A stretch of 64,000 bases of DNA, taken from Paracoccus sp. SCSIO 75233. Lineage in GTDB: Bacteria > Pseudomonadota > Alphaproteobacteria > Rhodobacterales > Rhodobacteraceae. A program made the position numbers and the translations under genes. The stretch covers positions 78,542-142,541 of the forward strand of contig NZ_CP115760.1 of the NCBI RefSeq assembly GCF_027912675.1, read 5' to 3'. The notes beneath the pieces are model-generated. The model did no database searches, had not been told where the DNA came from, and saw only the letters and a program-made list of their open reading frames with translations. This document shows positions 1 through 64,000 of this stretch, piece by piece. Numbering within the stretch: position 1 is the stretch's first letter; each line of letters begins with the position of its first letter.

Positions 1-1986
1 GACCAGGTCAAGCAGCGCCGTAAGATCGAGGAGGCGCTGTCTTTCCTTGAGCGCAACACGCTCATTCAGCGCAACGGCGAGGTTTACGAATTCCTGACGA
101 ACGAAGAGAAGGACGTCGAGGCGGAGATCAAGGCTCTCGATGTCGACCCATCAGAGCTTTCCAAGGAAATGGAGACGCTGGCGTTCGACACGATCCTGCG
201 TCACCGCAAGATCAAGCACCTGACCACCGGCAACGAATACAGCTTCAGCCGGAAGCTCGATGACCACCTGCTGGGTCGGGAGTACGAGCTCTCCATCAAC
301 GTGATCAGCCCGTTCAATGATGATGTTGCATCACCTGAAGCCGTGCGCATGCGGAACATGAGCCGGGAAGAACTGGCGGTGGTGCTGCAGCCCGATGTGC
401 GGTTCATCCGCGATCTGACGCTCTTCAAGCAGACGGACAAGTTCATCCGCCAGGCCCGCGCGGGTTCCCAGCAGCCAGGCCGTGATCGTATCGTGGCCGA
501 GAAGGGGGATCAGAACAGCCGCCGCTACAAGGACCTTGAACTGCGCCTACGCAAGCTGATGGCCGAGGCGCGGATGTTCGTGCGGGGCGATGAGCTCGAC
601 ATCGGGGGCGAGGAGCCCCAGGACCGGATCGTGAAGGGCTTCCAGGGCCTTGTCGACAAGGTCTATGTTAACCTGCCAATGCTGCGGGGTGTGACCTATG
701 CTGAGGCCGATATCCTGAAAGCGGCAACGCCCGAAAGTGGGCTCTTCGGCAATAACGGCGAAGGGCTGACCGAGGCTGAGCAGGATGTGCTGAACTATGT
801 TCAGTCGCAGGCTCGCAATGGCGTAAAGGTCTCGGTGAAATACCTCACCGAACGTTTTGGTGGCAAACCCTATGGGTGGCCGACGACGGCTATCCTCTGC
901 CTGGCTGCCAGCCTGTCAGGCAAGGGCAAGCTTGAAGCCCGATCCGACGGCACGGTGCTCGAGCGCGCAGACCTCGCCAAGGCGCTCAACAACAGCCATG
1001 CCCTTGCCAATATTCTGCTTACCCCGCAGACCGAGTTCACCTCTGCCCAGATCCGGAAGGCGAAAGAGCTCTACAAGGAGCTGTTTGATTTGCCATCGGA
1101 TGGGACTGACGCGCGGACGATCGGCGCGGAATGGCTGGAGAGCACGCGGACGCTGTCAGAAGATCTGGGTAAGATGCTGGCGCAAAAAGCGCAGTACCCG
1201 TTTGTCGTGGCACTCGAGCCCTTAGCCACGAAAATTGCTGCGATGGTGGGTAAGCCCGCCACTTGGTATATCACCGAGCCTGCGGCGCAGGAGGATGATC
1301 TTCTCGACGCCAAGGAAGAGGTGCTCGACAAAATCCGCAGCTTTATGGGCGGCGCCCAGCGCGAAATCTATGACGATGCGCGCGAATTTCTGCGTGATCA
1401 GGAAGCGAATATTTCCTATGTGGATGCGGCCGCGGGCGATGCGCTGGCCCGCGTCTTGGCCGATCCTGCTTGCTATAAGGGCACGGCCATCCAGTCCCTG
1501 AAATCCGATCTCTATGGGTTGAAAGATCGCGTTGAGTTGACCGTGCTCGAAGAACGCAAAGCTGTCGTTGCGGCCGTTGAGGACTGCGCGGCGAAGGTCA
1601 CGCAGACGCCAGAGTTCCAGGCGCTGTCGGCAGATGATCAAGCTCACATCAAGCGCAACATCGACAGCCACAAATCCGGGCTCGAGAGCGTCAAAATGAT
1701 CCCGATCCTGCGCGATCGGGCGAATGGAGCGAGGCTCGACCTGTTACCGCGGATTTTGGCGGAGGTTGAGCGTCTCAGCCGGCCTGCGGCGCCGACGCAA
1801 CCGAGCCCAGGGATGGGGGAGACCCCGGCGCCCGCTCCGCAGCCGACCTATGTCAACGCTTCCGAAATCAAGGTTGGTTTCGCCAAGCCCTACCTGACCG
1901 AAGAGGCTGACGTCGAACACTACGTCCAAGAAATGAAAAAGACCCTGCTGGAACAGATCCGCGCGGGCAAGAAGGTGATTGTCTGA
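1..1986 (+). CDS. brxC: BREX P-loop ATPase BrxC, 3' part (5' end outside window)
   Basis: The reading frame is open from base 1 and runs 661 codons to the stop at 1984-1986; the start and the Walker ATPase region lie upstream of the window. BrxC is the large (about 1,200 residue) ATPase of type 1 BREX, a phage-exclusion system that methylates host DNA and blocks phage replication. The visible part is the hydrophilic C-terminal half, with a Pro-rich linker near codons 594-616 before a final conserved segment. The stop overlaps the start of the next gene (TGATG), as expected for brxC-pglX co-translation. The identification rests on recognisable family sequence plus the pglX neighbour. Confidence 0.85.
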   Translation, partial: DQVKQRRKIEEALSFLERNTLIQRNGEVYEFLTNEEKDVEAEIKALDVDPSELSKEMETLAFDTILRHRKIKHLTTGNEYSFSRKLDDHLLGREYELSINVISPFNDDVASPEAVRMRNMSREELAVVLQPDVRFIRDLTLFKQTDKFIRQARAGSQQPGRDRIVAEKGDQNSRRYKDLELRLRKLMAEARMFVRGDELDIGGEEPQDRIVKGFQGLVDKVYVNLPMLRGVTYAEADILKAATPESGLFGNNGEGLTEAEQDVLNYVQSQARNGVKVSVKYLTERFGGKPYGWPTTAILCLAASLSGKGKLEARSDGTVLERADLAKALNNSHALANILLTPQTEFTSAQIRKAKELYKELFDLPSDGTDARTIGAEWLESTRTLSEDLGKMLAQKAQYPFVVALEPLATKIAAMVGKPATWYITEPAAQEDDLLDAKEEVLDKIRSFMGGAQREIYDDAREFLRDQEANISYVDAAAGDALARVLADPACYKGTAIQSLKSDLYGLKDRVELTVLEERKAVVAAVEDCAAKVTQTPEFQALSADDQAHIKRNIDSHKSGLESVKMIPILRDRANGARLDLLPRILAEVERLSRPAAPTQPSPGMGETPAPAPQPTYVNASEIKVGFAKPYLTEEADVEHYVQEMKKTLLEQIRAGKKVIV

Positions 1987-2978
1987 TGGACACGAACGCG
2001 CTGAAGAAGTTTGCCCAAGCTGCCCGTAATCTGCTGATCGACCAGGTTCGCTCTAAGCTTGATCTTGTGCTCGATCCTGCCTCGCCAGCGCGGCGGGAAC
2101 ACCCTCAGGCGATGAAAGAGCTCGATGCCGCGATCGCGCGGGATGGGAGGGCGCAGGTGATCGAGCAGGTGGCCTATACCTGGTTCAACCGCTTCACAGC
2201 GCTCCGTTTCATGGATGCGAATGGCTATACGACAGTCGGGGTTGTTTCACCGGCTGAGGGTCAGACAAGGCCCGAGATTTTGGCTGAAGCGATGGCGGGG
2301 AACCTGCCCGAGGGTGCGCCGGGCAGCATCGCGGCGCTGCTCGATGGCCGCACGCCGTCTTCTGATCCCCAGGGGGAAGCCTATCGTCAGTTGCTGGTCC
2401 ATACCTGTAACCAGTGGCATGGCCCCATGCCGTTCCTGTTCGAGGAATTGGACGACTACACTGAACTGCTGATGCCCGAGGATCTGCTGTCGCAATCCTC
2501 GATCCTTGCTGAGCTGCGCAAAGTCATGACGGAGGGCGCCTGCCAGGATGTCGAGATCATCGGCTGGCTCTACCAGTTCTACATCTCCGAGAAGAAGGAT
2601 CAGGTCTTCGCGGGCCTCAAGAAGAACCAGAAGATCACGGCCGAGAACATCCCCGCCGCGACGCAGCTCTTCACCCCGCACTGGATCGTCCGCTACCTGG
2701 TCGAGAACTCTCTGGGGCGGCTGTGGCTCTTGAACAGGCCGGGGTCGAAGCTGGCCGAGCGGATGGACTACTACATCGCGCCGGAAGAGCCGGAGACCGA
2801 CTTCCTGAGGATCGGCAAGCCGGAGGAGATCAAGGTCTGCGATCCCGCCTGCGGGTCGGGGCACATGCTGACCTATGCCTTCGACCTGCTCTACGCGATC
2901 TACGAGGAAGAGGGATACGATCCGGCCGAGATCCCTGCGCTGATCCTGACGCACAACCTGACCGGGGTCGAGATCGAC
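1986..2978 (+). pseudogene. pglX: pglX 5' fragment (BREX-1 adenine methyltransferase), cut by IS3
   Basis: The N-terminal 331 codons of PglX, the N6-adenine methyltransferase of type 1 BREX (normally about 1,200 residues). The SAM-binding motif I (DPACGSG) is at about residues 286-292. The gene is then cut by the IS3-family element beginning at 2979, so the catalytic NPPY motif and the target-recognition half are missing. The apparent last ten codons up to 3011 are IS sequence. The 3' remainder is not found elsewhere in the window, so the locus should not be able to methylate. Confidence 0.88.
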
Positions 2979-3063
2979 TGTCCCCCGTCAGCGGCTATGG
3001 CACAGATTTGAGGTTGTGATTTAAGGAGGATTTGGGCTTCGTCGTAGTGACGAAGGAACGAAG

Positions 3064-3422
3064 ATGAAGCCCAAATCCTCCAATTCAAAATCGCCGACCA
3101 AGCCCCCTGCAGATCGGGTGGTCAAGGACATCCGGCGTCAGACCCGCCGCCACTTCTCGGCCGAAGACAAGATCCGCATCGTGCTTGAAGGTCTTCGCGG
3201 TGACGACAGTATCGCCGAGTTGTGCCGCAAAGAGGGCATCGCGCAGAGTCTGTACTACAGCTGGTCCAAGGAGTTCATGGAAGCCGGCAAACGCCGCCTG
3301 GCCGGGACACCGCCCGTGCGGCGACCTCCGGTGACGTGCAGGACTTGCGCCGCGAAGCCCGTGCGCTGAAGGAGTGCGTGGCGGACCTGACGCTGGAAAA
3401 CCGCTTGCTTAAAAAAGCATGA
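3064..3422 (+). pseudogene. IS3 orfA (helix-turn-helix), frameshifted copy
   Basis: OrfA of IS3-family elements supplies the DNA-binding helix-turn-helix and leucine-zipper part of the transposase. The frame runs from 3064 through the HTH, then loses one G near 3301-3306 (GGG instead of the GGGG of copy B) and continues in another frame to 3422. The A run before the orfA/orfB junction is also one short (six A here, seven in copy B), which would upset the usual -1 programmed frameshift. Both differences are in homopolymers, so sequencing error is possible. Confidence 0.8.
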
Positions 3423-3444
3423 TCGCGGATGGGGGCGACGACGA

Positions 3445-4425
3445 ATGAGGTATCCCGCATCCGAGAAGCTGGAGATCATCCGTATCGTCGAGCAGTCGCA
3501 CCTGCCGGCCAGGCGGACGCTGGACCAGCTCGGCATTGCCCGCCGGACCTTCTACCGCTGGTATGACCGCTACCGGGAAGGTGGGCCGGAAGCGCTGGAG
3601 GATCGCCCTTCGGCACCGAACCGGGTGTGGAACCGCATTGGCGAGGACATCCAGGACCAGATCGTCGAGATGGCGTTGGAGGCGACCGACCTCAGCCCAC
3701 GCGAACTGGCCGTGCGCTTCACCGACGAGAAACACTACTTCGTGTCGGAAGCCACGGTCTACCGGTTGCTCAAGGCCCATGACCTGATCACCAGCCCAGC
3801 CTATACGGTAATCAAGGCGGCCGATCAGTTCCACACCAAGACCACGCGGCCGAATGAGATGTGGCAGACCGACTTCACCTACTTCAAGATCATCGGGTGG
3901 GGCTGGATGTACCTCTCGACGGTGCTTGACGACTTCTCGCGCTACATCATCGCCTGGAAGCTATGCACCAACATGCGGGCCGAGGACGTGACCGACACGC
4001 TGGACCTCGCGCTCGCCGCCTCGGGCTGCGACAGCGCCACCGTTCTACACAAACCCAGGCTGCTATCGGACAATGGCCCCAGCTACATCGCGGGCGAGCT
4101 GGCCGAATACATCGAGTCCAACAAGATGAGCCATGTGCGCGGCGCGCCGTGCCACCCGCAGACCCAGGGCAAGATCGAGCGCTGGCACCAGACCCTGAAG
4201 AACCGCATCCTGTTGGAGAACTACTTCCTGCCCGGCGACCTCGAGTCCCAGATCGAGGCCTTCGTCGAGCACTACAACAACCAGCGTTACCACGAGAGCC
4301 TGGCCAACGTGACGCCTGCCGATGTCTACTTCGGCAGGGCACAGGCCATCATCAAACAGCGCGAAAGGATCAAACGAAAAACCATCGAATATCGGCGCTT
4401 GCAGCACCGCAAGCTCACAGCCTAA
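3445..4425 (+). CDS. IS3-family transposase OrfB (integrase core), copy A
   Basis: 326 residues, identical to the copy at 30284-31264. An N-terminal helix-turn-helix for target or end binding is followed by an rve integrase core: first Asp in WQTDFTYFK, second Asp in LSDNGPSYIAG, Glu in QGKIERWHQ. Its start overlaps the end of the orfA frame (ATGA in copy B), the layout used for -1 frameshift production of the OrfAB fusion transposase. OrfB itself is complete, but the damaged orfA makes this copy doubtful as an autonomous element. Confidence 0.9.
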   Translation: MRYPASEKLEIIRIVEQSHLPARRTLDQLGIARRTFYRWYDRYREGGPEALEDRPSAPNRVWNRIGEDIQDQIVEMALEATDLSPRELAVRFTDEKHYFVSEATVYRLLKAHDLITSPAYTVIKAADQFHTKTTRPNEMWQTDFTYFKIIGWGWMYLSTVLDDFSRYIIAWKLCTNMRAEDVTDTLDLALAASGCDSATVLHKPRLLSDNGPSYIAGELAEYIESNKMSHVRGAPCHPQTQGKIERWHQTLKNRILLENYFLPGDLESQIEAFVEHYNNQRYHESLANVTPADVYFGRAQAIIKQRERIKRKTIEYRRLQHRKLTA

Positions 4426-4540
4426 CATCAAATCCCAGACGAGGCCCGCTCTCCGCTAGTCTACGCCCCAATCTGCGCCAAATGTTCTGACGACGGACAG
4501 CGCAACTATCCTGAAACTGGAAAATTCAGGAGGTATAGTT

Positions 4541-6157
4541 GTGAGTTCGAAGAAGCACTGGTCGCCCGGGAGCGATGTTGCCGTTCAAAGCGTTGAGCGA
4601 AGTGAAAGAGGCGGGTGGATTGTATCTGGCGTCTTGGCTCCCAACGGCATTTGCCCAGACTGTGGATTGCATTCACGCCGACGTCACGGCTGGCGGCGTC
4701 GGCGGCTGCAGGATTATCCCGCGCATGGAGACGAGGTAACGGTTGATCTCGCAATTTGCCGTTGGCGATGTCAGGCACCCGCTTGCCCACGCCGGACATT
4801 CTCAGACCAAATCGCCTCGATTGCGCGTCCATTTGCACGTCGTACTTCGCGTGTCGGGGAGATTGTCACCCATCTTGGGCATGCGACCGGCGGACGGCCA
4901 GCCGAGCGGTTGTTGCATCGTTTGGGCCTTGGAGTCAGCGATGACACGGTGCTTAGGCAGCTGAAGAACCGTGCCCAAGACAGTGGCGAGTCGCCGACAG
5001 TCATCGGGATCGACGACTGGAGTTGGCGGAAATCGCAAACCTACGGCACGATCATTGTGGATCTGGAGCGTCGCGTGGTGATCGACATTCTTGAGGATCG
5101 AGATGTCGTCAGCTGCACCAACTGGCTGAAGCGACACCCCGAGGTGGAAGTGATCAGCAGAGATCGCTGCGGTCTCTACGCCCAGGCAGCACGGCAAGGG
5201 GCACCGCAGGCGAAGCAGGTCGCTGACCGGTTCCATATCGTACAAAACCTGCGGCAGGCCATCGAGGAGCAAATGAACCTTCACGGCCGTGCGACCGGCA
5301 GGGCGCTGCTGTCCGACGCCGACAACATCACCGCAGCCGGCAGCCTTCTGAAGTCACGCCTGGCGCATAGGACGTCTCGGGAAGAGATTTTCGCCACCAT
5401 TCATGCGCTCCGAAATCAGGGGCTTTCATGCAGCGAGATCGGGCGGCGAACAGGGTTCCCGCGTCGCAGCATCGCGAAATGGCTGCAGTTCGAGACACCA
5501 CCGGACCGCAGGCGGGCCGCTTTGAAGCCGACATCGCCGTGGTACTTTGAAGAGTTCCTGAGCCAAAGCTGGAAGGAGGGCATTCGAACTGGCAGCGCCC
5601 TGTTCCGTCTGATCCGAGAGCGCGGTTACGAGGGGAGTCAGTCGCATTTGCAGCGTCTGTTGGCGGGCTGGCGAAAAGCAGAACAGCAAGGGAGCGACTC
5701 CAAGGTAGAGCACGAAATCCTTAAGCCAGTCCGGGACCCGGAAACGGGGCACGCGATTTCCCCGGTCATCGCAGCCGCGCTGTGCATCAAACCCCGCGGA
5801 AAGCTCACCCCGGATCAAGCGCGGAAAGTCGACGCGCTCAAGGCCGGTTCTCCCGCCTTCGCAACGATGCGAAGTCTCGCCATGCGGTTCAACGGTATCC
5901 TGCGCGGCCGCCAAGCAGACCCGCTCCCAGCATGGATCGACAACGCGATCGAAACCGATCTGGCGCCCATCGTGCGCTTTGCCCGCACATTGAACCGGGA
6001 CTTCGATGCAGTCAAAAACGCCATCGAGATGCCATGGAGCAACGGCCAAGCAGAAGGTCAGATCAATCGCCTGAAGACGCTCAAGCGCGCCATGTACGGC
6101 CGAGCCGGTCCAGAATTGTTGCGGGCGAGAATGCTACCGTTCCGCCACACAGATTGA
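4541..6157 (+). CDS. ISL3-family transposase
   Basis: 538 residues. An N-terminal zinc-ribbon-like region with CPDCG and the CQAPACPRRTF cluster precedes the ISL3 DDE domain, whose catalytic core includes the GIDDWSWRK stretch (first Asp), the SRDRCGLY stretch and a late Glu in NGQAEGQINRLK. A strong ribosome site (AGGAGG, seven bases upstream) selects the GTG start. The left terminal repeat of the element is not visible because the IS3 element ends only 41 bp upstream, so the ISL3 element is probably 5' truncated and non-autonomous. Confidence 0.88.
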   Translation: MSSKKHWSPGSDVAVQSVERSERGGWIVSGVLAPNGICPDCGLHSRRRHGWRRRRLQDYPAHGDEVTVDLAICRWRCQAPACPRRTFSDQIASIARPFARRTSRVGEIVTHLGHATGGRPAERLLHRLGLGVSDDTVLRQLKNRAQDSGESPTVIGIDDWSWRKSQTYGTIIVDLERRVVIDILEDRDVVSCTNWLKRHPEVEVISRDRCGLYAQAARQGAPQAKQVADRFHIVQNLRQAIEEQMNLHGRATGRALLSDADNITAAGSLLKSRLAHRTSREEIFATIHALRNQGLSCSEIGRRTGFPRRSIAKWLQFETPPDRRRAALKPTSPWYFEEFLSQSWKEGIRTGSALFRLIRERGYEGSQSHLQRLLAGWRKAEQQGSDSKVEHEILKPVRDPETGHAISPVIAAALCIKPRGKLTPDQARKVDALKAGSPAFATMRSLAMRFNGILRGRQADPLPAWIDNAIETDLAPIVRFARTLNRDFDAVKNAIEMPWSNGQAEGQINRLKTLKRAMYGRAGPELLRARMLPFRHTD

Positions 6158-6168
6158 GGCAGAGCCGA

Positions 6169-6390
6169 TTAAAGGGCAACGCGACATTTCTGATCAACTA
6201 TTTGATCCTCGGCCGTTGTGCAAACCGTTCTCGCGCAGGGCATTTCAACGGGGATGCCGTGCGATTGTGGGTCGGCGAGAGTAAGCTGACCGGCATCCAT
6301 CCCGATGCCGACGACAATCGTTTTCGGGGCGGGATCGCCGATGACCCAGGTACTCGTCTCGTCGAGGTCAGTCTGACAGCAAGCCGTTTG
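6169..6390 (-). pseudogene. possible C-terminal remnant of an XRE/ScfR-type regulator
   Basis: A minus-strand frame ending at 6169 contains TIVVGIGMDAGQLTLADPQ followed by IPVEMPCARTVC. This resembles the end of DUF2083/short-chain fatty acyl-type XRE regulators (a VGIGCDxxHAxxxVYADxxD stretch, then IPIGxxCxxC). No upstream DNA-binding part is present, and the stretch lies between the ISL3 transposase and the oxidase operon. The match is by eye and weak; it may be chance. Nothing else was recognised between 6158 and 6415. Confidence 0.3.
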
Positions 6391-6415
6391 CTTGTGCAGC
6401 TTTACCGAGCAAGTA

Positions 6416-7297
6416 TCAGGCCGGACGAATGAACATGCGGTCATCCACATGCGCGGCGGCATCGTCGGAGCGGATGGCGCGGTAGCAATGCCACGTCGCG
6501 TGTCCCAGCAGCGGAAACACCAGGATCAGCCCCAGTCCGACCGTAAGCAGGCAAAGGACGAACAGCGCCACCACGATGGCGCCCCAGGCGATCATCACCG
6601 CAAGGTTGTTCCAGACCATCGCCATGCTGATCCCGAGCGCCGAGAGCGCATCGGTCCGTTCCGTCAGCAGCATTGGAAAGGCGAAGACGCTGATGGCGAA
6701 AGAGAAGGCGGCGAAAAGCGCGCCGACGGCAGAGCCGACCAGCAACAGGGCCCAGCCCGCCGGCGTCAGCAGAAGCATCGGAACGATTTCCTCGGTGCCC
6801 GGAAAGGCCACCATGCCGAAGAACAGCGCATAGATCAGCACCGCCGCGCGCATCCACAGCAGGAAAAGCCCAAGAAGCATGACCCCCATGAAGACACCGG
6901 CACGACCGGACCGAAGCCGCACGAATAGCATCGGCGCAAGGGTGATCGGTTCGCCTGCCTCCAGTCGGCGGCTTTTCTCGTAAAGCCCGCCGGCGATCAG
7001 CGGCCCGACCACCATGAAACCCGCGAGCGCCGGGAACAGGGCATAGTCGAATTCCAGGTGGAACAGGAACCACACCACGACGACTGAGACGAGGAAAACG
7101 CCGAGGCCGTAGACCAGACTCGAAAGCGGGTGGGTCCAGAGATCGCGCCACCCGGCCTGCAGCCATGTCAAGGCGGTGTGCCACGGTAGATCGCGGGCGT
7201 GTGGGCTCGGGCGCGCCAAGGGTGGGACCACCTTCGGAATGACGCCCCCGGCGTGCGGATTGTCGGGCGGCGGCGGGGCGTTGTTCTGGCTCAGCAT
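6416..7297 (-). CDS. DUF2189 family integral membrane protein
   Basis: 293 residues with a hydrophilic Pro-rich N-terminus and about six membrane-spanning segments. DUF2189 proteins are inner-membrane proteins of unknown biochemical role, often located beside cbb3 oxidase genes in alphaproteobacteria. Here it is the last gene of the oxidase transcription unit and its ATG overlaps the stop of the preceding 57-codon gene, so co-expression is very likely. A role in oxidase assembly or stability is inference only. Confidence 0.8.
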   Translation of the reverse strand: MLSQNNAPPPPDNPHAGGVIPKVVPPLARPSPHARDLPWHTALTWLQAGWRDLWTHPLSSLVYGLGVFLVSVVVVWFLFHLEFDYALFPALAGFMVVGPLIAGGLYEKSRRLEAGEPITLAPMLFVRLRSGRAGVFMGVMLLGLFLLWMRAAVLIYALFFGMVAFPGTEEIVPMLLLTPAGWALLLVGSAVGALFAAFSFAISVFAFPMLLTERTDALSALGISMAMVWNNLAVMIAWGAIVVALFVLCLLTVGLGLILVFPLLGHATWHCYRAIRSDDAAAHVDDRMFIRPA

Positions 7298-7464
7298 GAC
7301 GGTTTCGCCGGGCGGTAGGTGTCGGCGCCTTCCTTGGCGGTTTCAACGCAGCTCGGTTGCGACGACAGCGAGACCGAGACGAGATGGATATTGGCGGCCG
7401 CGAAGACGGCCACCACCAGCAATGCGGCGGAGATCGCCAGAACACGGGGCCGCTCAATGGTCAT
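7291..7464 (-). CDS. 57-residue single-span membrane protein of the cbb3 operon
   Basis: A short gene sandwiched with overlapping stop and start codons on both sides: its ATG shares ATGA with the stop of ccoP, and its stop overlaps the start of the DUF2189 gene. The product has one N-terminal hydrophobic helix (residues 8-26) and a short exported or periplasmic tail with two cysteines (one mid-tail, one as the last residue). I do not recognise a family. The double translational coupling strongly suggests a real gene. Two tail cysteines might bind a metal or form a disulphide (inference). Confidence 0.7.
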   Translation of the reverse strand: MTIERPRVLAISAALLVVAVFAAANIHLVSVSLSSQPSCVETAKEGADTYRPAKPSC

Positions 7465-8339
7465 TCTGGGCCTCCATCGGCCAGCGAGGTGATGTAAATG
7501 GCAAGCATCTTGCGCTGCACCTCGGTCAGGCGGTTTTCCCATGCGGGCATCCAGCCCTGTCGGCCGCCATAGATCGTCTCGAACAGCGCCTGATCGGTGC
7601 CACCATAGATCCAGTGAGTGTCCGTGAGATTCGGGGCACCAAGGTCCTGCATGCCCGTGCCATCCGCGCCGTGGCAGCTGGAACAATTGTCGGCGAAGAG
7701 CGCGGCGCCTACCTCCAGCCGCTCGGGCGAGGCGCCGCTGTCGAGGCCCGCCAGCGACTGCACGTAGTCCGCTACGATGCGGATCTGGTCCCGGTCGAGC
7801 ATGCCATCACGGCCGAACGCCAGCATCTCGGCATAGCGCGTGTCGGGATGAGGTGCATTGATGCCGACACGCAGGGTTTCGAGGATCGTTTCGTCGTCGC
7901 CGCCCCAGAGCCAGGCGTCATCGACCAGAGAGGGATAGCCGGGGCCGCCTTCGGCGCGGCTTCCGTGGCAGGCCGCGCAATTGTCACCGAAGAGTGCGGG
8001 TGCTGTCCGGTCGACGTGGGCCATGAGCAGGGTGTCGTCACGGATTTTGTCCAGCGGGAGCGCGGCGATTTGATCCGCCCAGACGCCACGGGCGGCATCC
8101 GCGGCGGCTACGCGCTCTTCCACCTGTTCTTGTTGGTCAATGCCGAGTAGCCCGCGGGTATAGGTGTTCACCAGTGGCCAGGCCGGCATGAGCACCCAGT
8201 AGACCAACGCCCAGATATGCGTGACGATGATGAAGAACCACACCGCCCGCGGCACGCGCGTGTTCAGCTCTGTGATGCCATTCCATTCGTGGCCCGTGGT
8301 CTGGTGACCGGTGAGGGGATCGCGTTCCTTTACCGACAT
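7461..8339 (-). CDS. ccoP: cbb3-type cytochrome c oxidase subunit III, dihaem CcoP
   Basis: 292 residues: an N-terminal membrane anchor (WFFIIVTHIWALVYWVLM), then two cytochrome c domains with haem sites CAACH and CSSCH and distal Met candidates. CcoP passes electrons from soluble cytochrome c or the bc1 complex to CcoO/CcoN in the high-affinity terminal oxidase used at low oxygen. The start overlaps the ccoQ stop by 10 bp. Length and domain order are normal for the family. Confidence 0.95.
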   Translation of the reverse strand: MSVKERDPLTGHQTTGHEWNGITELNTRVPRAVWFFIIVTHIWALVYWVLMPAWPLVNTYTRGLLGIDQQEQVEERVAAADAARGVWADQIAALPLDKIRDDTLLMAHVDRTAPALFGDNCAACHGSRAEGGPGYPSLVDDAWLWGGDDETILETLRVGINAPHPDTRYAEMLAFGRDGMLDRDQIRIVADYVQSLAGLDSGASPERLEVGAALFADNCSSCHGADGTGMQDLGAPNLTDTHWIYGGTDQALFETIYGGRQGWMPAWENRLTEVQRKMLAIYITSLADGGPE

Positions 8340-8500
8340 GGTCCGTCCTCGTCATCCAGAATACTGTTCGCGGCCTTGTCGAAGCGTTTGCCCAGCGACG
8401 GCCAATAGGCGTAGATGGTGATCCCCACCGACAGGGCGATGAGGTAGAACAGCCCGAAGGACTTCGCGACTGTCGAGGTCAGGTCGTGCGTGAGGTCCAT
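8330..8500 (-). CDS. ccoQ: cbb3 oxidase small subunit CcoQ
   Basis: A 56-residue protein with one transmembrane helix (LFYLIALSVGITIYAYW) and a charged C-terminus, at the standard position between ccoO and ccoP. CcoQ stabilises the cbb3 complex and, in Rhodobacter-type bacteria, takes part in redox signalling to the PrrBA system (family knowledge). The start is 4 bp from the ccoO stop and the end overlaps ccoP, which supports this reading frame over the longer shadow frame on the same strand. Confidence 0.9.
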   Translation of the reverse strand: MDLTHDLTSTVAKSFGLFYLIALSVGITIYAYWPSLGKRFDKAANSILDDEDGPCR

Positions 8501-8504
8501 CCTG

Positions 8505-9281
8505 TCAGTCCTCCTCGAGTGGCCGGTTTTCAAAGGCGGCGTCGGTGAGCCCGCCGAGGATCTGGAGGTAGGCCACCAGGGCATCCATTTCCGTGACGCG
8601 GTCCTGGCGCCCGTCGAAATGGCGGATGCCGGTCGCGTCCCCGTAGCGTTCGCTGACCCCGTCGGCTGCGTCGGTATCGGGCCTGGCCTGGCCACGCGCG
8701 TCGGCTTCGGCATTGGCGATCTGCTCGTCGCTGTAAGGCACGCCCACCGCTCGTAGCGCCGCAAGGCGGTCCGGCATGTCGTCTGTCTCAAGCGTGGCGT
8801 CCAGAAGGAAAGCATATTGCGGCATCACCGATTCCGGCACTACGGCGCGGGGATCGACGAGATGACGCACGTGCCAGTCATCGGAATACTTGTTGCCCAG
8901 CCGGGCAAGATCCGGCCCGGTCCGCTTGGACCCCCAAAGCATCGGGTGGTCGTATTTCGATTCCACTGCCAGCGAATAGGGTCCGTAGCGATCCACCTCG
9001 TCCTGCAGGGTCCGGATCATCTGGCTGTGGCAGGCATAGCATCCCTCGCGAATGTAGATGTCGCGTCCGGCCTGTTCGAGCGGCGTATAAAGCCGCATGT
9101 CCGGCGCGGCCTCGACCGTTTCGTCAATGGTGAAGAGCGGCGCGATTTCCACGAAACCGCCCACTCCGGCGGCGACGATGATCCCGAGGGTCAGAGCCAT
9201 CGAGTGCCGCTCGGTGCGATAGTGGGTCCGGGCGTGGAATTCGAACAGGCGGGCAAAGGGGGAGAGGATCTTGCGAAACAT
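8505..9281 (-). CDS. ccoO: cbb3-type cytochrome c oxidase subunit II, monohaem CcoO
   Basis: 258 residues with an N-terminal membrane anchor and a single c-type haem site CYACHSQMIR. CcoO relays electrons from CcoP to the catalytic subunit CcoN. It is somewhat longer than minimal but typical in overall layout (conserved LRPEVERYG-like region seen as VDRYGPYS). It lies between ccoN (4 bp gap) and ccoQ in a single transcription unit. Confidence 0.95.
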   Translation of the reverse strand: MFRKILSPFARLFEFHARTHYRTERHSMALTLGIIVAAGVGGFVEIAPLFTIDETVEAAPDMRLYTPLEQAGRDIYIREGCYACHSQMIRTLQDEVDRYGPYSLAVESKYDHPMLWGSKRTGPDLARLGNKYSDDWHVRHLVDPRAVVPESVMPQYAFLLDATLETDDMPDRLAALRAVGVPYSDEQIANAEADARGQARPDTDAADGVSERYGDATGIRHFDGRQDRVTEMDALVAYLQILGGLTDAAFENRPLEED

Positions 9282-9285
9282 CAGG

Positions 9286-10938
9286 TCACTCCGCTGCCGG
9301 AACGGCAGGTTCGGCGGCTTCGGACGAGGTGGGGTAGTCGCGTTCCGGGCGTTTTTCGGGGGCGTGCCGGATCGTCATGTAGACGTTGTAGGCCGCCAGG
9401 ATCGCCCCGGTCAGGAACAGCGCCCCGCCGCAGGCCCGCGCGACGTAATAAGGGTGCATCGCGACCAGCGTGTCGGTGAAGGAATAGGCCAGCGTGCCGC
9501 TGTCGGTGTAGGTGCGCCACATCAGCCCCTGGATGATGCCGCTGTTCCACATTGCGAAGACGTAGATCACCGTGCCCGCCAGCGCGAGCCAGAAGTGCCA
9601 TTCCACCAGCTTCCAGGAATACATCGTTTCGCGCTTCCACAGCAGCGGAACAACGGAGTAGATCGAGCCGAAGGTGATCAGCGCCACCCAGCCCATCGCG
9701 CCCGCATGGACGTGGCCTACCGTCCAGTCGGTGTAATGTGACAGCGAATTGACCGCGCGCACCGCCATGAACGAGCCTTCGAAGGTCGACAGCCCGTAGA
9801 ACACCGCCGCCACCATCATGAAGCGCAGCGTGGCATCGTCGCGCACCTTGTGCCACGCGCCGTTCAGCGTCATCAGCGCGTTACCCGCACTGGCCCAGGA
9901 GGGCACCAGCAGCATGACCGAGAAGGTCATGCCTAGCGTCTGCACCCATTGCGGCAGGGCAGTATAGTGCAGATGGTGCGAGCCGGCCCAGATGTAGAAG
10001 AACACGATGCCCCAGAACGACAGGATCGACAGGCGGTAGGAATAGATCGGTCGCTCTGCCCGCTTGGGCAGGAAGTAATAGAGCATGCCGAGGAACCCGG
10101 CCGTCAGGAAGAAGGCGACCGCGTTGTGGCCATACCACCATTGCGTCATCGCGTCCTGGACGCCCGCGAAGGCCGAGTAGCTCTTTGCTCCTGTCAGGCT
10201 GGCTGGGACGGCGAGGTTGTTGACGATATGCAGGATTGCCACAACCAGGATGAAGGCGAGGTAATACCAGTTGGCGACGTAGATATGCGGCTCGTTCCGG
10301 CGCGCCAGCGTGCGGATGTAAAGCACAAAATAGACCACCCAGACGATGACAAGCCAGATATCGGCATACCATTCCGGCTCGGCGTATTCTTTCGACTGGG
10401 TAACACCCATCAGGTAGCCCGACGCGGCGATGATGCAGAAAAGGTTGAAACCCAGCAGCACGAACCACGGCGAGACATGCCCTGCCAGACGCGCCCGGCT
10501 GGTGCGTTGCATGACGTGATAGGACGTCGCGATGAGGGCGTTGCCCCCGAAACCGAAGATCACCCCCGATGTATGAACGGGGCGAATGCGGCCGAAGCTT
10601 GACCATGCCGCGTCAAAGCGCAGGTCGGGCCAGGCAAGTTGCGCCGCGACCCAGACACCCATGCCCATACCGACGACGGCCCAAAGCAGGGCGATCACCA
10701 GCCCGGCCTTGGTCGGGTCATCATAGTAGGTGACCGTGCGATCCTCGTTCGGTTCGGGCTCGCCTATCGCACGCAGGACGAAACAAGTCGTGATACCGGC
10801 TGCAATCAGCACGATCGCGCCGTGGCTTCCCATCGGATCGCCACGCCCCGCTGCGGCCATCACCAGCCCGATTATCGCCATGACGACACAAATCATCAAT
10901 GCGATCTGGCGTTCGCCCCCTGTCAACCGTTCAATCAT
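9286..10938 (-). CDS. ccoN: cbb3-type cytochrome c oxidase catalytic subunit CcoN
   Basis: 550 residues with about 12-14 transmembrane helices and the conserved histidines for haem b, haem b3 and CuB (for example GHNAVAFFLTAGFLG and GSHHLHYTALPQW). It reduces oxygen to water and pumps protons with high oxygen affinity. The start overlaps the ccoS stop (ATGA). The C-terminal tail is short and acidic. The maturation genes ccoG, ccoH and ccoI are not in the window, so assembly factors must be encoded elsewhere. Confidence 0.95.
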   Translation of the reverse strand: MIERLTGGERQIALMICVVMAIIGLVMAAAGRGDPMGSHGAIVLIAAGITTCFVLRAIGEPEPNEDRTVTYYDDPTKAGLVIALLWAVVGMGMGVWVAAQLAWPDLRFDAAWSSFGRIRPVHTSGVIFGFGGNALIATSYHVMQRTSRARLAGHVSPWFVLLGFNLFCIIAASGYLMGVTQSKEYAEPEWYADIWLVIVWVVYFVLYIRTLARRNEPHIYVANWYYLAFILVVAILHIVNNLAVPASLTGAKSYSAFAGVQDAMTQWWYGHNAVAFFLTAGFLGMLYYFLPKRAERPIYSYRLSILSFWGIVFFYIWAGSHHLHYTALPQWVQTLGMTFSVMLLVPSWASAGNALMTLNGAWHKVRDDATLRFMMVAAVFYGLSTFEGSFMAVRAVNSLSHYTDWTVGHVHAGAMGWVALITFGSIYSVVPLLWKRETMYSWKLVEWHFWLALAGTVIYVFAMWNSGIIQGLMWRTYTDSGTLAYSFTDTLVAMHPYYVARACGGALFLTGAILAAYNVYMTIRHAPEKRPERDYPTSSEAAEPAVPAAE

Positions 10939-11120
10939 CTGGCTACCTCCCGGTCGCTTCTATGTCTTGGCGGCCGCGGACGGTCCTCCGCCTGAAGTAT
11001 CCGGCGGGCATCGCCTTCCAGATCGTCGAACTGATTGGCTTTCATTGCCCAGAAAAATGCTCCGAGGCCGATTGCGCCCATCACCAGCGTGATCGGGATC
11101 AGTAACACTATGATGCTCAT
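10935..11120 (-). CDS. ccoS: cbb3 oxidase maturation protein CcoS
   Basis: 61 residues: one N-terminal transmembrane helix (MSIIVLLIPITLVMGAIGLG), then the characteristic AFFWAMKANQFDDLEGDARRIL motif region that ends many CcoS proteins. CcoS is needed for cofactor insertion into cbb3 oxidase. It is unusually placed upstream of ccoN instead of after ccoI, with ATGA overlaps on both sides, so it is translationally coupled to the oxidase genes here. Confidence 0.92.
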   Translation of the reverse strand: MSIIVLLIPITLVMGAIGLGAFFWAMKANQFDDLEGDARRILQAEDRPRPPRHRSDREVAR

Positions 11121-12151
11121 GTCTGTCCCACCATGGGCGTTTGTCGGGCTGATGCGAGTTGGGCCTGAGCCTCGGCGCAAATGTCGTTCAGGCGCTGCGC
11201 GGCAGGGATGACCGCATTGATCGCACTCGCGCCGGTGCCGCAATAGAGCGGCATCTGTTCCAACGCGCCGGTCGTGGTGCGCAGGGGCGAGTCCGTGCTC
11301 TGACGCAGTCGAGGGATGGGGCCGTCATGGGCAATCACCTCGTGTGAAATCCGCTGGGGGTCATGTCCCATCAGGGCTGGGCCGAAGGCCTCGGTGACAC
11401 TATTGCGAAGAACGCGCACCGCCGCCCCCTTGGGCCAGTTCAGCACGAAGCCGTCGGTCAGGACGGTATCCTCCCCCCGGGCGCCCACGATCCGTTGCTT
11501 GTGATAATCATGGGCGAAGGATTCAGCGGTGGCCAGAAAGGCGGTGCCGCATTGGACGCCCTGCGCCCCGAGCGACAGCGCCGTGGCCAGCGCCTTGCCG
11601 GTGCCGATGCTGCCCGAGGCGACAACCGGAAGAGCCGTGGTGTCCAGCACGGCCCGAAGCAGGTCGAATGTCGGGGTGCGCCCGTGGACGTGACCGCCGG
11701 CATCTTGCCCCTGTGCGATCAGCACATCCGCACCGGCAGCTTCGGCATCCCGTGCGGCGCGCAGGGTGCCCACCTGGTGCAGCAGAAATGCGCCCGCCGT
11801 CTTCACACGGGTAACGGCCTCGGGCACGACGTCCCAGAAGAACGAGAAGACCGCCACCTTCATCGCGAGACAGGTTTCGATCTGTAGGTGCAGCAAGTCG
11901 GGGTCGGTGGCTGCCGGGATGATGTTGACGGCAAACGGGCGGTCCGACAACCTGCGATAAGCTTCGATTTCCGAGATGATGAGTGACGGCGCCTCGCGCA
12001 CCATCCCCAGCGTCGGGAAACCGCCCGCATTGGCAACCGCAGCGGCAAGTTCGGCGCGCGCGACGCCTCCCATACCGGCCAGGATGACGGGATATTCACA
12101 TCCCAGAAGGTCGCATAAAGCTGTGCGAAGGGTCCCCGGATCGGCCATCAT
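11117..12151 (-). CDS. NAD(P)H-dependent nitronate monooxygenase family FMN protein
   Basis: 344 residues with the TIM-barrel FMN architecture of 2-nitropropane dioxygenases: an N-terminal PVILAGMGGVA, the AQGQDAGGHVHGR loop with the candidate catalytic His, and the phosphate-binding VVASGSIGTG and GAQGVQCGTAFL segments. The family oxidises nitronates; some members are enoyl-ACP reductases. The ATG at 12151 shares ATGA with the DUF488 stop and is preferred over upstream in-frame starts. Its place in an operon with a haemoglobin suggests nitrogen-oxide stress, which is inference. Confidence 0.87.
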   Translation of the reverse strand: MMADPGTLRTALCDLLGCEYPVILAGMGGVARAELAAAVANAGGFPTLGMVREAPSLIISEIEAYRRLSDRPFAVNIIPAATDPDLLHLQIETCLAMKVAVFSFFWDVVPEAVTRVKTAGAFLLHQVGTLRAARDAEAAGADVLIAQGQDAGGHVHGRTPTFDLLRAVLDTTALPVVASGSIGTGKALATALSLGAQGVQCGTAFLATAESFAHDYHKQRIVGARGEDTVLTDGFVLNWPKGAAVRVLRNSVTEAFGPALMGHDPQRISHEVIAHDGPIPRLRQSTDSPLRTTTGALEQMPLYCGTGASAINAVIPAAQRLNDICAEAQAQLASARQTPMVGQT

Positions 12152-12525
12152 GCGGCATCCCCCTTGAGGCGCTGCTTCAGATAGTCCCGCAGCACCACCG
12201 CCTGGTTGTGCTCTCGGTCCTTCGCGGCAAAGAGAAGGGTGACGGGGCCGGCTCGGCACCATGCGAGGCAGCGTTCGACCGCGTCCGTGTTGTCCGCCAA
12301 TTCGTGCAGATAGCGGTTGCGGAACTCGCCCCATCTATCCGGGTCGTGGCCGAACCATTTCCTGAGTTCGGTGGTCGGCGCGATGTCCTTGATCCAGTCG
12401 TCGTGTCCAAGATCGGCCTTCGAAATACCTCGCGGCCAGATCCGATCCACCAGCAACCTCGCGCGGTCCGTGGTGGACGCTTTGTCGCGAACGCGGGCGA
12501 TGTCGATATCGGATTGATTGGCCAT
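12148..12525 (-). CDS. DUF488 family protein
   Basis: 125 residues with the family signatures ARLLVDRIWPRG near the N-terminus, a KWFGHDPDRW stretch in the centre and a VTLLFAAKDREHNQAVVLRDYL ending. DUF488 proteins are small soluble proteins of unknown activity, commonly adjacent to truncated haemoglobins and nitrogen-oxide genes. It sits 7 bp downstream of the haemoglobin gene and overlaps the following gene, so it belongs to the oxidase transcription unit. Confidence 0.85.
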   Translation of the reverse strand: MANQSDIDIARVRDKASTTDRARLLVDRIWPRGISKADLGHDDWIKDIAPTTELRKWFGHDPDRWGEFRNRYLHELADNTDAVERCLAWCRAGPVTLLFAAKDREHNQAVVLRDYLKQRLKGDAA

Positions 12526-12532
12526 GTGATCC

Positions 12533-12986
12533 TCAAGCCAGTTTCGGGATGCCGGGGCCTCGCGCATCCTCGACCGCGAAGCTGAGTGACCGGGCAATGC
12601 GTTCGGCCCGCTCGATCACATGGGCGGCGCCTGCGGGTGTGCAGATTTCGCTTGCGCTCTCGAGAAAGAGTGTGAGCCACCGCTCGAAATGGTCCCAGTC
12701 GATCGGCAGGCTGATATGCTTGGGCACCGGGGGCGCCGTGATAGCGGCCTGTCATAAGCGCGACAGAGGACCAGAAAGCAGTCATCCGCTCTAGATGCGG
12801 TGGCCAGTCTTTGATGCGCGCCGCGAAGATGGGGCCAAGCACGGTGTCCTTGCGGATCTTGCCGTAGAAGGCATGGACCAACTCGCGCAGGACCACTTCA
12901 TCAAGCCCGGTCCGTGCCTCCAGATCTGCCGTGATCTGCGGTCGCGCAGAGGGGGTGCGCGACGAGGAAACCTGGATAGATGACAT
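12533..12986 (-). pseudogene. group III truncated haemoglobin, frameshifted
   Basis: The N-terminal part reads from the ATG at 12986 through LDEVVLRELVHAFYGKIRKD, LGPIFAARIKDWPPHLERM (distal and helix E region) to MTGRYHGAP. The frame then shifts at a run of C near 12733, and the rest (PKHISLPIDWDHFERWL and a C-terminal helix) reads in a second frame to 12533. Removing one C restores a normal-length haemoglobin of about 150 residues. Truncated haemoglobins bind oxygen or NO and can detoxify NO. It would be the first gene of the cbb3 operon. A sequencing slip in the homopolymer is quite possible. Confidence 0.82.
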
Positions 12987-13027
12987 CAGTGCGGCACCTT
13001 GTTCGCAGTTGCATTGACGGGGCACGT

Positions 13028-13048
13028 ATCTAAATTGGTATTATAGAT
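13028..13048. promoter_or_regulatory. 21-bp dyad between haemoglobin and DUF6522 genes
   Basis: Arms ATCTA and TAGAT face each other across an AT-rich 11-bp centre in the divergent region of the haemoglobin/cbb3 operon and DUF6522. An operator for an Rrf2-type (NsrR-like) or other NO/redox regulator would fit the genes, but the regulator identity is inference. Confidence 0.45.
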
Positions 13049-13049
13049 G

Positions 13050-13073
13050 CCGATTGAAGTCGAGTGCAATCGG
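13050..13073. promoter_or_regulatory. second inverted repeat, CCGATTG...CAATCGG
   Basis: Perfect 7-bp arms separated by 10 bp, immediately next to the 13028-13048 dyad. The spacing does not match an FNR box (TTGAT-N4-ATCAA), so FNR control of the cbb3 genes is not supported by this site. It may be a second operator or an RNA hairpin at the start of a leader. Confidence 0.4.
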
Positions 13074-13137
13074 GCGAAACCGCGCAGAGCCCGACTGGCG
13101 GCGATCGGCGCGGGACCTGGGAATGGGAGGCGGTGCG

Positions 13138-13443
13138 ATGAGCGAAGTGTCCAAAACCGACAGCGGGTTCGTTGTGGAAGCAGCCGCCATCGCGCGAGCC
13201 TTCAGGATCACGGAAGAGCAGGTCCGCGACGAGATGCGGACTGGACTCATCAGCAGCCGCTCCGAGAGAGGGTCGGGCAAAGACAAAGGACGCTGGCGCA
13301 TCACTTTCTATCGTGCCGACCGCGCGTTCCGCCTGGTTGCCAACGCAGAAGGAGAGGTGCTGTCGCGGGGAAGCTTTCCCGTCACCCCCCGAGCGCGAGC
13401 AGTGCGCCGGGATCGGCACTTGTCGGGTGGCGAGGAACGCTAG
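13138..13443 (+). CDS. DUF6522 family protein
   Basis: 101 residues. The family pattern is visible as FVVEAAAIARAFRITEEQV, MRTGLISSRSERGSGKDKGRWR and RITFYRADRAFRLVANAEG. Function is unknown; members often lie near nitrogen-oxide and cbb3 genes in Rhodobacterales. A start at 13138 after a GGGAGG-containing leader gives the usual length, whereas upstream in-frame starts add unrelated Arg-rich sequence. It is divergent from the haemoglobin gene and shares its regulatory region. Confidence 0.75.
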   Translation: MSEVSKTDSGFVVEAAAIARAFRITEEQVRDEMRTGLISSRSERGSGKDKGRWRITFYRADRAFRLVANAEGEVLSRGSFPVTPRARAVRRDRHLSGGEER

Positions 13444-13628
13444 ATCCACGATCAGGCACCAAATCAAGTTCCGCTTTCTTCTGCTGACCACCCTTGGCCC
13501 CAAGCGGTGCGCGGCCGTGTCACACGCAGCATCCCCCCCCCCCGACATATCGAGAAAATTTCTGCGATGTCTGTCAGCCTGGAAGGACATGGCCATGCCT
13601 GAGCATACGGGGTCATCGATACCGCGCC

Positions 13629-14172
13629 ACCGAAGGCTCGAAGCAGGTGGAAGATCGACGCGAGGAAAACGCACCGCATTTACAAGAAGTTGGGCATGAA
13701 ATTCAGGAACAAGACGCCGAAGCGTCGGGTGAAGGTGAAGGTGAAGTGCAGGAAGGACCGTGCGGAAGCCGTCGGGCCGAACGATGTCTGGCCCATGGAC
13801 TTCGTGCACGATCCGCTCGCGACGGGCCGGAAGATCAGGGTTCTGACCCTGGTCGATAGCCGATGTCGCGCTGCACATGACAAAGATCTGTCCGAAGCGT
13901 TGATCGACGGCGGCAATGGTATTTCCGATGGCATTGCCGAGATTGAAAAGCTTTGCAACGAGCATGGCATCAAGCCGAACGGCGAGCATTGCAAGGGTAT
14001 GGAAGGGCTGGTCAAGGAGGCGCGCGCTCACGGTCTGTCTGACGAAATAACGGATGCCGAGGTCCGAGACGCGGCCGTTCTGCAGAAATGCCTTGACCAA
14101 ACATATGACGGTGACCGCCGAATGACCAAGATCGCTACGAGTGGTGGGGTCAACAAGGAAGCCTCGGTCTGA
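13629..14172 (+). pseudogene. IS3 orfB fragment fused in frame to a DUF892-like fragment
   Basis: From 13629 to about 13868 the frame encodes a piece of an IS3-family (IS407-like) transposase: WKIDARKTHRIYKKLGMKF, then RNKTPKRRV, then the integrase start GPNDVWPMDFVHD with its first Asp and VLTLVDSRC. It then continues without a stop into 13869-14172, which resembles the middle of YciE/DUF892 ferritin-like proteins (KPNGEHCKGMEGLVKEA, EVRDAAVLQKC). The apparent 160-residue open frame at 13690-14172 is therefore a junction product of two broken genes and probably not a functional protein. Confidence 0.65.
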
Positions 14173-14195
14173 GGTCAGATGTCGTTCTTGGGCAG

Positions 14196-14221
14196 CGGGC
14201 ACGCAAGGCTTAGCGTGCCCG
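14196..14221. terminator. perfect 9-bp stem hairpin after the DUF892 fragment
   Basis: CGGGCACGC and GCGTGCCCG pair around an 8-base loop about 25 bp after the stop at 14172. There is only a weak T-rich tail (TTCTGTCC), so it may be a poor intrinsic terminator or a remnant of a mobile-element end. Confidence 0.45.
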
Positions 14222-14302
14222 TTCTGTCCGACCTTCTCGATCATAGCCCGTTTGACGACGAAACCGATGCCGTGACAGCCTGCGGTATTTGAGACGAGCG
14301 CA

Positions 14303-14530
14303 ATGCCACGAAGCAGCTGCCGCTTGCAGTGCCGTTTCTGTCATTCCTTCCCGCAGGAACAGAAGGCTTGCGACGCCCGGGCAATCGCGCGCGACGAAGC
14401 CGAGCTGCGGGTGCGCATCGCCGTTATCAACAGCTACATTGCCCCCGGCATTCCTGTCACCGTGCCCGCAGAATAAGTCCGTTCGGGAAAAGGGACCCGC
14501 GCTTGGACCCCGATTCATGCGACAGCGCCC
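14303..14530 (+). pseudogene. decayed 3' end of an IS5-family transposase
   Basis: The frame ending at 14476 finishes with RIAVINSYIAPGIPVTVPAE, matching the C-terminus of the intact IS5 transposase at 27708-28640 (RIAVLNGYTALGIPVTEPVG). The sequence after its stop (TAAGTC, then CCGTTCGGGAAAAGGG) also resembles that element's downstream end. Only the end of the element is present. The open frame back to 14303 adds Cys-rich sequence with no recognised relative. Confidence 0.6.
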
Positions 14531-14600
14531 TGACAGGATATCCGGGTTCGTCACATATTCATCGGCACGACTGGCTGCACATCTTGTGCAGCCGCGAATT

Positions 14601-14783
14601 TTACTGTCGGGCTTGAATTTTCCGGCTATCGCTTCCGGTCAAGATCAGCGCGCCGTCTGGACTGATTTCGAACGCGACTTGTCCCTGCAGGATGGTCAAA
14701 AGCCGGTGTTCCTGTTCCATAAGCGCCTCGGGACAGGCCATCATCGTTGTGCCGACCTGTTCAAACGTGATCGTGTTGTCCGT
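14601..14783 (-). pseudogene. META-domain (HslJ-like) protein, C-terminal fragment cut by ISKra4
   Basis: A minus-strand frame of 60 codons ending at 14601 reads TFEQVGTTMMACPEALMEQE, then QVAFEISPDGALILTG, typical of the last half of META/HslJ domains (outer-membrane or periplasmic proteins linked to motility or antibiotic tolerance). It begins exactly at the boundary of the ISKra4-family element, and no N-terminal half exists on the far side, so the gene is broken and partly deleted. Confidence 0.6.
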
Positions 14784-16244
14784 GGGAGTGGACAGAACAT
14801 GGGGGTCATGCGGGGCGTTTTCTGTTTGCGACGGTCAGCCGACCATCGAGAACTGCGGCCCTTGTGACGGCTACTCGGTGAGCCCCTTTGGGCGACCAAC
14901 GCATCCTCCTGCGCTTTCCCATGCGGGCATTGGCAATGTCATCAACTGATCCTTCGGCACGAGAAGACGAGATGGGCAGCCCGTTACGGTACCGTCGGCC
15001 ATAGTCGACAAGGGCTTCCATGTTGTTCGCGAGATAGGTGTACAGTGTCTCGCAGCGGGCCTGCACACGAGCGGCAGCGGTGCGGACAGCCAGAGGTTCT
15101 TCCCCGAGGCCGACGCAATCATGCATCAGCGCCTTCAGATATGTTTCCGCCACCCGTGCTCTGCCATGCCAAAGCCGCCAACGGAGGCTTTTCGCGGGGC
15201 GCTGGAACAGCACTGGAACTCCAGTGAACCCCGGTGTCTGGACCAGACCCTGAACGGCGGCCTCGATATGTTGAATGCGCATCGAGATGTGCCACCAGTC
15301 GAGGATATGTTTCACCTGACCGTCGCCACCCACGGCATTCCGTATGAGGTTCGGGAGAGCAAGCTCGCCATCAGAGATTACCGTCAACAGACGGCCTGGC
15401 TTCCATCCATAGTCGGACAGCTCTTTTCGGATACGGCTGCCTGGCGATGCCGTCGCATTGGCGACCAAGCCAAATCGTCGGCACATATTGCGACTTTTAA
15501 TCTTGCCGACCACAAGATCCAGGTGTCGCTGCTGATACTCCGGTCGACAGCGGATATGCGCACCGTCCAGAAAAACCGTCAAACCACCTTTGGGCGGGGC
15601 TTCAACGGGATCGCCTGATGCCCTTCGACTTTTCTCGAGCCCAGTGGCTACTCTTCCCAACCGGTCACGCACCGTGGTGTGATGGGGCGGATGGCAGGGG
15701 AGGAAGCTTTTCATCAGCCGCGCCGCTTCGCGAAAGGTATGCCGGGAACCAAGGTCCGCATGTAGCCGTTGCAGCTCCGGGGTAGCCCGGTCTGGAAAGA
15801 AATAGGCCAGCGGAGAAATAGGTCCACCGGGCATCGCCGCTGACCTGGCATCACACGAACAGCGGCGCATGCGCGCGGCTTTGACCCGAACCCGCCCAAA
15901 GAGCGTGTCGAGATCGCGCGTGCGATAGTCATGAATGGCACGAACCGAGGCGCAATCCGGGCATACGCGGCTTTCTCGAATGATCTCATCGACCCGATCG
16001 TAAAGGATTACCCTCTGGATCTGTTCGAGGATCCTTTTCCCATCCTCGAGGCGCAGCCCGATCCCGTCTGGGCAGGTCACCCGGTATGGTCGAGAAATGC
16101 CGTCAAGCTGATGAGTGCGCTTCTCCCCGTTGTCGAAAGTCGTTTCGATTGTAATCCGTACGTCCATGGCAGCCCCCCATACAAAGAGCTTACCTTAGCA
16201 CAGGCCAGATCACCGACGACGACCCCCATGTTCTGTCCACTCCC
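14784..16244 (-). mobile_element. ISKra4-family insertion sequence
   Basis: Perfect terminal inverted repeats beginning GGGAGTGGACAGAACATG lie at 14784-14807 and, inverted, at 16221-16244, giving an element of about 1,461 bp with one transposase gene on the minus strand. It interrupts the META-domain fragment on its left and stops 21 bp before the end of sbcC on its right. An exact target duplication was not evident. Confidence 0.85.
14806..16167 (-). CDS. ISKra4-family transposase
   Basis: 453 residues: an N-terminal region with a Cys cluster (CPDCAS, MRRCSCDARS), then a DDE core with VFLDGAHIRCRPEY, VISDGELALPNLIR and the HILDWWHISMRIQH motif typical of the family, and a late SSSRAEGSVDDIANARMGK Glu/Asp region. 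The gene fills the element between intact terminal repeats, so this copy looks potentially active. Confidence 0.85.
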   Translation of the reverse strand: MDVRITIETTFDNGEKRTHQLDGISRPYRVTCPDGIGLRLEDGKRILEQIQRVILYDRVDEIIRESRVCPDCASVRAIHDYRTRDLDTLFGRVRVKAARMRRCSCDARSAAMPGGPISPLAYFFPDRATPELQRLHADLGSRHTFREAARLMKSFLPCHPPHHTTVRDRLGRVATGLEKSRRASGDPVEAPPKGGLTVFLDGAHIRCRPEYQQRHLDLVVGKIKSRNMCRRFGLVANATASPGSRIRKELSDYGWKPGRLLTVISDGELALPNLIRNAVGGDGQVKHILDWWHISMRIQHIEAAVQGLVQTPGFTGVPVLFQRPAKSLRWRLWHGRARVAETYLKALMHDCVGLGEEPLAVRTAAARVQARCETLYTYLANNMEALVDYGRRYRNGLPISSSRAEGSVDDIANARMGKRRRMRWSPKGAHRVAVTRAAVLDGRLTVANRKRPA

Positions 16245-16265
16245 TACGGTAGTACCAACTGTCCG

Positions 16266-19200
16266 TCATCCCATACCCGTTCTTTCCTCGACCCGGCTGC
16301 CGCTTGGGGTCGAGCGCACGTAAAAGCCTTGTGGAATAGCCTCCTGCACCAGCCCGACGTGCGAGATCAGGCCGACGGCCCGGCTGCCCTCTGTCAGCGC
16401 AGCAAGAACTTGGATCACCTGATCCAACGTGCCCGCCCCATTCTCGGTGTCGAGGCTCCCGAAGCCTTCATCGATAAAAATTGTGTCCATCCGGATCTTG
16501 CCCGAAAGGCTCTCGACCACATCAGCTAGCCCAAGCGCGAGGGCCAGTGCCGCGATAAAGGTTTCGCCGCCTGACAGCGTTACTGTCGGGCGCGCCTTGC
16601 CGGTGTTGATGTCGAAGACCGCGATTTCGAGCCCACGCTTGCCGCGACCGCCAGATGCCTCGAGCCCACGCGTTAGCCGGTAGCGACCACGCGTCATAGG
16701 GTCGAGCCTCATATTCGCCGCCTCGAGAACCTGGTCGAACATTGCTCCGATCGCGAAGGTCTCGAGTGTCATCTTGAAATCGTTCTTGCCGTTAGCCAGA
16801 TCAGCCAGCCCCCGAAGCGGACCGGTCTCGGTTTCTAGCCGCTCGGTTTCGGTCAGAGCCGCAGCAAGCGATTCCTTGAATTTGGTCAGTGACAATACAT
16901 CCGTTTTCGCTGAGGCGAGTGCAGCATTGGCCGCGTTCACGGTCTGGGTGGCGTCTGCCAACGCCAGCTGTAGCGGGCCAAGATCCGGGCGTTCACGATC
17001 TGCGCAAGCGGCTGTGGCGTTCTGCAATGTCGTGCGAGCCGCGATCAGGCCCTCACGATGATCGGATACCGTCTTCTGGTCGGCATCGAGGGTCGGGAAA
17101 TGCGCCTTGCAAGCATCATATCCCGCTTTGCCCAGCCCGACCTCGGCAAGCCGAGCACCAAAATCATCTTGCGCCTTTTTCACGCGCTGTTGCTGCGCGT
17201 CGCGCGCCCGCTTTGCTGCTTCAAGCTGCTCTTGCGCACGGGTGAGCATTTCACTGGCGGCTCGGTCCTGTTGCGTCGCCACTTCCAGCGCCTCGGACAG
17301 TTGCCTTTGCTCTCTCTGTAAAGCCTCCCGGCGAGCGACAACCGCCTCGGGCGTGCGCAGACCTTCCGGCAGGGCCTCGATCACTGTGTCCAGCTTGGCA
17401 CGCGCGCCGGCAAGATCGGTCTCGGCCTTTCCCGCAGCGGTGCGCGCCGTAGCCTCGGCAGCTTCAGCCTCAGTCAGTTTCAGCTTGAGTTGGGCCAACT
17501 GCTCCGTCATCGCGTCTAAATCGACCGCTTCTCCAAGCGCGGCGACGTCGCCTTCAAGCCGTGCGATTTCAGCTTCAAGTTCCACCAACGTGCGCTCAGG
17601 ACTTTCCTGTTCCTCCAGCGCCCGCTTCTTTTCGTCGAGCCGCATTCGAAAATTGCCGAGTTCGCTTTCGGCCCGAACTCTGGCTTCGGAGGCAGTTCTC
17701 GCCAGAACCTGCGCGCTCCGAAACGCTTCGGTCAAACCAGATTGTTCGGACGTACCATGGGCAGGCGCGGGATGATCATGGGAACCACAGACAGGGCAGG
17801 GCGCTCCTTCGGTCAACTTTTCGGCCAGAATGATCGCTTGCGTGCGCGAAAGCCGTGCCTCGGCTTCTAGCAAGCCCGCGTCAGCGGCTCGTGCAGCGTC
17901 AGTTCTTGTCGCCAGTTCGCTCGATGCCTCATCGACATTTCGTTGAGCATCCGCGACAGCTTCTTGCGCCTTAGCATACGCCGCTGCCTTGACCCTTTCT
18001 CGGTTGACCTCGGCCAGCTCACCGGTCAGCTGGCCTCGCTCCGTTTCGGTCCTTCGCGCTTGATCAAGCGCCAGATCGGTCGCATCGCGCTGAGACTTGA
18101 GCTTCTCTCGGGCATCTATGGCCTCGGTCAGAGCCTTCTTCGCTGAAGCTTCGTCCTTCGCAGCGTCGTCAAACGCGCTTCTATGATCCGCTGCCTGCCC
18201 GACCTGCTTCTCGATCGCCTCCAACCTTGTCAGGTCAGCCTGAACTTGTTGCCGTCGGTCATCGCCAGACTGTGCCTCAGCAAGTTTCTTTTCCGCCAAT
18301 TCCTTCGCGCCAGTGGCGATGTTAAGTTCCGCCTCGGCCTTCGTGACAGCCTCCACCGCTTTCAGGCTATCCTGCTCCGCATCGCGCGAAGCCGTCTCAA
18401 GATCACGGGCCTGCAAGGCATTCCGGACAGCCTCAATGCGCTTGGCCAGCTCTTCGACCTCGATCGTTTTCTTTTCTAGATCATTGACAGCCTGCTGTGC
18501 CGTGTCGGCAGCAGAAAATGCCTTTTCGATTTGCTCGCCTTCGGTCAGAGCTTTGCGCGCGGCTTCGTTGGCCATCTCCGCGCCGCGCTGAATGCCCTGC
18601 TTTTCTTCGACTTTGGCTTCGGCTGTGGCAATTCCGAGTTCCAGCGCTTCGGCGCTTTCGAAGCCACGTTCCTCGAGTCGAGCCACGTAGAGAGCCCGCT
18701 GGTCGCGCAACGATCGTTCTGCCTCTGAGGCTTCTTCCTTCAGCCGTGCGGCGAGATCGCGATAGATCTTCACGTCGAAGAGATCCCGTAATATCTCGAC
18801 CCGCGCATCCGTTTTTGCGGCCAGGAACGTCTCGAACTTACCTTGCGGTAAGAGCACGATCTGTCGAAACTGATCTGCCCCGTAGCCAAGCAGCGCCTCG
18901 ACTTGCTGCCCTACTAGCGAGACCTTCTTTTCCGCAATGACACGGCCAGACTGACTCGGACCAAGAGTGTCCACCGGAATCCCGGTGACGTCGAATAACG
19001 AGGCTTCCGCCGCGTCCTCAGTGGTCCCTTCACCGCGTGCCTTCGGACGTTCCTGCGCCGGACGACGACGGATCAGGTAGGTCTTGGCGCCCAGCTCAAA
19101 GACAAATTCGACTTCGGTAGGTAGATCCGCCGCGGCGTGATCCGAGCGTAGTGAACGTGGTTCCTGATCAGTCTTGGTCGGCGCCCCGAATAGCGCGAAG

Positions 19201-19346
19201 GACATCGCCGAAAACAGCGTCGACTTTCCCGCGCCGGTCTGACCATAAATTCCAAACAGACCCGTCTCCAGCGCGGACCGGAAATCGACTACCTCGATTG
19301 TCGCAAATGGCCCGAAGGCTTGAAGCGATAGGCGAATGGGTCTCAT
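16266..19346 (-). CDS. sbcC: nuclease complex ATPase SbcC (Rad50-like)
   Basis: 1,026 residues. An N-terminal ATPase lobe has Walker A GIYGQTGAGKST at about residue 33, long coiled coils flank a central zinc hook (CPVCGSHDH), and a C-terminal lobe has the signature TLSGGETFIAALALALGLAD and Walker B DTIFIDEGFGSLD. With SbcD it processes hairpins, palindromes and DNA ends. The ATG at 19346 overlaps the sbcD stop (ATGA). Presence on a replicon carrying a long perfect inverted repeat is notable because SbcCD cleaves such palindromes. Confidence 0.95.
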   Translation of the reverse strand: MRPIRLSLQAFGPFATIEVVDFRSALETGLFGIYGQTGAGKSTLFSAMSFALFGAPTKTDQEPRSLRSDHAAADLPTEVEFVFELGAKTYLIRRRPAQERPKARGEGTTEDAAEASLFDVTGIPVDTLGPSQSGRVIAEKKVSLVGQQVEALLGYGADQFRQIVLLPQGKFETFLAAKTDARVEILRDLFDVKIYRDLAARLKEEASEAERSLRDQRALYVARLEERGFESAEALELGIATAEAKVEEKQGIQRGAEMANEAARKALTEGEQIEKAFSAADTAQQAVNDLEKKTIEVEELAKRIEAVRNALQARDLETASRDAEQDSLKAVEAVTKAEAELNIATGAKELAEKKLAEAQSGDDRRQQVQADLTRLEAIEKQVGQAADHRSAFDDAAKDEASAKKALTEAIDAREKLKSQRDATDLALDQARRTETERGQLTGELAEVNRERVKAAAYAKAQEAVADAQRNVDEASSELATRTDAARAADAGLLEAEARLSRTQAIILAEKLTEGAPCPVCGSHDHPAPAHGTSEQSGLTEAFRSAQVLARTASEARVRAESELGNFRMRLDEKKRALEEQESPERTLVELEAEIARLEGDVAALGEAVDLDAMTEQLAQLKLKLTEAEAAEATARTAAGKAETDLAGARAKLDTVIEALPEGLRTPEAVVARREALQREQRQLSEALEVATQQDRAASEMLTRAQEQLEAAKRARDAQQQRVKKAQDDFGARLAEVGLGKAGYDACKAHFPTLDADQKTVSDHREGLIAARTTLQNATAACADRERPDLGPLQLALADATQTVNAANAALASAKTDVLSLTKFKESLAAALTETERLETETGPLRGLADLANGKNDFKMTLETFAIGAMFDQVLEAANMRLDPMTRGRYRLTRGLEASGGRGKRGLEIAVFDINTGKARPTVTLSGGETFIAALALALGLADVVESLSGKIRMDTIFIDEGFGSLDTENGAGTLDQVIQVLAALTEGSRAVGLISHVGLVQEAIPQGFYVRSTPSGSRVEERTGMG

Positions 19347-20479
19347 GTCTGATCCACCCCGGAGGCTACTGTGTGGAGCTTTTCCGCGATGATCGCGACT
19401 TCGGTGGCGTTTGGTTCCCGGCCGCGCACAACCTTCACGAAGTCGCCAATCATCTCGATCGGCGTGACCGCGGCCCGCCCGCTGCCGAGCGCCTTGGTCT
19501 CCGCAGCGCGCTCCTGCCGGGCATAGGCCAGATGGCAAGCATTGGGATAGGTCGCGCGTAACCGTTTCATCGGATCGATTAGAGGGTTTTCATCCGTCAG
19601 GATAGCCTGGATGAAATCGTCAGACGGCGTTCCTTCCAGAAGATCCGAGAATGCCCCGGTAAGCGAGCGAACCTGCCGGATCGGTCGGAACGGTACGATG
19701 CGGATCTCGACCCCTTCAGCTTTAAGATCGACGACTGTCATGGATTTTTCATTTCCCGCCTCGTCGAAACCGAAAGCAAGCGGTGCGCCGGAGTACCGAA
19801 TATGGCTCGCGCCCACTTCCTGCGGCTTGTGCAAATGCCCCAGTGCAACATAGTCCGCCCCATCGAAGACATCGGAGGGAACAGTTTCTATGCCTCCGAC
19901 TCGCGTCAGGGCGCGCTCGGTCTCGCCGACCGCACCCCCCGCGACGAAAGCATGGGCCACGACGACCCAACGCGCTCCATCAGGCACCTGCCTCCTTGCC
20001 GCAGCGATCTGGGCGGCAACTACCTCCGCCGGCGCATTAATGCTTTCATCCCTGAACACCTCGCGTGCGGCGTATTCATAGGAAAAGGGCAGTGCGGAAA
20101 AGGCGACCTCGCCCTGCGCGTCACGCAGCACCAGCGGCGCTTCCACCGCATCGGCAATCCCCCGCACCAGCACACGAGACGCGGTGGAAAAGACAGACAT
20201 AGCCTCGATCCTGTCGCCAGAATCGTGGTTTCCAGAGATCATCACCACAGCGGCTTCGGTCTCCTCTGCTACACGCTTGAGGAAGCGATTGAACTGCCGG
20301 ATCGATGAATTGGGCGGAGAGGCACGGTCAAAAACGTCCCCCGCGATGACAAGAACATCGGCTCGTTCGACCACAAGCGCGTCAAGGATCTGACCCAGGA
20401 TAACCTCATGATCCTCCTCGAGGCTCAACCCCATGAACTGCCGTCCCAGGTGCAGATCTGCCGTATGAAGTAGTCTCAT
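19343..20479 (-). CDS. sbcD: exonuclease subunit SbcD (Mre11-like)
   Basis: 378 residues with the calcineurin-like phosphoesterase metal ligands: HTADLHLGR at the N-terminus, VIAGDVFDRA, SGNHDSGDR, a VVAHAF His and the LGHLHKPQ motif. It supplies the Mn-dependent nuclease of the SbcCD complex. Normal length. It is transcribed with sbcC away from a WYL regulator, sharing a 70-bp intergenic region that contains a dyad. Confidence 0.95.
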   Translation of the reverse strand: MRLLHTADLHLGRQFMGLSLEEDHEVILGQILDALVVERADVLVIAGDVFDRASPPNSSIRQFNRFLKRVAEETEAAVVMISGNHDSGDRIEAMSVFSTASRVLVRGIADAVEAPLVLRDAQGEVAFSALPFSYEYAAREVFRDESINAPAEVVAAQIAAARRQVPDGARWVVVAHAFVAGGAVGETERALTRVGGIETVPSDVFDGADYVALGHLHKPQEVGASHIRYSGAPLAFGFDEAGNEKSMTVVDLKAEGVEIRIVPFRPIRQVRSLTGAFSDLLEGTPSDDFIQAILTDENPLIDPMKRLRATYPNACHLAYARQERAAETKALGSGRAAVTPIEMIGDFVKVVRGREPNATEVAIIAEKLHTVASGVDQT

Positions 20480-20494
20480 GTCGCACCGTCATTT

Positions 20495-20523
20495 ATTGCA
20501 CATGTAAAAATTATATGGACAAT
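20495..20523. promoter_or_regulatory. 29-bp imperfect dyad between sbcD and the WYL regulator
   Basis: ATTGcaCAT and ATGgaCAAT face each other across an AT-rich 11-bp spacer that could also hold -10 elements for both directions. BrxR/CapW-type WYL regulators bind such inverted repeats in their own promoters, so autoregulation with repression of sbcDC is a reasonable inference. Confidence 0.5.
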
Positions 20524-20550
20524 TGTAGAGAGTCAAGGTATCCTTCCCCC

Positions 20551-21369
20551 ATGCCCTTCGAAGACCTCAAACACGCCCAACGTGCGCGCCTGAAGTATCT
20601 CGACAGATTGTTTTTCTGGGACGGGGCAGCGACTCGCGCTTCCTTGATCAAGCGATTTGGTATTTCGAATGCACAGGCCGCTCTCGATTTTCGCGCTTAC
20701 CTCGCTGAAGCGCCAAAAGACGCACTGCATTATGATGCGTCGTCGCGCCAATACCTTGCCCATGACAGCTTTGAACGGCTCAGTGGCAAGGCGTCCTCGA
20801 TGGAGTTGGAGCAACTCTTGGTTGGCGCACCATTTTCCGCATTCGATAGATTGCCAGATTTGCAACGCACTCAGGACCTGCGTGTCTTACGGCCGCTCTA
20901 CCGTGCCTTCAGGGCGAAAGAGGCAACGAGTATCGTTTATCAATCGATGCGAGATCCAGAACCGATGACTCGCTGGATTGCACCTGTTCGGTTCGCTTCT
21001 GATGGCGTTAGGCTTCACGTACGAGCCTGGTGTTTTGAACGTGAGGGTTTCCGTGACTTCCATCCTGCTCGCATAGACCCTGATCAGTCTTTCGCAAGAA
21101 CCAAGCCAGCCGAGGCAGTGCCCCGAGATGACGATTGGTTCACTTGGGCCATCCTGAAACTCAAACCGCATTCAAGATTGACTGAGGCGCAGCAGCGCGT
21201 GGTCCGCATTGAATTTGGGTTCACCTCAGATGTGCTTGCGGCCAGAACCCGGAAAGCACTTGAGCTCTACACGGAACGCCGGTGGGGTCTTGAGCAAAAG
21301 GAACCTCGCCTTGAACGGGTCTCTATCGACTATGTCCCAATGACCGAGGAAGAGATCGATGCAAATTGA
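20551..21369 (+). CDS. BrxR/CapW-like winged-helix WYL transcriptional regulator
   Basis: 272 residues from the ATG at 20551 (an upstream ATG at 20515 falls inside the dyad and lacks a ribosome site). The N-terminal winged helix (LDRLFFWDGAATRASLIKRF then GISNAQAALDFRAYL) matches the defence-associated BrxR/CapW group. A WYL-type middle domain (RWIAPVRFASDGVRLHVRAW and CFEREGFRDFHPARI) and a C-terminal WCX-like region follow. These proteins repress phage-defence operons until a ligand appears. Here the divergent partner is sbcDC. The broken BREX genes are 17 kb away. Confidence 0.75.
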   Translation: MPFEDLKHAQRARLKYLDRLFFWDGAATRASLIKRFGISNAQAALDFRAYLAEAPKDALHYDASSRQYLAHDSFERLSGKASSMELEQLLVGAPFSAFDRLPDLQRTQDLRVLRPLYRAFRAKEATSIVYQSMRDPEPMTRWIAPVRFASDGVRLHVRAWCFEREGFRDFHPARIDPDQSFARTKPAEAVPRDDDWFTWAILKLKPHSRLTEAQQRVVRIEFGFTSDVLAARTRKALELYTERRWGLEQKEPRLERVSIDYVPMTEEEIDAN

Positions 21370-21385
21370 TATGCGCCGTATTGAT

Positions 21386-22216
21386 GGGTCCGTTGCATTA
21401 ACTAGCCGACCACCGCAAGTTCCTTGAGTTGGTAATGATGGGGGGGCCGATGGCACAGCACAAGAATCCGTTCAAGCGGCATCGTTTTCCTCGGGAGATC
21501 ATCCTTCTAGCGGTGCGCTGGTACTGTCGCTACCCGCTGTCGTGCCGCGACGTCCGCGATTTGCTGGCCGAGCGCGGGGTGACAGTCGATGCCTCCACAA
21601 TCCACCGCTGGGTCAGGAAGTTCGGCCCCGAGATCCGCAAACGGGCCTATGGTGGCCATCGTTCCTGGCGCGGGCAGCAGTGGCATGTCGATGAGACCTA
21701 CATCCGCGTCGGTGGACGCTGGTGTTATCTATGGCGCGCCGTCGATCAGCTCGGCCAGTTGATCGATTTTCGGCTGACGGCGCGGCGATCTGCCAAGGCT
21801 GCAAGGGCGTTTCTGCGGCAAGCCCGAGAGACCGTTCGCCTGTATCAGCCCCTGACCATCGTCACTGACAAGGCGCTCAGCTATGCCAAGGTGATCGGCG
21901 AGATCAACGACCGGCTCGGGCCAGAGCACACAATCCGCCATGTCGATCGCAAGTACCTGAACAACCGGATTGAGAGCGATCATGCTGCAATAAAACAGCG
22001 GCTGCGGCCGATGCGTGGCTTCCAGACCATGGCCGGCGCCAAGGCCGCGCTCGCCGGGATCGAAACCTTCCGCACCATCCGCAAGGGTCAGTTCGAAAGC
22101 TGCAGGACCGGAGTTGAAAACGAGATCGACTTCGTCGCCAAACTCTTCCCGGAAGCCGCTTGATGATCGCAGCTCCTGCTTTTACTGCGCCGAAGCGGCA
22201 TTAATGCAACGGACCC
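21386..22216 (+). mobile_element. IS6-family insertion sequence
   Basis: Bounded by perfect terminal repeats GGGTCCGTTGCATTAA at 21386 and their complement ending at 22216, 831 bp in total, containing one transposase gene. The 8-bp flanks differ, so it was left by cointegrate resolution or a deletion and not by a simple insertion. It truncates a coiled-coil gene on its right. Confidence 0.92.
21450..22163 (+). CDS. IS6-family transposase
   Basis: 237 residues with an N-terminal HTH (LLAERGVTVDASTIHRWVRK), then the DDE core: WHVDETYIRVGGRW, VTDKALSYAKV and NNRIESDHAAIKQRLRPMRG. The start at 21450 (MAQHKNPFKRHRFP) gives the usual family N-terminus; the upstream in-frame start adds only a short G-rich extension. 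Complete and likely functional. Confidence 0.92.
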   Translation: MAQHKNPFKRHRFPREIILLAVRWYCRYPLSCRDVRDLLAERGVTVDASTIHRWVRKFGPEIRKRAYGGHRSWRGQQWHVDETYIRVGGRWCYLWRAVDQLGQLIDFRLTARRSAKAARAFLRQARETVRLYQPLTIVTDKALSYAKVIGEINDRLGPEHTIRHVDRKYLNNRIESDHAAIKQRLRPMRGFQTMAGAKAALAGIETFRTIRKGQFESCRTGVENEIDFVAKLFPEAA

Positions 22217-22419
22217 ACATAGACCGTGTTGTTGAGCTGGAAAAAGAACTGGCGGTCGCCCACGAGAGAGCCAATGGCCTGGAAGCCCAGAAGGATCAGA
22301 TGGCAGATACGATCAACGATCTACGGAAGCGCCTGGACAGCTCCGAAACCCGCGTGACGGCGCTTCTGGCCGATGATAACCCAAAGCGCGGTTCTTGGTG
22401 GCCTTGGAAGCGATCCTGA
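22217..22419 (+). pseudogene. coiled-coil plasmid protein, 3' fragment truncated by IS6
   Basis: About 67 codons in frame from the IS6 boundary to 22419 encode a heptad-rich coiled coil (VELEKELAVAHERANGLEAQ) and a basic Trp-rich end (GSWWPWKRS). This ending is common in plasmid-borne DNA-binding coiled-coil proteins that have an N-terminal HTH. The N-terminal part is absent, removed at the IS6 junction. Confidence 0.5.
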
Positions 22420-22477
22420 CCAATGCAACAAAAACTTGCGACACGAAAATCCCTGATTTTCCGAAGGCCGCCGATCT

Positions 22478-22539
22478 GTTGCACGTTTTAGGAGTTGTGC
22501 AACATTGACTTATAATTAGGCGGCATACTATATGCTGCC
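22478..22539 (+). promoter_or_regulatory. marR promoter with two dyads
   Basis: GTTGCAC...GTGCAAC (22478-22503) is a perfect 7-bp inverted repeat. A second dyad at 22519-22539 has arms GGCGGCATA and TATGCTGCC around CTA. A candidate -35 TTGACT (22505-22510) lies between them and a -10-like CTATAT (22528-22533) inside the second dyad, 17 bp apart. This is the usual layout of a self-repressing MarR promoter. Confidence 0.55.
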
Positions 22540-22541
22540 GC

Positions 22542-23072
22542 ATGATACTATTGGAACAAAAGCACCTAGCCTTGCTCGATGAGGCGCAACGCCGTGGACA
22601 GCCGGACACGGACAACATGCGCCTCTGTTTCGAGGTCTTGGCGCTGGCCTCGGGCATCGACCGGGCTTGCGCTGCGCGCCTTGCGCCGCATCGCCTCTCG
22701 GAAGGGAAATTCGTTCTGCTGCTCCTGCTGCGCGACCTGCCGGAAGGGCTTGCGCCGCACGAGCTGGCCGAACGGGCCGGCGTCACGCGCGCCACGATTA
22801 CCGGCCTTCTGGATGGATTGGGGCGGGACGGCTTCCTTGCCCGGCATCGCGATCACGAAGACCGGCGCAAGGTCACGGTGCGCCTGACGGACAAGGGGCA
22901 GGCCGTGGCGCTCAATCTGGTCAATGAGCATAGCCAGTGGATTGGCTCCCTGTTCGCGGGCTTCGACCAGCACGAACGCGAGGCCCTTAGCGGCCTGTTG
23001 CGGCGGGTTTGGCGCAATGTGGAGATTCCAGCGAAGGACAGCGCGGCCGTTGCTGCTGGCAATCCCCGGTGA
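22542..23072 (+). CDS. MarR family transcriptional regulator
   Basis: 176 residues. Winged helix-turn-helix: LSEGKFVLLLLLRDLPEGLA, then HELAERAGVTRATITGLLDG and the wing DGFLARHRDHEDRRKVTVRL, followed by the dimerisation helices. It probably represses its own promoter and the two downstream genes. Its TGA overlaps the GTG start of the alkylation-repair gene, so the genes are co-translated. Confidence 0.9.
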   Translation: MILLEQKHLALLDEAQRRGQPDTDNMRLCFEVLALASGIDRACAARLAPHRLSEGKFVLLLLLRDLPEGLAPHELAERAGVTRATITGLLDGLGRDGFLARHRDHEDRRKVTVRLTDKGQAVALNLVNEHSQWIGSLFAGFDQHEREALSGLLRRVWRNVEIPAKDSAAVAAGNPR

Positions 23073-23845
23073 GTGCTGGCCGGTCGGGAAAACGTGTCGC
23101 GGATATTGAGCCGGCCCGGCTCGCCCTGCTCAATGCCGGCGCTGTCGAGGCCGCCACGCTGACCGAGTGTCTAGCCGTGGACTTCGCGGCCCTTATGCGC
23201 GCCGCTCTCCCCGAAATTGGGGAAGATGCCATAACGACGATGCAGCAAGCGGCGGGCGAGGGCATTTCTCGGCGCATGGCGCTGGCCGCGCGCCTGATCC
23301 ATGAGCGGCGGGGCCTCGCTGCCGTGGGCGAGCTGCGCGACCGTGTATCCGATACAGCGCGCGGTTGGGCCTGTTTCACGATCGGCGCGGCCGAGGACAT
23401 GACCCTTGCCGCCCGGCTCGCTGCGATCCAGCCCTTTTCCGACGATCATCATTTCGGGGTGCGGGAATGGTCATGGATGGCCGTTCGGCCTCACATCACC
23501 GCCGATCTCGACAACGCGATTGCGCTGCTCGCTGGCTGGACGGCTGAACCGTCCGAACGCTTACGGCGCTTCGCCAGCGAGGCAACCAGACCGCGCGGCG
23601 TCTGGTGCACCCATCTTGGCCCGCTGCGGCAACAGCCAGAAAAGGCGCTGCCTATCCTCGAACCGCTACGGGACGATCCTGCCCCCTATGTGCAGGACTC
23701 CGTTGGCAACTGGCTGAACGACGCCAGCAAGGACAGGCCCGATTGGGTGCAGACGCTCTGCGCCCGATGGTCGGCAGAAAGCACCACGCCCGCAACCGCC
23801 CAAATCTGCAAGCGCGCCCTGCGCTCGATCAACCGCAAGGGCTGA
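23069..23845 (+). CDS. DNA alkylation repair (AlkD-like HEAT-repeat) protein
   Basis: 258 residues from the GTG at 23069, which shares GTGA with the marR stop. The helical repeats and the conserved region HHFGVREWSWMAVRPHI, then RLRRFASEATRPRGVWC, and PYVQDSVGNWLNDASKDRPDW are typical of the AlkD/AlkC superfamily, which excises alkylated bases by trapping positively charged lesions. Control by MarR suggests induction by an electrophile or drug (inference). Confidence 0.85.
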   Translation: MSAGRSGKRVADIEPARLALLNAGAVEAATLTECLAVDFAALMRAALPEIGEDAITTMQQAAGEGISRRMALAARLIHERRGLAAVGELRDRVSDTARGWACFTIGAAEDMTLAARLAAIQPFSDDHHFGVREWSWMAVRPHITADLDNAIALLAGWTAEPSERLRRFASEATRPRGVWCTHLGPLRQQPEKALPILEPLRDDPAPYVQDSVGNWLNDASKDRPDWVQTLCARWSAESTTPATAQICKRALRSINRKG

Positions 23846-23865
23846 CATACGAAAGGATCGCTCAC

Positions 23866-24204
23866 ATGGCGCACTATCTGGCCGAACTCTATTCCCCGAA
23901 ACCCGCATGGCTGGCGCTCGACCAGAACGGTCGCCAGCAGTTTTTCGAGGCCATCGGCTCCGGCATGGGAGCGCTGTCAGCCCTTGGCGTGGAAGCGATC
24001 GCCTTGGGTGAGACAGACGCCGCGATCCTTCATGCCCCGTCACAAAAATTCTTCGCGATCTGGCGTGCGCCCGACGCGGCGTCGATCACCGCCCTTGTGT
24101 CAGGCATCGCCGCTTCGGGATGGCATGACTATTTCGACACGATCAACGCAACCGGCCCCGGCGTCGATCTGGACGGCCATCTTGCGCAGCTCGCGGCACT
24201 GTAG
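23866..24204 (+). CDS. DUF6616 family protein
   Basis: 112 residues starting MAHYLAELYSPKPAWLAL and containing LGVEAIALGETDAAILHAP and WHDYFDTINATG. Small soluble protein with an alpha/beta barrel-like pattern; function unknown. It follows the alkylation-repair gene by 20 bp in the same operon. Domain assignment is by resemblance. Confidence 0.7.
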   Translation: MAHYLAELYSPKPAWLALDQNGRQQFFEAIGSGMGALSALGVEAIALGETDAAILHAPSQKFFAIWRAPDAASITALVSGIAASGWHDYFDTINATGPGVDLDGHLAQLAAL

Positions 24205-24268
24205 CCGTCGCCTGTCGCAAAAATCCAAAAACCCGCGACAACCGGCGCTACCGTCAAATTCGATGACC

Positions 24269-24484
24269 CTACTGGAGCCGTTCGGCAATCCATAGCTTGA
24301 TTAGCGATTGCCGCGTCACGCCCAAGTGCCGAGCCTGCTTGTCGAGGCCCTCGACGACCCACGCCGGAAAATCCACGTTCACGCGCTTGGGTTGGTCGTT
24401 CGGACGCCGCGCCTGGGACCAGTCGATTGCATCGCTCACGTTCTCATCGGTGTCGAATTTCTTATCGAACTCAGTTGCCTTCAT
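24269..24484 (-). CDS. brnA: BrnA antitoxin
   Basis: 71 residues. The acidic N-terminus (FDTDENVSDAIDW) is followed by a ribbon-helix-helix domain (RVNVDFPAWVVEGLDKQARH) and LGVTRQSLIKLWIAERL, the standard BrnA layout. BrnA binds and neutralises BrnT and represses the promoter. It overlaps the toxin gene by 14 bp and is translated after it, the normal order for this system. Confidence 0.88.
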   Translation of the reverse strand: MKATEFDKKFDTDENVSDAIDWSQARRPNDQPKRVNVDFPAWVVEGLDKQARHLGVTRQSLIKLWIAERLQ

Positions 24485-24734
24485 AGTAGCTGATCTCCTC
24501 TTTTCGGGCGCGGCGCACCGAGATGATCCGCACCGCATTACCTCGCGGCGTCCAGACGGCTGCCCAGTGCTTGCCCTCGATCTTCCCAATCGAGATGAGC
24601 CGCGGTTCATCCTCGGTCTTGGCGGGCGCTTCGAGCATCCACGGGTCATCCCAAAGAGCCTGTGCCTGATCGAAGTCGATGCCATGCTTCGACAGATTCG
24701 AGGCACTTTTGGCGGGGTCATACTCAAAATCCAT
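24471..24734 (-). CDS. brnT: BrnT family ribonuclease toxin
   Basis: 87 residues with MDFEYDPAKSASNLSKHGI, FDQAQALWDDP, and the C-terminal RIISVRRARKEEISYYE typical of BrnT, a RelE-like ribosome-independent endoribonuclease. With BrnA it likely stabilises the replicon or acts in stress response. The AT-rich 5' region (24735-24780) should hold the shared promoter. Confidence 0.9.
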   Translation of the reverse strand: MDFEYDPAKSASNLSKHGIDFDQAQALWDDPWMLEAPAKTEDEPRLISIGKIEGKHWAAVWTPRGNAVRIISVRRARKEEISYYEGN

Positions 24735-24890
24735 GCGTAAATATGGTATAGTAATTATCCATTTTCAAGCATGGTTCTGCGTGATCACCGCCGCCAGCCC
24801 GACCCTCCGATATTCGGAGGTCTCCGGTCCGAGCTGGCTCCGCGCATCATTCCGACCGGCCCCCAAGTGGCAGGGGCTGGATAGTGCGCA

Positions 24891-24975
24891 GCCGCCCCTT
24901 GGGCGGCTTCCGGCGGGAGGTCCAGGAGGGGCTCTGATGATGGGTTGGGTAGCCCCTCCTGACGGCACTTGTGCC
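24891..24975 (+). ncRNA. candidate IS110 bridge-RNA region
   Basis: The non-coding stretch upstream of the first IS110 recombinase (about 24780-25009) contains three stem-loops in a row: GCCGCCC/GGGCGGC (24891-24907), a perfect 10-bp stem AGGAGGGGCT/AGCCCCTCCT with a 17-base loop (24924-24960), and GGCA/TGCC (24964-24975). IS110-family elements encode a structured bridge RNA in this position, with loops that pair to target and donor DNA. The assignment is by position and structure only; loop-target pairing was not tested. Confidence 0.5.
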
Positions 24976-25009
24976 AGATTGATCCGGACAGGATCAGGAG
25001 GAATTGGCT

Positions 25010-26047
25010 ATGAAGGAAGTCTCGATCATCGGCGTTGACCTGGCGAAGCAGGTCTTTCAACTGCACGGAGCGACAGCGGAAGGCGAAGTCGTGTTTCGCA
25101 AGAAGCTGTCGCGCAAACAGTTTCTTGCGTTCATGCAGAGGCACCCCGGATGTCTCGTTGCCATGGAAGCCTGCGCGACAGCTCATTATTGGGCGCGGAC
25201 GTTGGCGCCGATCGGGCACGAGGTGCGCCTGATCGCCCCGAAGTTCGTCAAGCCGTATTTGAAGAACCAGAAGAACGACATGGCGGATGCCGAGGCCATC
25301 GCGGAGGCGGCCAGTCGACCGACCATGCGTTTCGTCGAGGTGAAGACACCGGAGCAGCAGGGTCTCGGCATGATCTTTCGGCTGCGTAATCTTCTGGTCG
25401 GGCAACGGACGCAGACAATCAACGCCTTGCGCGGACATCTCGCCGAGTTCGGGCTCATCGCCGGCAAGGGGCGCGAGAACATCGACAAACTGCGGGCCGC
25501 TCTGGAACCGGGCCACGATGGGACGAAAGACCTCCCTCCGGCCGTTCATCATATGGCACAGCTCTGCTTCGACCAGATTGATGACCTGTCCCGACGGATC
25601 GCCGAACTTGACGCACAGATCGCGGCGGCGAGCAAGCGGTCGCCTTTCTCTGCCCGGCTGCAGAAGATGCCCGGGGTTGGCCCGGTTACGGCGATGGCAT
25701 TGGCCGCTTTCGCCCCGCCTATGGAGACGTTCCGTCAGGGGCGTGATTTTTCGGCCTGGCTTGGCCTCGTTCCACGACAACATTCCAGCGGTGGCAAGCA
25801 ACGGCTCGGTCGCACGAGCAAATCCGGGCAGCGGGATATCCGAAGATTGTTGATCATCGGTGCCATGGCAGTGATCTCCGGTGCCAAGATCAAGCCGCCT
25901 GCGGAAAACTCCTGGCTGGGGCGTATGCTGGCCCGCAAGCCCCGGATGCTTGCGGCCATCGCGTTGGCGAACAAGATGGCTCGCATGTTGTGGGCCATGA
26001 TAACGAAGGATGAAGAGTTTCGAGGGGGACCGCTGATGGCAAACTGA
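25010..26047 (+). CDS. IS110-family transposase (recombinase), element 1
   Basis: 345 residues from the ATG at 25010, seven bases after AGGAGGA. The N-terminal RuvC-like DEDD domain has IGVDLAKQVFQLHG, VAMEACATAHYW and KNDMADAEAIAEAA; the C-terminal Tnp20 domain has MPGVGPVTAMALAAF and RQHSSGGKQRLG with the candidate catalytic Ser. Complete. About half identical by eye to the two inverted IS110 copies to its right, so a different element of the same family. Confidence 0.92.
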   Translation: MKEVSIIGVDLAKQVFQLHGATAEGEVVFRKKLSRKQFLAFMQRHPGCLVAMEACATAHYWARTLAPIGHEVRLIAPKFVKPYLKNQKNDMADAEAIAEAASRPTMRFVEVKTPEQQGLGMIFRLRNLLVGQRTQTINALRGHLAEFGLIAGKGRENIDKLRAALEPGHDGTKDLPPAVHHMAQLCFDQIDDLSRRIAELDAQIAAASKRSPFSARLQKMPGVGPVTAMALAAFAPPMETFRQGRDFSAWLGLVPRQHSSGGKQRLGRTSKSGQRDIRRLLIIGAMAVISGAKIKPPAENSWLGRMLARKPRMLAAIALANKMARMLWAMITKDEEFRGGPLMAN

Positions 26048-26147
26048 TGAAGTCAGCAGCACCGCCTCGAAAATGCGGGAGAAGCTGAAGCTTGTATGAA
26101 ACCGATCGACCAGATCGGGGTTGGGGAAATCAGGGTCACATGGAGAG

Positions 26148-26371
26148 CTCCGAGCTCGTTTTGATGTTTTGACCACAGCCCGCGGATCCCATACCGGCCA
26201 AGAGGCAGCACGCCTCGCGAAAAGGCCTGACACATGGACGCATTCGATCGTATCATGCCAGCCGAGGCGACAGCCCGCTAAAACCGGGGCTACCCACACA
26301 TGATGTGACCGCCCCCCGACGGCATCTCTGTGCCAAGGTGGGTCTGCGATGATCCACAAAGGAGGACGGTC
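26148..26371 (+). ncRNA. candidate bridge-RNA region of IS110 element 2 (left copy)
   Basis: 224 bp non-coding before the second IS110 recombinase. Stem-loops are visible: GAGGC/GCCTC (26202-26216), AGCCC/GGGCT (26272-26291) and, just before the ribosome site, GACGGCA/TGCC, which matches the position and core sequence of the last hairpin of element 1. The mirrored copy is 29986-30209. Evidence is positional. Confidence 0.4.
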
Positions 26372-27400
26372 ATGTCGGAGATTATCACGGTCGGGCTCGA
26401 TCTGGCGAAGAATGTGTTCCAGGTGCATGGGGCGGACGCCGCAGGCGGTGCGGTGCTACGGAAGAAGCTGCGGCGCACGCAGGTGCTGGGGTTCTTTGAG
26501 GCTTTGCCGCCTTGCGTCGTGGCGATGGAAGCCTGTGGTGGTGCACATTACTGGGGTCGAGAGATTGGCAAGCTTGGACATGAGGTCCGGCTGATCCCTC
26601 CGGCCTACGTGAAGCCCTTCGTCAAACGGCAGAAGAATGACGCCGCCGACGCCGAGGCGATTTGCGAAGCTGCACAGCGTCCGACGATGCGCTTCGTGTC
26701 GGTGAAGAGCGAAGAGACCCAAGGGGCGGCGATGGTGTTCCGCGTGCGCGAGTTACTGATCCGGCAGCGCACCCAGGCGATCAACGCCCTGCGCGGTCAC
26801 CTTGCCGAGTTCGGGCAGGTTGTGCCGCAGGGCGCTGCCAATGCCTCGAAGCTGATCGCCATCGTCGAAGATCCAGAGAGCGGGTTGCCCGCCGAGGCGA
26901 CAGCCACCCTGCAGGTTCTGATCGGATCCTTGGCGCACCTCGAGGCGCAGATCGGGAGGCTCGATGCCGAGATCTCACGCTGCGCCAAAGAGAACGAGGT
27001 CGCCCGACGGCTGATGACGGTGCCGGGCATCGGCCCGCTGATCGCGACGGCCATCGCGACACTTGCGCCGCCTCCCGAGACCTTCCGGAAGGCCCGGGAT
27101 TTTGCAGCCTGGCTCGGGTTGGTGCCCAGGCAACACTCGACCGGTGGCAAGCAGCGCCTCGGAGCGACGACGAAGATGGGCGAGCGGTCTCTCAGGCGGC
27201 TGCTGATCATTGGCGCCAACAGCGTGATCATCAAGCGCCACGTCCATCGTGAAGCTCAACCCGGCACATGGCTGGGGAACATGCTGTCGCGCAAGCCGTC
27301 GATGCTGGTGCGTGTCGCGCTGGCGAACAAGATGGCGCGGATTGTCTGGGCTTTGATGGCCCGCGGTGGCGTATACCAGTCTCCGGCCGTGGCAGCGTAA
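26372..27400 (+). CDS. IS110-family transposase, element 2, left copy
   Basis: 342 residues, start after GGAGGACGGTC. DEDD motifs: VGLDLAKNVFQVHG, VAMEACGGAHYWG, KNDAADAEAICEAA; Tnp20 region VPGIGPLIATAIAT and RQHSTGGKQRLG with the candidate catalytic Ser. Identical at protein level to the inverted copy at 28957-29985. Complete. Confidence 0.92.
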   Translation: MSEIITVGLDLAKNVFQVHGADAAGGAVLRKKLRRTQVLGFFEALPPCVVAMEACGGAHYWGREIGKLGHEVRLIPPAYVKPFVKRQKNDAADAEAICEAAQRPTMRFVSVKSEETQGAAMVFRVRELLIRQRTQAINALRGHLAEFGQVVPQGAANASKLIAIVEDPESGLPAEATATLQVLIGSLAHLEAQIGRLDAEISRCAKENEVARRLMTVPGIGPLIATAIATLAPPPETFRKARDFAAWLGLVPRQHSTGGKQRLGATTKMGERSLRRLLIIGANSVIIKRHVHREAQPGTWLGNMLSRKPSMLVRVALANKMARIVWALMARGGVYQSPAVAA

Positions 27401-27707
27401 GCAGCCGTCGGTCGCGAGGACGTCGGAGCGGAAGAGGGCAAGGAGCAGTTTGGCGCAACAGTCGTGAGACGGGATCGGGAGAACCAGTGTGCAACAGAGT
27501 GCCTTTGAGCACGCGGCTTTGATCTGGACCCGACCTTCGAACACCATACGGGCCCGCGGCATGACCAAGGCCGCATCAGAGGCCGGACACATGTCAGCAC
27601 CCGGTGACGCGCGGAAAGCAGCTCTGAAATTACCCCTTGCGCAAGGGGCGGTTACACATGTTGCACAAATCGGCTGATGGCCGGGGTTCCCCTTTCCCCG
27701 GACAGAC
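27401..27707. other. non-coding 3' flank of IS110 copy and left end of IS5
   Basis: 307 bp with no gene. It contains the perfect palindrome CCCCTTGCGCAAGGGG (27633-27648) and the terminal repeat TGTTGCACAAATC (27659-27671), followed by the IS5 end. The mirrored 28641-28956 stretch on the other side likewise carries no gene; its IS5 leader contains the ATG-proximal sequence at 28641-28685. Confidence 0.6.
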
Positions 27708-28640
27708 TTATCCCACGGGCTCTGTGACAGGGATGCCGAGCGCGGTGTAGCCGTTCAGAACGGCGATACGGACCTGAAGCTCCGCGACCTGTCGGTCGAA
27801 GTCCCGCGCCATGAGGCGCTGCCCCAGCAGTTTCACACAGTGCATCTTCGTTTCGACGCGGCTTCGGCGGTGGTATCCGCTCCATCGTCGCCAGAGAGCA
27901 CGACCGAGGTATTTCGATGCCCGCAGCGCTTCGTTTCGTGCGATCGCGCCGGCGGTGACGGTCTTCCACGGCTTGGCATTCTTGCGAGGCGGAATGACAG
28001 CGCGGGCGCCGCGGTCAGCGATTGCATCGTGGCATTTGCGGGTGTCGTAGGCACCGTCGGCAGTGACGCTGCTGATCTGCTCGTACGCTGGGATCTGGTT
28101 GAGCAGGTCGGGTAAGACCGGTGCATCGCCGATATGGCTCCCTGTGACCTCGACTGCGCGAACCTCCAGTGTTTCCTCGTCGATCCCGAGATGGATCTTG
28201 CGCCAGACGCGCCGTTTGGGTCCACCATGCTTGCGGGCGTGCCACTCGCCTTCGCCCTCGACTTTGATACCCGTGCTGTCGATCAGCAGGTGCAGCGGCC
28301 CCTTGGAGCAGCGATACGGGATGTTCACGGCCAGGGTCTTCTGGCGGCGGGACAGGGTGCTGAAGTCGGGCACCGCCCAGTCGAGGCCGACCAGCCGCAG
28401 TAGGCTTTCGACGAAGCCTGTCGTCTGCCGAAGCGCCATGCCGAACAGCACCTTCATCGAAAGGCATGTCTGGATGGCGGCATCGCTGTAGGTCTGCTGG
28501 CGGCCACGCCTACCTGTCGGCGCGGCATCCCAGCTCATCTCGGGATCGAACCAGATCGTCAGCGAGCCGCGGCGCTTGAGCGCTTCATTGTAGGCTGGCC
28601 AGTTCCTGGTCCTGTAGGTCGGGGGTGTAGGTCTGCTCAT
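27708..28640 (-). CDS. IS5-family transposase
   Basis: 310 residues with the IS5/IS1031-type DDE core: LLIDSTGIKVEGEGEW, SVTADGAYDTRKCHDAI and RRSRVETKMHCVKLLGQRLM. It occupies the 1,014-bp centre (27672-28685) between the two inverted arms. Terminal inverted repeats TGTTGCACAAATC are at 27659-27671 and 28686-28698 and may extend further, but because the arms are identical the true element ends cannot be placed. Confidence 0.92.
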   Translation of the reverse strand: MSRPTPPTYRTRNWPAYNEALKRRGSLTIWFDPEMSWDAAPTGRRGRQQTYSDAAIQTCLSMKVLFGMALRQTTGFVESLLRLVGLDWAVPDFSTLSRRQKTLAVNIPYRCSKGPLHLLIDSTGIKVEGEGEWHARKHGGPKRRVWRKIHLGIDEETLEVRAVEVTGSHIGDAPVLPDLLNQIPAYEQISSVTADGAYDTRKCHDAIADRGARAVIPPRKNAKPWKTVTAGAIARNEALRASKYLGRALWRRWSGYHRRSRVETKMHCVKLLGQRLMARDFDRQVAELQVRIAVLNGYTALGIPVTEPVG

Positions 28641-28685
28641 GTATCCCAGCTACCACGCTGGATTCATGAGATGAATCCCACACGG

Positions 28686-30209
28686 GATTTGTGCAACATG
28701 TGTAACCGCCCCTTGCGCAAGGGGTAATTTCAGAGCTGCTTTCCGCGCGTCACCGGGTGCTGACATGTGTCCGGCCTCTGATGCGGCCTTGGTCATGCCG
28801 CGGGCCCGTATGGTGTTCGAAGGTCGGGTCCAGATCAAAGCCGCGTGCTCAAAGGCACTCTGTTGCACACTGGTTCTCCCGATCCCGTCTCACGACTGTT
28901 GCGCCAAACTGCTCCTTGCCCTCTTCCGCTCCGACGTCCTCGCGACCGACGGCTGCTTACGCTGCCACGGCCGGAGACTGGTATACGCCACCGCGGGCCA
29001 TCAAAGCCCAGACAATCCGCGCCATCTTGTTCGCCAGCGCGACACGCACCAGCATCGACGGCTTGCGCGACAGCATGTTCCCCAGCCATGTGCCGGGTTG
29101 AGCTTCACGATGGACGTGGCGCTTGATGATCACGCTGTTGGCGCCAATGATCAGCAGCCGCCTGAGAGACCGCTCGCCCATCTTCGTCGTCGCTCCGAGG
29201 CGCTGCTTGCCACCGGTCGAGTGTTGCCTGGGCACCAACCCGAGCCAGGCTGCAAAATCCCGGGCCTTCCGGAAGGTCTCGGGAGGCGGCGCAAGTGTCG
29301 CGATGGCCGTCGCGATCAGCGGGCCGATGCCCGGCACCGTCATCAGCCGTCGGGCGACCTCGTTCTCTTTGGCGCAGCGTGAGATCTCGGCATCGAGCCT
29401 CCCGATCTGCGCCTCGAGGTGCGCCAAGGATCCGATCAGAACCTGCAGGGTGGCTGTCGCCTCGGCGGGCAACCCGCTCTCTGGATCTTCGACGATGGCG
29501 ATCAGCTTCGAGGCATTGGCAGCGCCCTGCGGCACAACCTGCCCGAACTCGGCAAGGTGACCGCGCAGGGCGTTGATCGCCTGGGTGCGCTGCCGGATCA
29601 GTAACTCGCGCACGCGGAACACCATCGCCGCCCCTTGGGTCTCTTCGCTCTTCACCGACACGAAGCGCATCGTCGGACGCTGTGCAGCTTCGCAAATCGC
29701 CTCGGCGTCGGCGGCGTCATTCTTCTGCCGTTTGACGAAGGGCTTCACGTAGGCCGGAGGGATCAGCCGGACCTCATGTCCAAGCTTGCCAATCTCTCGA
29801 CCCCAGTAATGTGCACCACCACAGGCTTCCATCGCCACGACGCAAGGCGGCAAAGCCTCAAAGAACCCCAGCACCTGCGTGCGCCGCAGCTTCTTCCGTA
29901 GCACCGCACCGCCTGCGGCGTCCGCCCCATGCACCTGGAACACATTCTTCGCCAGATCGAGCCCGACCGTGATAATCTCCGACATGACCGTCCTCCTTTG
30001 TGGATCATCGCAGACCCACCTTGGCACAGAGATGCCGTCGGGGGGCGGTCACATCATGTGTGGGTAGCCCCGGTTTTAGCGGGCTGTCGCCTCGGCTGGC
30101 ATGATACGATCGAATGCGTCCATGTGTCAGGCCTTTTCGCGAGGCGTGCTGCCTCTTGGCCGGTATGGGATCCGCGGGCTGTGGTCAAAACATCAAAACG
30201 AGCTCGGAG
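28686..30209 (-). repeat. right arm of the 1,524-bp perfect inverted repeat
   Basis: Exact inverted copy of 26148-27671. Its outer edge is the right terminal repeat of IS3 copy B at 30210, so the original extent may have been longer before the IS3-associated rearrangement. It contains the second copy of IS110 element 2 and its upstream non-coding region (29986-30209). Confidence 0.9.
28957..29985 (-). CDS. IS110-family transposase, element 2, right (inverted) copy
   Basis: 342 residues, identical in sequence to the product of 26372-27400 and in opposite orientation. All DEDD and Tnp20 motifs are intact. See the repeat entries for its duplication context. Confidence 0.92.
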   Translation of the reverse strand: MSEIITVGLDLAKNVFQVHGADAAGGAVLRKKLRRTQVLGFFEALPPCVVAMEACGGAHYWGREIGKLGHEVRLIPPAYVKPFVKRQKNDAADAEAICEAAQRPTMRFVSVKSEETQGAAMVFRVRELLIRQRTQAINALRGHLAEFGQVVPQGAANASKLIAIVEDPESGLPAEATATLQVLIGSLAHLEAQIGRLDAEISRCAKENEVARRLMTVPGIGPLIATAIATLAPPPETFRKARDFAAWLGLVPRQHSTGGKQRLGATTKMGERSLRRLLIIGANSVIIKRHVHREAQPGTWLGNMLSRKPSMLVRVALANKMARIVWALMARGGVYQSPAVAA

Positions 30210-30283
30210 TGTCCGTCGTCAGAACATTTGGCGCAGATTGGGGCGTAGACTAGCGGAGAGCGGGCCTCGTCTGGGATTTGATG

Positions 30284-31264
30284 TTAGGCTGTGAGCTTGC
30301 GGTGCTGCAAGCGCCGATATTCGATGGTTTTTCGTTTGATCCTTTCGCGCTGTTTGATGATGGCCTGTGCCCTGCCGAAGTAGACATCGGCAGGCGTCAC
30401 GTTGGCCAGGCTCTCGTGGTAACGCTGGTTGTTGTAGTGCTCGACGAAGGCCTCGATCTGGGACTCGAGGTCGCCGGGCAGGAAGTAGTTCTCCAACAGG
30501 ATGCGGTTCTTCAGGGTCTGGTGCCAGCGCTCGATCTTGCCCTGGGTCTGCGGGTGGCACGGCGCGCCGCGCACATGGCTCATCTTGTTGGACTCGATGT
30601 ATTCGGCCAGCTCGCCCGCGATGTAGCTGGGGCCATTGTCCGATAGCAGCCTGGGTTTGTGTAGAACGGTGGCGCTGTCGCAGCCCGAGGCGGCGAGCGC
30701 GAGGTCCAGCGTGTCGGTCACGTCCTCGGCCCGCATGTTGGTGCATAGCTTCCAGGCGATGATGTAGCGCGAGAAGTCGTCAAGCACCGTCGAGAGGTAC
30801 ATCCAGCCCCACCCGATGATCTTGAAGTAGGTGAAGTCGGTCTGCCACATCTCATTCGGCCGCGTGGTCTTGGTGTGGAACTGATCGGCCGCCTTGATTA
30901 CCGTATAGGCTGGGCTGGTGATCAGGTCATGGGCCTTGAGCAACCGGTAGACCGTGGCTTCCGACACGAAGTAGTGTTTCTCGTCGGTGAAGCGCACGGC
31001 CAGTTCGCGTGGGCTGAGGTCGGTCGCCTCCAACGCCATCTCGACGATCTGGTCCTGGATGTCCTCGCCAATGCGGTTCCACACCCGGTTCGGTGCCGAA
31101 GGGCGATCCTCCAGCGCTTCCGGCCCACCTTCCCGGTAGCGGTCATACCAGCGGTAGAAGGTCCGGCGGGCAATGCCGAGCTGGTCCAGCGTCCGCCTGG
31201 CCGGCAGGTGCGACTGCTCGACGATACGGATGATCTCCAGCTTCTCGGATGCGGGATACCTCAT
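30284..31264 (-). CDS. IS3-family transposase OrfB, copy B
   Basis: 326 residues identical to the copy A product, with the same rve DDE residues (WQTDF, LSDNG, QGKIERW). Its start ATG overlaps the orfA stop (ATGA). A -1 shift on the A7-G run upstream would give the OrfAB fusion that is the active transposase in IS3 elements. Confidence 0.92.
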   Translation of the reverse strand: MRYPASEKLEIIRIVEQSHLPARRTLDQLGIARRTFYRWYDRYREGGPEALEDRPSAPNRVWNRIGEDIQDQIVEMALEATDLSPRELAVRFTDEKHYFVSEATVYRLLKAHDLITSPAYTVIKAADQFHTKTTRPNEMWQTDFTYFKIIGWGWMYLSTVLDDFSRYIIAWKLCTNMRAEDVTDTLDLALAASGCDSATVLHKPRLLSDNGPSYIAGELAEYIESNKMSHVRGAPCHPQTQGKIERWHQTLKNRILLENYFLPGDLESQIEAFVEHYNNQRYHESLANVTPADVYFGRAQAIIKQRERIKRKTIEYRRLQHRKLTA

Positions 31265-31647
31265 TCGTCGTCGCCCCCATCCGCGATCATGCTTTTTTTA
31301 AGCAAGCGGTTTTCCAGCGTCAGGTCCGCCACGCACTCCTTCAGCGCACGGGCTTCGCGGCGCAAGTCCTGCACGTCACCGGAGGTCGCCGCACGGGCGG
31401 TGTCCCCGGCCAGGCGGCGTTTGCCGGCTTCCATGAACTCCTTGGACCAGCTGTAGTACAGACTCTGCGCGATGCCCTCTTTGCGGCACAACTCGGCGAT
31501 ACTGTCGTCACCGCGAAGACCTTCAAGCACGATGCGGATCTTGTCTTCGGCCGAGAAGTGGCGGCGGGTCTGACGCCGGATGTCCTTGACCACCCGATCT
31601 GCAGGGGGCTTGGTCGGCGATTTTGAATTGGAGGATTTGGGCTTCAT
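31261..31647 (-). CDS. IS3-family OrfA, copy B
   Basis: 128 residues, intact: a basic N-terminus, HTH (DDSIAELCRKEGIAQSLYYS), and a leucine-zipper-like ending (LKECVADLTLENRLLKK). The coding sequence ends over a slippery CTT AAA AAA AG run, where a -1 slip enters the orfB frame without a stop. This copy probably supplies working transposase for both ends. Confidence 0.9.
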   Translation of the reverse strand: MKPKSSNSKSPTKPPADRVVKDIRRQTRRHFSAEDKIRIVLEGLRGDDSIAELCRKEGIAQSLYYSWSKEFMEAGKRRLAGDTARAATSGDVQDLRREARALKECVADLTLENRLLKKSMIADGGDDE

Positions 31648-31732
31648 CTTCGTTCCTTCGTCACTACGACGAAGCCCAAATCCTCCTTAAATCACAACCT
31701 CAAATCTGTGCCATAGCCGCTGACGGGGGACA

Positions 31733-32586
31733 GTCACCACATCGCCCCCGCAATGGGTGAAAACGGTGTCCAGATGCATCGCCGCGCGCGAACTGGGCAT
31801 CTGGCAGGCGATCACCCGCGTCACGTCGCCACCCTCGAACAGCGCCTCGGCCAGTTGGCCCACCGCCTGCGGGGTCGATCGTTCGCCCATGCCGACCATG
31901 ACGACACCGTGCCCGATTGGCATGATGTCGCCGCCTTCCAGCGTGGCCGTCCCGAATTCCCGCGTCGGATCGCCGAACCAGACCCGCACTCGATCCGCGA
32001 ATGTCGGATAAAACCGGTAGACTGCTGCCATCAGCAGCGTTTCGGGCCGCCGTGCCGCGAAATGCATCGGGTTCAGGCTCACGCCGCCATAAACCCAGGC
32101 TGAATTGTCGCGGGTAAAGATGAAATTTGGCAGCGGCGGCAGCACGAAACCGTGGGGGCCAAGGTAGCTGCCGAACATGCCGGAGGGCGTGAAAGGCAGA
32201 TCGTCCACCCGGATGCCGCCGACCAGCAAACGGGCCAGTTCCGTGCCGGGCAGACCCTCCATCCAGGCACGCAAGTCGTCCCGCATCCCCACGCCGACGT
32301 CATTGCGGGTGATGCGGTGGTCGAGAACCCAGGCGCGCGCGTCGGAAATGTCCAGCGTCTCGCCCAGCAGCGCCATCGCATCCAACACCTCGACCCCTTC
32401 GCCGCGCATGACATCGGCAAAGACGGCGTGATCCTTGATCGCCTGTTTGACCCAGAACACATCGTCGAACAGCAGGTCTTCGCGGTTGTCCGGTGTCAGA
32501 CGGCGATGCGCCAGGCCGGGTGGCGATACGATCACCTGCCGCAATGTACCGGCTTCGGAATGAACGCCCAATTTTGGTTCAGACAT
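31733..32586 (-). pseudogene. arcA: arginine deiminase arcA, 3' truncated by IS3
   Basis: The first about 284 codons of ArcA (normally near 410), which hydrolyses arginine to citrulline and ammonia. Visible active-site elements include [15 protein letters not shown], the [11 protein letters not shown] loop and MHLDTVFT. The IS3 left end cuts the gene at 31733, so the C-terminal part with the nucleophilic Cys is lost; the last codons of the open frame to 31687 are IS sequence. It cannot be an active deiminase. arcB and arcC are not in the window. Confidence 0.88.
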
Positions 32587-32609
32587 CTGGAATGCCTCCT
32601 TCTTTCTAA

Positions 32610-34058
32610 TCAGAGAATGGCGGCCAGGCTGATCCCGGCCGAGATGAAGACGACGAGGATCAGCAGCAGGGGCCAGACGAAGACGACCCAGCGGTCGAAC
32701 GACACGCGCCCGATGGCCAGACCGCCGATCACAACCGCAGAGGTGGGCGTGATCAGATTCACGAGCCCGCTCGCCGATTGATAGGCCGTCACCACGAGGT
32801 CACGGCCGACCCCCGCGAAATCCCCCAACGGGGCAAAGATCGGCATCGACAGGACGGCCAGGCCGGACGACGACGGCACGAGAAAGCTCATCCCGATCTC
32901 GATCCAAAGCATCAGGTTGATGAACGCGACTTCCGGCAGGCCGCCGAGGGTATCGGCGGCACTATTCAGGATCGTGTCGGCAATCAGGCCCTGCTCCATG
33001 ATCACCACGATGCCGCGCGCCAGACCGATCACCAGCGCAACTCCCAGAAGATCCTTCGCTCCGTCGACAAAGGACGACGTCAGCTTCTTTTCGCCCATCC
33101 GTGCGACCAGCCCGACGACGATGGCCATGCCGAAGAACAGCGCGCCCATCCGAGCCATCCACCATCCCTGGCTCGAGACATCCCAAATCATTACCGCAAA
33201 GGTCGTAAAAAACAGGATCAGGACCAGCTTCTGAGTTCCGCTCAGCTTCGGCTCCTCGAACGTTGCATCCGTCTCGTTCAGAAAAAACTGCCGGTCGCTG
33301 TCGCGTTGCGCAGCGACGACGGACCGGGCCGGGTCGGCCTTAACCTTCGAGGCATAGCGCATGACGTAGGCCACGCAGATCGCGAGGCCTCCCAACAGAA
33401 GGACCAGCCGCAGCGCAATACCATCCGTGAACGGGATGCCTGCCGCGTTAGACGCGATTACCGTGGCGAAGGGGTTGATTGTCGATCCCAGCGTGCCGAT
33501 CCCGGCACCGATCAGGATGATCGCCACGCCGGTCACGGAATCGTAGCCCGCCGCGATCACCACCGGGATCAGAAGCGCGTAAAAGGCCAGCGTTTCCTCG
33601 GCCATGCCATAGGTCGTGCCGCCCAGGGCAAAGAGCGACATCAGGATCGGGATCATCCAGATCTCGCGCCCCTTCAGCCGCACCATCGCCGTCTGGATGC
33701 CGGTGTCGATGGCATTCGTGGCATTCACCACGCCCAGAAAGCCGCCCAAAAGCAGTACGAACAGCGCCACGTCGATGGCATTTGCGGCATAGCTGTCGGG
33801 ATCATAAAACCCCGCCACCGGTGCCAGCATGACGTCGATGACCCCCTGCGGATTGGGCTCGACCGTTTGATACGTACCCGGCACGGCGATCTCGCGCCCG
33901 ACCTCTTCGTTCATGGCGCGGTCATATTGGCCCGCAGGGATAATCCAGGTCAGCGCCGCGACAACGATGATCAGGCCGAACAGGATGGAATACGCGGTGG
34001 GAAACCGCGCCGCCATGCCCTTCCCGTCCGGTGTCTTGGTCGATGATGTGTCAGACAT
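32610..34058 (-). CDS. YfcC family membrane transporter (probable arginine/ornithine or C4-dicarboxylate type)
   Basis: 482 residues with about 12 transmembrane segments, an early PAGQYDR motif, [21 protein letters not shown] and a [12 protein letters not shown] hairpin, and a second conserved repeat with [19 protein letters not shown]. This matches the YfcC/DcuC-like family, some of which exchange arginine for ornithine (ArcD2-like). It lies 23 bp upstream of arcA, so arginine-ornithine exchange is the likely original role. Complete, unlike arcA. Confidence 0.8.
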
Positions 34059-34074
34059 CTCAAGTCCCCCTTAT

Positions 34075-36441
34075 TCAATGTGATTTCTGCGAGTGTCCGG
34101 CGTGAAGCGGCACCTGGCCTGCCTGCGCATCGCCCTGACCGCCGCCGCTGGCGGACCCACTCTTGCCCGCACCAATACCTTCCAGCCGCGTTCGTTTCAG
34201 CAGCAGCGCGTTGACCGCCACCAGCGCGGAGCTGCCCGACATGGCAAGTGCTGCCACGGCGGGGCTGATGATCAACGGATAAAACACCCCTGCCGCCATC
34301 GGAAAGGCGACCACGTTATAAGCCACGGCCCAGAACAGGTTCTGGTGCATCTTGCGCAAGGTGGCGCGCGACAACTCGATGGCCCCCACGACATCGTAGG
34401 GATCGCTTTTCATCAGCACGACATCGGCGCTTTCCATCGCCACGTCGGTGCCCGCACCGATGGCAAATCCGACATCGGCCTGGGTCAACGCGGGTGCGTC
34501 GTTGACACCGTCACCGACCATGCCGACCTTCTTACCCTGGGCCTGAAGCTCTTTGACCTTCTCGGCCTTTTGGCCCGGAAGAACATCTGCCAGCACAATG
34601 TCGATGCCCAGCTCGCCCGCGATCCGCCTTGCGGTACCTTCGTTGTCGCCGGTCAGCATCGCCACCTCGACGCCGCGTGCGCGCAGCTTGACCACGGTGG
34701 CCTTGGCGCTCGGACGCGGCGCATCAGCGATGGCGATCAGGCCCAGCATCCGTCCGCCCTGCGCCACATGCACAACCGTGCGGCCCTCGCCCTTCAGGCG
34801 CTCGGCCTCCGCCGTCAGGGTGCCGACGTCGATACCCTCCTCGTCCATCAGGCGCCGATTGCCGACCAGCACGGTCTTGCCTGCGACTTCGGCGCGCGCG
34901 CCGCGGCCTTCGAGGTTGAGAAACTCGGCCATCTGCGGGACGTCGAGGTCCGCCGCGCGTTCGACAATGGCGAGCGCCAGCGGGTGGTCCGAGCCGCGAT
35001 CGACGGCCGCCGCAGCCCGCAGCGCGTCATCCTCCGCGCCGCCTTCGGCGGCAACGACCTCGACCACGCGCGGTTCGCCCATGGTCAACGTGCCGGTCTT
35101 GTCGAAGACGATCACGTCAAGCTTGGTCGCGTCTTCCAGCGCACCGGCATTCTTGAACAGGATACCGTGCTGCGCCCCTAACCCTGTGCCCACCATCACC
35201 GCCATCGGCGTAGCAAGCCCAAGCGCGTCCGGGCAGGCGATGACGAAGACGGTGATCGTCAGCGTCAGCGCGAACAAAAGCGGAGAGCCGATCCACCAGA
35301 ACCAGACCGCGAAGGTTGCAAGTCCGATCACGACGGCGATCAGCACCAGCCATTGTGAGGCTTTGTCGGCCAGAAGCTGGGCGGGTGCCTTGGAGTTCTG
35401 CGCCTCCTGCACCAGCTTGACGATCTGCGCCAGCGCGGTGTCGGCCCCGACCTTGGTGGCGCGGTACCGGAAACTGCCGCTCTTGTTGATGGTGGCGCCG
35501 ATCACGGTGTCGCCGACGGCCTTGTTGACCGGCATGGATTCGCCTGTCAGCATGGATTCGTCGACCAGCGACGCGCCTTCGACAACCTCGCCATCCACCG
35601 GGATCTTGTTGCCGGGCCGGATCAGCACGATCTCGCCCTCAAGTACTTCGGAGGTAGGCACCTCAACGTCTTGCCCATCGCGGATAACGGTCGCCATCGG
35701 CGGTGCAAGATCGAGCAGTGCGCGGATTGCAGCGGACGCCCCGGCCCGCGCGCGCATCTCCAGCCAGTGACCCAACAGGATGAACACCAGCAGCACCGCC
35801 ACCGCCTCGTAGAATTGCACGCCCGGAAAGAAGAAGGTAGACCCGACGCTGAACACATAACCGGTGCCAACCGACAGCACGACCAGGACCGCCATGTTCA
35901 GGATGCCGTTGCGCAGGGCGCGCCAGGCGGCGACGAAGAACGGCCAGCTTGGCCAGATAATCGCGGCACTACCCAGGAAGAACAGCCACAGATCCAGTTC
36001 CAGCCCGAAGGGCGGCGCGGGTGGCGTGAACAGGCCACCCATCGGCGAATAAGTGAAGATCGGGATGGTGAACAGCAGCGCCACCCAGAAGCGGTTGCGC
36101 ATGTCGCGGACCATGCTGGCCATGTCCATACCACCGCCGTGGCCCATCTCGTGCGCCATCGCGTCGTGGCCAGCCGGGGCCTCCGCGCCAGACATTTGAT
36201 GGTCGGCGTGGCAGACATGGTTCGGAACCCGCTCCCCGGCGCAGTGGAATCCGCAGGCCTCAACCGTGTTGCGCAGCTCTTCCTCGCCCACTGCCGTCTC
36301 GTCGTATTGGACTGTCACGCTTTCCGATGCCGGGTTCGCTTCGGCTCTGTGCACTCCGTCGAGAGCTGACAAATGGCGTTCGACCGCGAGATGATCGAGT
36401 TCCTCGAACAGCCCGCGGACCTCAAGGGTCAATGATTTCAT
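34075..36441 (-). CDS. heavy-metal translocating P1B-type ATPase with a CPD motif
   Basis: 788 residues. Residues 1-70 form an HMA-like ferredoxin fold without the usual CxxC, followed by a His/Met-rich stretch with CHADH and [11 protein letters not shown]. Eight membrane helices, TGES in the actuator domain, DKTGTLT (phosphorylated Asp), SDHPLA (the HP motif) and [10 protein letters not shown] are intact. The membrane metal motif is [14 protein letters not shown] where copper exporters have CPC and CopB types CPH. The protein also ends in a His-containing tail. Copper or a related cation is likely, but specificity is uncertain because of the CPD site. Confidence 0.88.
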
Positions 36442-36705
36442 GTTGGCTCCTGTCCACTTTCCTTGCGATCGAGAACGACCGTTTAGGTAAATAGACGTTG
36501 CCCACTCTCTGACGTTACAACGTTGGTTGGCAAAAATCGTTACGGTTTGATTTTTTGGCGTGTTCCACCTTCTCGAGTAAGTGACCGAGATACGTCAGTT
36601 ACAATTCATTTCGTAACGATATCCCTCGTTCAGCGTCTATTTCGATGCAGGGTTTAAGCGAACATGCGGCTGCTGTATGCGTTTTTCGAACATGAAGGCT
36701 GAACA
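36442..36705. promoter_or_regulatory. divergent promoter region with repeated CGTTAC boxes
   Basis: AT-rich 264 bp between the ATPase gene and the patatin gene. CGTTAC occurs at 36513-36518 and 36538-36543 and inverted as GTAACG at 36613-36618; the last forms a dyad GTTACAATTCATTTCGTAAC at 36598-36617. These could bind a regulator of one or both genes. No known metal-regulator box was recognised. Confidence 0.4.
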
Positions 36706-37611
36706 TTGACGGATTTCACGAAACCAGTCGGCAAGACGCACAAATCCTTTGCCCTCGTGTTAAGTGGTGGCGGGGCGAGAGGCCTGTCACACGCCGGTGT
36801 CCTACGCGCCCTCGTCGCAAGGGGCTATACCCCGAGCGCGATCGTAGGGGTGTCCATGGGTGCGGTCGTCGGCACCACATACGCCATGAACGACGATTGG
36901 TTCGACGCATTGGTCGCCATGGACACCAGCGGGTTTCCGGCAACCCCGGACTTTCGCTTGCCAGGTCTAACCGCTCGGATGAAAGGCCTTCGAACCGCTT
37001 TGCTTGCCGCGCGGGACATGTACTTCGGCTGGGGAGTTGGAGCGCCTACCGAGACATGGGGCCGCAGCGTCCTGTCAAGTCTGACGCAAGGTAAAAATCT
37101 TGAGAATGGTCGCATCCCGATCTTTGTCTGCGCGACGGATATGCTGACCGGGAAACGTGTGGTTTTCGGCAAGGGGAATGCCACAGATTACATCAATGCA
37201 AGCGCGGCGCTCGCCGGAATATTGCCACCCCTGGTCGATGGACCGCATGTGCTGATGGACGGGGCTTACGCAGACATAGCGCCGGTCGACGTTGCGAGGG
37301 CTACAAGTGCCGAGATCGTGATCGCCGTCGACCCAAGCCAGCGCGAAAACACCATTGGCCCGAAAAACGGGATGCAGGCGATGCTGCGATCCATAGAAGT
37401 CTGCCAGTATGAACATGCACGGTTGCGGTTCGCGCAGGCGGATCTGGTGATCCGGCCTGAATTCGGACGGTCGATCGGCACACTTGAATTCGGTCTAAAG
37501 CGCCACTGTATCGCGGCTGGGGCCGTGGCCACCCGCCGCGCTTATGGTGATATCGAGACGCTGCTTAATCCCGGGAATGCGGAGCGAATGGCCGAGCCGC
37601 TGGCAGGCTAG
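36706..37611 (+). CDS. patatin-like phospholipase family protein
   Basis: 301 residues from a TTG start preceded by GAAGG. Patatin signatures are complete: the oxyanion hole GGGARG, the Ser-Asp dyad in GVSMGAV (nucleophile Ser) and MDGAYADIAP (Asp). The family cleaves acyl esters of lipids; the bacterial RssA/YchK-type members are cytoplasmic or membrane-associated with mostly unknown substrates. No signal peptide. It is a single gene facing the nuo-like operon tail to tail. Confidence 0.85.
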   Translation: MTDFTKPVGKTHKSFALVLSGGGARGLSHAGVLRALVARGYTPSAIVGVSMGAVVGTTYAMNDDWFDALVAMDTSGFPATPDFRLPGLTARMKGLRTALLAARDMYFGWGVGAPTETWGRSVLSSLTQGKNLENGRIPIFVCATDMLTGKRVVFGKGNATDYINASAALAGILPPLVDGPHVLMDGAYADIAPVDVARATSAEIVIAVDPSQRENTIGPKNGMQAMLRSIEVCQYEHARLRFAQADLVIRPEFGRSIGTLEFGLKRHCIAAGAVATRRAYGDIETLLNPGNAERMAEPLAG

Positions 37612-37660
37612 GATAGCAAGATCACCACTTTGACCGACTGGCACAAAACCGCGCCTTAAG

Positions 37661-39019
37661 TCAGCCGGGAAACACTCCCGCAAATAGCCCCATCAGCGCC
37701 GTGACCAGCGCGGTCGCCCAGAGAACGACCAACAGCGGCGGCGCCATATCAGTCCGGCCCGCATCGCCCTCGCGCGCCTGATACATCGACACCACTATGC
37801 GCAGATAGACCGCCAGCGCCAGCACACTGTTGAGGATGCCGATCACCGCCAGCCACAGATAGCCGGTCTCGATCGCGGCGCCGAACAGCAGCACCTTGCC
37901 GACAAAGCCGAAGAGCGGCGGAATGCCGGTGAGCGACAGCAGGAACACGACCATCGCCACGCCGACCACCGGTCGCGCGCGGCCGAACCCCTTGAAATCG
38001 TCCAGATTGCGGCCCGCGATCATTATGACTGCAAAGGCTCCCAGGTTCATCGCCACATAGGCCGCACCAAACACGATTACCGAAGGCAGGGCCAGCGCGC
38101 TGGTACCGAGCGCCACGATCCCCATCATGAAATAGCCCGCCTGCGCAACCGAAGAATAGGCCAGCAGCCGCACGGCATTGGTCTGCACCAGAGCCGCCAG
38201 ATAGCCGAGTGTCATCGTCACTGCCGCGATCAGCGCGACGACGAACGGCCAGCCGGTGGCTACCGGCAGATCGCGCAGCACCTGCGCAAAGGCGAAGATC
38301 GCGGCAACCTTGGTGATGACCGACAGGAACGCCGCGACCGAGACCGGCGCGCCGTCATAGGCGTCCGGTGCCCAGAACTGGAACGGCACCAGCGCCGCCT
38401 TGTAGCCCAGCCCGATCAGCACCGCGACCAGCCCCGCCAGCGCGATCAGCGGCTTGCCATCGAGCGCCCCGAGCTCGGAAAAGAGCGTCGACCCGGCCCC
38501 ACCGAACCAGAAGGTCAGCCCGTAGATCATCACCGATCCGGTGACGGCGCCGAACACCAGATATTTCATCGCCGCCTCGGTCGCGGCATCGTTGCGCGGC
38601 CAGGCCACCATCGCGAAGGAGCCGAGGCCCGTCAGGACCACGCCCAGGACCAGCAGCATCATGTCGCCACCGCCCGCCAGCATCAGCGCCCCCAGCGTCA
38701 CCAGGCACAGCAGCACATAAACGCTGCCCTCGCGGTCCTTCCCGGCGATCTCGGCCCGCGTCATCAAAAGCGCCAGCGCGGTGCCCGGCAGCAAGATCAA
38801 CTTGGCCCAGCCGGACAGCAGATCGACGCGGTAGGTGCCGCCAAAGACGCTGGTGTCGGCCTCCAGCAGCGGAAGGGTCAGCGCGGTGGACAGACCCAGC
38901 CCGATCAGCCCGAACGCCAACGCCAGACGGGGCGCGCGCAGCATCTCGGCCACCAGCATCAGCACGACAGTGGAGGCCAGCATCAGCTCGGGAAACAGAA
39001 AGGACAGGTCGCGCGCCAT
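37661..39019 (-). CDS. nuoN: complex I-like antiporter subunit NuoN
   Basis: 452 residues, about 14 transmembrane helices. The ATG at 39019 overlaps the nuoM stop (TAATG). Ion-path lysines are visible in the first half (MKYLVFGAVTGSVMIYGLTF) and in GYKAALVPFQFWAPDAYDGAP and SVITKVAAIFAF, the residues that form the NuoN half-channels in complex I. Last gene of the eight-gene nuo-like operon. Confidence 0.92.
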   Translation of the reverse strand: MARDLSFLFPELMLASTVVLMLVAEMLRAPRLALAFGLIGLGLSTALTLPLLEADTSVFGGTYRVDLLSGWAKLILLPGTALALLMTRAEIAGKDREGSVYVLLCLVTLGALMLAGGGDMMLLVLGVVLTGLGSFAMVAWPRNDAATEAAMKYLVFGAVTGSVMIYGLTFWFGGAGSTLFSELGALDGKPLIALAGLVAVLIGLGYKAALVPFQFWAPDAYDGAPVSVAAFLSVITKVAAIFAFAQVLRDLPVATGWPFVVALIAAVTMTLGYLAALVQTNAVRLLAYSSVAQAGYFMMGIVALGTSALALPSVIVFGAAYVAMNLGAFAVIMIAGRNLDDFKGFGRARPVVGVAMVVFLLSLTGIPPLFGFVGKVLLFGAAIETGYLWLAVIGILNSVLALAVYLRIVVSMYQAREGDAGRTDMAPPLLVVLWATALVTALMGLFAGVFPG

Positions 39020-40479
39020 TAGAATTGCAGTGCCCGCATCGTCGCGTCGATCATGCCCAGCAACCAGGACGGCGCGACCCCGATAAGGATGATGAGGATG
39101 AGCAGCGGCACGACGGCCTGCATCTCGCCGCGGTCCAGATCGGGCATCGCCGCCCATTTCTCGTTCGGCTCGCCCAGAAATACCGCCGCGATCGCGCGCA
39201 GGTAAAGCCCCGCCGTCACCACAATGGCGATAATCGCCACGATGGCCCAGGGCTGAGCATTCAGCGTGGCCAGGAAGATCTGAAATTCAGCCGGGAAATG
39301 CGCCAACCCCGGCAGCCCGAGCGAGGCAAAGGCCGACAGCACGAAGGCCCAGCCCAGCCATGGCACCTGCCCCAGCAGCCCGCCGAACGCGGTCATCTCG
39401 CGTTCGTGGGCGCGCGACTGCAACATGCCGACGAGAAAGAACAACGCCCCGGTGACGACGCCGTGGCTGACCATCTGCAAGGTCGCACCATTGAGCGCGA
39501 CCGCCCGCAAGTCAGGGTCCAGCGTCAGCGCCGCCACCGCGACGCCGATCACCACATAGCCCATGTGGTTCACCGACGTATAGGCGATCATCTTCTTCAG
39601 ATCTGACTGCGCCAGCGCCACGAAGGCACCGTAAAGGGCGCTGAATACGCCAAAGGCCAGCACCACCTGACCGGCCTGCGCAAAGGCGTCGGGCGTCATC
39701 TGTAAGGCGAAACGCACAAGGCCGTATGTGCCGAATTTCAGCATCACCCCGGCGAGGATCACGCTGCCCACGGTCGGGGCCTGCACGTGGGCCGCGGGCA
39801 GCCAAGTATGCACTGGAAAGGACGGGATCTTGACCGCGAAGGTGAACAGCATCGCGATCAGCGCCAGCATCGCCGCCAGCCCAGTCAGTGGCGGCGCCTC
39901 GATCCACAGCCGCATGTCAAAACTTCCCGTGGCCAGATACAGCCCGATGATCGCCAGCAACAGCGGCAGCGAGCCTAGCAGCGTGTAGATGAAGAACATC
40001 AGCCCGGCGCGCTGGCGTTCTTCATAGCCCCAGCCGACGATCATGAAGTACATGCCGACCAGCGACACTTCAAAGAAGACGTAGAACAGGAGCGCGTCCA
40101 GCGCCGCGAAAGTGCCGATCGACGCGGTCTCCAGCATCAGCATCAGCGCGACAAAGACCGCCGGGCGGTCGGTGATCCGCGCCGCATAGATTGCCGACAG
40201 GAAAAACAGCAGCGAGGTCAGCAGGATCAGCGGCAGGCTTAGCCCGTCGATGCCCAGCCGGTAGGCCGCGCCGATGGCCGGGATCCATGCGATCTCCTCG
40301 ACCTGCGCGAAACCGCCTGGCAGCGTGCCCCGCGCCCAGATCGCCAGCGTCACCACGAAGGTCAGCCCGGTGGTGGCGATGGAAACGCCATGGGCGATGC
40401 GCGCCGACTTGTTTGGCAGGGCCATCAGCAGCACGCCACCAAGAAGCGGCAAAAAGACGGAGATCGAGAGAAGGGGCAT
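39019..40479 (-). CDS. nuoM: complex I-like antiporter subunit NuoM
   Basis: 486 residues, about 14 transmembrane helices. Conserved ion-path residues are present: Glu in LFYVFFEVSLVGMYF, Lys in FAVKIPSFPVHTWLP, and the later Lys in SDLKKMIAYTSVNHMGY. The sequence AHVQAPTVGSVILAGVMLK replaces the common AHTEAPTAGSVILAGVLLK, so the core is well kept. Located between nuoL (17 bp gap) and nuoN. Confidence 0.94.
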   Translation of the reverse strand: MPLLSISVFLPLLGGVLLMALPNKSARIAHGVSIATTGLTFVVTLAIWARGTLPGGFAQVEEIAWIPAIGAAYRLGIDGLSLPLILLTSLLFFLSAIYAARITDRPAVFVALMLMLETASIGTFAALDALLFYVFFEVSLVGMYFMIVGWGYEERQRAGLMFFIYTLLGSLPLLLAIIGLYLATGSFDMRLWIEAPPLTGLAAMLALIAMLFTFAVKIPSFPVHTWLPAAHVQAPTVGSVILAGVMLKFGTYGLVRFALQMTPDAFAQAGQVVLAFGVFSALYGAFVALAQSDLKKMIAYTSVNHMGYVVIGVAVAALTLDPDLRAVALNGATLQMVSHGVVTGALFFLVGMLQSRAHEREMTAFGGLLGQVPWLGWAFVLSAFASLGLPGLAHFPAEFQIFLATLNAQPWAIVAIIAIVVTAGLYLRAIAAVFLGEPNEKWAAMPDLDRGEMQAVVPLLILIILIGVAPSWLLGMIDATMRALQF

Positions 40480-40496
40480 GGCGGGGTCGTCTTTCT

Positions 40497-42392
40497 TCAG
40501 GAGGACATCGGTAAGATCAGCAGCACCGCCGCGATGACGGCAATGCCCATGACGGTCAGGGCGAGTTCGCGGTGGATGAGCCCGCTTTGCAGCAGGCGCA
40601 GGCGGCGGCCGGCGGCAATTGTCCGGTCGACAAGGCCGAAGATCAGCCCGTCGATGCCTTTTGTGTCGGTGGTCTCGGCGCTGTCACCCAGGCGCAGGTT
40701 CATCCGGCCCACCTGAAGGGTCGCGGCATAAAGCCGGTTGTCTGAACGCTCGGCACTGGATGCGGTGCCAAGGCTCAAGATCCGCACAAGGCCAAGTTGC
40801 GACGCCAGCAGACGCCGTTCGAAACCTTCACAGGCGGCGGCAAAAGCCAGCGACGGGCGCAGCACCAGCCCGTCCATACCGCCCGCGACGGCAAAGCCGC
40901 GCTGCGCCATCGGCAGAACCGGCCCCATCAGGCGGGCAGGTTGGATGAACCAGCCCAGCACCAGGCCGCTCAGCGCCGCCATAAGCCCGAGGATCATCGC
41001 GGTTCCTTCCGGCGGCAGTTCGGCCTCAAGCAGATGTTCCAGCGGCGTGAAGGCGAACCCAAGCCCCGCCGCCAGCGCCGTCAGCACCGCCATGCCCGCA
41101 CCCATCCAGCCCATCCCCTTGCCCAGAACGGGCTGGGCCTCGCCCTGCCACAGCACCCGCAGCGCCCGCGCCATATAGGCCCCGGTCAGCACCGTGCCTG
41201 CCAGCGCCAGCGGCGCGAGCCATACGACCCCGGGGGCCGCCAGCGCGGCGGCAAGGATCGCGTCCTTGGAAAAGAACCCCGCCAGCGGCGGGATCCCCGC
41301 CAGCGCCAAAGCAGCAATGCCGAAAGCGGCCAGCACCAGCGGTCGTGCCCGGCCCGCGCCCGCGACCGCATCCATGTCGGTGCTGTCGCGATCATGCTGG
41401 AACACACCCGCCCCCAGAAAAAGCGTGCTCTTTATCGCCGCGTGGGCGATAAGGTGCAGCAGCGCCGCCACCGGCACCCCCGCGCCAATGGCCAGCAGCA
41501 TCAGCCCGTACTGGCTGGAGGTCGAGGCGGCCAGCAGCCGCTTCAGGTCCCGCTCGGCCAGCGCGATCAGGCCGGCAACGACGGCGGTGACGCCGCCCAC
41601 CAGCCCGACCGCAATCAGCGCGCCTGCGGGCAGCATCGGGGTCACGCGGATCAGCAAGATCGCCCCCGCCGCCACCAGAGTCGCGGAATGCAGCAAAGCG
41701 GAGACCGGCGTCGGGCCGGCCATGGCGCGCTGCAACCAGTCCTGCAACGGCACCTGCGCCGACTTGCCCATCGCGCCGATCAGCAACAGCAACCCGGCGA
41801 CCAGTGCGGGCGTGCCGGTGATATCCAACGCGGCCGAGATTTCCGCGGTGCCGGCCCAGCCGATCAGCACGAAAATCCCCAGATAAAGCCCCAGATCGGC
41901 GCTGCGGGTATACAGAAACGCCCGCATCGCGGCACCGGGCACGCCGTCACGCCCATGCCAGAACCCGATCAGCAGATAGCTGGAAAAACCGATCAGTTCC
42001 CACGCCGCCAGCACGGTGATCCAGTCGCCCGCCAGAACCAGCGCCTGCATCGCGGCGACAAACAGCAGCAGGATCCCGAAAAAGCGCGGCTTCTCGGGGT
42101 CGCTGCGCATGTAACCGACAGCGTAGATCAGCACACAGGCCGCCACCGTCGCCACCATGGCCGAAAACACCGCCGTCAGCGGCGTCGCGACCAACCGCAG
42201 CGGCATCTGCGGCAGCCCCGGCAGGACCAGTTGCATGGTGCCACCGGAAACGATCCCCGCCAGCAACGCCATCGCCGCGACAAACCCAAGGCCGACGCCC
42301 GCCAGTGCAATCGCTTCGGGTGCGCGGCGCAGCACAAGCGCCGCGAGACCCGCCAGCAGCGGCGCAAGGATAATGAGCGCCAGCATCGTCAT
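40497..42392 (-). CDS. nuoL: complex I-like antiporter subunit NuoL
   Basis: 631 residues with the Mrp-antiporter core. Ion-path residues are kept: Glu in LAAWELIGFSSYLLIGFW, Lys in GKSAQVPLQDWLQRAMAGP and Lys in RDLKRLLAASTSSQYGLM. The C-terminal extension corresponds to the lateral helix and last membrane helix of NuoL, so it is NuoL and not MrpA. It overlaps nuoK by 4 bp. Confidence 0.94.
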   Translation of the reverse strand: MTMLALIILAPLLAGLAALVLRRAPEAIALAGVGLGFVAAMALLAGIVSGGTMQLVLPGLPQMPLRLVATPLTAVFSAMVATVAACVLIYAVGYMRSDPEKPRFFGILLLFVAAMQALVLAGDWITVLAAWELIGFSSYLLIGFWHGRDGVPGAAMRAFLYTRSADLGLYLGIFVLIGWAGTAEISAALDITGTPALVAGLLLLIGAMGKSAQVPLQDWLQRAMAGPTPVSALLHSATLVAAGAILLIRVTPMLPAGALIAVGLVGGVTAVVAGLIALAERDLKRLLAASTSSQYGLMLLAIGAGVPVAALLHLIAHAAIKSTLFLGAGVFQHDRDSTDMDAVAGAGRARPLVLAAFGIAALALAGIPPLAGFFSKDAILAAALAAPGVVWLAPLALAGTVLTGAYMARALRVLWQGEAQPVLGKGMGWMGAGMAVLTALAAGLGFAFTPLEHLLEAELPPEGTAMILGLMAALSGLVLGWFIQPARLMGPVLPMAQRGFAVAGGMDGLVLRPSLAFAAACEGFERRLLASQLGLVRILSLGTASSAERSDNRLYAATLQVGRMNLRLGDSAETTDTKGIDGLIFGLVDRTIAAGRRLRLLQSGLIHRELALTVMGIAVIAAVLLILPMSS

Positions 42393-42700
42393 CCCTTCAA
42401 CTCGCGCGCTTCTTCCATCTCAACCGACCCGCGCACCCGGAACCGCGCGATGGCGATGGCAAAGCCGACCGCCATTTCGACCGCCATCACCGCCATCACG
42501 ATCAGCACGAACATCTGACCGGCCGGTTCATCGGGATGCAGATAGCGCCAGAAGGCCACCAGATTGACCAGTGCTGCGGCCAAAATCAGCTCGACCCCCA
42601 TGATGATCATCACCAGGTTCGTCTGGCTCAGCGCGCCGTAAAGACCGATACCAAACAGCCCCGCGCCGACGCTGAGCGCGATCATCATCTCCACAATCAT
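42389..42700 (-). CDS. nuoK: complex I-like subunit NuoK
   Basis: 103 residues, three transmembrane helices. The two membrane Glu residues essential in complex I are present in IIMGVELILAAALVNLVAF and MAVMAVEMAVGFAIAIA. Overlapping stop and start codons with nuoJ and nuoL. The C-terminus is a short charged tail. Confidence 0.93.
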   Translation of the reverse strand: MIVEMMIALSVGAGLFGIGLYGALSQTNLVMIIMGVELILAAALVNLVAFWRYLHPDEPAGQMFVLIVMAVMAVEMAVGFAIAIARFRVRGSVEMEEARELKG

Positions 42701-43212
42701 TTGCTCTGCTCCGCGTTGGGGACGATGGCCACCATCGTGGCCGCAACCATGGCCGTCAGGATGGTCAGCCCTGCCGACTGGAAGATGAACATTGACCGGC
42801 CCAGCAATTCGCGGCCCAGATCGGCGGCCTGTTCATGCGCACCCGGCACAGACAGGGCGACCGGACCCCAATCGGGCAGCCAGACCAGCAGCAGCGCCGC
42901 CAGCAGCCCAATGCCCCCGGCCCAGAGCGACAGGCGTTTCTGGTGGGTCATGTCCATTTTGCCCATGCCGCCGGGATCCATCATGAACATCACCATGAAA
43001 ATCGCCATCACGCTCATTTCCGTGGCCATCATCATGATCTGCAACACGCCCAGAAACTCGGCCTGCATGACCAGAAACATCGCCCCTATCGCGGTTTGCG
43101 AAAACAGCAGCGCCAGCGCCGAGCGCACCATCGAATGGGTGCGGAAAACCACGACGCCGAACCACACCGCCGCGCCGCCGAAGAACGCCAAGAAGATCAT
43201 CTGAACCGTCAT
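42697..43212 (-). CDS. nuoJ: complex I-like subunit NuoJ
   Basis: 171 residues from the ATG at 43212, which overlaps the nuoH stop. Five predicted membrane helices. The third-helix motif that normally reads about VYAGAIMVLFLFV is changed here to MMATEMSVMAIFMVMFMM, so the Tyr at the mobile pi-bulge helix, important for coupling in complex I, is missing and the segment is Met-rich. The rest aligns in layout with NuoJ. Confidence 0.88.
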   Translation of the reverse strand: MTVQMIFLAFFGGAAVWFGVVVFRTHSMVRSALALLFSQTAIGAMFLVMQAEFLGVLQIMMMATEMSVMAIFMVMFMMDPGGMGKMDMTHQKRLSLWAGGIGLLAALLLVWLPDWGPVALSVPGAHEQAADLGRELLGRSMFIFQSAGLTILTAMVAATMVAIVPNAEQSK

Positions 43213-44108
43213 ATCGGCACCACCAGCGCGATCACGCCCACGACAAAGATATTGGCCAGCGCCAGCGAGATCCCCAGCTTCCAGCTCAGCGCCAGGTAAC
43301 GCGCTTCGCGGATGCGCGGCATATAGCGCCCGACGCTCAGCATGGCCGCGGCCACGGCCAGGATCTTGATCGCGCTCCAGGCCCACGCGGGCAGCCACGG
43401 GCCCAGCCAGCCGCCCAGATAGAAGGTCACGGTCGCCCCCGCCAGCGCCAGGATAATGACCATCCGCGCCAGCCGCAGCACTGCCAGCCGCACGCCGGTA
43501 TATTCCGCCTCGACCCCGCCGGCCAATTCGCCGGTCGCATCGGGCAGGTCCAGCGGCGGCAGCCAGGCCAGCCCCATCGCCGCCACGACGAACAGGACAA
43601 ACCCCATCGGCTGGTACAGCACGTTCCAGAGCTGCGCCTGCGAGGCGACGATCTCAACCGTCGAGAGCGACTCCGCCCGCATGGCGACGGCGGTGATCGG
43701 CATCACGATCAGCATGGCATAGGCAATGAACTGGCCCAGGAACCGCCAGCCCGCGATCATGGCGTAGGCCCCGTTCGGCCCCCAGCCCGCCATGATCAGC
43801 GCCACCAGCACATAGGCCAGCGCAGCGTTCAAAAACAGCGCTCCGGTCGCCAGGTCGGTGATGATAAGCCCCGGCGCCAGCGGGATCACTGCCACCGCCA
43901 TCAGCCCCGCCACCAAAAGCAGCACCGGCCCAAGCTCAAAGAACAACCGGTCAGATTTGCGCGCCAGCAGCGATTCCCGCCCCATAAGCGCCAAGGCGGC
44001 CCAGGCCGGACCGGTCAGGCTCAGGTGCCCATGCACGGCCCATCGTTCGATGACGGCCAGCGCATAGGCCCCGGCGGCGAGCGACAGGAGAACGACAAGA
44101 ATGCTCAT
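43209..44108 (-). CDS. nuoH: complex I-like subunit NuoH, divergent
   Basis: 299 residues, eight or so membrane helices, shorter than usual (about 325-345). The loop DLPDATGELAGGVEAEYTG corresponds to the DLPEAExELVAGYxxEYSG quinone-cavity loop and keeps some Glu, but the first acidic pair is altered. The SYE Glu and the LAEY Glu of normal NuoH are replaced (AYA and LRLARM). The GRxxxRxGPNR loop is not recognisable. It overlaps both neighbours (ATGA). The connecting subunit is thus retained but strongly changed. Confidence 0.85.
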   Translation of the reverse strand: MSILVVLLSLAAGAYALAVIERWAVHGHLSLTGPAWAALALMGRESLLARKSDRLFFELGPVLLLVAGLMAVAVIPLAPGLIITDLATGALFLNAALAYVLVALIMAGWGPNGAYAMIAGWRFLGQFIAYAMLIVMPITAVAMRAESLSTVEIVASQAQLWNVLYQPMGFVLFVVAAMGLAWLPPLDLPDATGELAGGVEAEYTGVRLAVLRLARMVIILALAGATVTFYLGGWLGPWLPAWAWSAIKILAVAAAMLSVGRYMPRIREARYLALSWKLGISLALANIFVVGVIALVVPI

Positions 44109-46171
44109 CCACGCACCTCCCAGGGCGACAGGTCGAGCGAGGCGACGGCGCTCAGGGCATCGCCCAGTTCCTGCTGCGCCGTCACCGTTTCGACAAGGGC
44201 GATGTTCACGTCTGTCGGCGTGTCGAGATCGGCCTCGACCACCTTGCCATTGGCCAGCTTCACGCGCAGCGACGCCGTGCCGCGCGGTGTTTCGATGCGA
44301 GCCTCGCCCTCGCCCGACACCCTGTCCACATCCGGCACCTGCGGCACAGCAATCATCCCGGCGGCCGCGATCAGGTCGAGGCTTTGGGCGATCTCTTCGC
44401 AGCGCAGCCGCAGCCGCGCCAGCGCATCGCCGCCGTTGCGGACGCGCATTTCGAACCCGAGATCCTTCAGCGTTGGATCACCCGTTCGGGCATCCGATCC
44501 GCCACCTCGCGCCCGGTCCACCGGGCCGCTGGCCGGGGCGTCATTGCCGATGCGCGCGATGCGTCTAAGCCGCATCCGCATCAGCGGGGCCGCCTGCACC
44601 CGGCGCGACAGCCGCCGGATCGCCCCAGCCTGCGTGGCAATCCCGGCAACGTCGGCACCTTGAACGGTCAGTTGCAACGCCCCAGCGCGCGCGGCGAGCC
44701 ACAAAAAACCCGACTGAAGGCCGAACTCGGCCAGCCAGTTCAGGTGGCTGGCGATCCGCTCGCGTTCCACGGCGGCGGCGCGGCCACGGCGCGCGTCATG
44801 GTCGGGCTCGACGCCGGCGGCCACCTCAATCGCAGCGCAAGCCAGCGCGCGATAGGACACGCTGCTGAGCGGCATCATGGTGGCCAGACGCTCGACGAAA
44901 TCGGCCACCCTCATCTGCGGCCCATCCATCAAATCCGTCGCGCCGACAAGGCTCGTGGCGTCGCTGGCCGCAACGGTATCGCCATCCAGCGTCAACGTCA
45001 GCCGCAGCCCAGCCGGCAGGCCGGGAAAGAACGGCCCGAACGGCACCTTGATCCAGTCCATCTGTAACCCGTCGCTGCTGCGCGGCTGGTCCTTGGTCAT
45101 CTCGACCATCGACATGAAATGCGGCTCGATCCCGTCGATAGTGGCCTTGGAGTGGCCGCCATGTCCGGCATGCCCATCGTGGCCGGAATGGTCCTGCTGT
45201 TTGCCATGACCGCCGTGACCGCCATGCCCGTGACCGTGACCGGGACCGTGGCTTTCCACCTCCTCCGCCTTCACCAGGTTCATGCCGCATTTAGGGCACT
45301 TGCCCGGTGCATCGCTGATCACCTCGGGGTGCATCGGGCAACTATATGCCCCCGACCCGCCCGCCTTGTCGTCGTGACCGGCATGATCGCCATGCGCGGA
45401 GGGCGCGTGGCTTGCATGCCCATGCCCATGCCCATGCCCGTGACCGTGGCTTTCCACCTCCTCCGCCTTCGCCAGGTTCATGCCGCATTTGGGGCACTTG
45501 CCCGGTGCGTCGCTGATCACCTCGGGGTGCATCGGGCAAGTGTATGCCCCCGACCCGCCCGCGTCGTGAGCGTGGCCCGCATGTGCGTGATCGGCGGGGT
45601 TTGGCCTGTCCTCCCGGGGCATGTCGTGGCCACCGTGCCCACCATGTCCATCGGACGCTGTTTCGCGCGGCACCAGCGTCATGCCACATTTGGGGCAGTC
45701 TCCGGGGGCGTCGCGGACGATTTCGGGGTGCATCGGGCAAGTGTATTCCACGCGCACCTCAAGAGCGGGGGCGTTAAACTCCCCGCTGTCAGCGCGAAAC
45801 GCGCCCGCGGCGATCACGCGGCGCAGATCGGCCAGCCCGGCCCGTGTCAGCGGGGCCGACACGTCCGCATCGGGCAACGGGGCGATGTCGCCTGCGCCCA
45901 GTGCCAGGATCGCGCGGGGGCGCGGCATCTGCGCGTAGGTGACGGCGGCGGCATCGCGCAGACCGTCCGGAATCGGGCCGACGACGATGAGAACGTCGGC
46001 ATGGCGCGGGGTGCCTACAACACGCAGGTGCGCATTGGCAAGGTCGATCCCCATCGACCGCGCGACAGACGGGCCGGGCAGCACAAAGGCCGTCAGATCG
46101 CGCGCCATGGCCGCCGCGACCGCCCGCCTGATCCCGTACATCGCGCCCTCTCGCGCCCCGGCTATGGTCAT
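44105..46171 (-). CDS. fusion: NuoB-like / three heavy-metal-binding domains / NuoD-like
   Basis: 688 residues from the ATG at 46171, which overlaps the nuoA stop. Residues about 8-125 resemble NuoB (the region around NuoB SPRQADLMVVAG reads TPRHADVLIVVG) but lack all four cluster cysteines. Three modules follow at about 143-165, 210-234 and 276-299, each YTCPMHPE then CPKCGM (YSCPMHPE in the third), joined by long His/Gly-rich linkers. Residues about 350-688 resemble NuoD (VPFGPFFPGLPAGLRLTLTL, an ERERIASHLNWLAEFG stretch, RLRLRCEEIAQSLDLI) but lack the quinone-site HPSAHG His. It probably docks on NuoH as a redox-inactive, metal-binding peripheral arm. The function is unknown; no such fusion is known to me. 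Confidence 0.85.
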   Translation of the reverse strand: MTIAGAREGAMYGIRRAVAAAMARDLTAFVLPGPSVARSMGIDLANAHLRVVGTPRHADVLIVVGPIPDGLRDAAAVTYAQMPRPRAILALGAGDIAPLPDADVSAPLTRAGLADLRRVIAAGAFRADSGEFNAPALEVRVEYTCPMHPEIVRDAPGDCPKCGMTLVPRETASDGHGGHGGHDMPREDRPNPADHAHAGHAHDAGGSGAYTCPMHPEVISDAPGKCPKCGMNLAKAEEVESHGHGHGHGHGHASHAPSAHGDHAGHDDKAGGSGAYSCPMHPEVISDAPGKCPKCGMNLVKAEEVESHGPGHGHGHGGHGGHGKQQDHSGHDGHAGHGGHSKATIDGIEPHFMSMVEMTKDQPRSSDGLQMDWIKVPFGPFFPGLPAGLRLTLTLDGDTVAASDATSLVGATDLMDGPQMRVADFVERLATMMPLSSVSYRALACAAIEVAAGVEPDHDARRGRAAAVERERIASHLNWLAEFGLQSGFLWLAARAGALQLTVQGADVAGIATQAGAIRRLSRRVQAAPLMRMRLRRIARIGNDAPASGPVDRARGGGSDARTGDPTLKDLGFEMRVRNGGDALARLRLRCEEIAQSLDLIAAAGMIAVPQVPDVDRVSGEGEARIETPRGTASLRVKLANGKVVEADLDTPTDVNIALVETVTAQQELGDALSAVASLDLSPWEVRG
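45243..45640. repeat. 198-bp in-frame tandem duplication in the fusion gene
   Basis: The stretch beginning GTGGCTTTCCACCTCC occurs at 45248 and again at 45446, 198 bp (66 codons) apart, with nearly identical sequence through the CPKCGM/CPMHPE module and into the linker. It creates metal-binding modules 2 and 3. The first module (around 45660-45760) is more divergent. Confidence 0.85.
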
Positions 46172-46530
46172 TGCCGCCTCAACGCGCCCTGGCTCCAGCC
46201 ATAGAGCAGGCCCAGGAACAGGATTGAGAGGAAAACGCCCATGTCGAGCAATGCGATCAGCCCTTCTTCGCGGTAGACGACCGCCCACGGATACATGAAC
46301 GCCATCTCCATGTCGAAGGCCAGAAACAGCAGCGCATAACCGGCATAGCGCGCATGATAGCGGACCCAGACCGGATCGCGCGACAAGGTACCGGCCGTGG
46401 CGGGCACGTCCTTGCCCGGTTCCGAGCGCGTGCGCCCGATGGCCCGGGCGAGCCCGTAAAGGCTTAGCACGAAACCGAACACACCGACACTCAGCCCGAA
46501 AAGGATCGCGTATTGGGAAAGCTCGCTCAT
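46168..46530 (-). CDS. nuoA: complex I-like subunit NuoA, first gene of the operon
   Basis: 120 residues with three transmembrane helices, the RYHARYAGYALLFLAFDMEMAF stretch (normally RFxxRFYLxALLFLIFDVEVVF) and YPWAVVYREEG. Asp/Glu of the conserved loop are kept. A strong ribosome site AAGGAGG lies nine bases before the ATG. As in standard nuo operons it comes first, but here it is followed directly by the B/metal/D fusion. Confidence 0.92.
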   Translation of the reverse strand: MSELSQYAILFGLSVGVFGFVLSLYGLARAIGRTRSEPGKDVPATAGTLSRDPVWVRYHARYAGYALLFLAFDMEMAFMYPWAVVYREEGLIALLDMGVFLSILFLGLLYGWSQGALRRQ

Positions 46531-46702
46531 CCGTGTTACCTCCTTCGGGTGCTCGACTCTCTAAAGTGTTAAGGGTTTAAGCAGAACGGCACAATCAAAC
46601 TAACGCCAGCGGCCATGCTGCCGTTATGCACAGACGCTTTGAGCTGCGGATCATTACAGCTCTCCGAAAATTCCGGGCTTGGGACTTCAAGAACACAGGT
46701 CT

Positions 46703-46724
46703 CCAATTGGTTTCTTCCAATTGG
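46703..46724. repeat. paired CCAATTGG boxes upstream of nuoA and the DUF6629 gene
   Basis: Two self-complementary CCAATTGG octamers start 14 bp apart in the 256-bp divergent intergenic region (46531-46786). They could be operator half-sites for either gene. No known regulator is assigned. The rest of the intergenic region shows no other clear structure. Confidence 0.4.
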
Positions 46725-46786
46725 GTGGCCGGTGATTTAGCGTTGCATGATTGACGATCCGAACAAACAGGACAGAGGGAAGTCAA

Positions 46787-47473
46787 ATGTGCCTGTCCGC
46801 TCAAGTCAGCTTTGCCGCCAGTGTTTTTCTTGTTGGCGGCGGCACGGCCATTTCAATTGTGGCTTGGCGGCGCAACAAACGCTATCTCCCGCTTGCCCTG
46901 ATGCCGCTTTTCGCCGGACTGCAGCAGTTTACCGAGGGTTTTGTCTGGGTCGGCATGAACGGAAACGATCCCCTGACGGTTTTGTGGGGGGCAATGGGGT
47001 TCATCTTTTTCACCTGGTTCATGTGGCCGATCTGGGTCCCCTTCTCGGTCTACGTGCTTGAACCGGACGACAGCCCCCGAAAGCGGTTGTTCCGCCTCAT
47101 GGCGTTGATCGGGCTGGCTTTCGGACTGCTGCTTTACATACCGCACGGGCTAAACAGTGACATGGTGGTGGTCGAGGTCAACAATCAGTCTCTGGCCTAT
47201 GAAAAATCCATGTGGCTGGATTTCATGATGCCACGCTGGCTGACCAATACAATCTATGTGACCCTTATCACCCTCCCGCCAGCGCTGTCGCATTACAAAC
47301 ACATGCGCCATTTCGCCCTGACGCTGGGGGCGGTGATCGTGGTCGATATCGCCTTCCTGCAATTCGCATATATTTCGTTTTTCTGCCTGCTGGCGGGTCT
47401 CGCAACGCTGCATCTGGTGTACATCATTTTGACCAACAAATGCGCCCGTGAATGCCCTGAATTGTTCGCCTGA
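46787..47473 (+). CDS. DUF6629-like multi-spanning membrane protein
   Basis: 228 residues starting MCLSAQVSFAASVFLVGGG, the start supported by GAGGGA eight bases upstream. About seven transmembrane helices; the central EGFVW and FFTWFMWPIWVPFSVYVLE segments and a Cys-containing end (NKCARECPELFA) stand out. The N-terminus resembles DUF6629 proteins (MCFSATASF). Function unknown. It is divergent from the nuo-like operon. Confidence 0.65.
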   Translation: MCLSAQVSFAASVFLVGGGTAISIVAWRRNKRYLPLALMPLFAGLQQFTEGFVWVGMNGNDPLTVLWGAMGFIFFTWFMWPIWVPFSVYVLEPDDSPRKRLFRLMALIGLAFGLLLYIPHGLNSDMVVVEVNNQSLAYEKSMWLDFMMPRWLTNTIYVTLITLPPALSHYKHMRHFALTLGAVIVVDIAFLQFAYISFFCLLAGLATLHLVYIILTNKCARECPELFA

Positions 47474-47519
47474 TTCCGTCGCCTAGCTTTGCTTGTCGCA
47501 GTAGGGGATCGCTTCGGCG

Positions 47520-47702
47520 CTAGACTGGGCAGTAGCAATCATCGGGATCCTCCAGGCAGCAGGCTCCACAATGGTATTGGATCGCCTCGCGCAGAGCAGC
47601 GCGCGCCCTGTGCAGCCGAACGCCAAGGGCATTGCGGTTCAACCCCATATCGGCGGCCACGATTTTCCGATCCTCTTCACCGAAATCGATCCGCCGGATC
47701 AA
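47520..47702 (-). pseudogene. ECF sigma factor, C-terminal fragment truncated by IS256
   Basis: About 60 codons encode the region 4 helix-turn-helix (KIVAADMGLNRNALGVRLHRARAALREAI) followed by a Cys-rich tail (YHCGACCLEDPDDCYCPV). This ending is typical of a metal- or redox-responsive ECF sigma group with a C-terminal cysteine cluster. The sigma2 half is missing, replaced at about 47700 by the IS256-family element. Confidence 0.65.
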
Positions 47703-48874
47703 TTTGGCTCCTCCTTGTCGATTTGGGCGAAGGCTTCGACCATCATGTATCGGCTAGAGGTCTGCCATTCGTCATTCTGCTCGAACAGCACGGCGCCGAT
47801 CAGGCGCATGATGGAAGCCTCGTTCGGGAAGATCCCGACAACATCGGCACGCCGCTTCACCTCCTTGTTCAGCCTCTCGATTGGATTCGTGCTGTGAAGC
47901 TTGGTGCGATGCTGGCGAGGGAAGGACATGTAGGCCAGCACGTCATGCTCGCTGGCGTCCATCAGATCGGCCAGCTTGGGCCATCGCGGACGCAGCTGCT
48001 CGGACACCTTGTGCCAGGTCTCGCCCGCATGGGCGCGGTCGGGCTGGTCGAAGGCTTGCCGGATCGCGGCGGCGACCACGGTGTGCTGGCCGCGCGAGAC
48101 GTGTGCCAGCGCGTTGCGCATCCAGTGAACGCGACACCTTTGCCAAGTGGATTCGAACACGCGGGCGATGGCGGCCTTGAGACCGGTATGGGCGTCGCTG
48201 ATGACCAGCCGGACGCCACCGAGACCCCGGGCCCGCAGCGAGCGCAGGAACTCGGTCCAGAACGTCTCGGCCTCGGATGGGTCGATGCCCAGACCGATGA
48301 TTTCGCGGCGTCCTTCGGTGTTGGCGGCGACAGCGATTATGGCCGCGACTGGCACGATCCGGCCGCCCTGACGCACCTTGAGATAGGTGGCATCCAGCCA
48401 GACATAGGGCCACTCCCCGCTCAGCGGGCGGTTCAGGAACTCACCGACCCGCTCATCGATGTCCTTGCACAGCTTGGACACCGTGCTCTTCGAGATGCCG
48501 CTCAGCCCCATCGCCTGCACCAACTCGTCGACGCGGCGGGTGGAGACGCCGCCGATCCACGCCTCCTGGATCACGGCCACCAACGCCTGCTCGGATGTCT
48601 TGCGGGCCTCCAGGAAGCCCGGGAAGTAGCTGCCTTGGCGCAGCTTCGGCACCCGCAGGTTCAGCGTGCCCAAACGGGTATCGAGAGCGCGCTCTCGATA
48701 CCCGTTCCGCCAGGTCGTCCGTTCGCCGCTGCGCTCGTGGCGACCGGCGCCGATGATACCTTCCACATCACTCTCCATGATCAGCTGCAGCACGGCCTCG
48801 GCTATGCCGCGCAGAAAGTCTCCCTGATCGTGCTTGGCCAGAAGCTCGGACAGGTCCATGTTCGTCTTGGTCAT
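47699..48874 (-). CDS. IS256-family transposase
   Basis: 391 residues from the ATG at 48874. DDE motifs: WPYVWLDATYLKVRQGG, VISDAHTGLKAAI and NPIERLNKEVKRRADVVGIFP, with the CRVHWMRN stretch. The C-terminus ends abruptly at KEEPN on the border with the sigma fragment, so the last residues and the right terminal repeat are probably lost. The upstream end lies near 48978. Confidence 0.88.
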   Translation of the reverse strand: MTKTNMDLSELLAKHDQGDFLRGIAEAVLQLIMESDVEGIIGAGRHERSGERTTWRNGYRERALDTRLGTLNLRVPKLRQGSYFPGFLEARKTSEQALVAVIQEAWIGGVSTRRVDELVQAMGLSGISKSTVSKLCKDIDERVGEFLNRPLSGEWPYVWLDATYLKVRQGGRIVPVAAIIAVAANTEGRREIIGLGIDPSEAETFWTEFLRSLRARGLGGVRLVISDAHTGLKAAIARVFESTWQRCRVHWMRNALAHVSRGQHTVVAAAIRQAFDQPDRAHAGETWHKVSEQLRPRWPKLADLMDASEHDVLAYMSFPRQHRTKLHSTNPIERLNKEVKRRADVVGIFPNEASIMRLIGAVLFEQNDEWQTSSRYMMVEAFAQIDKEEPN

Positions 48875-49131
48875 CGGGGTCTCCGTAAGGTGCGTGGTTG
48901 AAGCGTCGAAACTCCACCTCGATCTTACACCTCGATGGCCACCCGGGATCACACCGCTGGCGGCGATGAAATTACACCAGCTCCTCGGACGCTAACTAAA
49001 CCTCCGTCCGCACCCATCCGACCGCTTCAGCCTCGTCAACCAGCGCGACAAATCTCGCTTCCAGTGCCTCTTGGCAATCCAGCTCACGGTCAGGATAGGG
49101 GCCGAGCCGCTTTGGGCCTGTCAGTCGAGGT
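48875..49131. other. IS256 left end and unassigned junction sequence
   Basis: About 257 bp without a gene. 48875-48980 is probably the upstream end of the IS256 element. 48980-49131 is the junction to an IS1380 fragment, with no feature recognised. Confidence 0.4.
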
Positions 49132-49602
49132 GTCGATCTGCTGCTCGACCGCTTCTTCCTCGTCACCTCGATCTCGCGCTTCCAGATGAAGGGGCAGGCC
49201 CTGCTGGACCATTATCGCCAGCGCGGCAAAGCAGAAGGCCACATGGGCGAGCTGATGGACGTGCTGTCTCCAGCGCTGTCCTCCACCAATCGCGCCAAGA
49301 CCCATCTGCGCGGCAAGAAGCCGAAATCGGTCACGCCCCCCATCGATGCCTTCGCCTGCAACGAAGTCCGGTTGCTCGTCGCCATGCTCGCCTACCAGAT
49401 CATGCACGTGGCGCGCCGGGCCATGGCGCGCGCCACGAAAGCCCCTTGGAGCCTGCGCCGCCTGCGGGAACGCGTGCTGCGCGCCGGCGCTCGTCTCATC
49501 ATTTCAGCCCGGCGCATGACCTTGATACTTGCCGCAACGGCCGCGCCCTACTGGGCCGCCATCTGGCCGCAGATCCAGATGCTACGCGGGGCCGACCCAT
49601 AA
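49132..49602 (+). pseudogene. IS1380-family transposase, C-terminal fragment
   Basis: A frame entering without a start reads VDLLLDRFFLVTSISRFQMK, HYRQRGKAEGHMGELMDVL (containing the catalytic Glu), NEVRLLVAMLAYQIMHVARR, to a stop at 49602. This is the last third of an IS1380-family (DDE group 1) transposase. The first two catalytic Asp residues and both element ends are missing. Confidence 0.75.
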
Positions 49603-49713
49603 TCGCGAGCAAGTTGCAGATGCCGCCGACAGAATGAACGCCCAGGGGCGGCCAGAAGTCGTGGCCGATCCATAGGGCGAAATCATCCAAAGGATGTCGT
49701 CTCGCCCACTCTC

Positions 49714-50004
49714 TCAACCAAACCGGGATGCGTAGCTCTCATCGGCAACAAGCTGGTGCCCAGAAGCCGGCAAGAACGGCTTCAACCCGCCTCCAGCGCG
49801 CCGCCGAGCCGGCTCGGCGAATAATGCGGGATAAAAGGTGTCGCCGCCATAGTCGCGGTGGCGCGCATCGGGTTTGATCGTGACCTGCATGCCGCAAACG
49901 GGATCGATGGCCTTGCCGGGTTCCGGCTGGGAAGGCGCCGGGGCGGAATGACCATGAGACGCGTGGTCATGGTGTTCATGAGAATGGTTCTGATCTTCGT
50001 CCAT
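49714..50004 (-). pseudogene. copper ATPase N-terminal fragment with YHS motif
   Basis: From the ATG at 50004 the product begins with a His-rich leader (DEDQNHSHEHHDHASHGHSA) and the YHS-type metal motif IDPVCGMQVTIKPDARHRDY, the usual start of some CopA/CopB-like ATPases. After GGDTFY the sequence no longer matches (the expected Phe-Cys-x-x-Cys part is gone) and ends 37 codons later. No ATPase body follows. Divergent from csoR and preceded by its operator, so this was probably the csoR-controlled copper exporter. Confidence 0.65.
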
Positions 50005-50020
50005 ACTGTCCTCCGGCCCG

Positions 50021-50037
50021 ATACCTATAGGGGGTAT
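50021..50037. promoter_or_regulatory. CsoR-type operator 1
   Basis: ATACCTATAGGGGGTAT, an inverted repeat with ATACC/GGTAT ends and a G/C-rich core, 16 bp upstream of the broken copper ATPase start. It resembles known CsoR operators (GTATACCC...GGGTATAC style). Confidence 0.6.
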
Positions 50038-50050
50038 GTTTAACTTGCGA

Positions 50051-50069
50051 TATACCCCCAGTGGGTATA
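50051..50069. promoter_or_regulatory. CsoR-type operator 2
   Basis: TATACCCCCAGTGGGTATA, perfect 7-bp arms TATACCC/GGGTATA. It touches the first possible csoR start codon, so it could block csoR transcription (autoregulation) and, with operator 1, the divergent ATPase promoter. Confidence 0.65.
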
Positions 50070-50387
50070 ATGCAAGCTGTAAACGATAAAGTCCGGAGCG
50101 CGCCATTGGCCCATGACAAACAAAATCGCGATGCAGTCCTCAAGCGTCTGTCACGTCTGAACGGTCAGGTTCAGGGTGTGTCGCGCATGGTCGAGGATGG
50201 TCGCTATTGTGTTGATGTGCTGAACCAGACCGCTGCCATCCGATCCGCCCTGCGCGCGGTAGAACGTCTTCTGATCGAGGACCACGCCCGAAGCTGTATG
50301 GAGGCGGCGATTGAATCCGGTGATCAGGATCGCCAGCGGGTCATGTTCCGCGAGGTGGTGGAACTGCTGGAAAAGCTGCGCGACTGA
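50070..50387 (+). CDS. csoR: CsoR/FrmR (DUF156) family metal-sensing repressor
   Basis: About 105 residues of four-helix-bundle repressor. Copper ligands of the CsoR type are visible: Cys in GRYCVDVLNQ, then His and Cys in DHARSCMEAAI. The start is uncertain: ATG at 50070 abuts the operator and lacks a ribosome site, while TTG at 50106 has CCGGAG at a suitable distance and gives the usual family N-terminus (MAHDKQNRD...). Cu(I) binding releases the operators in this family. The cytochrome gene follows 3 bp downstream. Confidence 0.88.
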   Translation: MQAVNDKVRSAPLAHDKQNRDAVLKRLSRLNGQVQGVSRMVEDGRYCVDVLNQTAAIRSALRAVERLLIEDHARSCMEAAIESGDQDRQRVMFREVVELLEKLRD

Positions 50388-50390
50388 CCA

Positions 50391-50834
50391 ATGGCGATAA
50401 ACGGGACACGCCGTGTCACCTTGAACGCAGCCATCGCCGTTGCCGCCGTCGTCATATTGGGCATGTATATGACAGGAGATGCATCCGAGATCGCGCGGGG
50501 CAAAGCGCTTTATGCCGAGAATTGCGCCAGCTGCCACGGCGATGAATTACAGGGCCAGCCAGACTGGAAATCTCCGCTTCCAAACGGTCGATATCCGGCC
50601 CCGCCGCATGATGAAGCCGGACATACATGGCATCACCCCGATGTCATGCTGATGAAGATCATCCGCGATGGTACTGCGGCAGTCGTGGGTGGCCAGTATG
50701 AAAGTGACATGCCGGGCTTTGGCGACACCATGAGCGACAGCGAGATCGCCGCCGTTCTGGCCTATATCAAATCGACTTGGCCTAAACGCGAGCGCAGGAT
50801 CCAAAGCCGAATGACGCGCGAGAGTATCAAATGA
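50391..50834 (+). CDS. membrane-anchored monohaem cytochrome c
   Basis: 147 residues: an N-terminal signal anchor (LNAAIAVAAVVILGMYM), one haem site CASCHG, a distal-Met candidate in ESDMPGFGDTMSD and the AVLAYIKSTWP ending of class I cytochromes c. Directly downstream of csoR, so probably copper-regulated. A role as electron acceptor for the periplasmic multicopper oxidase or in copper-related electron transfer is inference. Confidence 0.87.
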   Translation: MAINGTRRVTLNAAIAVAAVVILGMYMTGDASEIARGKALYAENCASCHGDELQGQPDWKSPLPNGRYPAPPHDEAGHTWHHPDVMLMKIIRDGTAAVVGGQYESDMPGFGDTMSDSEIAAVLAYIKSTWPKRERRIQSRMTRESIK

Positions 50835-50954
50835 TGCCAACGGCGCTAGGGCCGGTTTTGCCGAGGCCGACTCTCCAATCCACAAAAGCCGGCCACGGCA
50901 AATGACTGGCCAACATCGGTTCCCGAAGACCTCACTTAACCCTCTGGAGATTCC

Positions 50955-51227
50955 ATGCAGAAAAACACCACAGCAATTGCCGTAACACTGCTTGTAGCCG
51001 CCGGCTGCACCGCTCCAACGGTGGAAAGCAGCACTGCGCAAACTTCTCTCTATCCTATCCCCGATGCGGTCGTTGCCCTTGCCGGTCCGAATCAGGATCT
51101 GACCACGGCAACGCTAGTCGCGGAAGACGATTGCTATTGGTATTATCACGTGGGACCGGTCGAAAGGACGCTGGTGCCGCTGCGTGCTGCGAACGGCAAC
51201 CATATCTGTAACGCGCGTCAATCCTGA
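50955..51227 (+). CDS. small lipoprotein, unknown function
   Basis: 90 residues with a lipobox LLVAAGC at residues 12-18, then a mature part with YPIPDAVVALAGPNQDLTTA and a Cys/Tyr-rich segment (EDDCYWYYHVGPVERTLVPL). Preceded by CTGGAG. No family recognised; similar short lipoproteins are common beside envelope genes of Rhodobacterales. Confidence 0.65.
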   Translation: MQKNTTAIAVTLLVAAGCTAPTVESSTAQTSLYPIPDAVVALAGPNQDLTTATLVAEDDCYWYYHVGPVERTLVPLRAANGNHICNARQS

Positions 51228-51275
51228 CCCGGACGGCGCCCCCTGAGGCAGCGAAGCCGTCTGGGCCGAGGCAAC

Positions 51276-51926
51276 TCAGCTTAACGGCGTCACGCTGCCA
51301 TCGGGGGAATACAGATAGGCGGTCGAGCCGATCTGGACCTGCGGATACAGTGCATTGATGTGCGACATGACCATGCGCACACAGCCAGAGCTCGCCCGAC
51401 TGCCGATCGAGGTTGGAAACGGTGTTCCGTGAATCCGCAGGTAGGTGTCCCTGTCACCGACATAGAGATACAGCGCACGAGAGCCGAGCGCGTTTTGGGG
51501 GCCGGGTTCCACCCCGCCTGCAAACTGGCCGTAAATTTCCGGCTCGCGCTGTATCATGTTCTGGGTCGGCGTCCAGTGCGGCCATTCGGCCTTGCGCTTG
51601 ATCGTATAGACGCCCGGCTCGTACAGATCGCCCCTGCCGATCGCCACGCCATAGCGCATCGCGACCCCGCCCTCTTCGATGTGATAAAGATATCTCGCCA
51701 CGGCATCGACGTGGATATCACCCGGCACCAGACCATCATTTGCCAGAACACGCTGAGGCAGGAAACGGGGGTGAAGTCCCCAAGGGTTGGGAACCGCCGG
51801 CGTCACCTCGGCGTCCCACGCCGCTTTCTGTGCGGCATCGGGCCAGCTTGTCGCGAGAACCGGGCTGGCGGCCATAGCGGAAAACAGCGCGGTCGTGGTT
51901 TGGATGAAATGTCTGCGCGTCAGCAA
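51276..51926 (-). CDS. L,D-transpeptidase (YkuD/ErfK family), Tat-like signal
   Basis: 216 residues from the TTG at 51926, chosen because AAGGAGT lies seven bases upstream and the twin-arginine signal (TRRHFIQTTTALFSA) follows. The YkuD catalytic motif is IHGTPFPTSIGSRASSGCVR with the nucleophilic Cys. The family makes 3-3 peptidoglycan cross-links or attaches proteins to the wall; copper inhibits many of them, which may be why it sits in a copper island (inference). Confidence 0.85.
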   Translation of the reverse strand: MLTRRHFIQTTTALFSAMAASPVLATSWPDAAQKAAWDAEVTPAVPNPWGLHPRFLPQRVLANDGLVPGDIHVDAVARYLYHIEEGGVAMRYGVAIGRGDLYEPGVYTIKRKAEWPHWTPTQNMIQREPEIYGQFAGGVEPGPQNALGSRALYLYVGDRDTYLRIHGTPFPTSIGSRASSGCVRMVMSHINALYPQVQIGSTAYLYSPDGSVTPLS

Positions 51927-51978
51927 ATTGGTACTCCTTGTTTGATTTCTGTCGTTCAACGGACCCCCAATAGGCGGT

Positions 51979-52500
51979 CTATCGACCATCGATTTCGGGT
52001 GTGGCCGCAGGTCCACCTTGAAGGTCGGCGATCAGGGCCTTCATCTCGGCGATCTCAAGTGTTTGTGCCTCGACGATGCTATCTGCCAGGGCCTGCACAC
52101 GCGGATCCGAGATATTGGCACGGGTCGAGGTCAGGATTGCAATCGAATGATGTGGGATCATCGCTTTCATCCATGCGGTGTCATCAACGGTCGCCTGGCT
52201 GCGCACCAGAAACACCCCAAGGACAAAGGCCAACAAGGCGAGGCCCGCGACCATGAGATTGGCACGCCTATTGCGATACATGCCCAGCATGAAGGCCAGC
52301 ATGATCAGCGCCATGGCTCCGCCCATGTAAAGCGCCATCCACATCCGGGTCTGACTGAAGAAGACGTGATCCAGTGACCACGTGTTCAGATACATCAGGC
52401 CGAACATGACCACGGTCGAGGTGAAGATCATCGCCGCAAACCGGCCGTAGCTTCCGCCATTCATGCGATCGTGATTCATCTTGTGATCAGAATTTTCCAT
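51979..52500 (-). CDS. DUF305 family membrane protein
   Basis: 173 residues: three N-terminal transmembrane helices, then a periplasmic DUF305 helix bundle with MIPHHSIAILTSTRA (His pair) and VEAQTLEIAEMKALI. DUF305 proteins are ferritin-like helical proteins often found in copper-resistance clusters; a metal-binding role is suspected. The N-terminus itself is His/Met-rich. Confidence 0.88.
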   Translation of the reverse strand: MENSDHKMNHDRMNGGSYGRFAAMIFTSTVVMFGLMYLNTWSLDHVFFSQTRMWMALYMGGAMALIMLAFMLGMYRNRRANLMVAGLALLAFVLGVFLVRSQATVDDTAWMKAMIPHHSIAILTSTRANISDPRVQALADSIVEAQTLEIAEMKALIADLQGGPAATPEIDGR

Positions 52501-52527
52501 TGTCTCTCCTCCTATTGGAATGAACCG

Positions 52528-53139
52528 TCAGCTTTTGCGGACCGCTGCAACTAACCCGGCCAGCTCGGATAACGGCACGGCACCAAACCGCGAATCCGCC
52601 CCGGCAATGAAGGTAGGCGTGCCAACCAGACCCATCGCCGCTGCCAGCGTATTCGACTGTTCGATATGCTGGGCAACCTCGGGTCGGTCCATGTCACGTT
52701 GAAATTGCCGGGCATCCAGTCCTATGGATCGCGCCGTGCGCAGGACGCTGGCCTGCTCGGCCCGGGCTTTCTGCTGCAGTAATGCGCGATGAAATTCAGG
52801 ATAGCGGCCCTGACTGCGCGACGCCAAAGCCGCCCGTGCGGCGAAAACCGAGCCCTCACCGAAGACCGGCCATTCGCGCATGACCAGACGCAGACTGCGA
52901 TCGGTATCCAGAAGCGCACCCACCACCGGCAACATCGCGCGGCAGAACTGGCAATTGTAGTCAAAAAACTCGACCAGCGTCGCATTGCCGTCGGGATTTC
53001 CCAAGGCAGGTGCGTTGGGATCGCGTTCCAATTGCCTGCGAAAAGCCGGCGGCAGGGAATGGCTTGCCGCTACGAGCCGCGGCGCCAGGGCCAATGCGGG
53101 GCCTGCAAGAGCAAGGCGCAAAACTGAGCGACGTTGAAC
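52528..53139 (-). CDS. DsbA-family thiol-disulphide oxidoreductase
   Basis: 203 residues with an RR-containing signal (MVQRRSVLRLALAGPALALA) and a thioredoxin fold with CxxC in FFDYNCQFCRAMLPVVG and the cis-Pro loop GLVGTPTFI. Similar to ScsC/DsbG-like proteins of copper-resistance loci that protect or oxidise periplasmic thiols. It ends 28 bp before the DUF305 gene. Confidence 0.88.
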   Translation of the reverse strand, partial: VQRRSVLRLALAGPALALAPRLVAASHSLPPAFRRQLERDPNAPALGNPDGNATLVEFFDYNCQFCRAMLPVVGALLDTDRSLRLVMREWPVFGEGSVFAARAALASRSQGRYPEFHRALLQQKARAEQASVLRTARSIGLDARQFQRDMDRPEVAQHIEQSNTLAAAMGLVGTPTFIAGADSRFGAVPLSELAGLVAAVRKS

Positions 53140-53155
53140 CATGGCGATGGTCCTT

Positions 53156-53572
53156 TCAATTGATGCCATTGGCACGTTGAATTTCGCGGATATAGGCGAT
53201 GATCACCGCAAGATCGGCATCGGTGACGCCCTCAGTTGGGGGCATGTTGCCGAATGTCCAGTGATGCTGCCGCGCGCCGGTTCTCGCGGCCAGCTCAAAG
53301 GCAATATCCGCGTGATGGCCGAGCCGATAGATCGGATCGATCAAGGGCGGACCGATACCGTCCCTCCCGCTGGCGTTCTCTCCATGGCAGGACGCGCAGT
53401 TCGTATCAAAGGCGGTCCGGCCTTTGGCAGCCGGTAATGACAGCGACGATGGCACATTGACCGTGACCATCGGGGTGCCTGTGGCAGCGGCCGTATCCGG
53501 GCGCCGAAGCGCCCAGACAAACACAGCCGCACCGATCACCGCAATCAGAACGAAAAGCCGGGATTTCGACAT
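53156..53572 (-). CDS. monohaem cytochrome c, signal-anchored
   Basis: 138 residues: an N-terminal hydrophobic helix (FVLIAVIGAAVFVWAL), haem site CASCHG, a distal Met candidate in FGNMPPTEGV and VIIAYIREIQ at the end. Located between the multicopper oxidase and DsbA genes with gaps of 9 and 16 bp; likely an electron partner of the oxidase. Confidence 0.88.
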   Translation of the reverse strand: MSKSRLFVLIAVIGAAVFVWALRRPDTAAATGTPMVTVNVPSSLSLPAAKGRTAFDTNCASCHGENASGRDGIGPPLIDPIYRLGHHADIAFELAARTGARQHHWTFGNMPPTEGVTDADLAVIIAYIREIQRANGIN

Positions 53573-53581
53573 TATCCCACC

Positions 53582-55084
53582 TCATGCCGAGACGTTGAAG
53601 GTGGTCATCATCCCACTGGCCAGATGCGGCATGTGATGACAGTGGAGCATCCATTCGGCGGCCTCGCCCGCATCCAGCGCCACGGTCACCATCGACATCG
53701 GCGGCACATAGACCGTATCGCGCAACGCCCCGGCCACGCGGTTGCCGTTGATGGCCACAACCTGGAAATGGTGGCCGTGAAGATGCATCGGATGTCCCAT
53801 CATGGACATGTTGTGGAAATTTAACTCGACCCGCTGACCGGTGGTCGCCGTGACCGGAACCCGGTCCTCGAACAGTCGGTCGTTGATGGTCCAGCGATAC
53901 GGCTGCATCTGGCCGCCCAGCATGACCATCGGCGACAAATCGGCGGGACGGTCGGCCAGTGGCGCAAGCGCCCGCAGGACCGCCTCTTGCGCAAGGTCAA
54001 TGTCAAAGGCCGGCGCCGCCTCGTCCGACAGGCCCGAGATGATCGGCACATCCGCGCCGGCCGTCGCCAGGATCAGACCCGTGCGTTCATGCGCCCCCTC
54101 GCGCAGCGCCAGGATCGGCCAGGCACCACCGCCCGAGGGCAGGTCAAGCTCGATATCCAGTCGTTGCCCCATCGCAACGCCAAAGCGCGCCGCCGGAAGT
54201 GCCTGCACCGGCTGGCCGTCCACCGCGACCAGTCGCGCCGGAACATCGCCGCAGGCGATCCAGAATACCGTGGCGGCGGCGCCGTTGATGACGCGCAGCA
54301 GAACCCGCCCGCCCTTCTCGACCGCCACGATCTCGGGATCGGAGAGGGTCCGGTCATTCGCCAGATAGGCATCGAAATTGAAGTCGTTCAGGTCCATCGC
54401 CATGCCGCCCATCCCGGCCGCGGTCATGCCTTCCATCCCCTCCATCGCCGACATGCCGGATGTGCCCATCGCACCCATATCATGCCCTGCATGAGCGTTG
54501 GCGCCCTGCGCATCATCGGCAGTTTCAGGCTCTGGATGGCCTTTCCCGGATCGGATCTCGTCCAGAACCTCTTCCGGCGGACGGAAAGAAAAATCATGCA
54601 GGAAAATGGTGACCTCTTGTCGGTCGGCCTTCACGTCATCGGGGCGCCGGACAATTAACGGCGCCGCCAGCAACTGCATTTCCTGAACCGGCACATGGCT
54701 GTGCATCCAGTGCGTTCCGGCCGCTGGTTCGAAATCATAGGACCGCGTTTCGCCGGGGCGCAGCAGCGGCAATGGCATGTCGGGCACGCCGTCCTGCACA
54801 TTGGGCGGAATTTGCCCATGCCAGTGAACGATCGTCGGCACGTCGAGATCATTGGTCAGGTTGACGAGGAAGCGCTGGCCGGGGTCCAGAACCAGCCCCT
54901 GGCCACCGGCGCCATTGACCAGTCCGAAGACGGTCGCCGCGCGCCCGTCGATGTCCAGAGAGCGTGTGGTCGCGCGCAGCCCAAGTGGGGCCGTCTGTGA
55001 AAGGCCAGCGCGTGGCAGCGAAAGTGCAGCGATTAAAGCACTGGACCCGGCCAGAAAGCCGCGGCGATCGAGTAAGTTTGTCAT
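53582..55084 (-). CDS. Tat-exported multicopper oxidase with Met-rich insert (CopA/CueO-like)
   Basis: 500 residues. Twin-arginine-type start (LLDRRGFLAGSSALIAALSL). Cupredoxin domain 1 has HWHGQ and HWMHSH; domain 3 has HPMHLHGHHF and HCHHMPHLASGM, the complete T1/T2/T3 copper ligand set. Between them is a Met/Gly segment (about residues 200-232, AGHDMGAMGTSGMSAMEGME) of the kind that binds Cu(I) in CueO/CopA. It probably oxidises Cu(I) to Cu(II) in the periplasm. First gene of the MCO-cytochrome-DsbA-DUF305 set. Confidence 0.93.
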   Translation of the reverse strand: MTNLLDRRGFLAGSSALIAALSLPRAGLSQTAPLGLRATTRSLDIDGRAATVFGLVNGAGGQGLVLDPGQRFLVNLTNDLDVPTIVHWHGQIPPNVQDGVPDMPLPLLRPGETRSYDFEPAAGTHWMHSHVPVQEMQLLAAPLIVRRPDDVKADRQEVTIFLHDFSFRPPEEVLDEIRSGKGHPEPETADDAQGANAHAGHDMGAMGTSGMSAMEGMEGMTAAGMGGMAMDLNDFNFDAYLANDRTLSDPEIVAVEKGGRVLLRVINGAAATVFWIACGDVPARLVAVDGQPVQALPAARFGVAMGQRLDIELDLPSGGGAWPILALREGAHERTGLILATAGADVPIISGLSDEAAPAFDIDLAQEAVLRALAPLADRPADLSPMVMLGGQMQPYRWTINDRLFEDRVPVTATTGQRVELNFHNMSMMGHPMHLHGHHFQVVAINGNRVAGALRDTVYVPPMSMVTVALDAGEAAEWMLHCHHMPHLASGMMTTFNVSA

Positions 55085-55156
55085 GTAAGAAATCCATCAT
55101 GCCCCGGGGGGCAAACTGTGTCAGACGCCTCTGATGAGGCATCACGAAGCAAACGC

Positions 55157-55495
55157 TCAGAGGGAATTCGGAGGACGGACGGCGGGGCCGACGACGCGAC
55201 TGTCATGGGCCGCATCGGTGAACGGCCACTGCAAGGGGTGTTCGTTCCTGACCGGGGCCAAATGCGCGGTGACGATCCAAGGCGTAGACGTGCCAAGACA
55301 GATGATCGCGCAGGCATCGGTCATAGCCGATTGGGACGGAGGATGCTCTTTGTCATAATGCTGCGTGTCAGCCGCAATCATCTCGGCCGACATATGGTGA
55401 CCGGGCATATCAGCAGCTAAAGCCATCTCCGCATGCTGGATCAGACCGCCGAGAGCAATCAGGACAACCAGCAACGAAGAGATCCAGCGGCGCAT
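55157..55495 (-). CDS. small secreted protein of the copper cluster, unknown
   Basis: 112 residues with a signal peptide (SSLLVVLIALGGLIQHAEMALA) and a His/Met-containing mature part (MPGHHMSAEMIAADTQHYDK) with two cysteines (DACAIICLG). The pattern resembles small copper-island proteins such as CopL/DUF2946, but no secure family match. It lies 72 bp upstream of the multicopper oxidase and is probably co-transcribed. Confidence 0.6.
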   Translation of the reverse strand: MRRWISSLLVVLIALGGLIQHAEMALAADMPGHHMSAEMIAADTQHYDKEHPPSQSAMTDACAIICLGTSTPWIVTAHLAPVRNEHPLQWPFTDAAHDSRVVGPAVRPPNSL

Positions 55496-55560
55496 TCCTA
55501 GCTCGGGTCCAGAGAGGTTCGTAAGTTGTGATGGTAGTCGCGTGGCAACCCGGATTCAAC

Positions 55561-55791
55561 TCACGGTTTGCTCAGCAGCTTTGCAAGTGGTGAAGCGGCC
55601 GGCAAGCCCCATCCCCTCCTAGCTTTCCGGTTGAACGCCATAAGCCGCTGCGCGTTCTGCGTCACCAGAACAGATGCGCCTGTTTCGGTGAGGATCGCGA
55701 TACAAGGGCCCGTCATGCCCGCCACGGTTGTGATCAGGAGCAGACCCTTCAGACCGGGACCGATGACCACGTTCTGGCGGATGTTCGCCAT
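55561..55791 (-). pseudogene. ZntA/CadA-type ATPase, C-terminal fragment
   Basis: A frame ending at 55561 reads [20 protein letters not shown] and [19 protein letters not shown], the last two membrane helices typical of Zn/Cd P1B ATPases (NIxQNxxxxxGxK, DxGxxxxVxxNxLRL). The rest of the ATPase is missing; the fragment joins a PhnD-like fragment at about 55790. Confidence 0.65.
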
Positions 55792-56163
55792 CCGCCACCG
55801 CGCGCACCACGTTGCGATGGCCAAACGTGAAAATGGATCGACTGAAGAAGCCCTCGACCTGTTCCCCCATCCGGCGCAGATCGGTCGCGGTCACAAGATA
55901 GCCAGAGTTCGAATCCGGGTCGGAAAATGCATGCGTGCCCCCTTGCAGGTCGGACAGCGCTTCCGCTCCATCTTCAGCCCCGACAATGAGGTAAGACTGG
56001 TATCGCGGGCCACCGCGCCACACAGGCGCAGCGACAAGATCCAGCAAATCGGCGTGCTGGAGATAGGGATAGCCGCAAAGCCAAGCCGCATCGACACTAC
56101 GTTCCAGCAGAAGGCCAGTGATTTCCTGATAGGTGCGACGCTGAACCAGTTCGATCTCACGCC
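55788..56163 (-). pseudogene. PhnD-like substrate-binding protein, internal/C-terminal fragment
   Basis: The frame contains [49 protein letters not shown] and [15 protein letters not shown], typical of phosphate/phosphite/phosphonate ABC transporter binding proteins found near ars genes. It is joined in frame to the arsH fragment upstream and out of frame to the ATPase tail downstream. Not a functional gene by itself. Confidence 0.7.
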
Positions 56164-56686
56164 CCATCCGCATCCAACGCCCGAGCAGCCGCATCTGGTT
56201 CACGGCGTTGAAGCTCTGCGATCCGCCCGAGACCTGCATTACTGCCAGCGTCTTTCCCTGCGTCGGGCGCACGGCGCCCTCGGACAGCGGGATCCAGTCG
56301 ATCTGCGTCTTCATCAACCCGGTCATCGCGCCGTGACGCTCAGGGCTTGACCAGACCATGCCCTCGCTCCATGTGACCAGATCGCGGAGCTCGCGGACTT
56401 TCGGGTGGCTGGCATCGACCCCGTCATCAACCAGCGGGAGGCCGGATGGATGGAAAAACCGCACTTCCGCCCCCAGGCGCGTAAGGATGCGCCCGGCCTC
56501 TTCCGCGGACAGCCGGCTAAATGAGCGGACCCGCAGCGAGCCATTGAGGATCAGAATACGCGGTGGATGCGTTCGGACGATCGTAGGCCGCAGTCGTTCG
56601 CGGTCGATTGAAGCGAAGTGCTGCTCATCAAGCTGAGGGGTGGTCAGGTTCGTCAGGTCGTCAGGCAATTCGTTTTCCCCGATCAT
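56164..56686 (-). pseudogene. arsH: arsH 5' fragment (organoarsenical oxidase/FMN reductase)
   Basis: From the ATG at 56686 (inside the end of arsC) the ArsH sequence runs normally: [20 protein letters not shown] (FMN phosphate loop), [40 protein letters not shown]. It then breaks at about 56164, where the next expected segment (ITIPNQSS...) is replaced by PhnD-like sequence. The open frame of the chimera continues to 55619. About 50 C-terminal residues of ArsH are lost. Confidence 0.8.
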
Positions 56687-57083
56687 CAATAATGAGCTGA
56701 CCGTTTTCCTTCGCAAGCGGCCCCGGCGGCAGCGTATCAAGCAGGTCTAGAACGGTTTCAGATGGGCGGCAGAGCCGAACGCCCTTGTGCGTGCAGACGA
56801 AGGGGCGGTTGACCAGGATCGGATGTTCCACCATCGCAGTGAGGAGAACCTCGTCCGACACACCGGGCGCGGTAAGCCCCATTGCTTCTGCCGGGCTTCG
56901 CGCAACGCGCAGTGCCTCCTGTGGGGTTACGCCAGCCGCAGCGAACAGACCTAAGAGCTGCGCACGCGTCCAACCCGTTTCCAAGTAGTTGATCACCGTT
57001 GGCAGGGTGCCCGCAGCGTGCAGGATTGCCAAAGTGTTGCGCGATGTCCCGCAGTCCGGATTGTGGTAGATGACGACACTCAT
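56661..57083 (-). CDS. arsC: arsenate reductase (glutaredoxin-dependent)
   Basis: 140 residues, ArsC of the ArsC/Spx fold: catalytic Cys in [12 protein letters not shown], then [12 protein letters not shown] (substrate Arg) and [18 protein letters not shown] with the conserved Arg. Reduces arsenate to arsenite for export. Overlaps acr3 by 4 bp upstream and arsH downstream. Confidence 0.93.
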
Positions 57084-58099
57084 GCCGGAAATCGCTCCCT
57101 TGTGCGGTTGGCGAACCAGACGAGTGAAAGCATCACGGGAACCTCCACCAGAACGCCGACTACCGTCACCAACGCAGCCCCGGAATTGAGACCGAAAAGG
57201 CCAATGGCCACAGCAACGGCCAGCTCGAAGAAATTCGATGTACCGATCAGCGCGCAGGGGGCGGCCACCTTATGCGGCACCTTCCAACGCCACGCCCAGT
57301 AATAGGCGATGGCAAAGATCCCGTAGGACTGGATCAGGATCGGCGTGGCAAGCAGGACGATCAGGAACGGGTTTTCGGTGATGACGCTGCCCTGAAACCC
57401 GAACAACAGCACCACTGTCAGAGGCAACCCCAGAACCGAGGCGGGCTTGATCCGCGCGGTGAAAGAAGAAACTGCAGCTTCTCCACCCCGGGTCATCAGT
57501 CTGGACCGGGTGAAGATGCCGGCAGCAAGCGGCAGAACGACATAGAGAACCACGGAAAGAACCAGCGTTTCCCAAGGAACGGCGATATCGGTCACGCCAA
57601 GCAGCAGAGCCACGATGGGCGCAAAGGCGAACACCATGATCACATCGTTCAGTGACACCTGGACCAGCGTGTAATTCGGATCCCCTTTTGTAAGTTGGGA
57701 CCAGACGAAGACCATCGCCGTGCAGGGTGCTGCCCCGAGCAGGATCAGCCCGGCGATGTACTGGCCTGCATCCGCCGGGTCGATCAGGTCCGCAAAGACG
57801 TATTCGAAAAACAGCACGCCCAGGGCGGCCATGGTGAAGGGCTTGATCAGCCAATTCACGACCACGGTTATGACCAGGCCCTTGGGGCGCTGGCCCACGC
57901 CCTTGAGCGCGCTCAGATCCACGGCGACCATCATCGGATAGACCATCGCCCAGATCAGGACAGCGACCACCAGATTGACCGAGGCATATTCGAGCGCGGC
58001 CAACGCTGCAAACAGGCCCGGCAGCAGCGAGGCGAGCACGATGCCCGCGACGATGCACAGCAGCACCCAGACAGACAGATAGCGTTCAAAAAGTGACAT
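57080..58099 (-). CDS. acr3: ACR3-family arsenite efflux transporter
   Basis: 339 residues, ten transmembrane helices, with the typical [15 protein letters not shown] and [20 protein letters not shown] (conserved Cys of the transport site) and [20 protein letters not shown]. Exports arsenite using the proton-motive force. Second gene of the ars operon, 3 bp after arsR. Confidence 0.94.
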
Positions 58100-58102
58100 T
58101 GA

Positions 58103-58444
58103 TCAACCTTGGGCTCTAGCAGGGGTTATGCAGCAGGCAGACTCGCTGCGAATGACGTCGAGTTCTTCAATCAGCGCCGAGAGGGGCAGCAAGGCCCCAG
58201 GGCTGAGTGAATAGCAGACCCGCGGCGGGTCGATCTGCCCTTCGATCACGCCCGCCTCCTTTAGGATGCGGAGATGCTCGGACACCGTGGACTGCGCGAG
58301 GCCGACGGCCTCGACGATATCACCGCCGATACAACCCGGTGTTCGCGCCAGCAGCCGCAAGATCCGCAATCGCGCCGGATGGCCCAGGGCCTTGGCTGTT
58401 GCCGCCATTCTCATGTCCTCAAGGTCTTGCTGGACTTCTGTCAT
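58103..58444 (-). CDS. arsR: ArsR-family metalloregulator
   Basis: 113 residues, winged helix: LGHPARLRILRLLARTPGCI, then VGLAQSTVSEHLRILKEAGV and the wing IEGQIDPPRVCYSL. The C-terminus has an adjacent Cys pair (SACCI), which with an upstream Cys could bind As(III). First gene of the ars operon, downstream of a matching dyad. Confidence 0.92.
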   Translation of the reverse strand: MTEVQQDLEDMRMAATAKALGHPARLRILRLLARTPGCIGGDIVEAVGLAQSTVSEHLRILKEAGVIEGQIDPPRVCYSLSPGALLPLSALIEELDVIRSESACCITPARAQG

Positions 58445-58460
58445 CTTGGCCTCATCTAAA

Positions 58461-58483
58461 ATCGGCTATCGTCGTTTACCGAT
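58461..58483. promoter_or_regulatory. ars operator dyad
   Basis: ATCGG and CCGAT arms separated by 13 bp, 17 bp upstream of the arsR start codon on the minus strand; an ATATCGG context is typical of ArsR operators. Likely the autoregulatory site. Confidence 0.55.
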
Positions 58484-58706
58484 ATGTTTTCGTAACTGCC
58501 GACGCAAGCGAATTTATTGGCGAGTGGCTGGGGAGCTCGGTACGCGGATAGTCAATCACCGCAGTTTCCGTGGCAGAGTGCCCTTGCCGGCACCTTATCC
58601 TCTACCGCATCGGTGCTATCCGGATCACCAACTTGCACAGCTTGAGCAAAGTCTTGAATGTCGGGGCGATCCTGTAACCCACCAGGTGAAGGACCGTTCA
58701 GAGCCG

Positions 58707-59774
58707 TCAGTTCGTGGCGCGCCACATCCTGTACCGCCCCTGCCCTGTCACTTCGCGGATCAGCCCATGCGCTTCCATCCAGGCAAGGTTGCGCTGGACT
58801 GCGGCGCGACTGGCGCCGGTCATCGCCTCGGCCATCGGAGCGGATACAAGGGGCCATTCGGTCACCACAGCGCGCAAGGCACGCGGGGTCTTGCCCGAGA
58901 GTGGGGTCATCTCCGTTTCCGCCCTCGCTGACCATGTCTCGATATCGTCAAGGTGCCGCATTGCGGTCAGGCAGGCGGTCTCCAACCCGTCGAGCCATCG
59001 CGCCAGACGGTCAGCGGGTGGGCCGCCCGCGCGCAACCCCCCTGCCCCGCCCATGGCCAGAGGTGCAAAGACTGCTCCCTTGCCCTCGCTGGCCGCGATC
59101 CGCGCAGCTGTGACGGCCGCCTCCATTCGATCGCTTTGCTGCCCGAGTCCCGCTAGGCTCCAGAGGTGAAAGCCCAAGCAAGCACGGGTGATCGGGTGCA
59201 ACTCGGAAGCTTGCGCCGTAAGGTCCAGCCAACCGCCTGCGCGATCCGCAAAAGGTTCGGCCTCATCCGCGAGGTTCTCGGGGTCGCGGCGGTCAAGGAA
59301 GGCGGAAAGGTCTACCTCCGGTCCTGGCCCACCGGATAGCCGCCGCACCGCCCAACCGACACGCGCGAGCGCGGCAGTGTCGTCCTGTACGCCGGACAAG
59401 CGCATGGAGATCCAGAGCGCCAGCCGATCTGGGCCAATGCGGTCACCCGCGAACCAGCTGAGGTCGGCAGCCTCGAACAGGGCAAGCCTGTGCCGCCATC
59501 CTTCCGGGCCCCGCTTCAGCCGGTCGTCCAGCGCACCGACTCGACCGGCCACACGGGCAAGACGCGCAGCATGACCCGCCTCTGCTTTGCGCCAATCGTC
59601 GAGGACCTCGGCGTCACGCGGCTCGGCCCGTGGTCCCGGCGGCAGATAATCCGGCTCCTCTTCCATGGGACCGGGCAGGAACCAAAGATCGTCCTCAGAC
59701 GACTGTTCCACCTCCTCAGCGTCGAGGAAGAGAACGTCCGATTCATCATGTAACGCAGGCGCTTGAGGCTTCAT
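58707..59774 (-). CDS. RHE_PE00001/DUF1612-type plasmid protein with C-terminal HTH
   Basis: 355 residues, acidic N-terminus, a helical middle region, and a C-terminal winged helix (VSAPMAEAMTGASRAAVQRN then LREVTGQGRYRMWRAT-like ending). This layout matches DUF1612/HTH proteins that are common on alphaproteobacterial plasmids, role unknown, possibly regulatory. Single gene; 58485-58706 and 59775-60000 are non-coding. Confidence 0.75.
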   Translation of the reverse strand: MKPQAPALHDESDVLFLDAEEVEQSSEDDLWFLPGPMEEEPDYLPPGPRAEPRDAEVLDDWRKAEAGHAARLARVAGRVGALDDRLKRGPEGWRHRLALFEAADLSWFAGDRIGPDRLALWISMRLSGVQDDTAALARVGWAVRRLSGGPGPEVDLSAFLDRRDPENLADEAEPFADRAGGWLDLTAQASELHPITRACLGFHLWSLAGLGQQSDRMEAAVTAARIAASEGKGAVFAPLAMGGAGGLRAGGPPADRLARWLDGLETACLTAMRHLDDIETWSARAETEMTPLSGKTPRALRAVVTEWPLVSAPMAEAMTGASRAAVQRNLAWMEAHGLIREVTGQGRYRMWRATN

Positions 59775-60000
59775 ATGTGCAAAATACTGGAATTCTGCAC
59801 GTTACCCAAGGGTTTTGTCAGAGGACGCCAGCGCTCCTTATATAGCACGCGCGGGTGATGGTCGGCGAGGGCTCTCTAATCGCGCTCAGCCTATGGAAAC
59901 CAAGGGTTTTCCGTTGAGCAAGGCCACAGAGAGCGCCATTGCATTCGTTTACAAACGGTCGTTTATTGCCGCTATATGAAACTGCAAAAAGACTGTTTTG

Positions 60001-60885
60001 ATGCCATTGATAGGCTATGCGCGCGTATCCACAGAGGATCAAACCCCCCTGCCCCAGTCGCAGGCCCTGAAATCTGCGGGTTGCGCCGAAATCTATGAAG
60101 AGCACGCCTCAGGCGGCAATCGCGCGCGGCCGGTGCTTGGGCGTGTGCTCGAACGCATCCAGAGTGGCGATACGCTGGTCGTCGTGAGGATCGACCGGCT
60201 TGCGCGGTCTCTGTCGCATCTGCTGGAAGTGATCGAGCGGCTGGAGGCTAGGGGTGCGTTCTTTCGCTCGATCCAGGACCCGATCGACACTGGATCCCCG
60301 CAGGGCAAGTTCACGCTGCAGGTCTTGGGCGCTGCGGCCGAGTTCGAGCGCGCCCTGATCCGGGAGCGCACCAAGGCCGGCCTCGCCAGTGCGCGCACAA
60401 AGGGCCGCGTGGGCGGAAACCCTGGACTGCGGGCCAAAGACCCTGCCGCTCTTCGCAAGGTGCGGCTAGCGCGACAGGACGGCTACATGGAGCGTCTGAA
60501 CGAAACGGCACAAGATTGGGTGCCCCATGTGCGCCGGTTGCGCCCTGACTTGGCCTGGGAAGACGTGGTGCGCATCATCAACGGCCCCTTGCCCGAGGCG
60601 CGTCGCTGGACCCAAAGCCGTCTCTTGCGCGCCGTGAAGGCCTATGTCCGCGACGGCTTCCTGCCCGAGACAGTTTTGGCCCGCGCCGGCCGCCGCGAAA
60701 CCGACGACCGCCTGCCCGCCATCGTCGCCGCCATCAAGGGCGCGGATCCCGGCATTACGCTCCAGGCGATCTGTGAACGGCTGGAATCAATGCGCGAACG
60801 CACACCACGTGGCCGAACGAGATGGCAGCCGTCGTCAGTCAAGATGCTGTTGGAGCGGGCGGAGAGGCTGGGGCTGCTTGAGTAG
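60001..60885 (+). CDS. serine recombinase (resolvase/invertase family)
   Basis: 294 residues. N-terminal catalytic domain: YARVSTEDQ (nucleophilic Ser), VVRIDRLARSLSHLLEVIER, and GKFTLQVLGAAAEFERALIRERTKAGLASAR. The C-terminal extension is longer than in simple resolvases and carries HTH-like repeats. ATG at 60001 is preferred over the preceding TTG. It may resolve plasmid multimers; an imperfect dyad around GGAAACC...GGTTTTCC (59894-59911) is a possible site upstream. Confidence 0.9.
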   Translation: MPLIGYARVSTEDQTPLPQSQALKSAGCAEIYEEHASGGNRARPVLGRVLERIQSGDTLVVVRIDRLARSLSHLLEVIERLEARGAFFRSIQDPIDTGSPQGKFTLQVLGAAAEFERALIRERTKAGLASARTKGRVGGNPGLRAKDPAALRKVRLARQDGYMERLNETAQDWVPHVRRLRPDLAWEDVVRIINGPLPEARRWTQSRLLRAVKAYVRDGFLPETVLARAGRRETDDRLPAIVAAIKGADPGITLQAICERLESMRERTPRGRTRWQPSSVKMLLERAERLGLLE

Positions 60886-60963
60886 CCTAACAACCTTGCA
60901 AATCCTCCACTATAGGGAAGGATTACAAGGTTGTGGTCAGTTTCAGGCACAGAAGCCGTTCGC

Positions 60964-61359
60964 TCATGCAAAGGGGTTGACGATGCGAAGCTGGCCTTCC
61001 ACCAGCAGGCCATCTTGCATGTCCTCGCTCCACAGCGTGGTACACCCCGCAACCAAAGCGCTGGCCACGATCATCGCGTCGTAGATCGAGAAGCCGTAGC
61101 GTTCCGCCAAAGCGCGGCCGACGTCATGGGTCTGCACGGTGAGATCTTCGACGGGACACAAGGCGCGCACGCCTTCGAGAAAGGCCGCTGCTTCCTCCCA
61201 ACCGAGGCCAGCTTTGCGGCGGCAGTTCACCAGTGACTCGTTTAGAACCTGAACGCTGATCCGGGGCCCCTGCCCCAGGATGACCTCGGCGCGATCGGCC
61301 TTTGGGCCGTCGTCGAGCAGGTAAAGAACGACATTCGTGTCCGCGAACTCAACGCTCAT
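60964..61359 (-). CDS. vapC: PIN-domain ribonuclease toxin VapC
   Basis: 131 residues with the PIN acidic residues: FADTNVVLYLLD (first Asp), VLNESLVN (Glu), SIYDAMIVASA (Asp) and LWSEDMQDG (last Asp/Glu). Cleaves RNA when released from its antitoxin. Overlaps vapB by 11 bp. Confidence 0.92.
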   Translation of the reverse strand: MSVEFADTNVVLYLLDDGPKADRAEVILGQGPRISVQVLNESLVNCRRKAGLGWEEAAAFLEGVRALCPVEDLTVQTHDVGRALAERYGFSIYDAMIVASALVAGCTTLWSEDMQDGLLVEGQLRIVNPFA

Positions 61360-61576
61360 GTGCGTCGTCGCGGCTCAGACGTTCTGCTGCGGACAACTTG
61401 CCCCGGAAGCGGCGCAGGCCGGTAAGTACCTCATCCGCACGAGCAAGGCGACGGACTCTGACCCGACCGTCGTCCTTGACCAGGTCGATCTGATCACCCT
61501 CCTTGAGACCAAGCTCTCGGACGAGCTCCGCGGGCAAACGGACGGCCAGCGAGTTACCCCATTTTGCGACCTGCAT
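61349..61576 (-). CDS. vapB: AbrB-type antitoxin VapB
   Basis: 75 residues from the ATG at 61576: swapped-hairpin AbrB DNA-binding domain (VAKWGNSLAVRLPAELVREL then GLKEGDQIDLV) and a C-terminal toxin-binding tail. With vapC it forms a plasmid-maintenance module next to repA. The start is chosen because the family begins at this Met; the upstream extension lacks homologous features. Confidence 0.9.
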   Translation of the reverse strand: MQVAKWGNSLAVRLPAELVRELGLKEGDQIDLVKDDGRVRVRRLARADEVLTGLRRFRGKLSAAERLSRDDAHER

Positions 61577-61784
61577 CGTGACCTCCCATGCGGATATACG
61601 TCTTGTAATGTATATCCGAAAGGTTCCTAAGACAAGCCTGCCGCAAACCCTAGCTACTCTTGTGCATGACGCAGCGACTGACACCAAATCTAGAAAGAGC
61701 TTGCACGAATCTGATAGCTCGGGCAATAGTCTCGATAAATAACGCGCGATCACATAAAAAACGCGCCCACGAATCGAGGCAGAG

Positions 61785-62978
61785 ATGAGCGAAGCTGAGC
61801 AGGACCTGGACATTGCCATCGGGCACTACGCAGAGCTTCTTGCGTCCAATCTTCATGCGCAACGTGCTGCCCACTTCCCTCCCGACGCCAAAAAAGTCAT
61901 GCGCAGCCTGACCAGCGGCGAGGCGGCCGAGTTGCTTGGCGTCGATCATACCTACCTTCGCAAGCTTCATCGAGAAGGAAAGATCGCTGACGTCGAAACC
62001 ACTGCGGGCAGCCACCGGCGATATACCCTCGATGATATCTGGGAGATTCGCCACGCTCTTGAGGCAAACGCGAAGAAGCCTGGAACCTACGTTCCGGGGC
62101 GTCGTGCCGGTGACGAGCTTCAGATTGTTTCTGTTGTGAACTTCAAAGGCGGGTCCGGGAAAACGACAACATCCGCTCACCTTGCACAGCGCTTGGCTCT
62201 CAAGGGATATCGTGTCCTTGCGATCGATCTGGACCCCCAGGCATCCCTTTCCGCGCTGCATGGCATCCAGCCTGAGCTGGACCTGATGGAGGGTGGCACG
62301 CTGTATGATGCGGTTCGCTACGATGAACCGGTCCCGATCTCGGACGTGATCCGCAAGACCTACATCCGTGGTCTTGACCTGATTCCCGGGAACCTCGAGC
62401 TCATGGAATTCGAACATGAGACACCGGCAGCCATTCAGCGTGGCGGCGCCCGCGCATTCTTTGCCCGTGTGCGCGACGCGCTCGACAGTGTCGAAGCGGA
62501 CTATGACGTCGTCGTCATCGACTGTCCGCCGCAGCTTGGTTTTTTAACCATGTCCGCCCTTTCAGCATCTTCAGGGGTGCTTGTTACCGTTCACCCCCAA
62601 ATGCTCGATCTGATGTCCATGTCGCAGTTTTTGCGCATGACCGCTGATCTGCTTGGCGTCATCCGGGATGCTGGCGCAAACCTTCGCTTCGACTGGCTGC
62701 GCTTTCTGCCGACCCGCTACAAGGTGGGTGATGCCCCGCAGACCGAGGTCATTGCTTTCATCCGGGGTCTGTTCGGCAGGTCAGTCCTGACCAACCACAT
62801 GGTTGAGTCTACTGCGATCTCTGATGCAGGGCTGACGAAGCAGACGCTCTACGAGGCCGACAAGAAGGACTTCACGCGTCAGACTTTCGATCGTGCAATC
62901 GAATCCATGAACGCCGTCAACGACGAGATCGCGGCGATCATCCAGAACACGTGGGGACGCAATGGCAAGAAAGCCTAA
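61785..62978 (+). CDS. repA: plasmid partitioning ATPase RepA (ParA-like)
   Basis: 397 residues: N-terminal HTH (LTSGEAAELLGVDHTYLRKL), deviant Walker A NFKGGSGKTTTSAHLAQ, Walker B VVVIDCPPQLGFLT. Partitions the plasmid with RepB and represses the repABC promoter. First gene of the repABC operon, preceded by GAGGCAGAG; overlaps repB by 17 bp. Confidence 0.94.
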   Translation: MSEAEQDLDIAIGHYAELLASNLHAQRAAHFPPDAKKVMRSLTSGEAAELLGVDHTYLRKLHREGKIADVETTAGSHRRYTLDDIWEIRHALEANAKKPGTYVPGRRAGDELQIVSVVNFKGGSGKTTTSAHLAQRLALKGYRVLAIDLDPQASLSALHGIQPELDLMEGGTLYDAVRYDEPVPISDVIRKTYIRGLDLIPGNLELMEFEHETPAAIQRGGARAFFARVRDALDSVEADYDVVVIDCPPQLGFLTMSALSASSGVLVTVHPQMLDLMSMSQFLRMTADLLGVIRDAGANLRFDWLRFLPTRYKVGDAPQTEVIAFIRGLFGRSVLTNHMVESTAISDAGLTKQTLYEADKKDFTRQTFDRAIESMNAVNDEIAAIIQNTWGRNGKKA

Positions 62979-63894
62979 ACTGGGACTGCCACTGCAGACC
63001 CTGCGCAACGCGCCCGACGCTCTTGAAGGGCGCAGGCTGCGCGGCGGCGTTTTCGAAATCGAGCCTGACCAAATCGAAACCACAGGTCGGCTCGATGACA
63101 GGCTGCAGATTGAGACTGCGGGCCTCAAGGCGTCAATTTCCAAGAACGGACAGCGAGTACCAATCCTCGTCCGGCCGCTTGATGGTGATCGCTACAGCCT
63201 GATCTATGGCCGTCGTCGACTGGAAGCTTGCAGAGAACTTGGGATCAAGGTCCGCGCCATTGTCACAGAGATGGAGGGCGATCAGGCACTTCGTGATCAG
63301 CTGTTAGAGAACCAGGAGCGGCGGGATCTAAGCTTCATCGAACGAGCGCTTGTTGCCGCAGCCTTGCTCGACGGTGACCATCTGAGCGCATCCGAACGCA
63401 CTAACAAGGGTGTCGCCGAGGTTCTCAATCTGACCGAGGCAGGAGTGTCGCAGCTGTTAAGCGTGGTCCGCACCGTTGGGGAGGACTTGGTCCTCGCCAT
63501 CGGTGCCGCTCCGGGCATTGGTCGGCCCAGGTGGGAAGAGCTCAAGAAGTTGCTGGGGGCTACGGATGCCGATCGCGAACTGCTTGCAGCTTTGGCGGGT
63601 GAGGCCAAGACATCCTACCAAGGCGGTATTGACGAGAAATCCGATCATGCATTTTTGGCCGTCCTCTCTGCTGCAGGGAAGCCCGAACAGACCACATCCT
63701 CGTCTCGCCCTCGCGGGCGGCCCGGCACGGTGATTCCGGGGGTCGGTGCCGCCACTGTCACGATCGGACGTCGTGGAAAGCAACTCAAGCTCGAGTTGAA
63801 GGCCGAGGAGAGCGATTTTGTCAGCTGGCTTGAGGGCAACGCCCCGCAGCTGATCACCGAGCTTCACGAGCGCTGGAAGCGTTCGGAAGACTGA
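62962..63894 (+). CDS. repB: plasmid partitioning protein RepB (ParB-like)
   Basis: 310 residues: ParB N-terminal nuclease/CTPase-like domain (SKNGQRVPILVRPLDGDRYS and LIYGRRRLEACRELG, then LLENQERRDLSFIERALVA), central HTH (GVAEVLNLTEAGVSQLLSV) and a C-terminal dimerisation part. It binds parS centromeres, none of which I could place with confidence in this window. repC should begin just beyond the right end. Confidence 0.94.
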   Translation: MARKPKLGLPLQTLRNAPDALEGRRLRGGVFEIEPDQIETTGRLDDRLQIETAGLKASISKNGQRVPILVRPLDGDRYSLIYGRRRLEACRELGIKVRAIVTEMEGDQALRDQLLENQERRDLSFIERALVAAALLDGDHLSASERTNKGVAEVLNLTEAGVSQLLSVVRTVGEDLVLAIGAAPGIGRPRWEELKKLLGATDADRELLAALAGEAKTSYQGGIDEKSDHAFLAVLSAAGKPEQTTSSSRPRGRPGTVIPGVGAATVTIGRRGKQLKLELKAEESDFVSWLEGNAPQLITELHERWKRSED

Positions 63895-63940
63895 GGAAGA
63901 GCAACAATCAAAAAGGAGGCACGAGACAGGCAGAAAAGAA

Positions 63941-63974
63941 AAAGGCCCCGAGAAGCAAGCTTCACGAGACCTTT
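63941..63974 (-). terminator. rho-independent terminator of the repB-repC antisense RNA
   Basis: On the minus strand AAAGG...GAAGC-TT-GCTTC...CCTTT folds into a long stem followed by TTTTTCTTTT. Its position after repB matches the 3' end of the small counter-transcribed RNA (incompatibility factor) that represses repC in repABC plasmids. The RNA's promoter would lie to the right, outside the window. Confidence 0.65.
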
Positions 63975-64000
63975 CTTAGGTTTCGCACGGGACCAGCCCG

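Follow-up and report, generated by a model that had tools for sequence, protein, structure and literature searches.

A complex I-derived operon with a methionine array in NuoJ as candidate for a redox-free copper exporter

The window analyzed here, a stretch of 64,000 nucleotides from Paracoccus sp. SCSIO 75233 (contig NZ_CP115760.1), carries on its minus strand one compact operon that consists of nuoA, a gene for a fusion of a NuoB-like domain, three HMBD modules and a NuoD-like domain, and nuoH, J, K, L, M and N (see Table 1). The new feature is a methionine array in NuoJ that is continued in NuoK, NuoA and NuoH. We propose, with a probability of about one half, that the encoded complex derives from complex I, works without redox chemistry and uses the proton motive force to export Cu(I) and possibly Ag(I); its substrate, its transport activity and its direction are what we infer. 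At similarly even odds, this would be a new class of exporter, in which the redox module was converted to a metal-docking head, the quinone cavity to a metal entry and the E-channel to a methionine ladder, and the operon would have spread between phyla partly via plasmids.

Operon organization and distribution

The eight-gene nuo operon with its fusion, as claimed in the initial annotation, was confirmed by the concordance of gene layout and Pfam/NCBIfam matches: the membrane arm subunits NuoA, H, J, K, L, M and N are present and of the complex I type according to Pfam, NCBIfam and gene order. The claimed absence of nuoC, E, F, G and I was likewise correct for the interval between nuoA and nuoN, in which the open reading frames of the window and their Pfam matches revealed no gene for NADH or electron input (NuoE, F, G, I). 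Neither sigma-70 promoters nor terminators were found in a scan of the window's region upstream of nuoA, and inspection by eye of the corresponding stretches of relatives yielded nothing either. Relatives of the divergent DUF6629 gene lie close to the operon at 13 (by clustering) or 19 (by tblastn) of 85 loci.

Table 1. Position of the operon genes, domains, motifs and neighboring genes in the window.
Feature	Coordinates	Strand	Match or remark
nuoA homologue, 120 aa	46168..46530	(-)	PF00507, E 3e-23
NuoB-like/3x HMBD/NuoD-like fusion, 688 aa	44105..46171	(-)	
NuoB-like domain	45770..46171	(-)	without the four N2 cluster cysteines
HMBD 1 (CPMHPE...CPKCGM)	45680..45739	(-)	PF19335
HMBD 2	45479..45538	(-)	Pfam and motif coordinates
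HMBD 3	45281..45340	(-)	Pfam and motif coordinates
FMSM motif	45107..45118	(-)	between His-rich linker and NuoD-like domain
NuoD-like domain	44105..45058	(-)	most relatives carry Pro in place of the quinone-site His and Tyr
nuoH homologue, 299 aa	43209..44108	(-)	PF00146, E 3e-50
nuoJ homologue, 171 aa	42697..43212	(-)	PF00499; carrier of the methionine array
NuoJ TMH3 segment Met60-Met78 (MMMATEMSVMAIFMVMFMM)	42979..43035	(-)	new Glu65; Thr64 replaces pi-bulge Gly
NuoJ loop Met86, Met88, His90	42943..42957	(-)	79/79 family rows
nuoK homologue	42389..42700	(-)	Pfam
nuoL homologue	40497..42392	(-)	Pfam; proton-path residues kept
nuoM homologue	39019..40479	(-)	TIGR01972, 470 bits (cut-off 263.8); proton-path residues kept
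nuoN homologue	37661..39019	(-)	Pfam
P1B-type ATPase	34075..36441	(-)	TIGR01511, 602 bits
DUF6629 gene, divergent	46751..47473	(+)	PF20334

Relatives of the operon were found 101 times in species genomes of Alpha- and Gammaproteobacteria, Actinomycetota and Chloroflexi; 80 were kept and, together with five plasmid loci, gave the 85 loci compared here (the remnant L003 was excluded), which are not independent as they include several near-identical Rhodobacterales copies. Subunit rows were required to cover 85% of the window protein, resulting in 67 to 84 rows per subunit. The survey of genomes for the same gene order, suggested at the outset, demonstrated that the operon recurs: 58 of the 85 loci are complete, 23 are cut but in order and four are of other type. 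At L017 no NuoK was found and the gene order is not kept; at L030, L046 and L051 the sequence ends early, and the hits for subunits missing there probably stem from paralogous ORFs. An assembly error or chance fusion was rejected, since finished plasmids as well as many genomes carry the same operon. In the tree of concatenated NuoH, J and K (133 tips, 559 columns), the 77 family tips formed one clade (support 0.94, stem 1.93) that persisted when the methionine columns were masked (support 0.92); this tree does not show which complex I lineage was the source.

The fusion (AlphaFold model with mean pLDDT 79.2) has a NuoB fold at one end and a NuoD fold at the other, so that the relationship of both termini to NuoB and NuoD, on which the earlier interpretation depended, held; the best complex-I-type sequence matches in the PDB were MbhJ and MbhL. 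The FMSM motif is present as FMSMV or FMSMI in 83 of 86 NuoD-like ORFs, the rest being two FMSMA and one out-of-frame ORF. A single HMBD-bearing fusion is not the defining feature of the family as originally supposed, because the number of HMBD copies varies from 0 to 10 among 65 complete fusions and the B-like and D-like parts are encoded by separate ORFs at six loci (L006, L031, L045, L064, L076, L079), some of which may reflect sequence gaps.

Loss of the redox machinery

The redox parts had been described as degenerate, and the comparison of relatives bears this out for both halves of the fusion. None of the 67 NuoB-like rows has a cysteine at any of the four aligned N2 positions, and the first 132 residues of this part contain at most three cysteines anywhere. 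In the NuoD-like rows, the quinone-site residues His224 and (by alignment) Tyr273 are replaced by Pro in 81/84 and 80/84 cases, respectively; the NiFe ligand motif CxxC was searched for in the same rows and found in none (0/84). In addition, Glu157 of NuoH is lost in the relatives.

A complex of complex I origin might nevertheless have remained a redox pump, with copper in place of the Fe-S clusters and quinone and with its oxidation or reduction driving proton pumping; an SQR-like flavoprotein gene near the operon at five loci of the mostly gammaproteobacterial set described below (with a PDB comparison for one of them) would fit such a function. However, the operon has no electron entry subunit, and the N2 cysteines, the quinone-site His/Tyr and NuoH Glu157 are lost, which makes a copper-redox pump the least probable of the readings considered here.

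Ion-path residues of the membrane arm

The main proton-path residues are kept in NuoL (E144, K229, K342 and K399; 71/71 relatives), NuoM (E144, K234, K265 and E407; 69/69) and, as far as its lysines are concerned, NuoN (K158, K217, K247 and K395; 68/68). NuoK retained Glu36 and has Glu or Asp at Glu72 (E. coli numbers), the Asp/Glu pair of NuoA (E. coli D79/E81) is kept in 70/70 relatives, and NuoH conserved its first helix, including Glu21 (corresponding to E. coli Glu36 by pairwise alignment) in 81/81 rows; the loop following this helix is about ten residues shorter. The TM5 Glu133 of NuoN is substituted by Val or Leu in 68/68 aligned relatives, and is Glu in 20/20 canonical rows. In consequence, the claim that L, M, N and K keep their key Lys/Glu residues is valid for L, M and K but not for N; with NuoH Glu157 lost in addition, the complex I pump has not been taken over unchanged. 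The loss of NuoJ Glu55 (E. coli; Gln in the family) was dismissed as a family trait, as this position is Leu in 20/21 canonical rows.

The methionine array

Methionines were regarded as family-specific if present in at least 95% of the family and in at most 10% of canonical rows. By this measure, NuoJ contains a near-invariant array with 12 family-specific Met; Met77 was left out of the count because its alignment differs between the two comparisons. The density of such residues per 100 aa amounts to 7.0 in NuoJ, 3.9 in NuoK, 2.5 in NuoA and 1.0 in NuoH, followed by NuoN (0.9), NuoM (0.6) and NuoL (0.0), and among the hydrophobic columns that are family-specific, Met is overrepresented in NuoJ compared with NuoL, M and N together (Fisher p 6e-6). 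Methionine richness as an operon-wide trait was rejected: the Met content of NuoL, M, N and H does not exceed that of their canonical counterparts (in one comparison, E. coli alone was the reference for NuoM and NuoN), and these subunits have few family-specific Met columns.

Among the NuoJ homologues listed (120 of 1145), 13 Met sites and His90 are present in 120/120, Met73 and Met155 in 119/120 and Met45 in 118/120. The family-specific methionines are almost wholly absent from the canonical NuoJ of member genomes: Met28, 60, 61, 62, 66, 73, 88 and 141 as well as His90 were found in 0/30 canonical proteins from the same genomes (30 of the 32 searched). Within TMH3, Glu65 is present in 79/79 family rows, the position being Ala in 61/61 canonical rows, and Thr or Ser stands at the position of the pi-bulge Gly. 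Taken together, the nine TMH3 methionines define no one-sided helix face (vector 0.16). Further family-specific residues are Met31, Met69, Met72 and Met76 in NuoK, Met74, Met76, Met79 and His59 in NuoA, and Met132, Met136 and Met256 in NuoH; with positions in space assigned by alignment to E. coli, the array appears to run on from NuoJ into these three subunits around the former E-channel.

Spread over these four subunits, the array is the strongest clue to function and points to a metal path within the membrane arm and not only to peripheral gating or sensing. The initial annotation had proposed a metal-gated or metal-linked translocator and had missed the array; its suggestion of driven copper movement is compatible with our proposal, and a purely gating role is retained as an alternative. 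In the latter case, metal bound to the HMBDs and methionines would switch the proton flow through NuoL, M and N and thereby adjust the membrane potential or the internal pH of cells exposed to metal stress, while the metal itself would not cross the membrane. HMBDs on the peripheral arm and the kept proton residues would suffice for such a channel or sensor, and rotation of TMH3 of NuoJ/ND6 gates the water wire of the E-channel in mammalian complex I (PMC7613608). Yet a single site would be enough for gating, whereas the 12 family-specific methionines extend from the loop through the membrane and on to K, A and H, and the HMBDs are missing from 3/65 complete fusions; we thus regard a mere gate as unlikely.

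Gene neighborhoods and copper

The surroundings of the operon are copper-related in the window, as noted earlier, and also at some of the related loci. The P1B-type ATPase of the window has CPD in place of CPC and contains the YN(x)4P and MxxSS motifs; a near-identical neighbor is present at locus L004. Genes for CopA, CsoR, CopZ, multicopper oxidase or CopB occur in the flanks of 25/85 family loci versus 0/20 canonical nuo loci (p 0.002; family loci not independent, flanks of unequal length), and copper genes flank 9 of the 11 Actinomycetota/Chloroflexi loci. The CsoR of locus L005 possesses Cys40, His65 and Cys69, in line with the type of Cu(I) site found in CsoR, which is formed by two Cys and one His (PMC7558416); its best match was the copper sensor RicR (95.9 bits, below the cut-off of 175). 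The copper neighborhood is restricted to some lineages, because few copper genes lie near 29 mostly gammaproteobacterial loci: their neighborhoods (97 ORFs used of 127 selected, out of 190 within 6.5 kb) matched 107 Pfam families, the first 25 of which include two multicopper oxidases but neither ATPases nor chaperones for copper, and copper probes matched only at L076 and L079 of this set. Neither Pfam nor NCBIfam gave a match for a 394-aa membrane protein that represents a cluster adjoining 12 loci.

This patchy distribution leaves some room for the view that the methionines handle a soft metal other than copper, take part in sulfur chemistry or protect against oxidants and that the copper genes are plasmid hitch-hikers: the operon sits on plasmids amid unrelated cargo, and the gammaproteobacterial neighborhoods examined are not copper-related. 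On the other hand, copA-csoR-copZ recurs upstream on the operon's strand in six Actinomycetota loci, and among PDB sequences the HMBD stretch has a match to the chain of a copper-translocating ATPase (E 2e-7), so that we consider a role apart from copper rather unlikely, if slightly less so than gating. The HMBD of the fusion also weakly matches the CusB model (18.5 bits).

The export direction we infer only from the side of the membrane on which the HMBDs are predicted to lie and from the linkage with CsoR, CopA and CopZ. Secondary transporters can run in either direction, and two multicopper oxidase probes, each matching 10/85 loci, would be in accordance with a copper importer that uses the same path inward for the supply of these or other cuproenzymes. 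Import is nevertheless improbable in view of the HMBDs on the predicted cytoplasmic arm and of the linked CopA, CsoR and CopZ, which serve copper export and its control (PMC7558416).

Proposed mechanism and significance

For the favored copper exporter, Cu(I) would be captured on the cytoplasmic side by the HMBDs together with the FMSM-containing, His/Met-rich linker and then handed to the cavity that formerly held the quinone. From there, the ion may pass the NuoJ loop (Met86, Met88, His90), reach the center of the bilayer along the methionines of TMH3 and leave via NuoJ/NuoK. Proton entry via NuoL, M and N would drive Cu(I) by TMH3 movements of the complex I type and by electrostatics; candidates for the acids involved in this coupling are Glu65 of NuoJ and Glu36 and Glu72 of NuoK.

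How complex I links events at the quinone site to distant proton movement is a long-standing question. The operon represents a natural complex I in which a metal-ion event has apparently taken the place of the redox event while most of the pump was kept; the coupling through NuoJ TMH3 and NuoK could therefore be studied with a transported ion instead of quinone chemistry. If the proposal is true, bacteria would export copper by a third principle next to P-type ATPases and RND pumps, the E-channel would be able to conduct ions in the way that has been proposed for Mrp, and plasmid genes of such operons that are now annotated as NADH-quinone oxidoreductase subunits would be non-respiratory. A targeted search found no description of such a complex among the best matches in the open-licence literature (titles and starts of abstracts), in agreement with the initial annotation.

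Comparison with known systems

With complex I (NDH-1, NuoA-N), the operon shares the gene order A-B-D-H-J-K-L-M-N, matching folds and families, the lysines of NuoL/M/N and the acids of NuoK and NuoA. In contrast to complex I, it is devoid of nuoC, E, F, G and I, the N2 cysteines and the quinone His/Tyr, has lost NuoH Glu157 and NuoN Glu133, and possesses in addition the methionine array and usually HMBDs; membership was rejected on account of the missing N2 Cys, quinone His/Tyr and electron input genes.

Group 4 [NiFe] hydrogenases, Mbh and Ehr likewise combine a NuoB/NuoD-like module with an antiporter-like membrane arm, but the operon lacks both the NiFe CxxC and the N2 cysteines, and its arm is of complex I style (A-H-J-K-L-M-N). 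The absence of CxxC from all NuoD-like rows excluded a group 4 [NiFe] hydrogenase. Ehr complexes have a NuoB/NuoD-like module without NiFe ligands that still binds Fe-S clusters; the missing N2 cysteines separate the operon from these as well.

The Cu(I)/Ag(I) exporter CusA (HME-RND) is a proton-driven antiporter for which Cu(I) transfer along a methionine ladder has been proposed (PMC7558416), and would resemble the complex proposed here in proton-driven soft-metal export and in the ladder. Its fold and subunits are unrelated and none of the eight proteins has an RND Pfam domain; membership was rejected, and the analogy is one of mechanism only.

The Mrp (CPA3) Na+/H+ antiporter is similar in its NuoL/M/N-, NuoK- and NuoJ-like parts and in the redox-free cation/proton exchange that is proposed here for the operon. 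The latter adds NuoA, NuoH, the NuoB/NuoD homologues and three antiporter-like subunits and has no Mrp small subunits; membership was rejected because MrpB, E, F and G are absent, NuoL and NuoJ are separate and the proteins match Nuo families. The proposed Na+ path of Mrp runs via the NuoJ and NuoK homologues, and its exit coincides with the E-channel (PMC7419157); the operon has methionines around the region where that paper names acids and His (PMC7419157). The whole complex would then resemble an Mrp antiporter in which a soft-metal path replaces the Na+ path.

Operon organization and distribution

The eight-gene operon is real and widespread; it belongs to the complex I superfamily and is rich in methionine in its coupling region (window features are compiled in the table). 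Each membrane subunit matched its own complex I counterpart in the Pfam and NCBIfam profiles; NuoM scored 470 bits with the NCBIfam model of complex I NuoM, above its cut-off of 263.8, and most of the others matched below their NCBIfam cut-off. Genes for nuoC, E, F, G and I were absent between the operon genes of the window. The Paracoccus genome possesses one other NuoB, a full-length profile match on a different contig, with a canonical NuoJ located 12 kb beyond it; a standard complex I is therefore very probably encoded there. Among the papers listed by literature searches aimed at such a system, no description of the operon complex was seen.

Operon and neighbouring features in the window
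Feature	Position	Orientation	Remarks
nuoA, 688-aa fusion, nuoH, J, K, L, M, N	46530 down to 37661	minus strand	most neighbours share a 4-bp overlap
DUF6629 membrane protein gene	46751-47473	divergent	beside nuoA
Patatin-like phospholipase gene	36706-37611	convergent to nuoN	
P1B ATPase gene	34075-36441		CPD in place of CPC
Arginine deiminase and DcuC-type (PF03606) carrier genes	31687-34058		adjoin P1B ATPase
Single ORF, NADPH-dependent FMN reductase and phosphonate-binding-protein-like domains	55619-56740		possible fusion or frame artefact

A scan for the NuoD-like domain yielded 101 relatives, 80 of which were kept (one genome per species); these span Alphaproteobacteria, Gammaproteobacteria, Actinomycetota (mostly Rubrobacter) and Chloroflexi, and the plasmid collection added operons on plasmids of Paracoccus, Sulfitobacter, Roseovarius, Nitratireductor and Rubrobacter. 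All nine parts were present, with conserved order and on a single strand, at 58 of the 85 loci; the order was intact but cut by contig ends at 23 and deviating at 4. Occurrence was sporadic: the window's genome included, the operon was detected in 10/295 genomes of its own family, in 5/398 drawn from the phylum and in 1/385 drawn from the class (the latter search with a loose threshold, its outcome being judged by score). Copies with a 99% identical NuoD-like part are present in Seohaeicola and Paracoccus, one of them on a conjugative plasmid, which points to recent transfer of the operon. Pelagivirga sediminicola and an Aurantimonas MAG each harbor two divergent copies (loci L012 and L052; L021 and L059). 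An operon remnant, nuoA plus a truncated NuoB-like piece, is present on plasmid pXAUT01 of Xanthobacter autotrophicus Py2 (L003:14696-15387), in the vicinity of a gene annotated as bilirubin oxidase.

Fusion protein and proton-path residues

As judged by sequence, the complex is redox-dead: the N2 cysteines are lost, as are the quinone ligands of NuoD, and it is on these losses that the argument rests. The number of HMBDs in the 65 complete fusions ranged from none (3 fusions) over one (10), two (18), three (21), four (5), five (5) and seven (2) to ten (1); the three HMBD-less fusions retain a short His- and Met-containing linker, and the FMSM motif ahead of the NuoD-like part is nearly universal in the family. 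Eleven copies of the HMBD motif were counted in one database protein (P0043).

The proton-path residues of NuoL (71 rows) and NuoM (69 rows) are invariant, some lesser residues being changed (NuoM H159 and K173). NuoN has kept its lysines (68 rows); its TM5 Glu133, present in 20/20 canonical sequences, is replaced by Val or Leu in all 68 family rows. NuoK Glu36 and NuoA Asp79/Glu81 are invariant, and NuoK Glu72 is conserved as Glu in 77/80 and as Asp in 3/80 sequences.

The methionine array of NuoJ

Twelve NuoJ positions (28, 45, 60, 61, 62, 66, 69, 73, 78, 86, 88 and 141) are methionine in the family and differ in canonical NuoJ. Met45 is present in 77/79 family sequences and the other 11 in every one, and the array is retained in the 120 listed of 1145 NuoJ database homologues. 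The key control was canonical NuoJ from genomes that also carry the operon (recovered in 30 of 32 searched): Met28, 60, 61, 62, 66, 73, 88, 141 and His90 occurred in none of the 30, Met at 45, 69 or 86 in one or two, and position 78 was mostly a gap. The frequency of family-specific methionines per 100 residues (NuoJ 7.0, K 3.9, A 2.5, H 1.0, N 0.9, M 0.6, L zero) falls roughly with distance from the E-channel. In addition, NuoJ gained Glu65 (79/79; Ala in 61/61 canonical sequences), and its pi-bulge Gly is substituted by Thr (77) or Ser (2).

Met62, 66, 69, 73 and 77 lie on one helix face; the nine TMH3 methionines combined define no single face. Positive charges in loops 1-2 and 3-4 and at the C-terminus, with zero in loop 2-3, suggest a cytoplasmic position of Met28, Met86, Met88 and His90; some are present as well in loop 4-5, whose net charge is negative. 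In E. coli complex I, the stretch from NuoA Asp79 to NuoJ Glu55/NuoK Glu36 is described as hydrophobically packed (PMC8357420); many family methionines reside on the helices bearing these residues.

Genomic neighbourhood

In the window, the operon is situated between the P1B ATPase and a multicopper oxidase that is accompanied by a DUF305 protein and a cytochrome c. Copper genes were present in the available flanks of 25/85 family loci versus 0/20 canonical nuo loci (p 0.002; the loci are related and flank lengths differ), including 9/11 loci of Actinomycetota and Chloroflexi. At six actinomycetotal loci copA, csoR and copZ precede the operon in that order on the same strand. The distance from the end of copZ to the first operon ORF is at most about 210 bases at L005, L048, L054 and L073, and amounts to about 2.3 to 2.5 kb at L037 and L061. 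The ATPases of these six loci carry CPC, YN(x)4P and MxxSS (only CPC being readable in L054). CPC is the usual metal motif of P1B ATPases; the window's ATPase, with CPD instead, retains YN(x)4P and MxxSS in TM7/TM8. The CPD form recurs at seven other alphaproteobacterial loci (L004, L006, L009, L011, L015, L022, L084), and the substrate of these ATPases is therefore uncertain.

Two observations count against a copper link: Copper neighbours were not found at the gammaproteobacterial loci examined, except for oxidases at two, and a gene for an SQR-like flavoprotein, possibly an operon partner or a chance neighbour, is situated near the operon at five loci (L031, L032, L040, L062, L069).

As to other neighbours, the DUF6629 gene also occurs near a number of alphaproteobacterial copies and the phospholipase gene in related loci; in Sulfitobacter dubius (L006), arginine deiminase and a YfcC family protein likewise adjoin the ATPase. 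A membrane protein family of 376-471 residues adjoins the operon at L027:11601-12785 and 11 other loci, mostly in Gammaproteobacteria; its representative had no Pfam or NCBIfam match.

Proposed function and comparison with known systems

The best single reading of the operon complex is a proton-driven Cu(I)/Ag(I) exporter, to which we assign an even chance (about 0.5); gating, import, copper redox chemistry and other substrates share the remaining probability. The sequence features are direct observations; we infer the substrate, direction and coupling. According to the proposal, the HMBDs and the His/Met linker would gather Cu(I) from the cytoplasm and pass it to the former quinone cavity, from which the NuoJ/K methionine ladder would move it outward at the expense of proton entry via NuoL/M/N.

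This mechanism combines elements of three known systems. In mammalian complex I, rotation of NuoJ/ND6 TMH3 makes or breaks the link between quinone cavity and pump (PMC7613608); the E. coli structure presents this helix in a single conformation (PMC8357420). In the proton-driven exporter CusA, Cu(I) is proposed to step along a methionine ladder (PMC7558416). For Mrp antiporters, a Na+ route through the NuoJ and NuoK homologues has been proposed, the E-channel coinciding with the Na+ exit path (PMC7419157); they have the same membrane arm as the operon complex and operate without a redox part.
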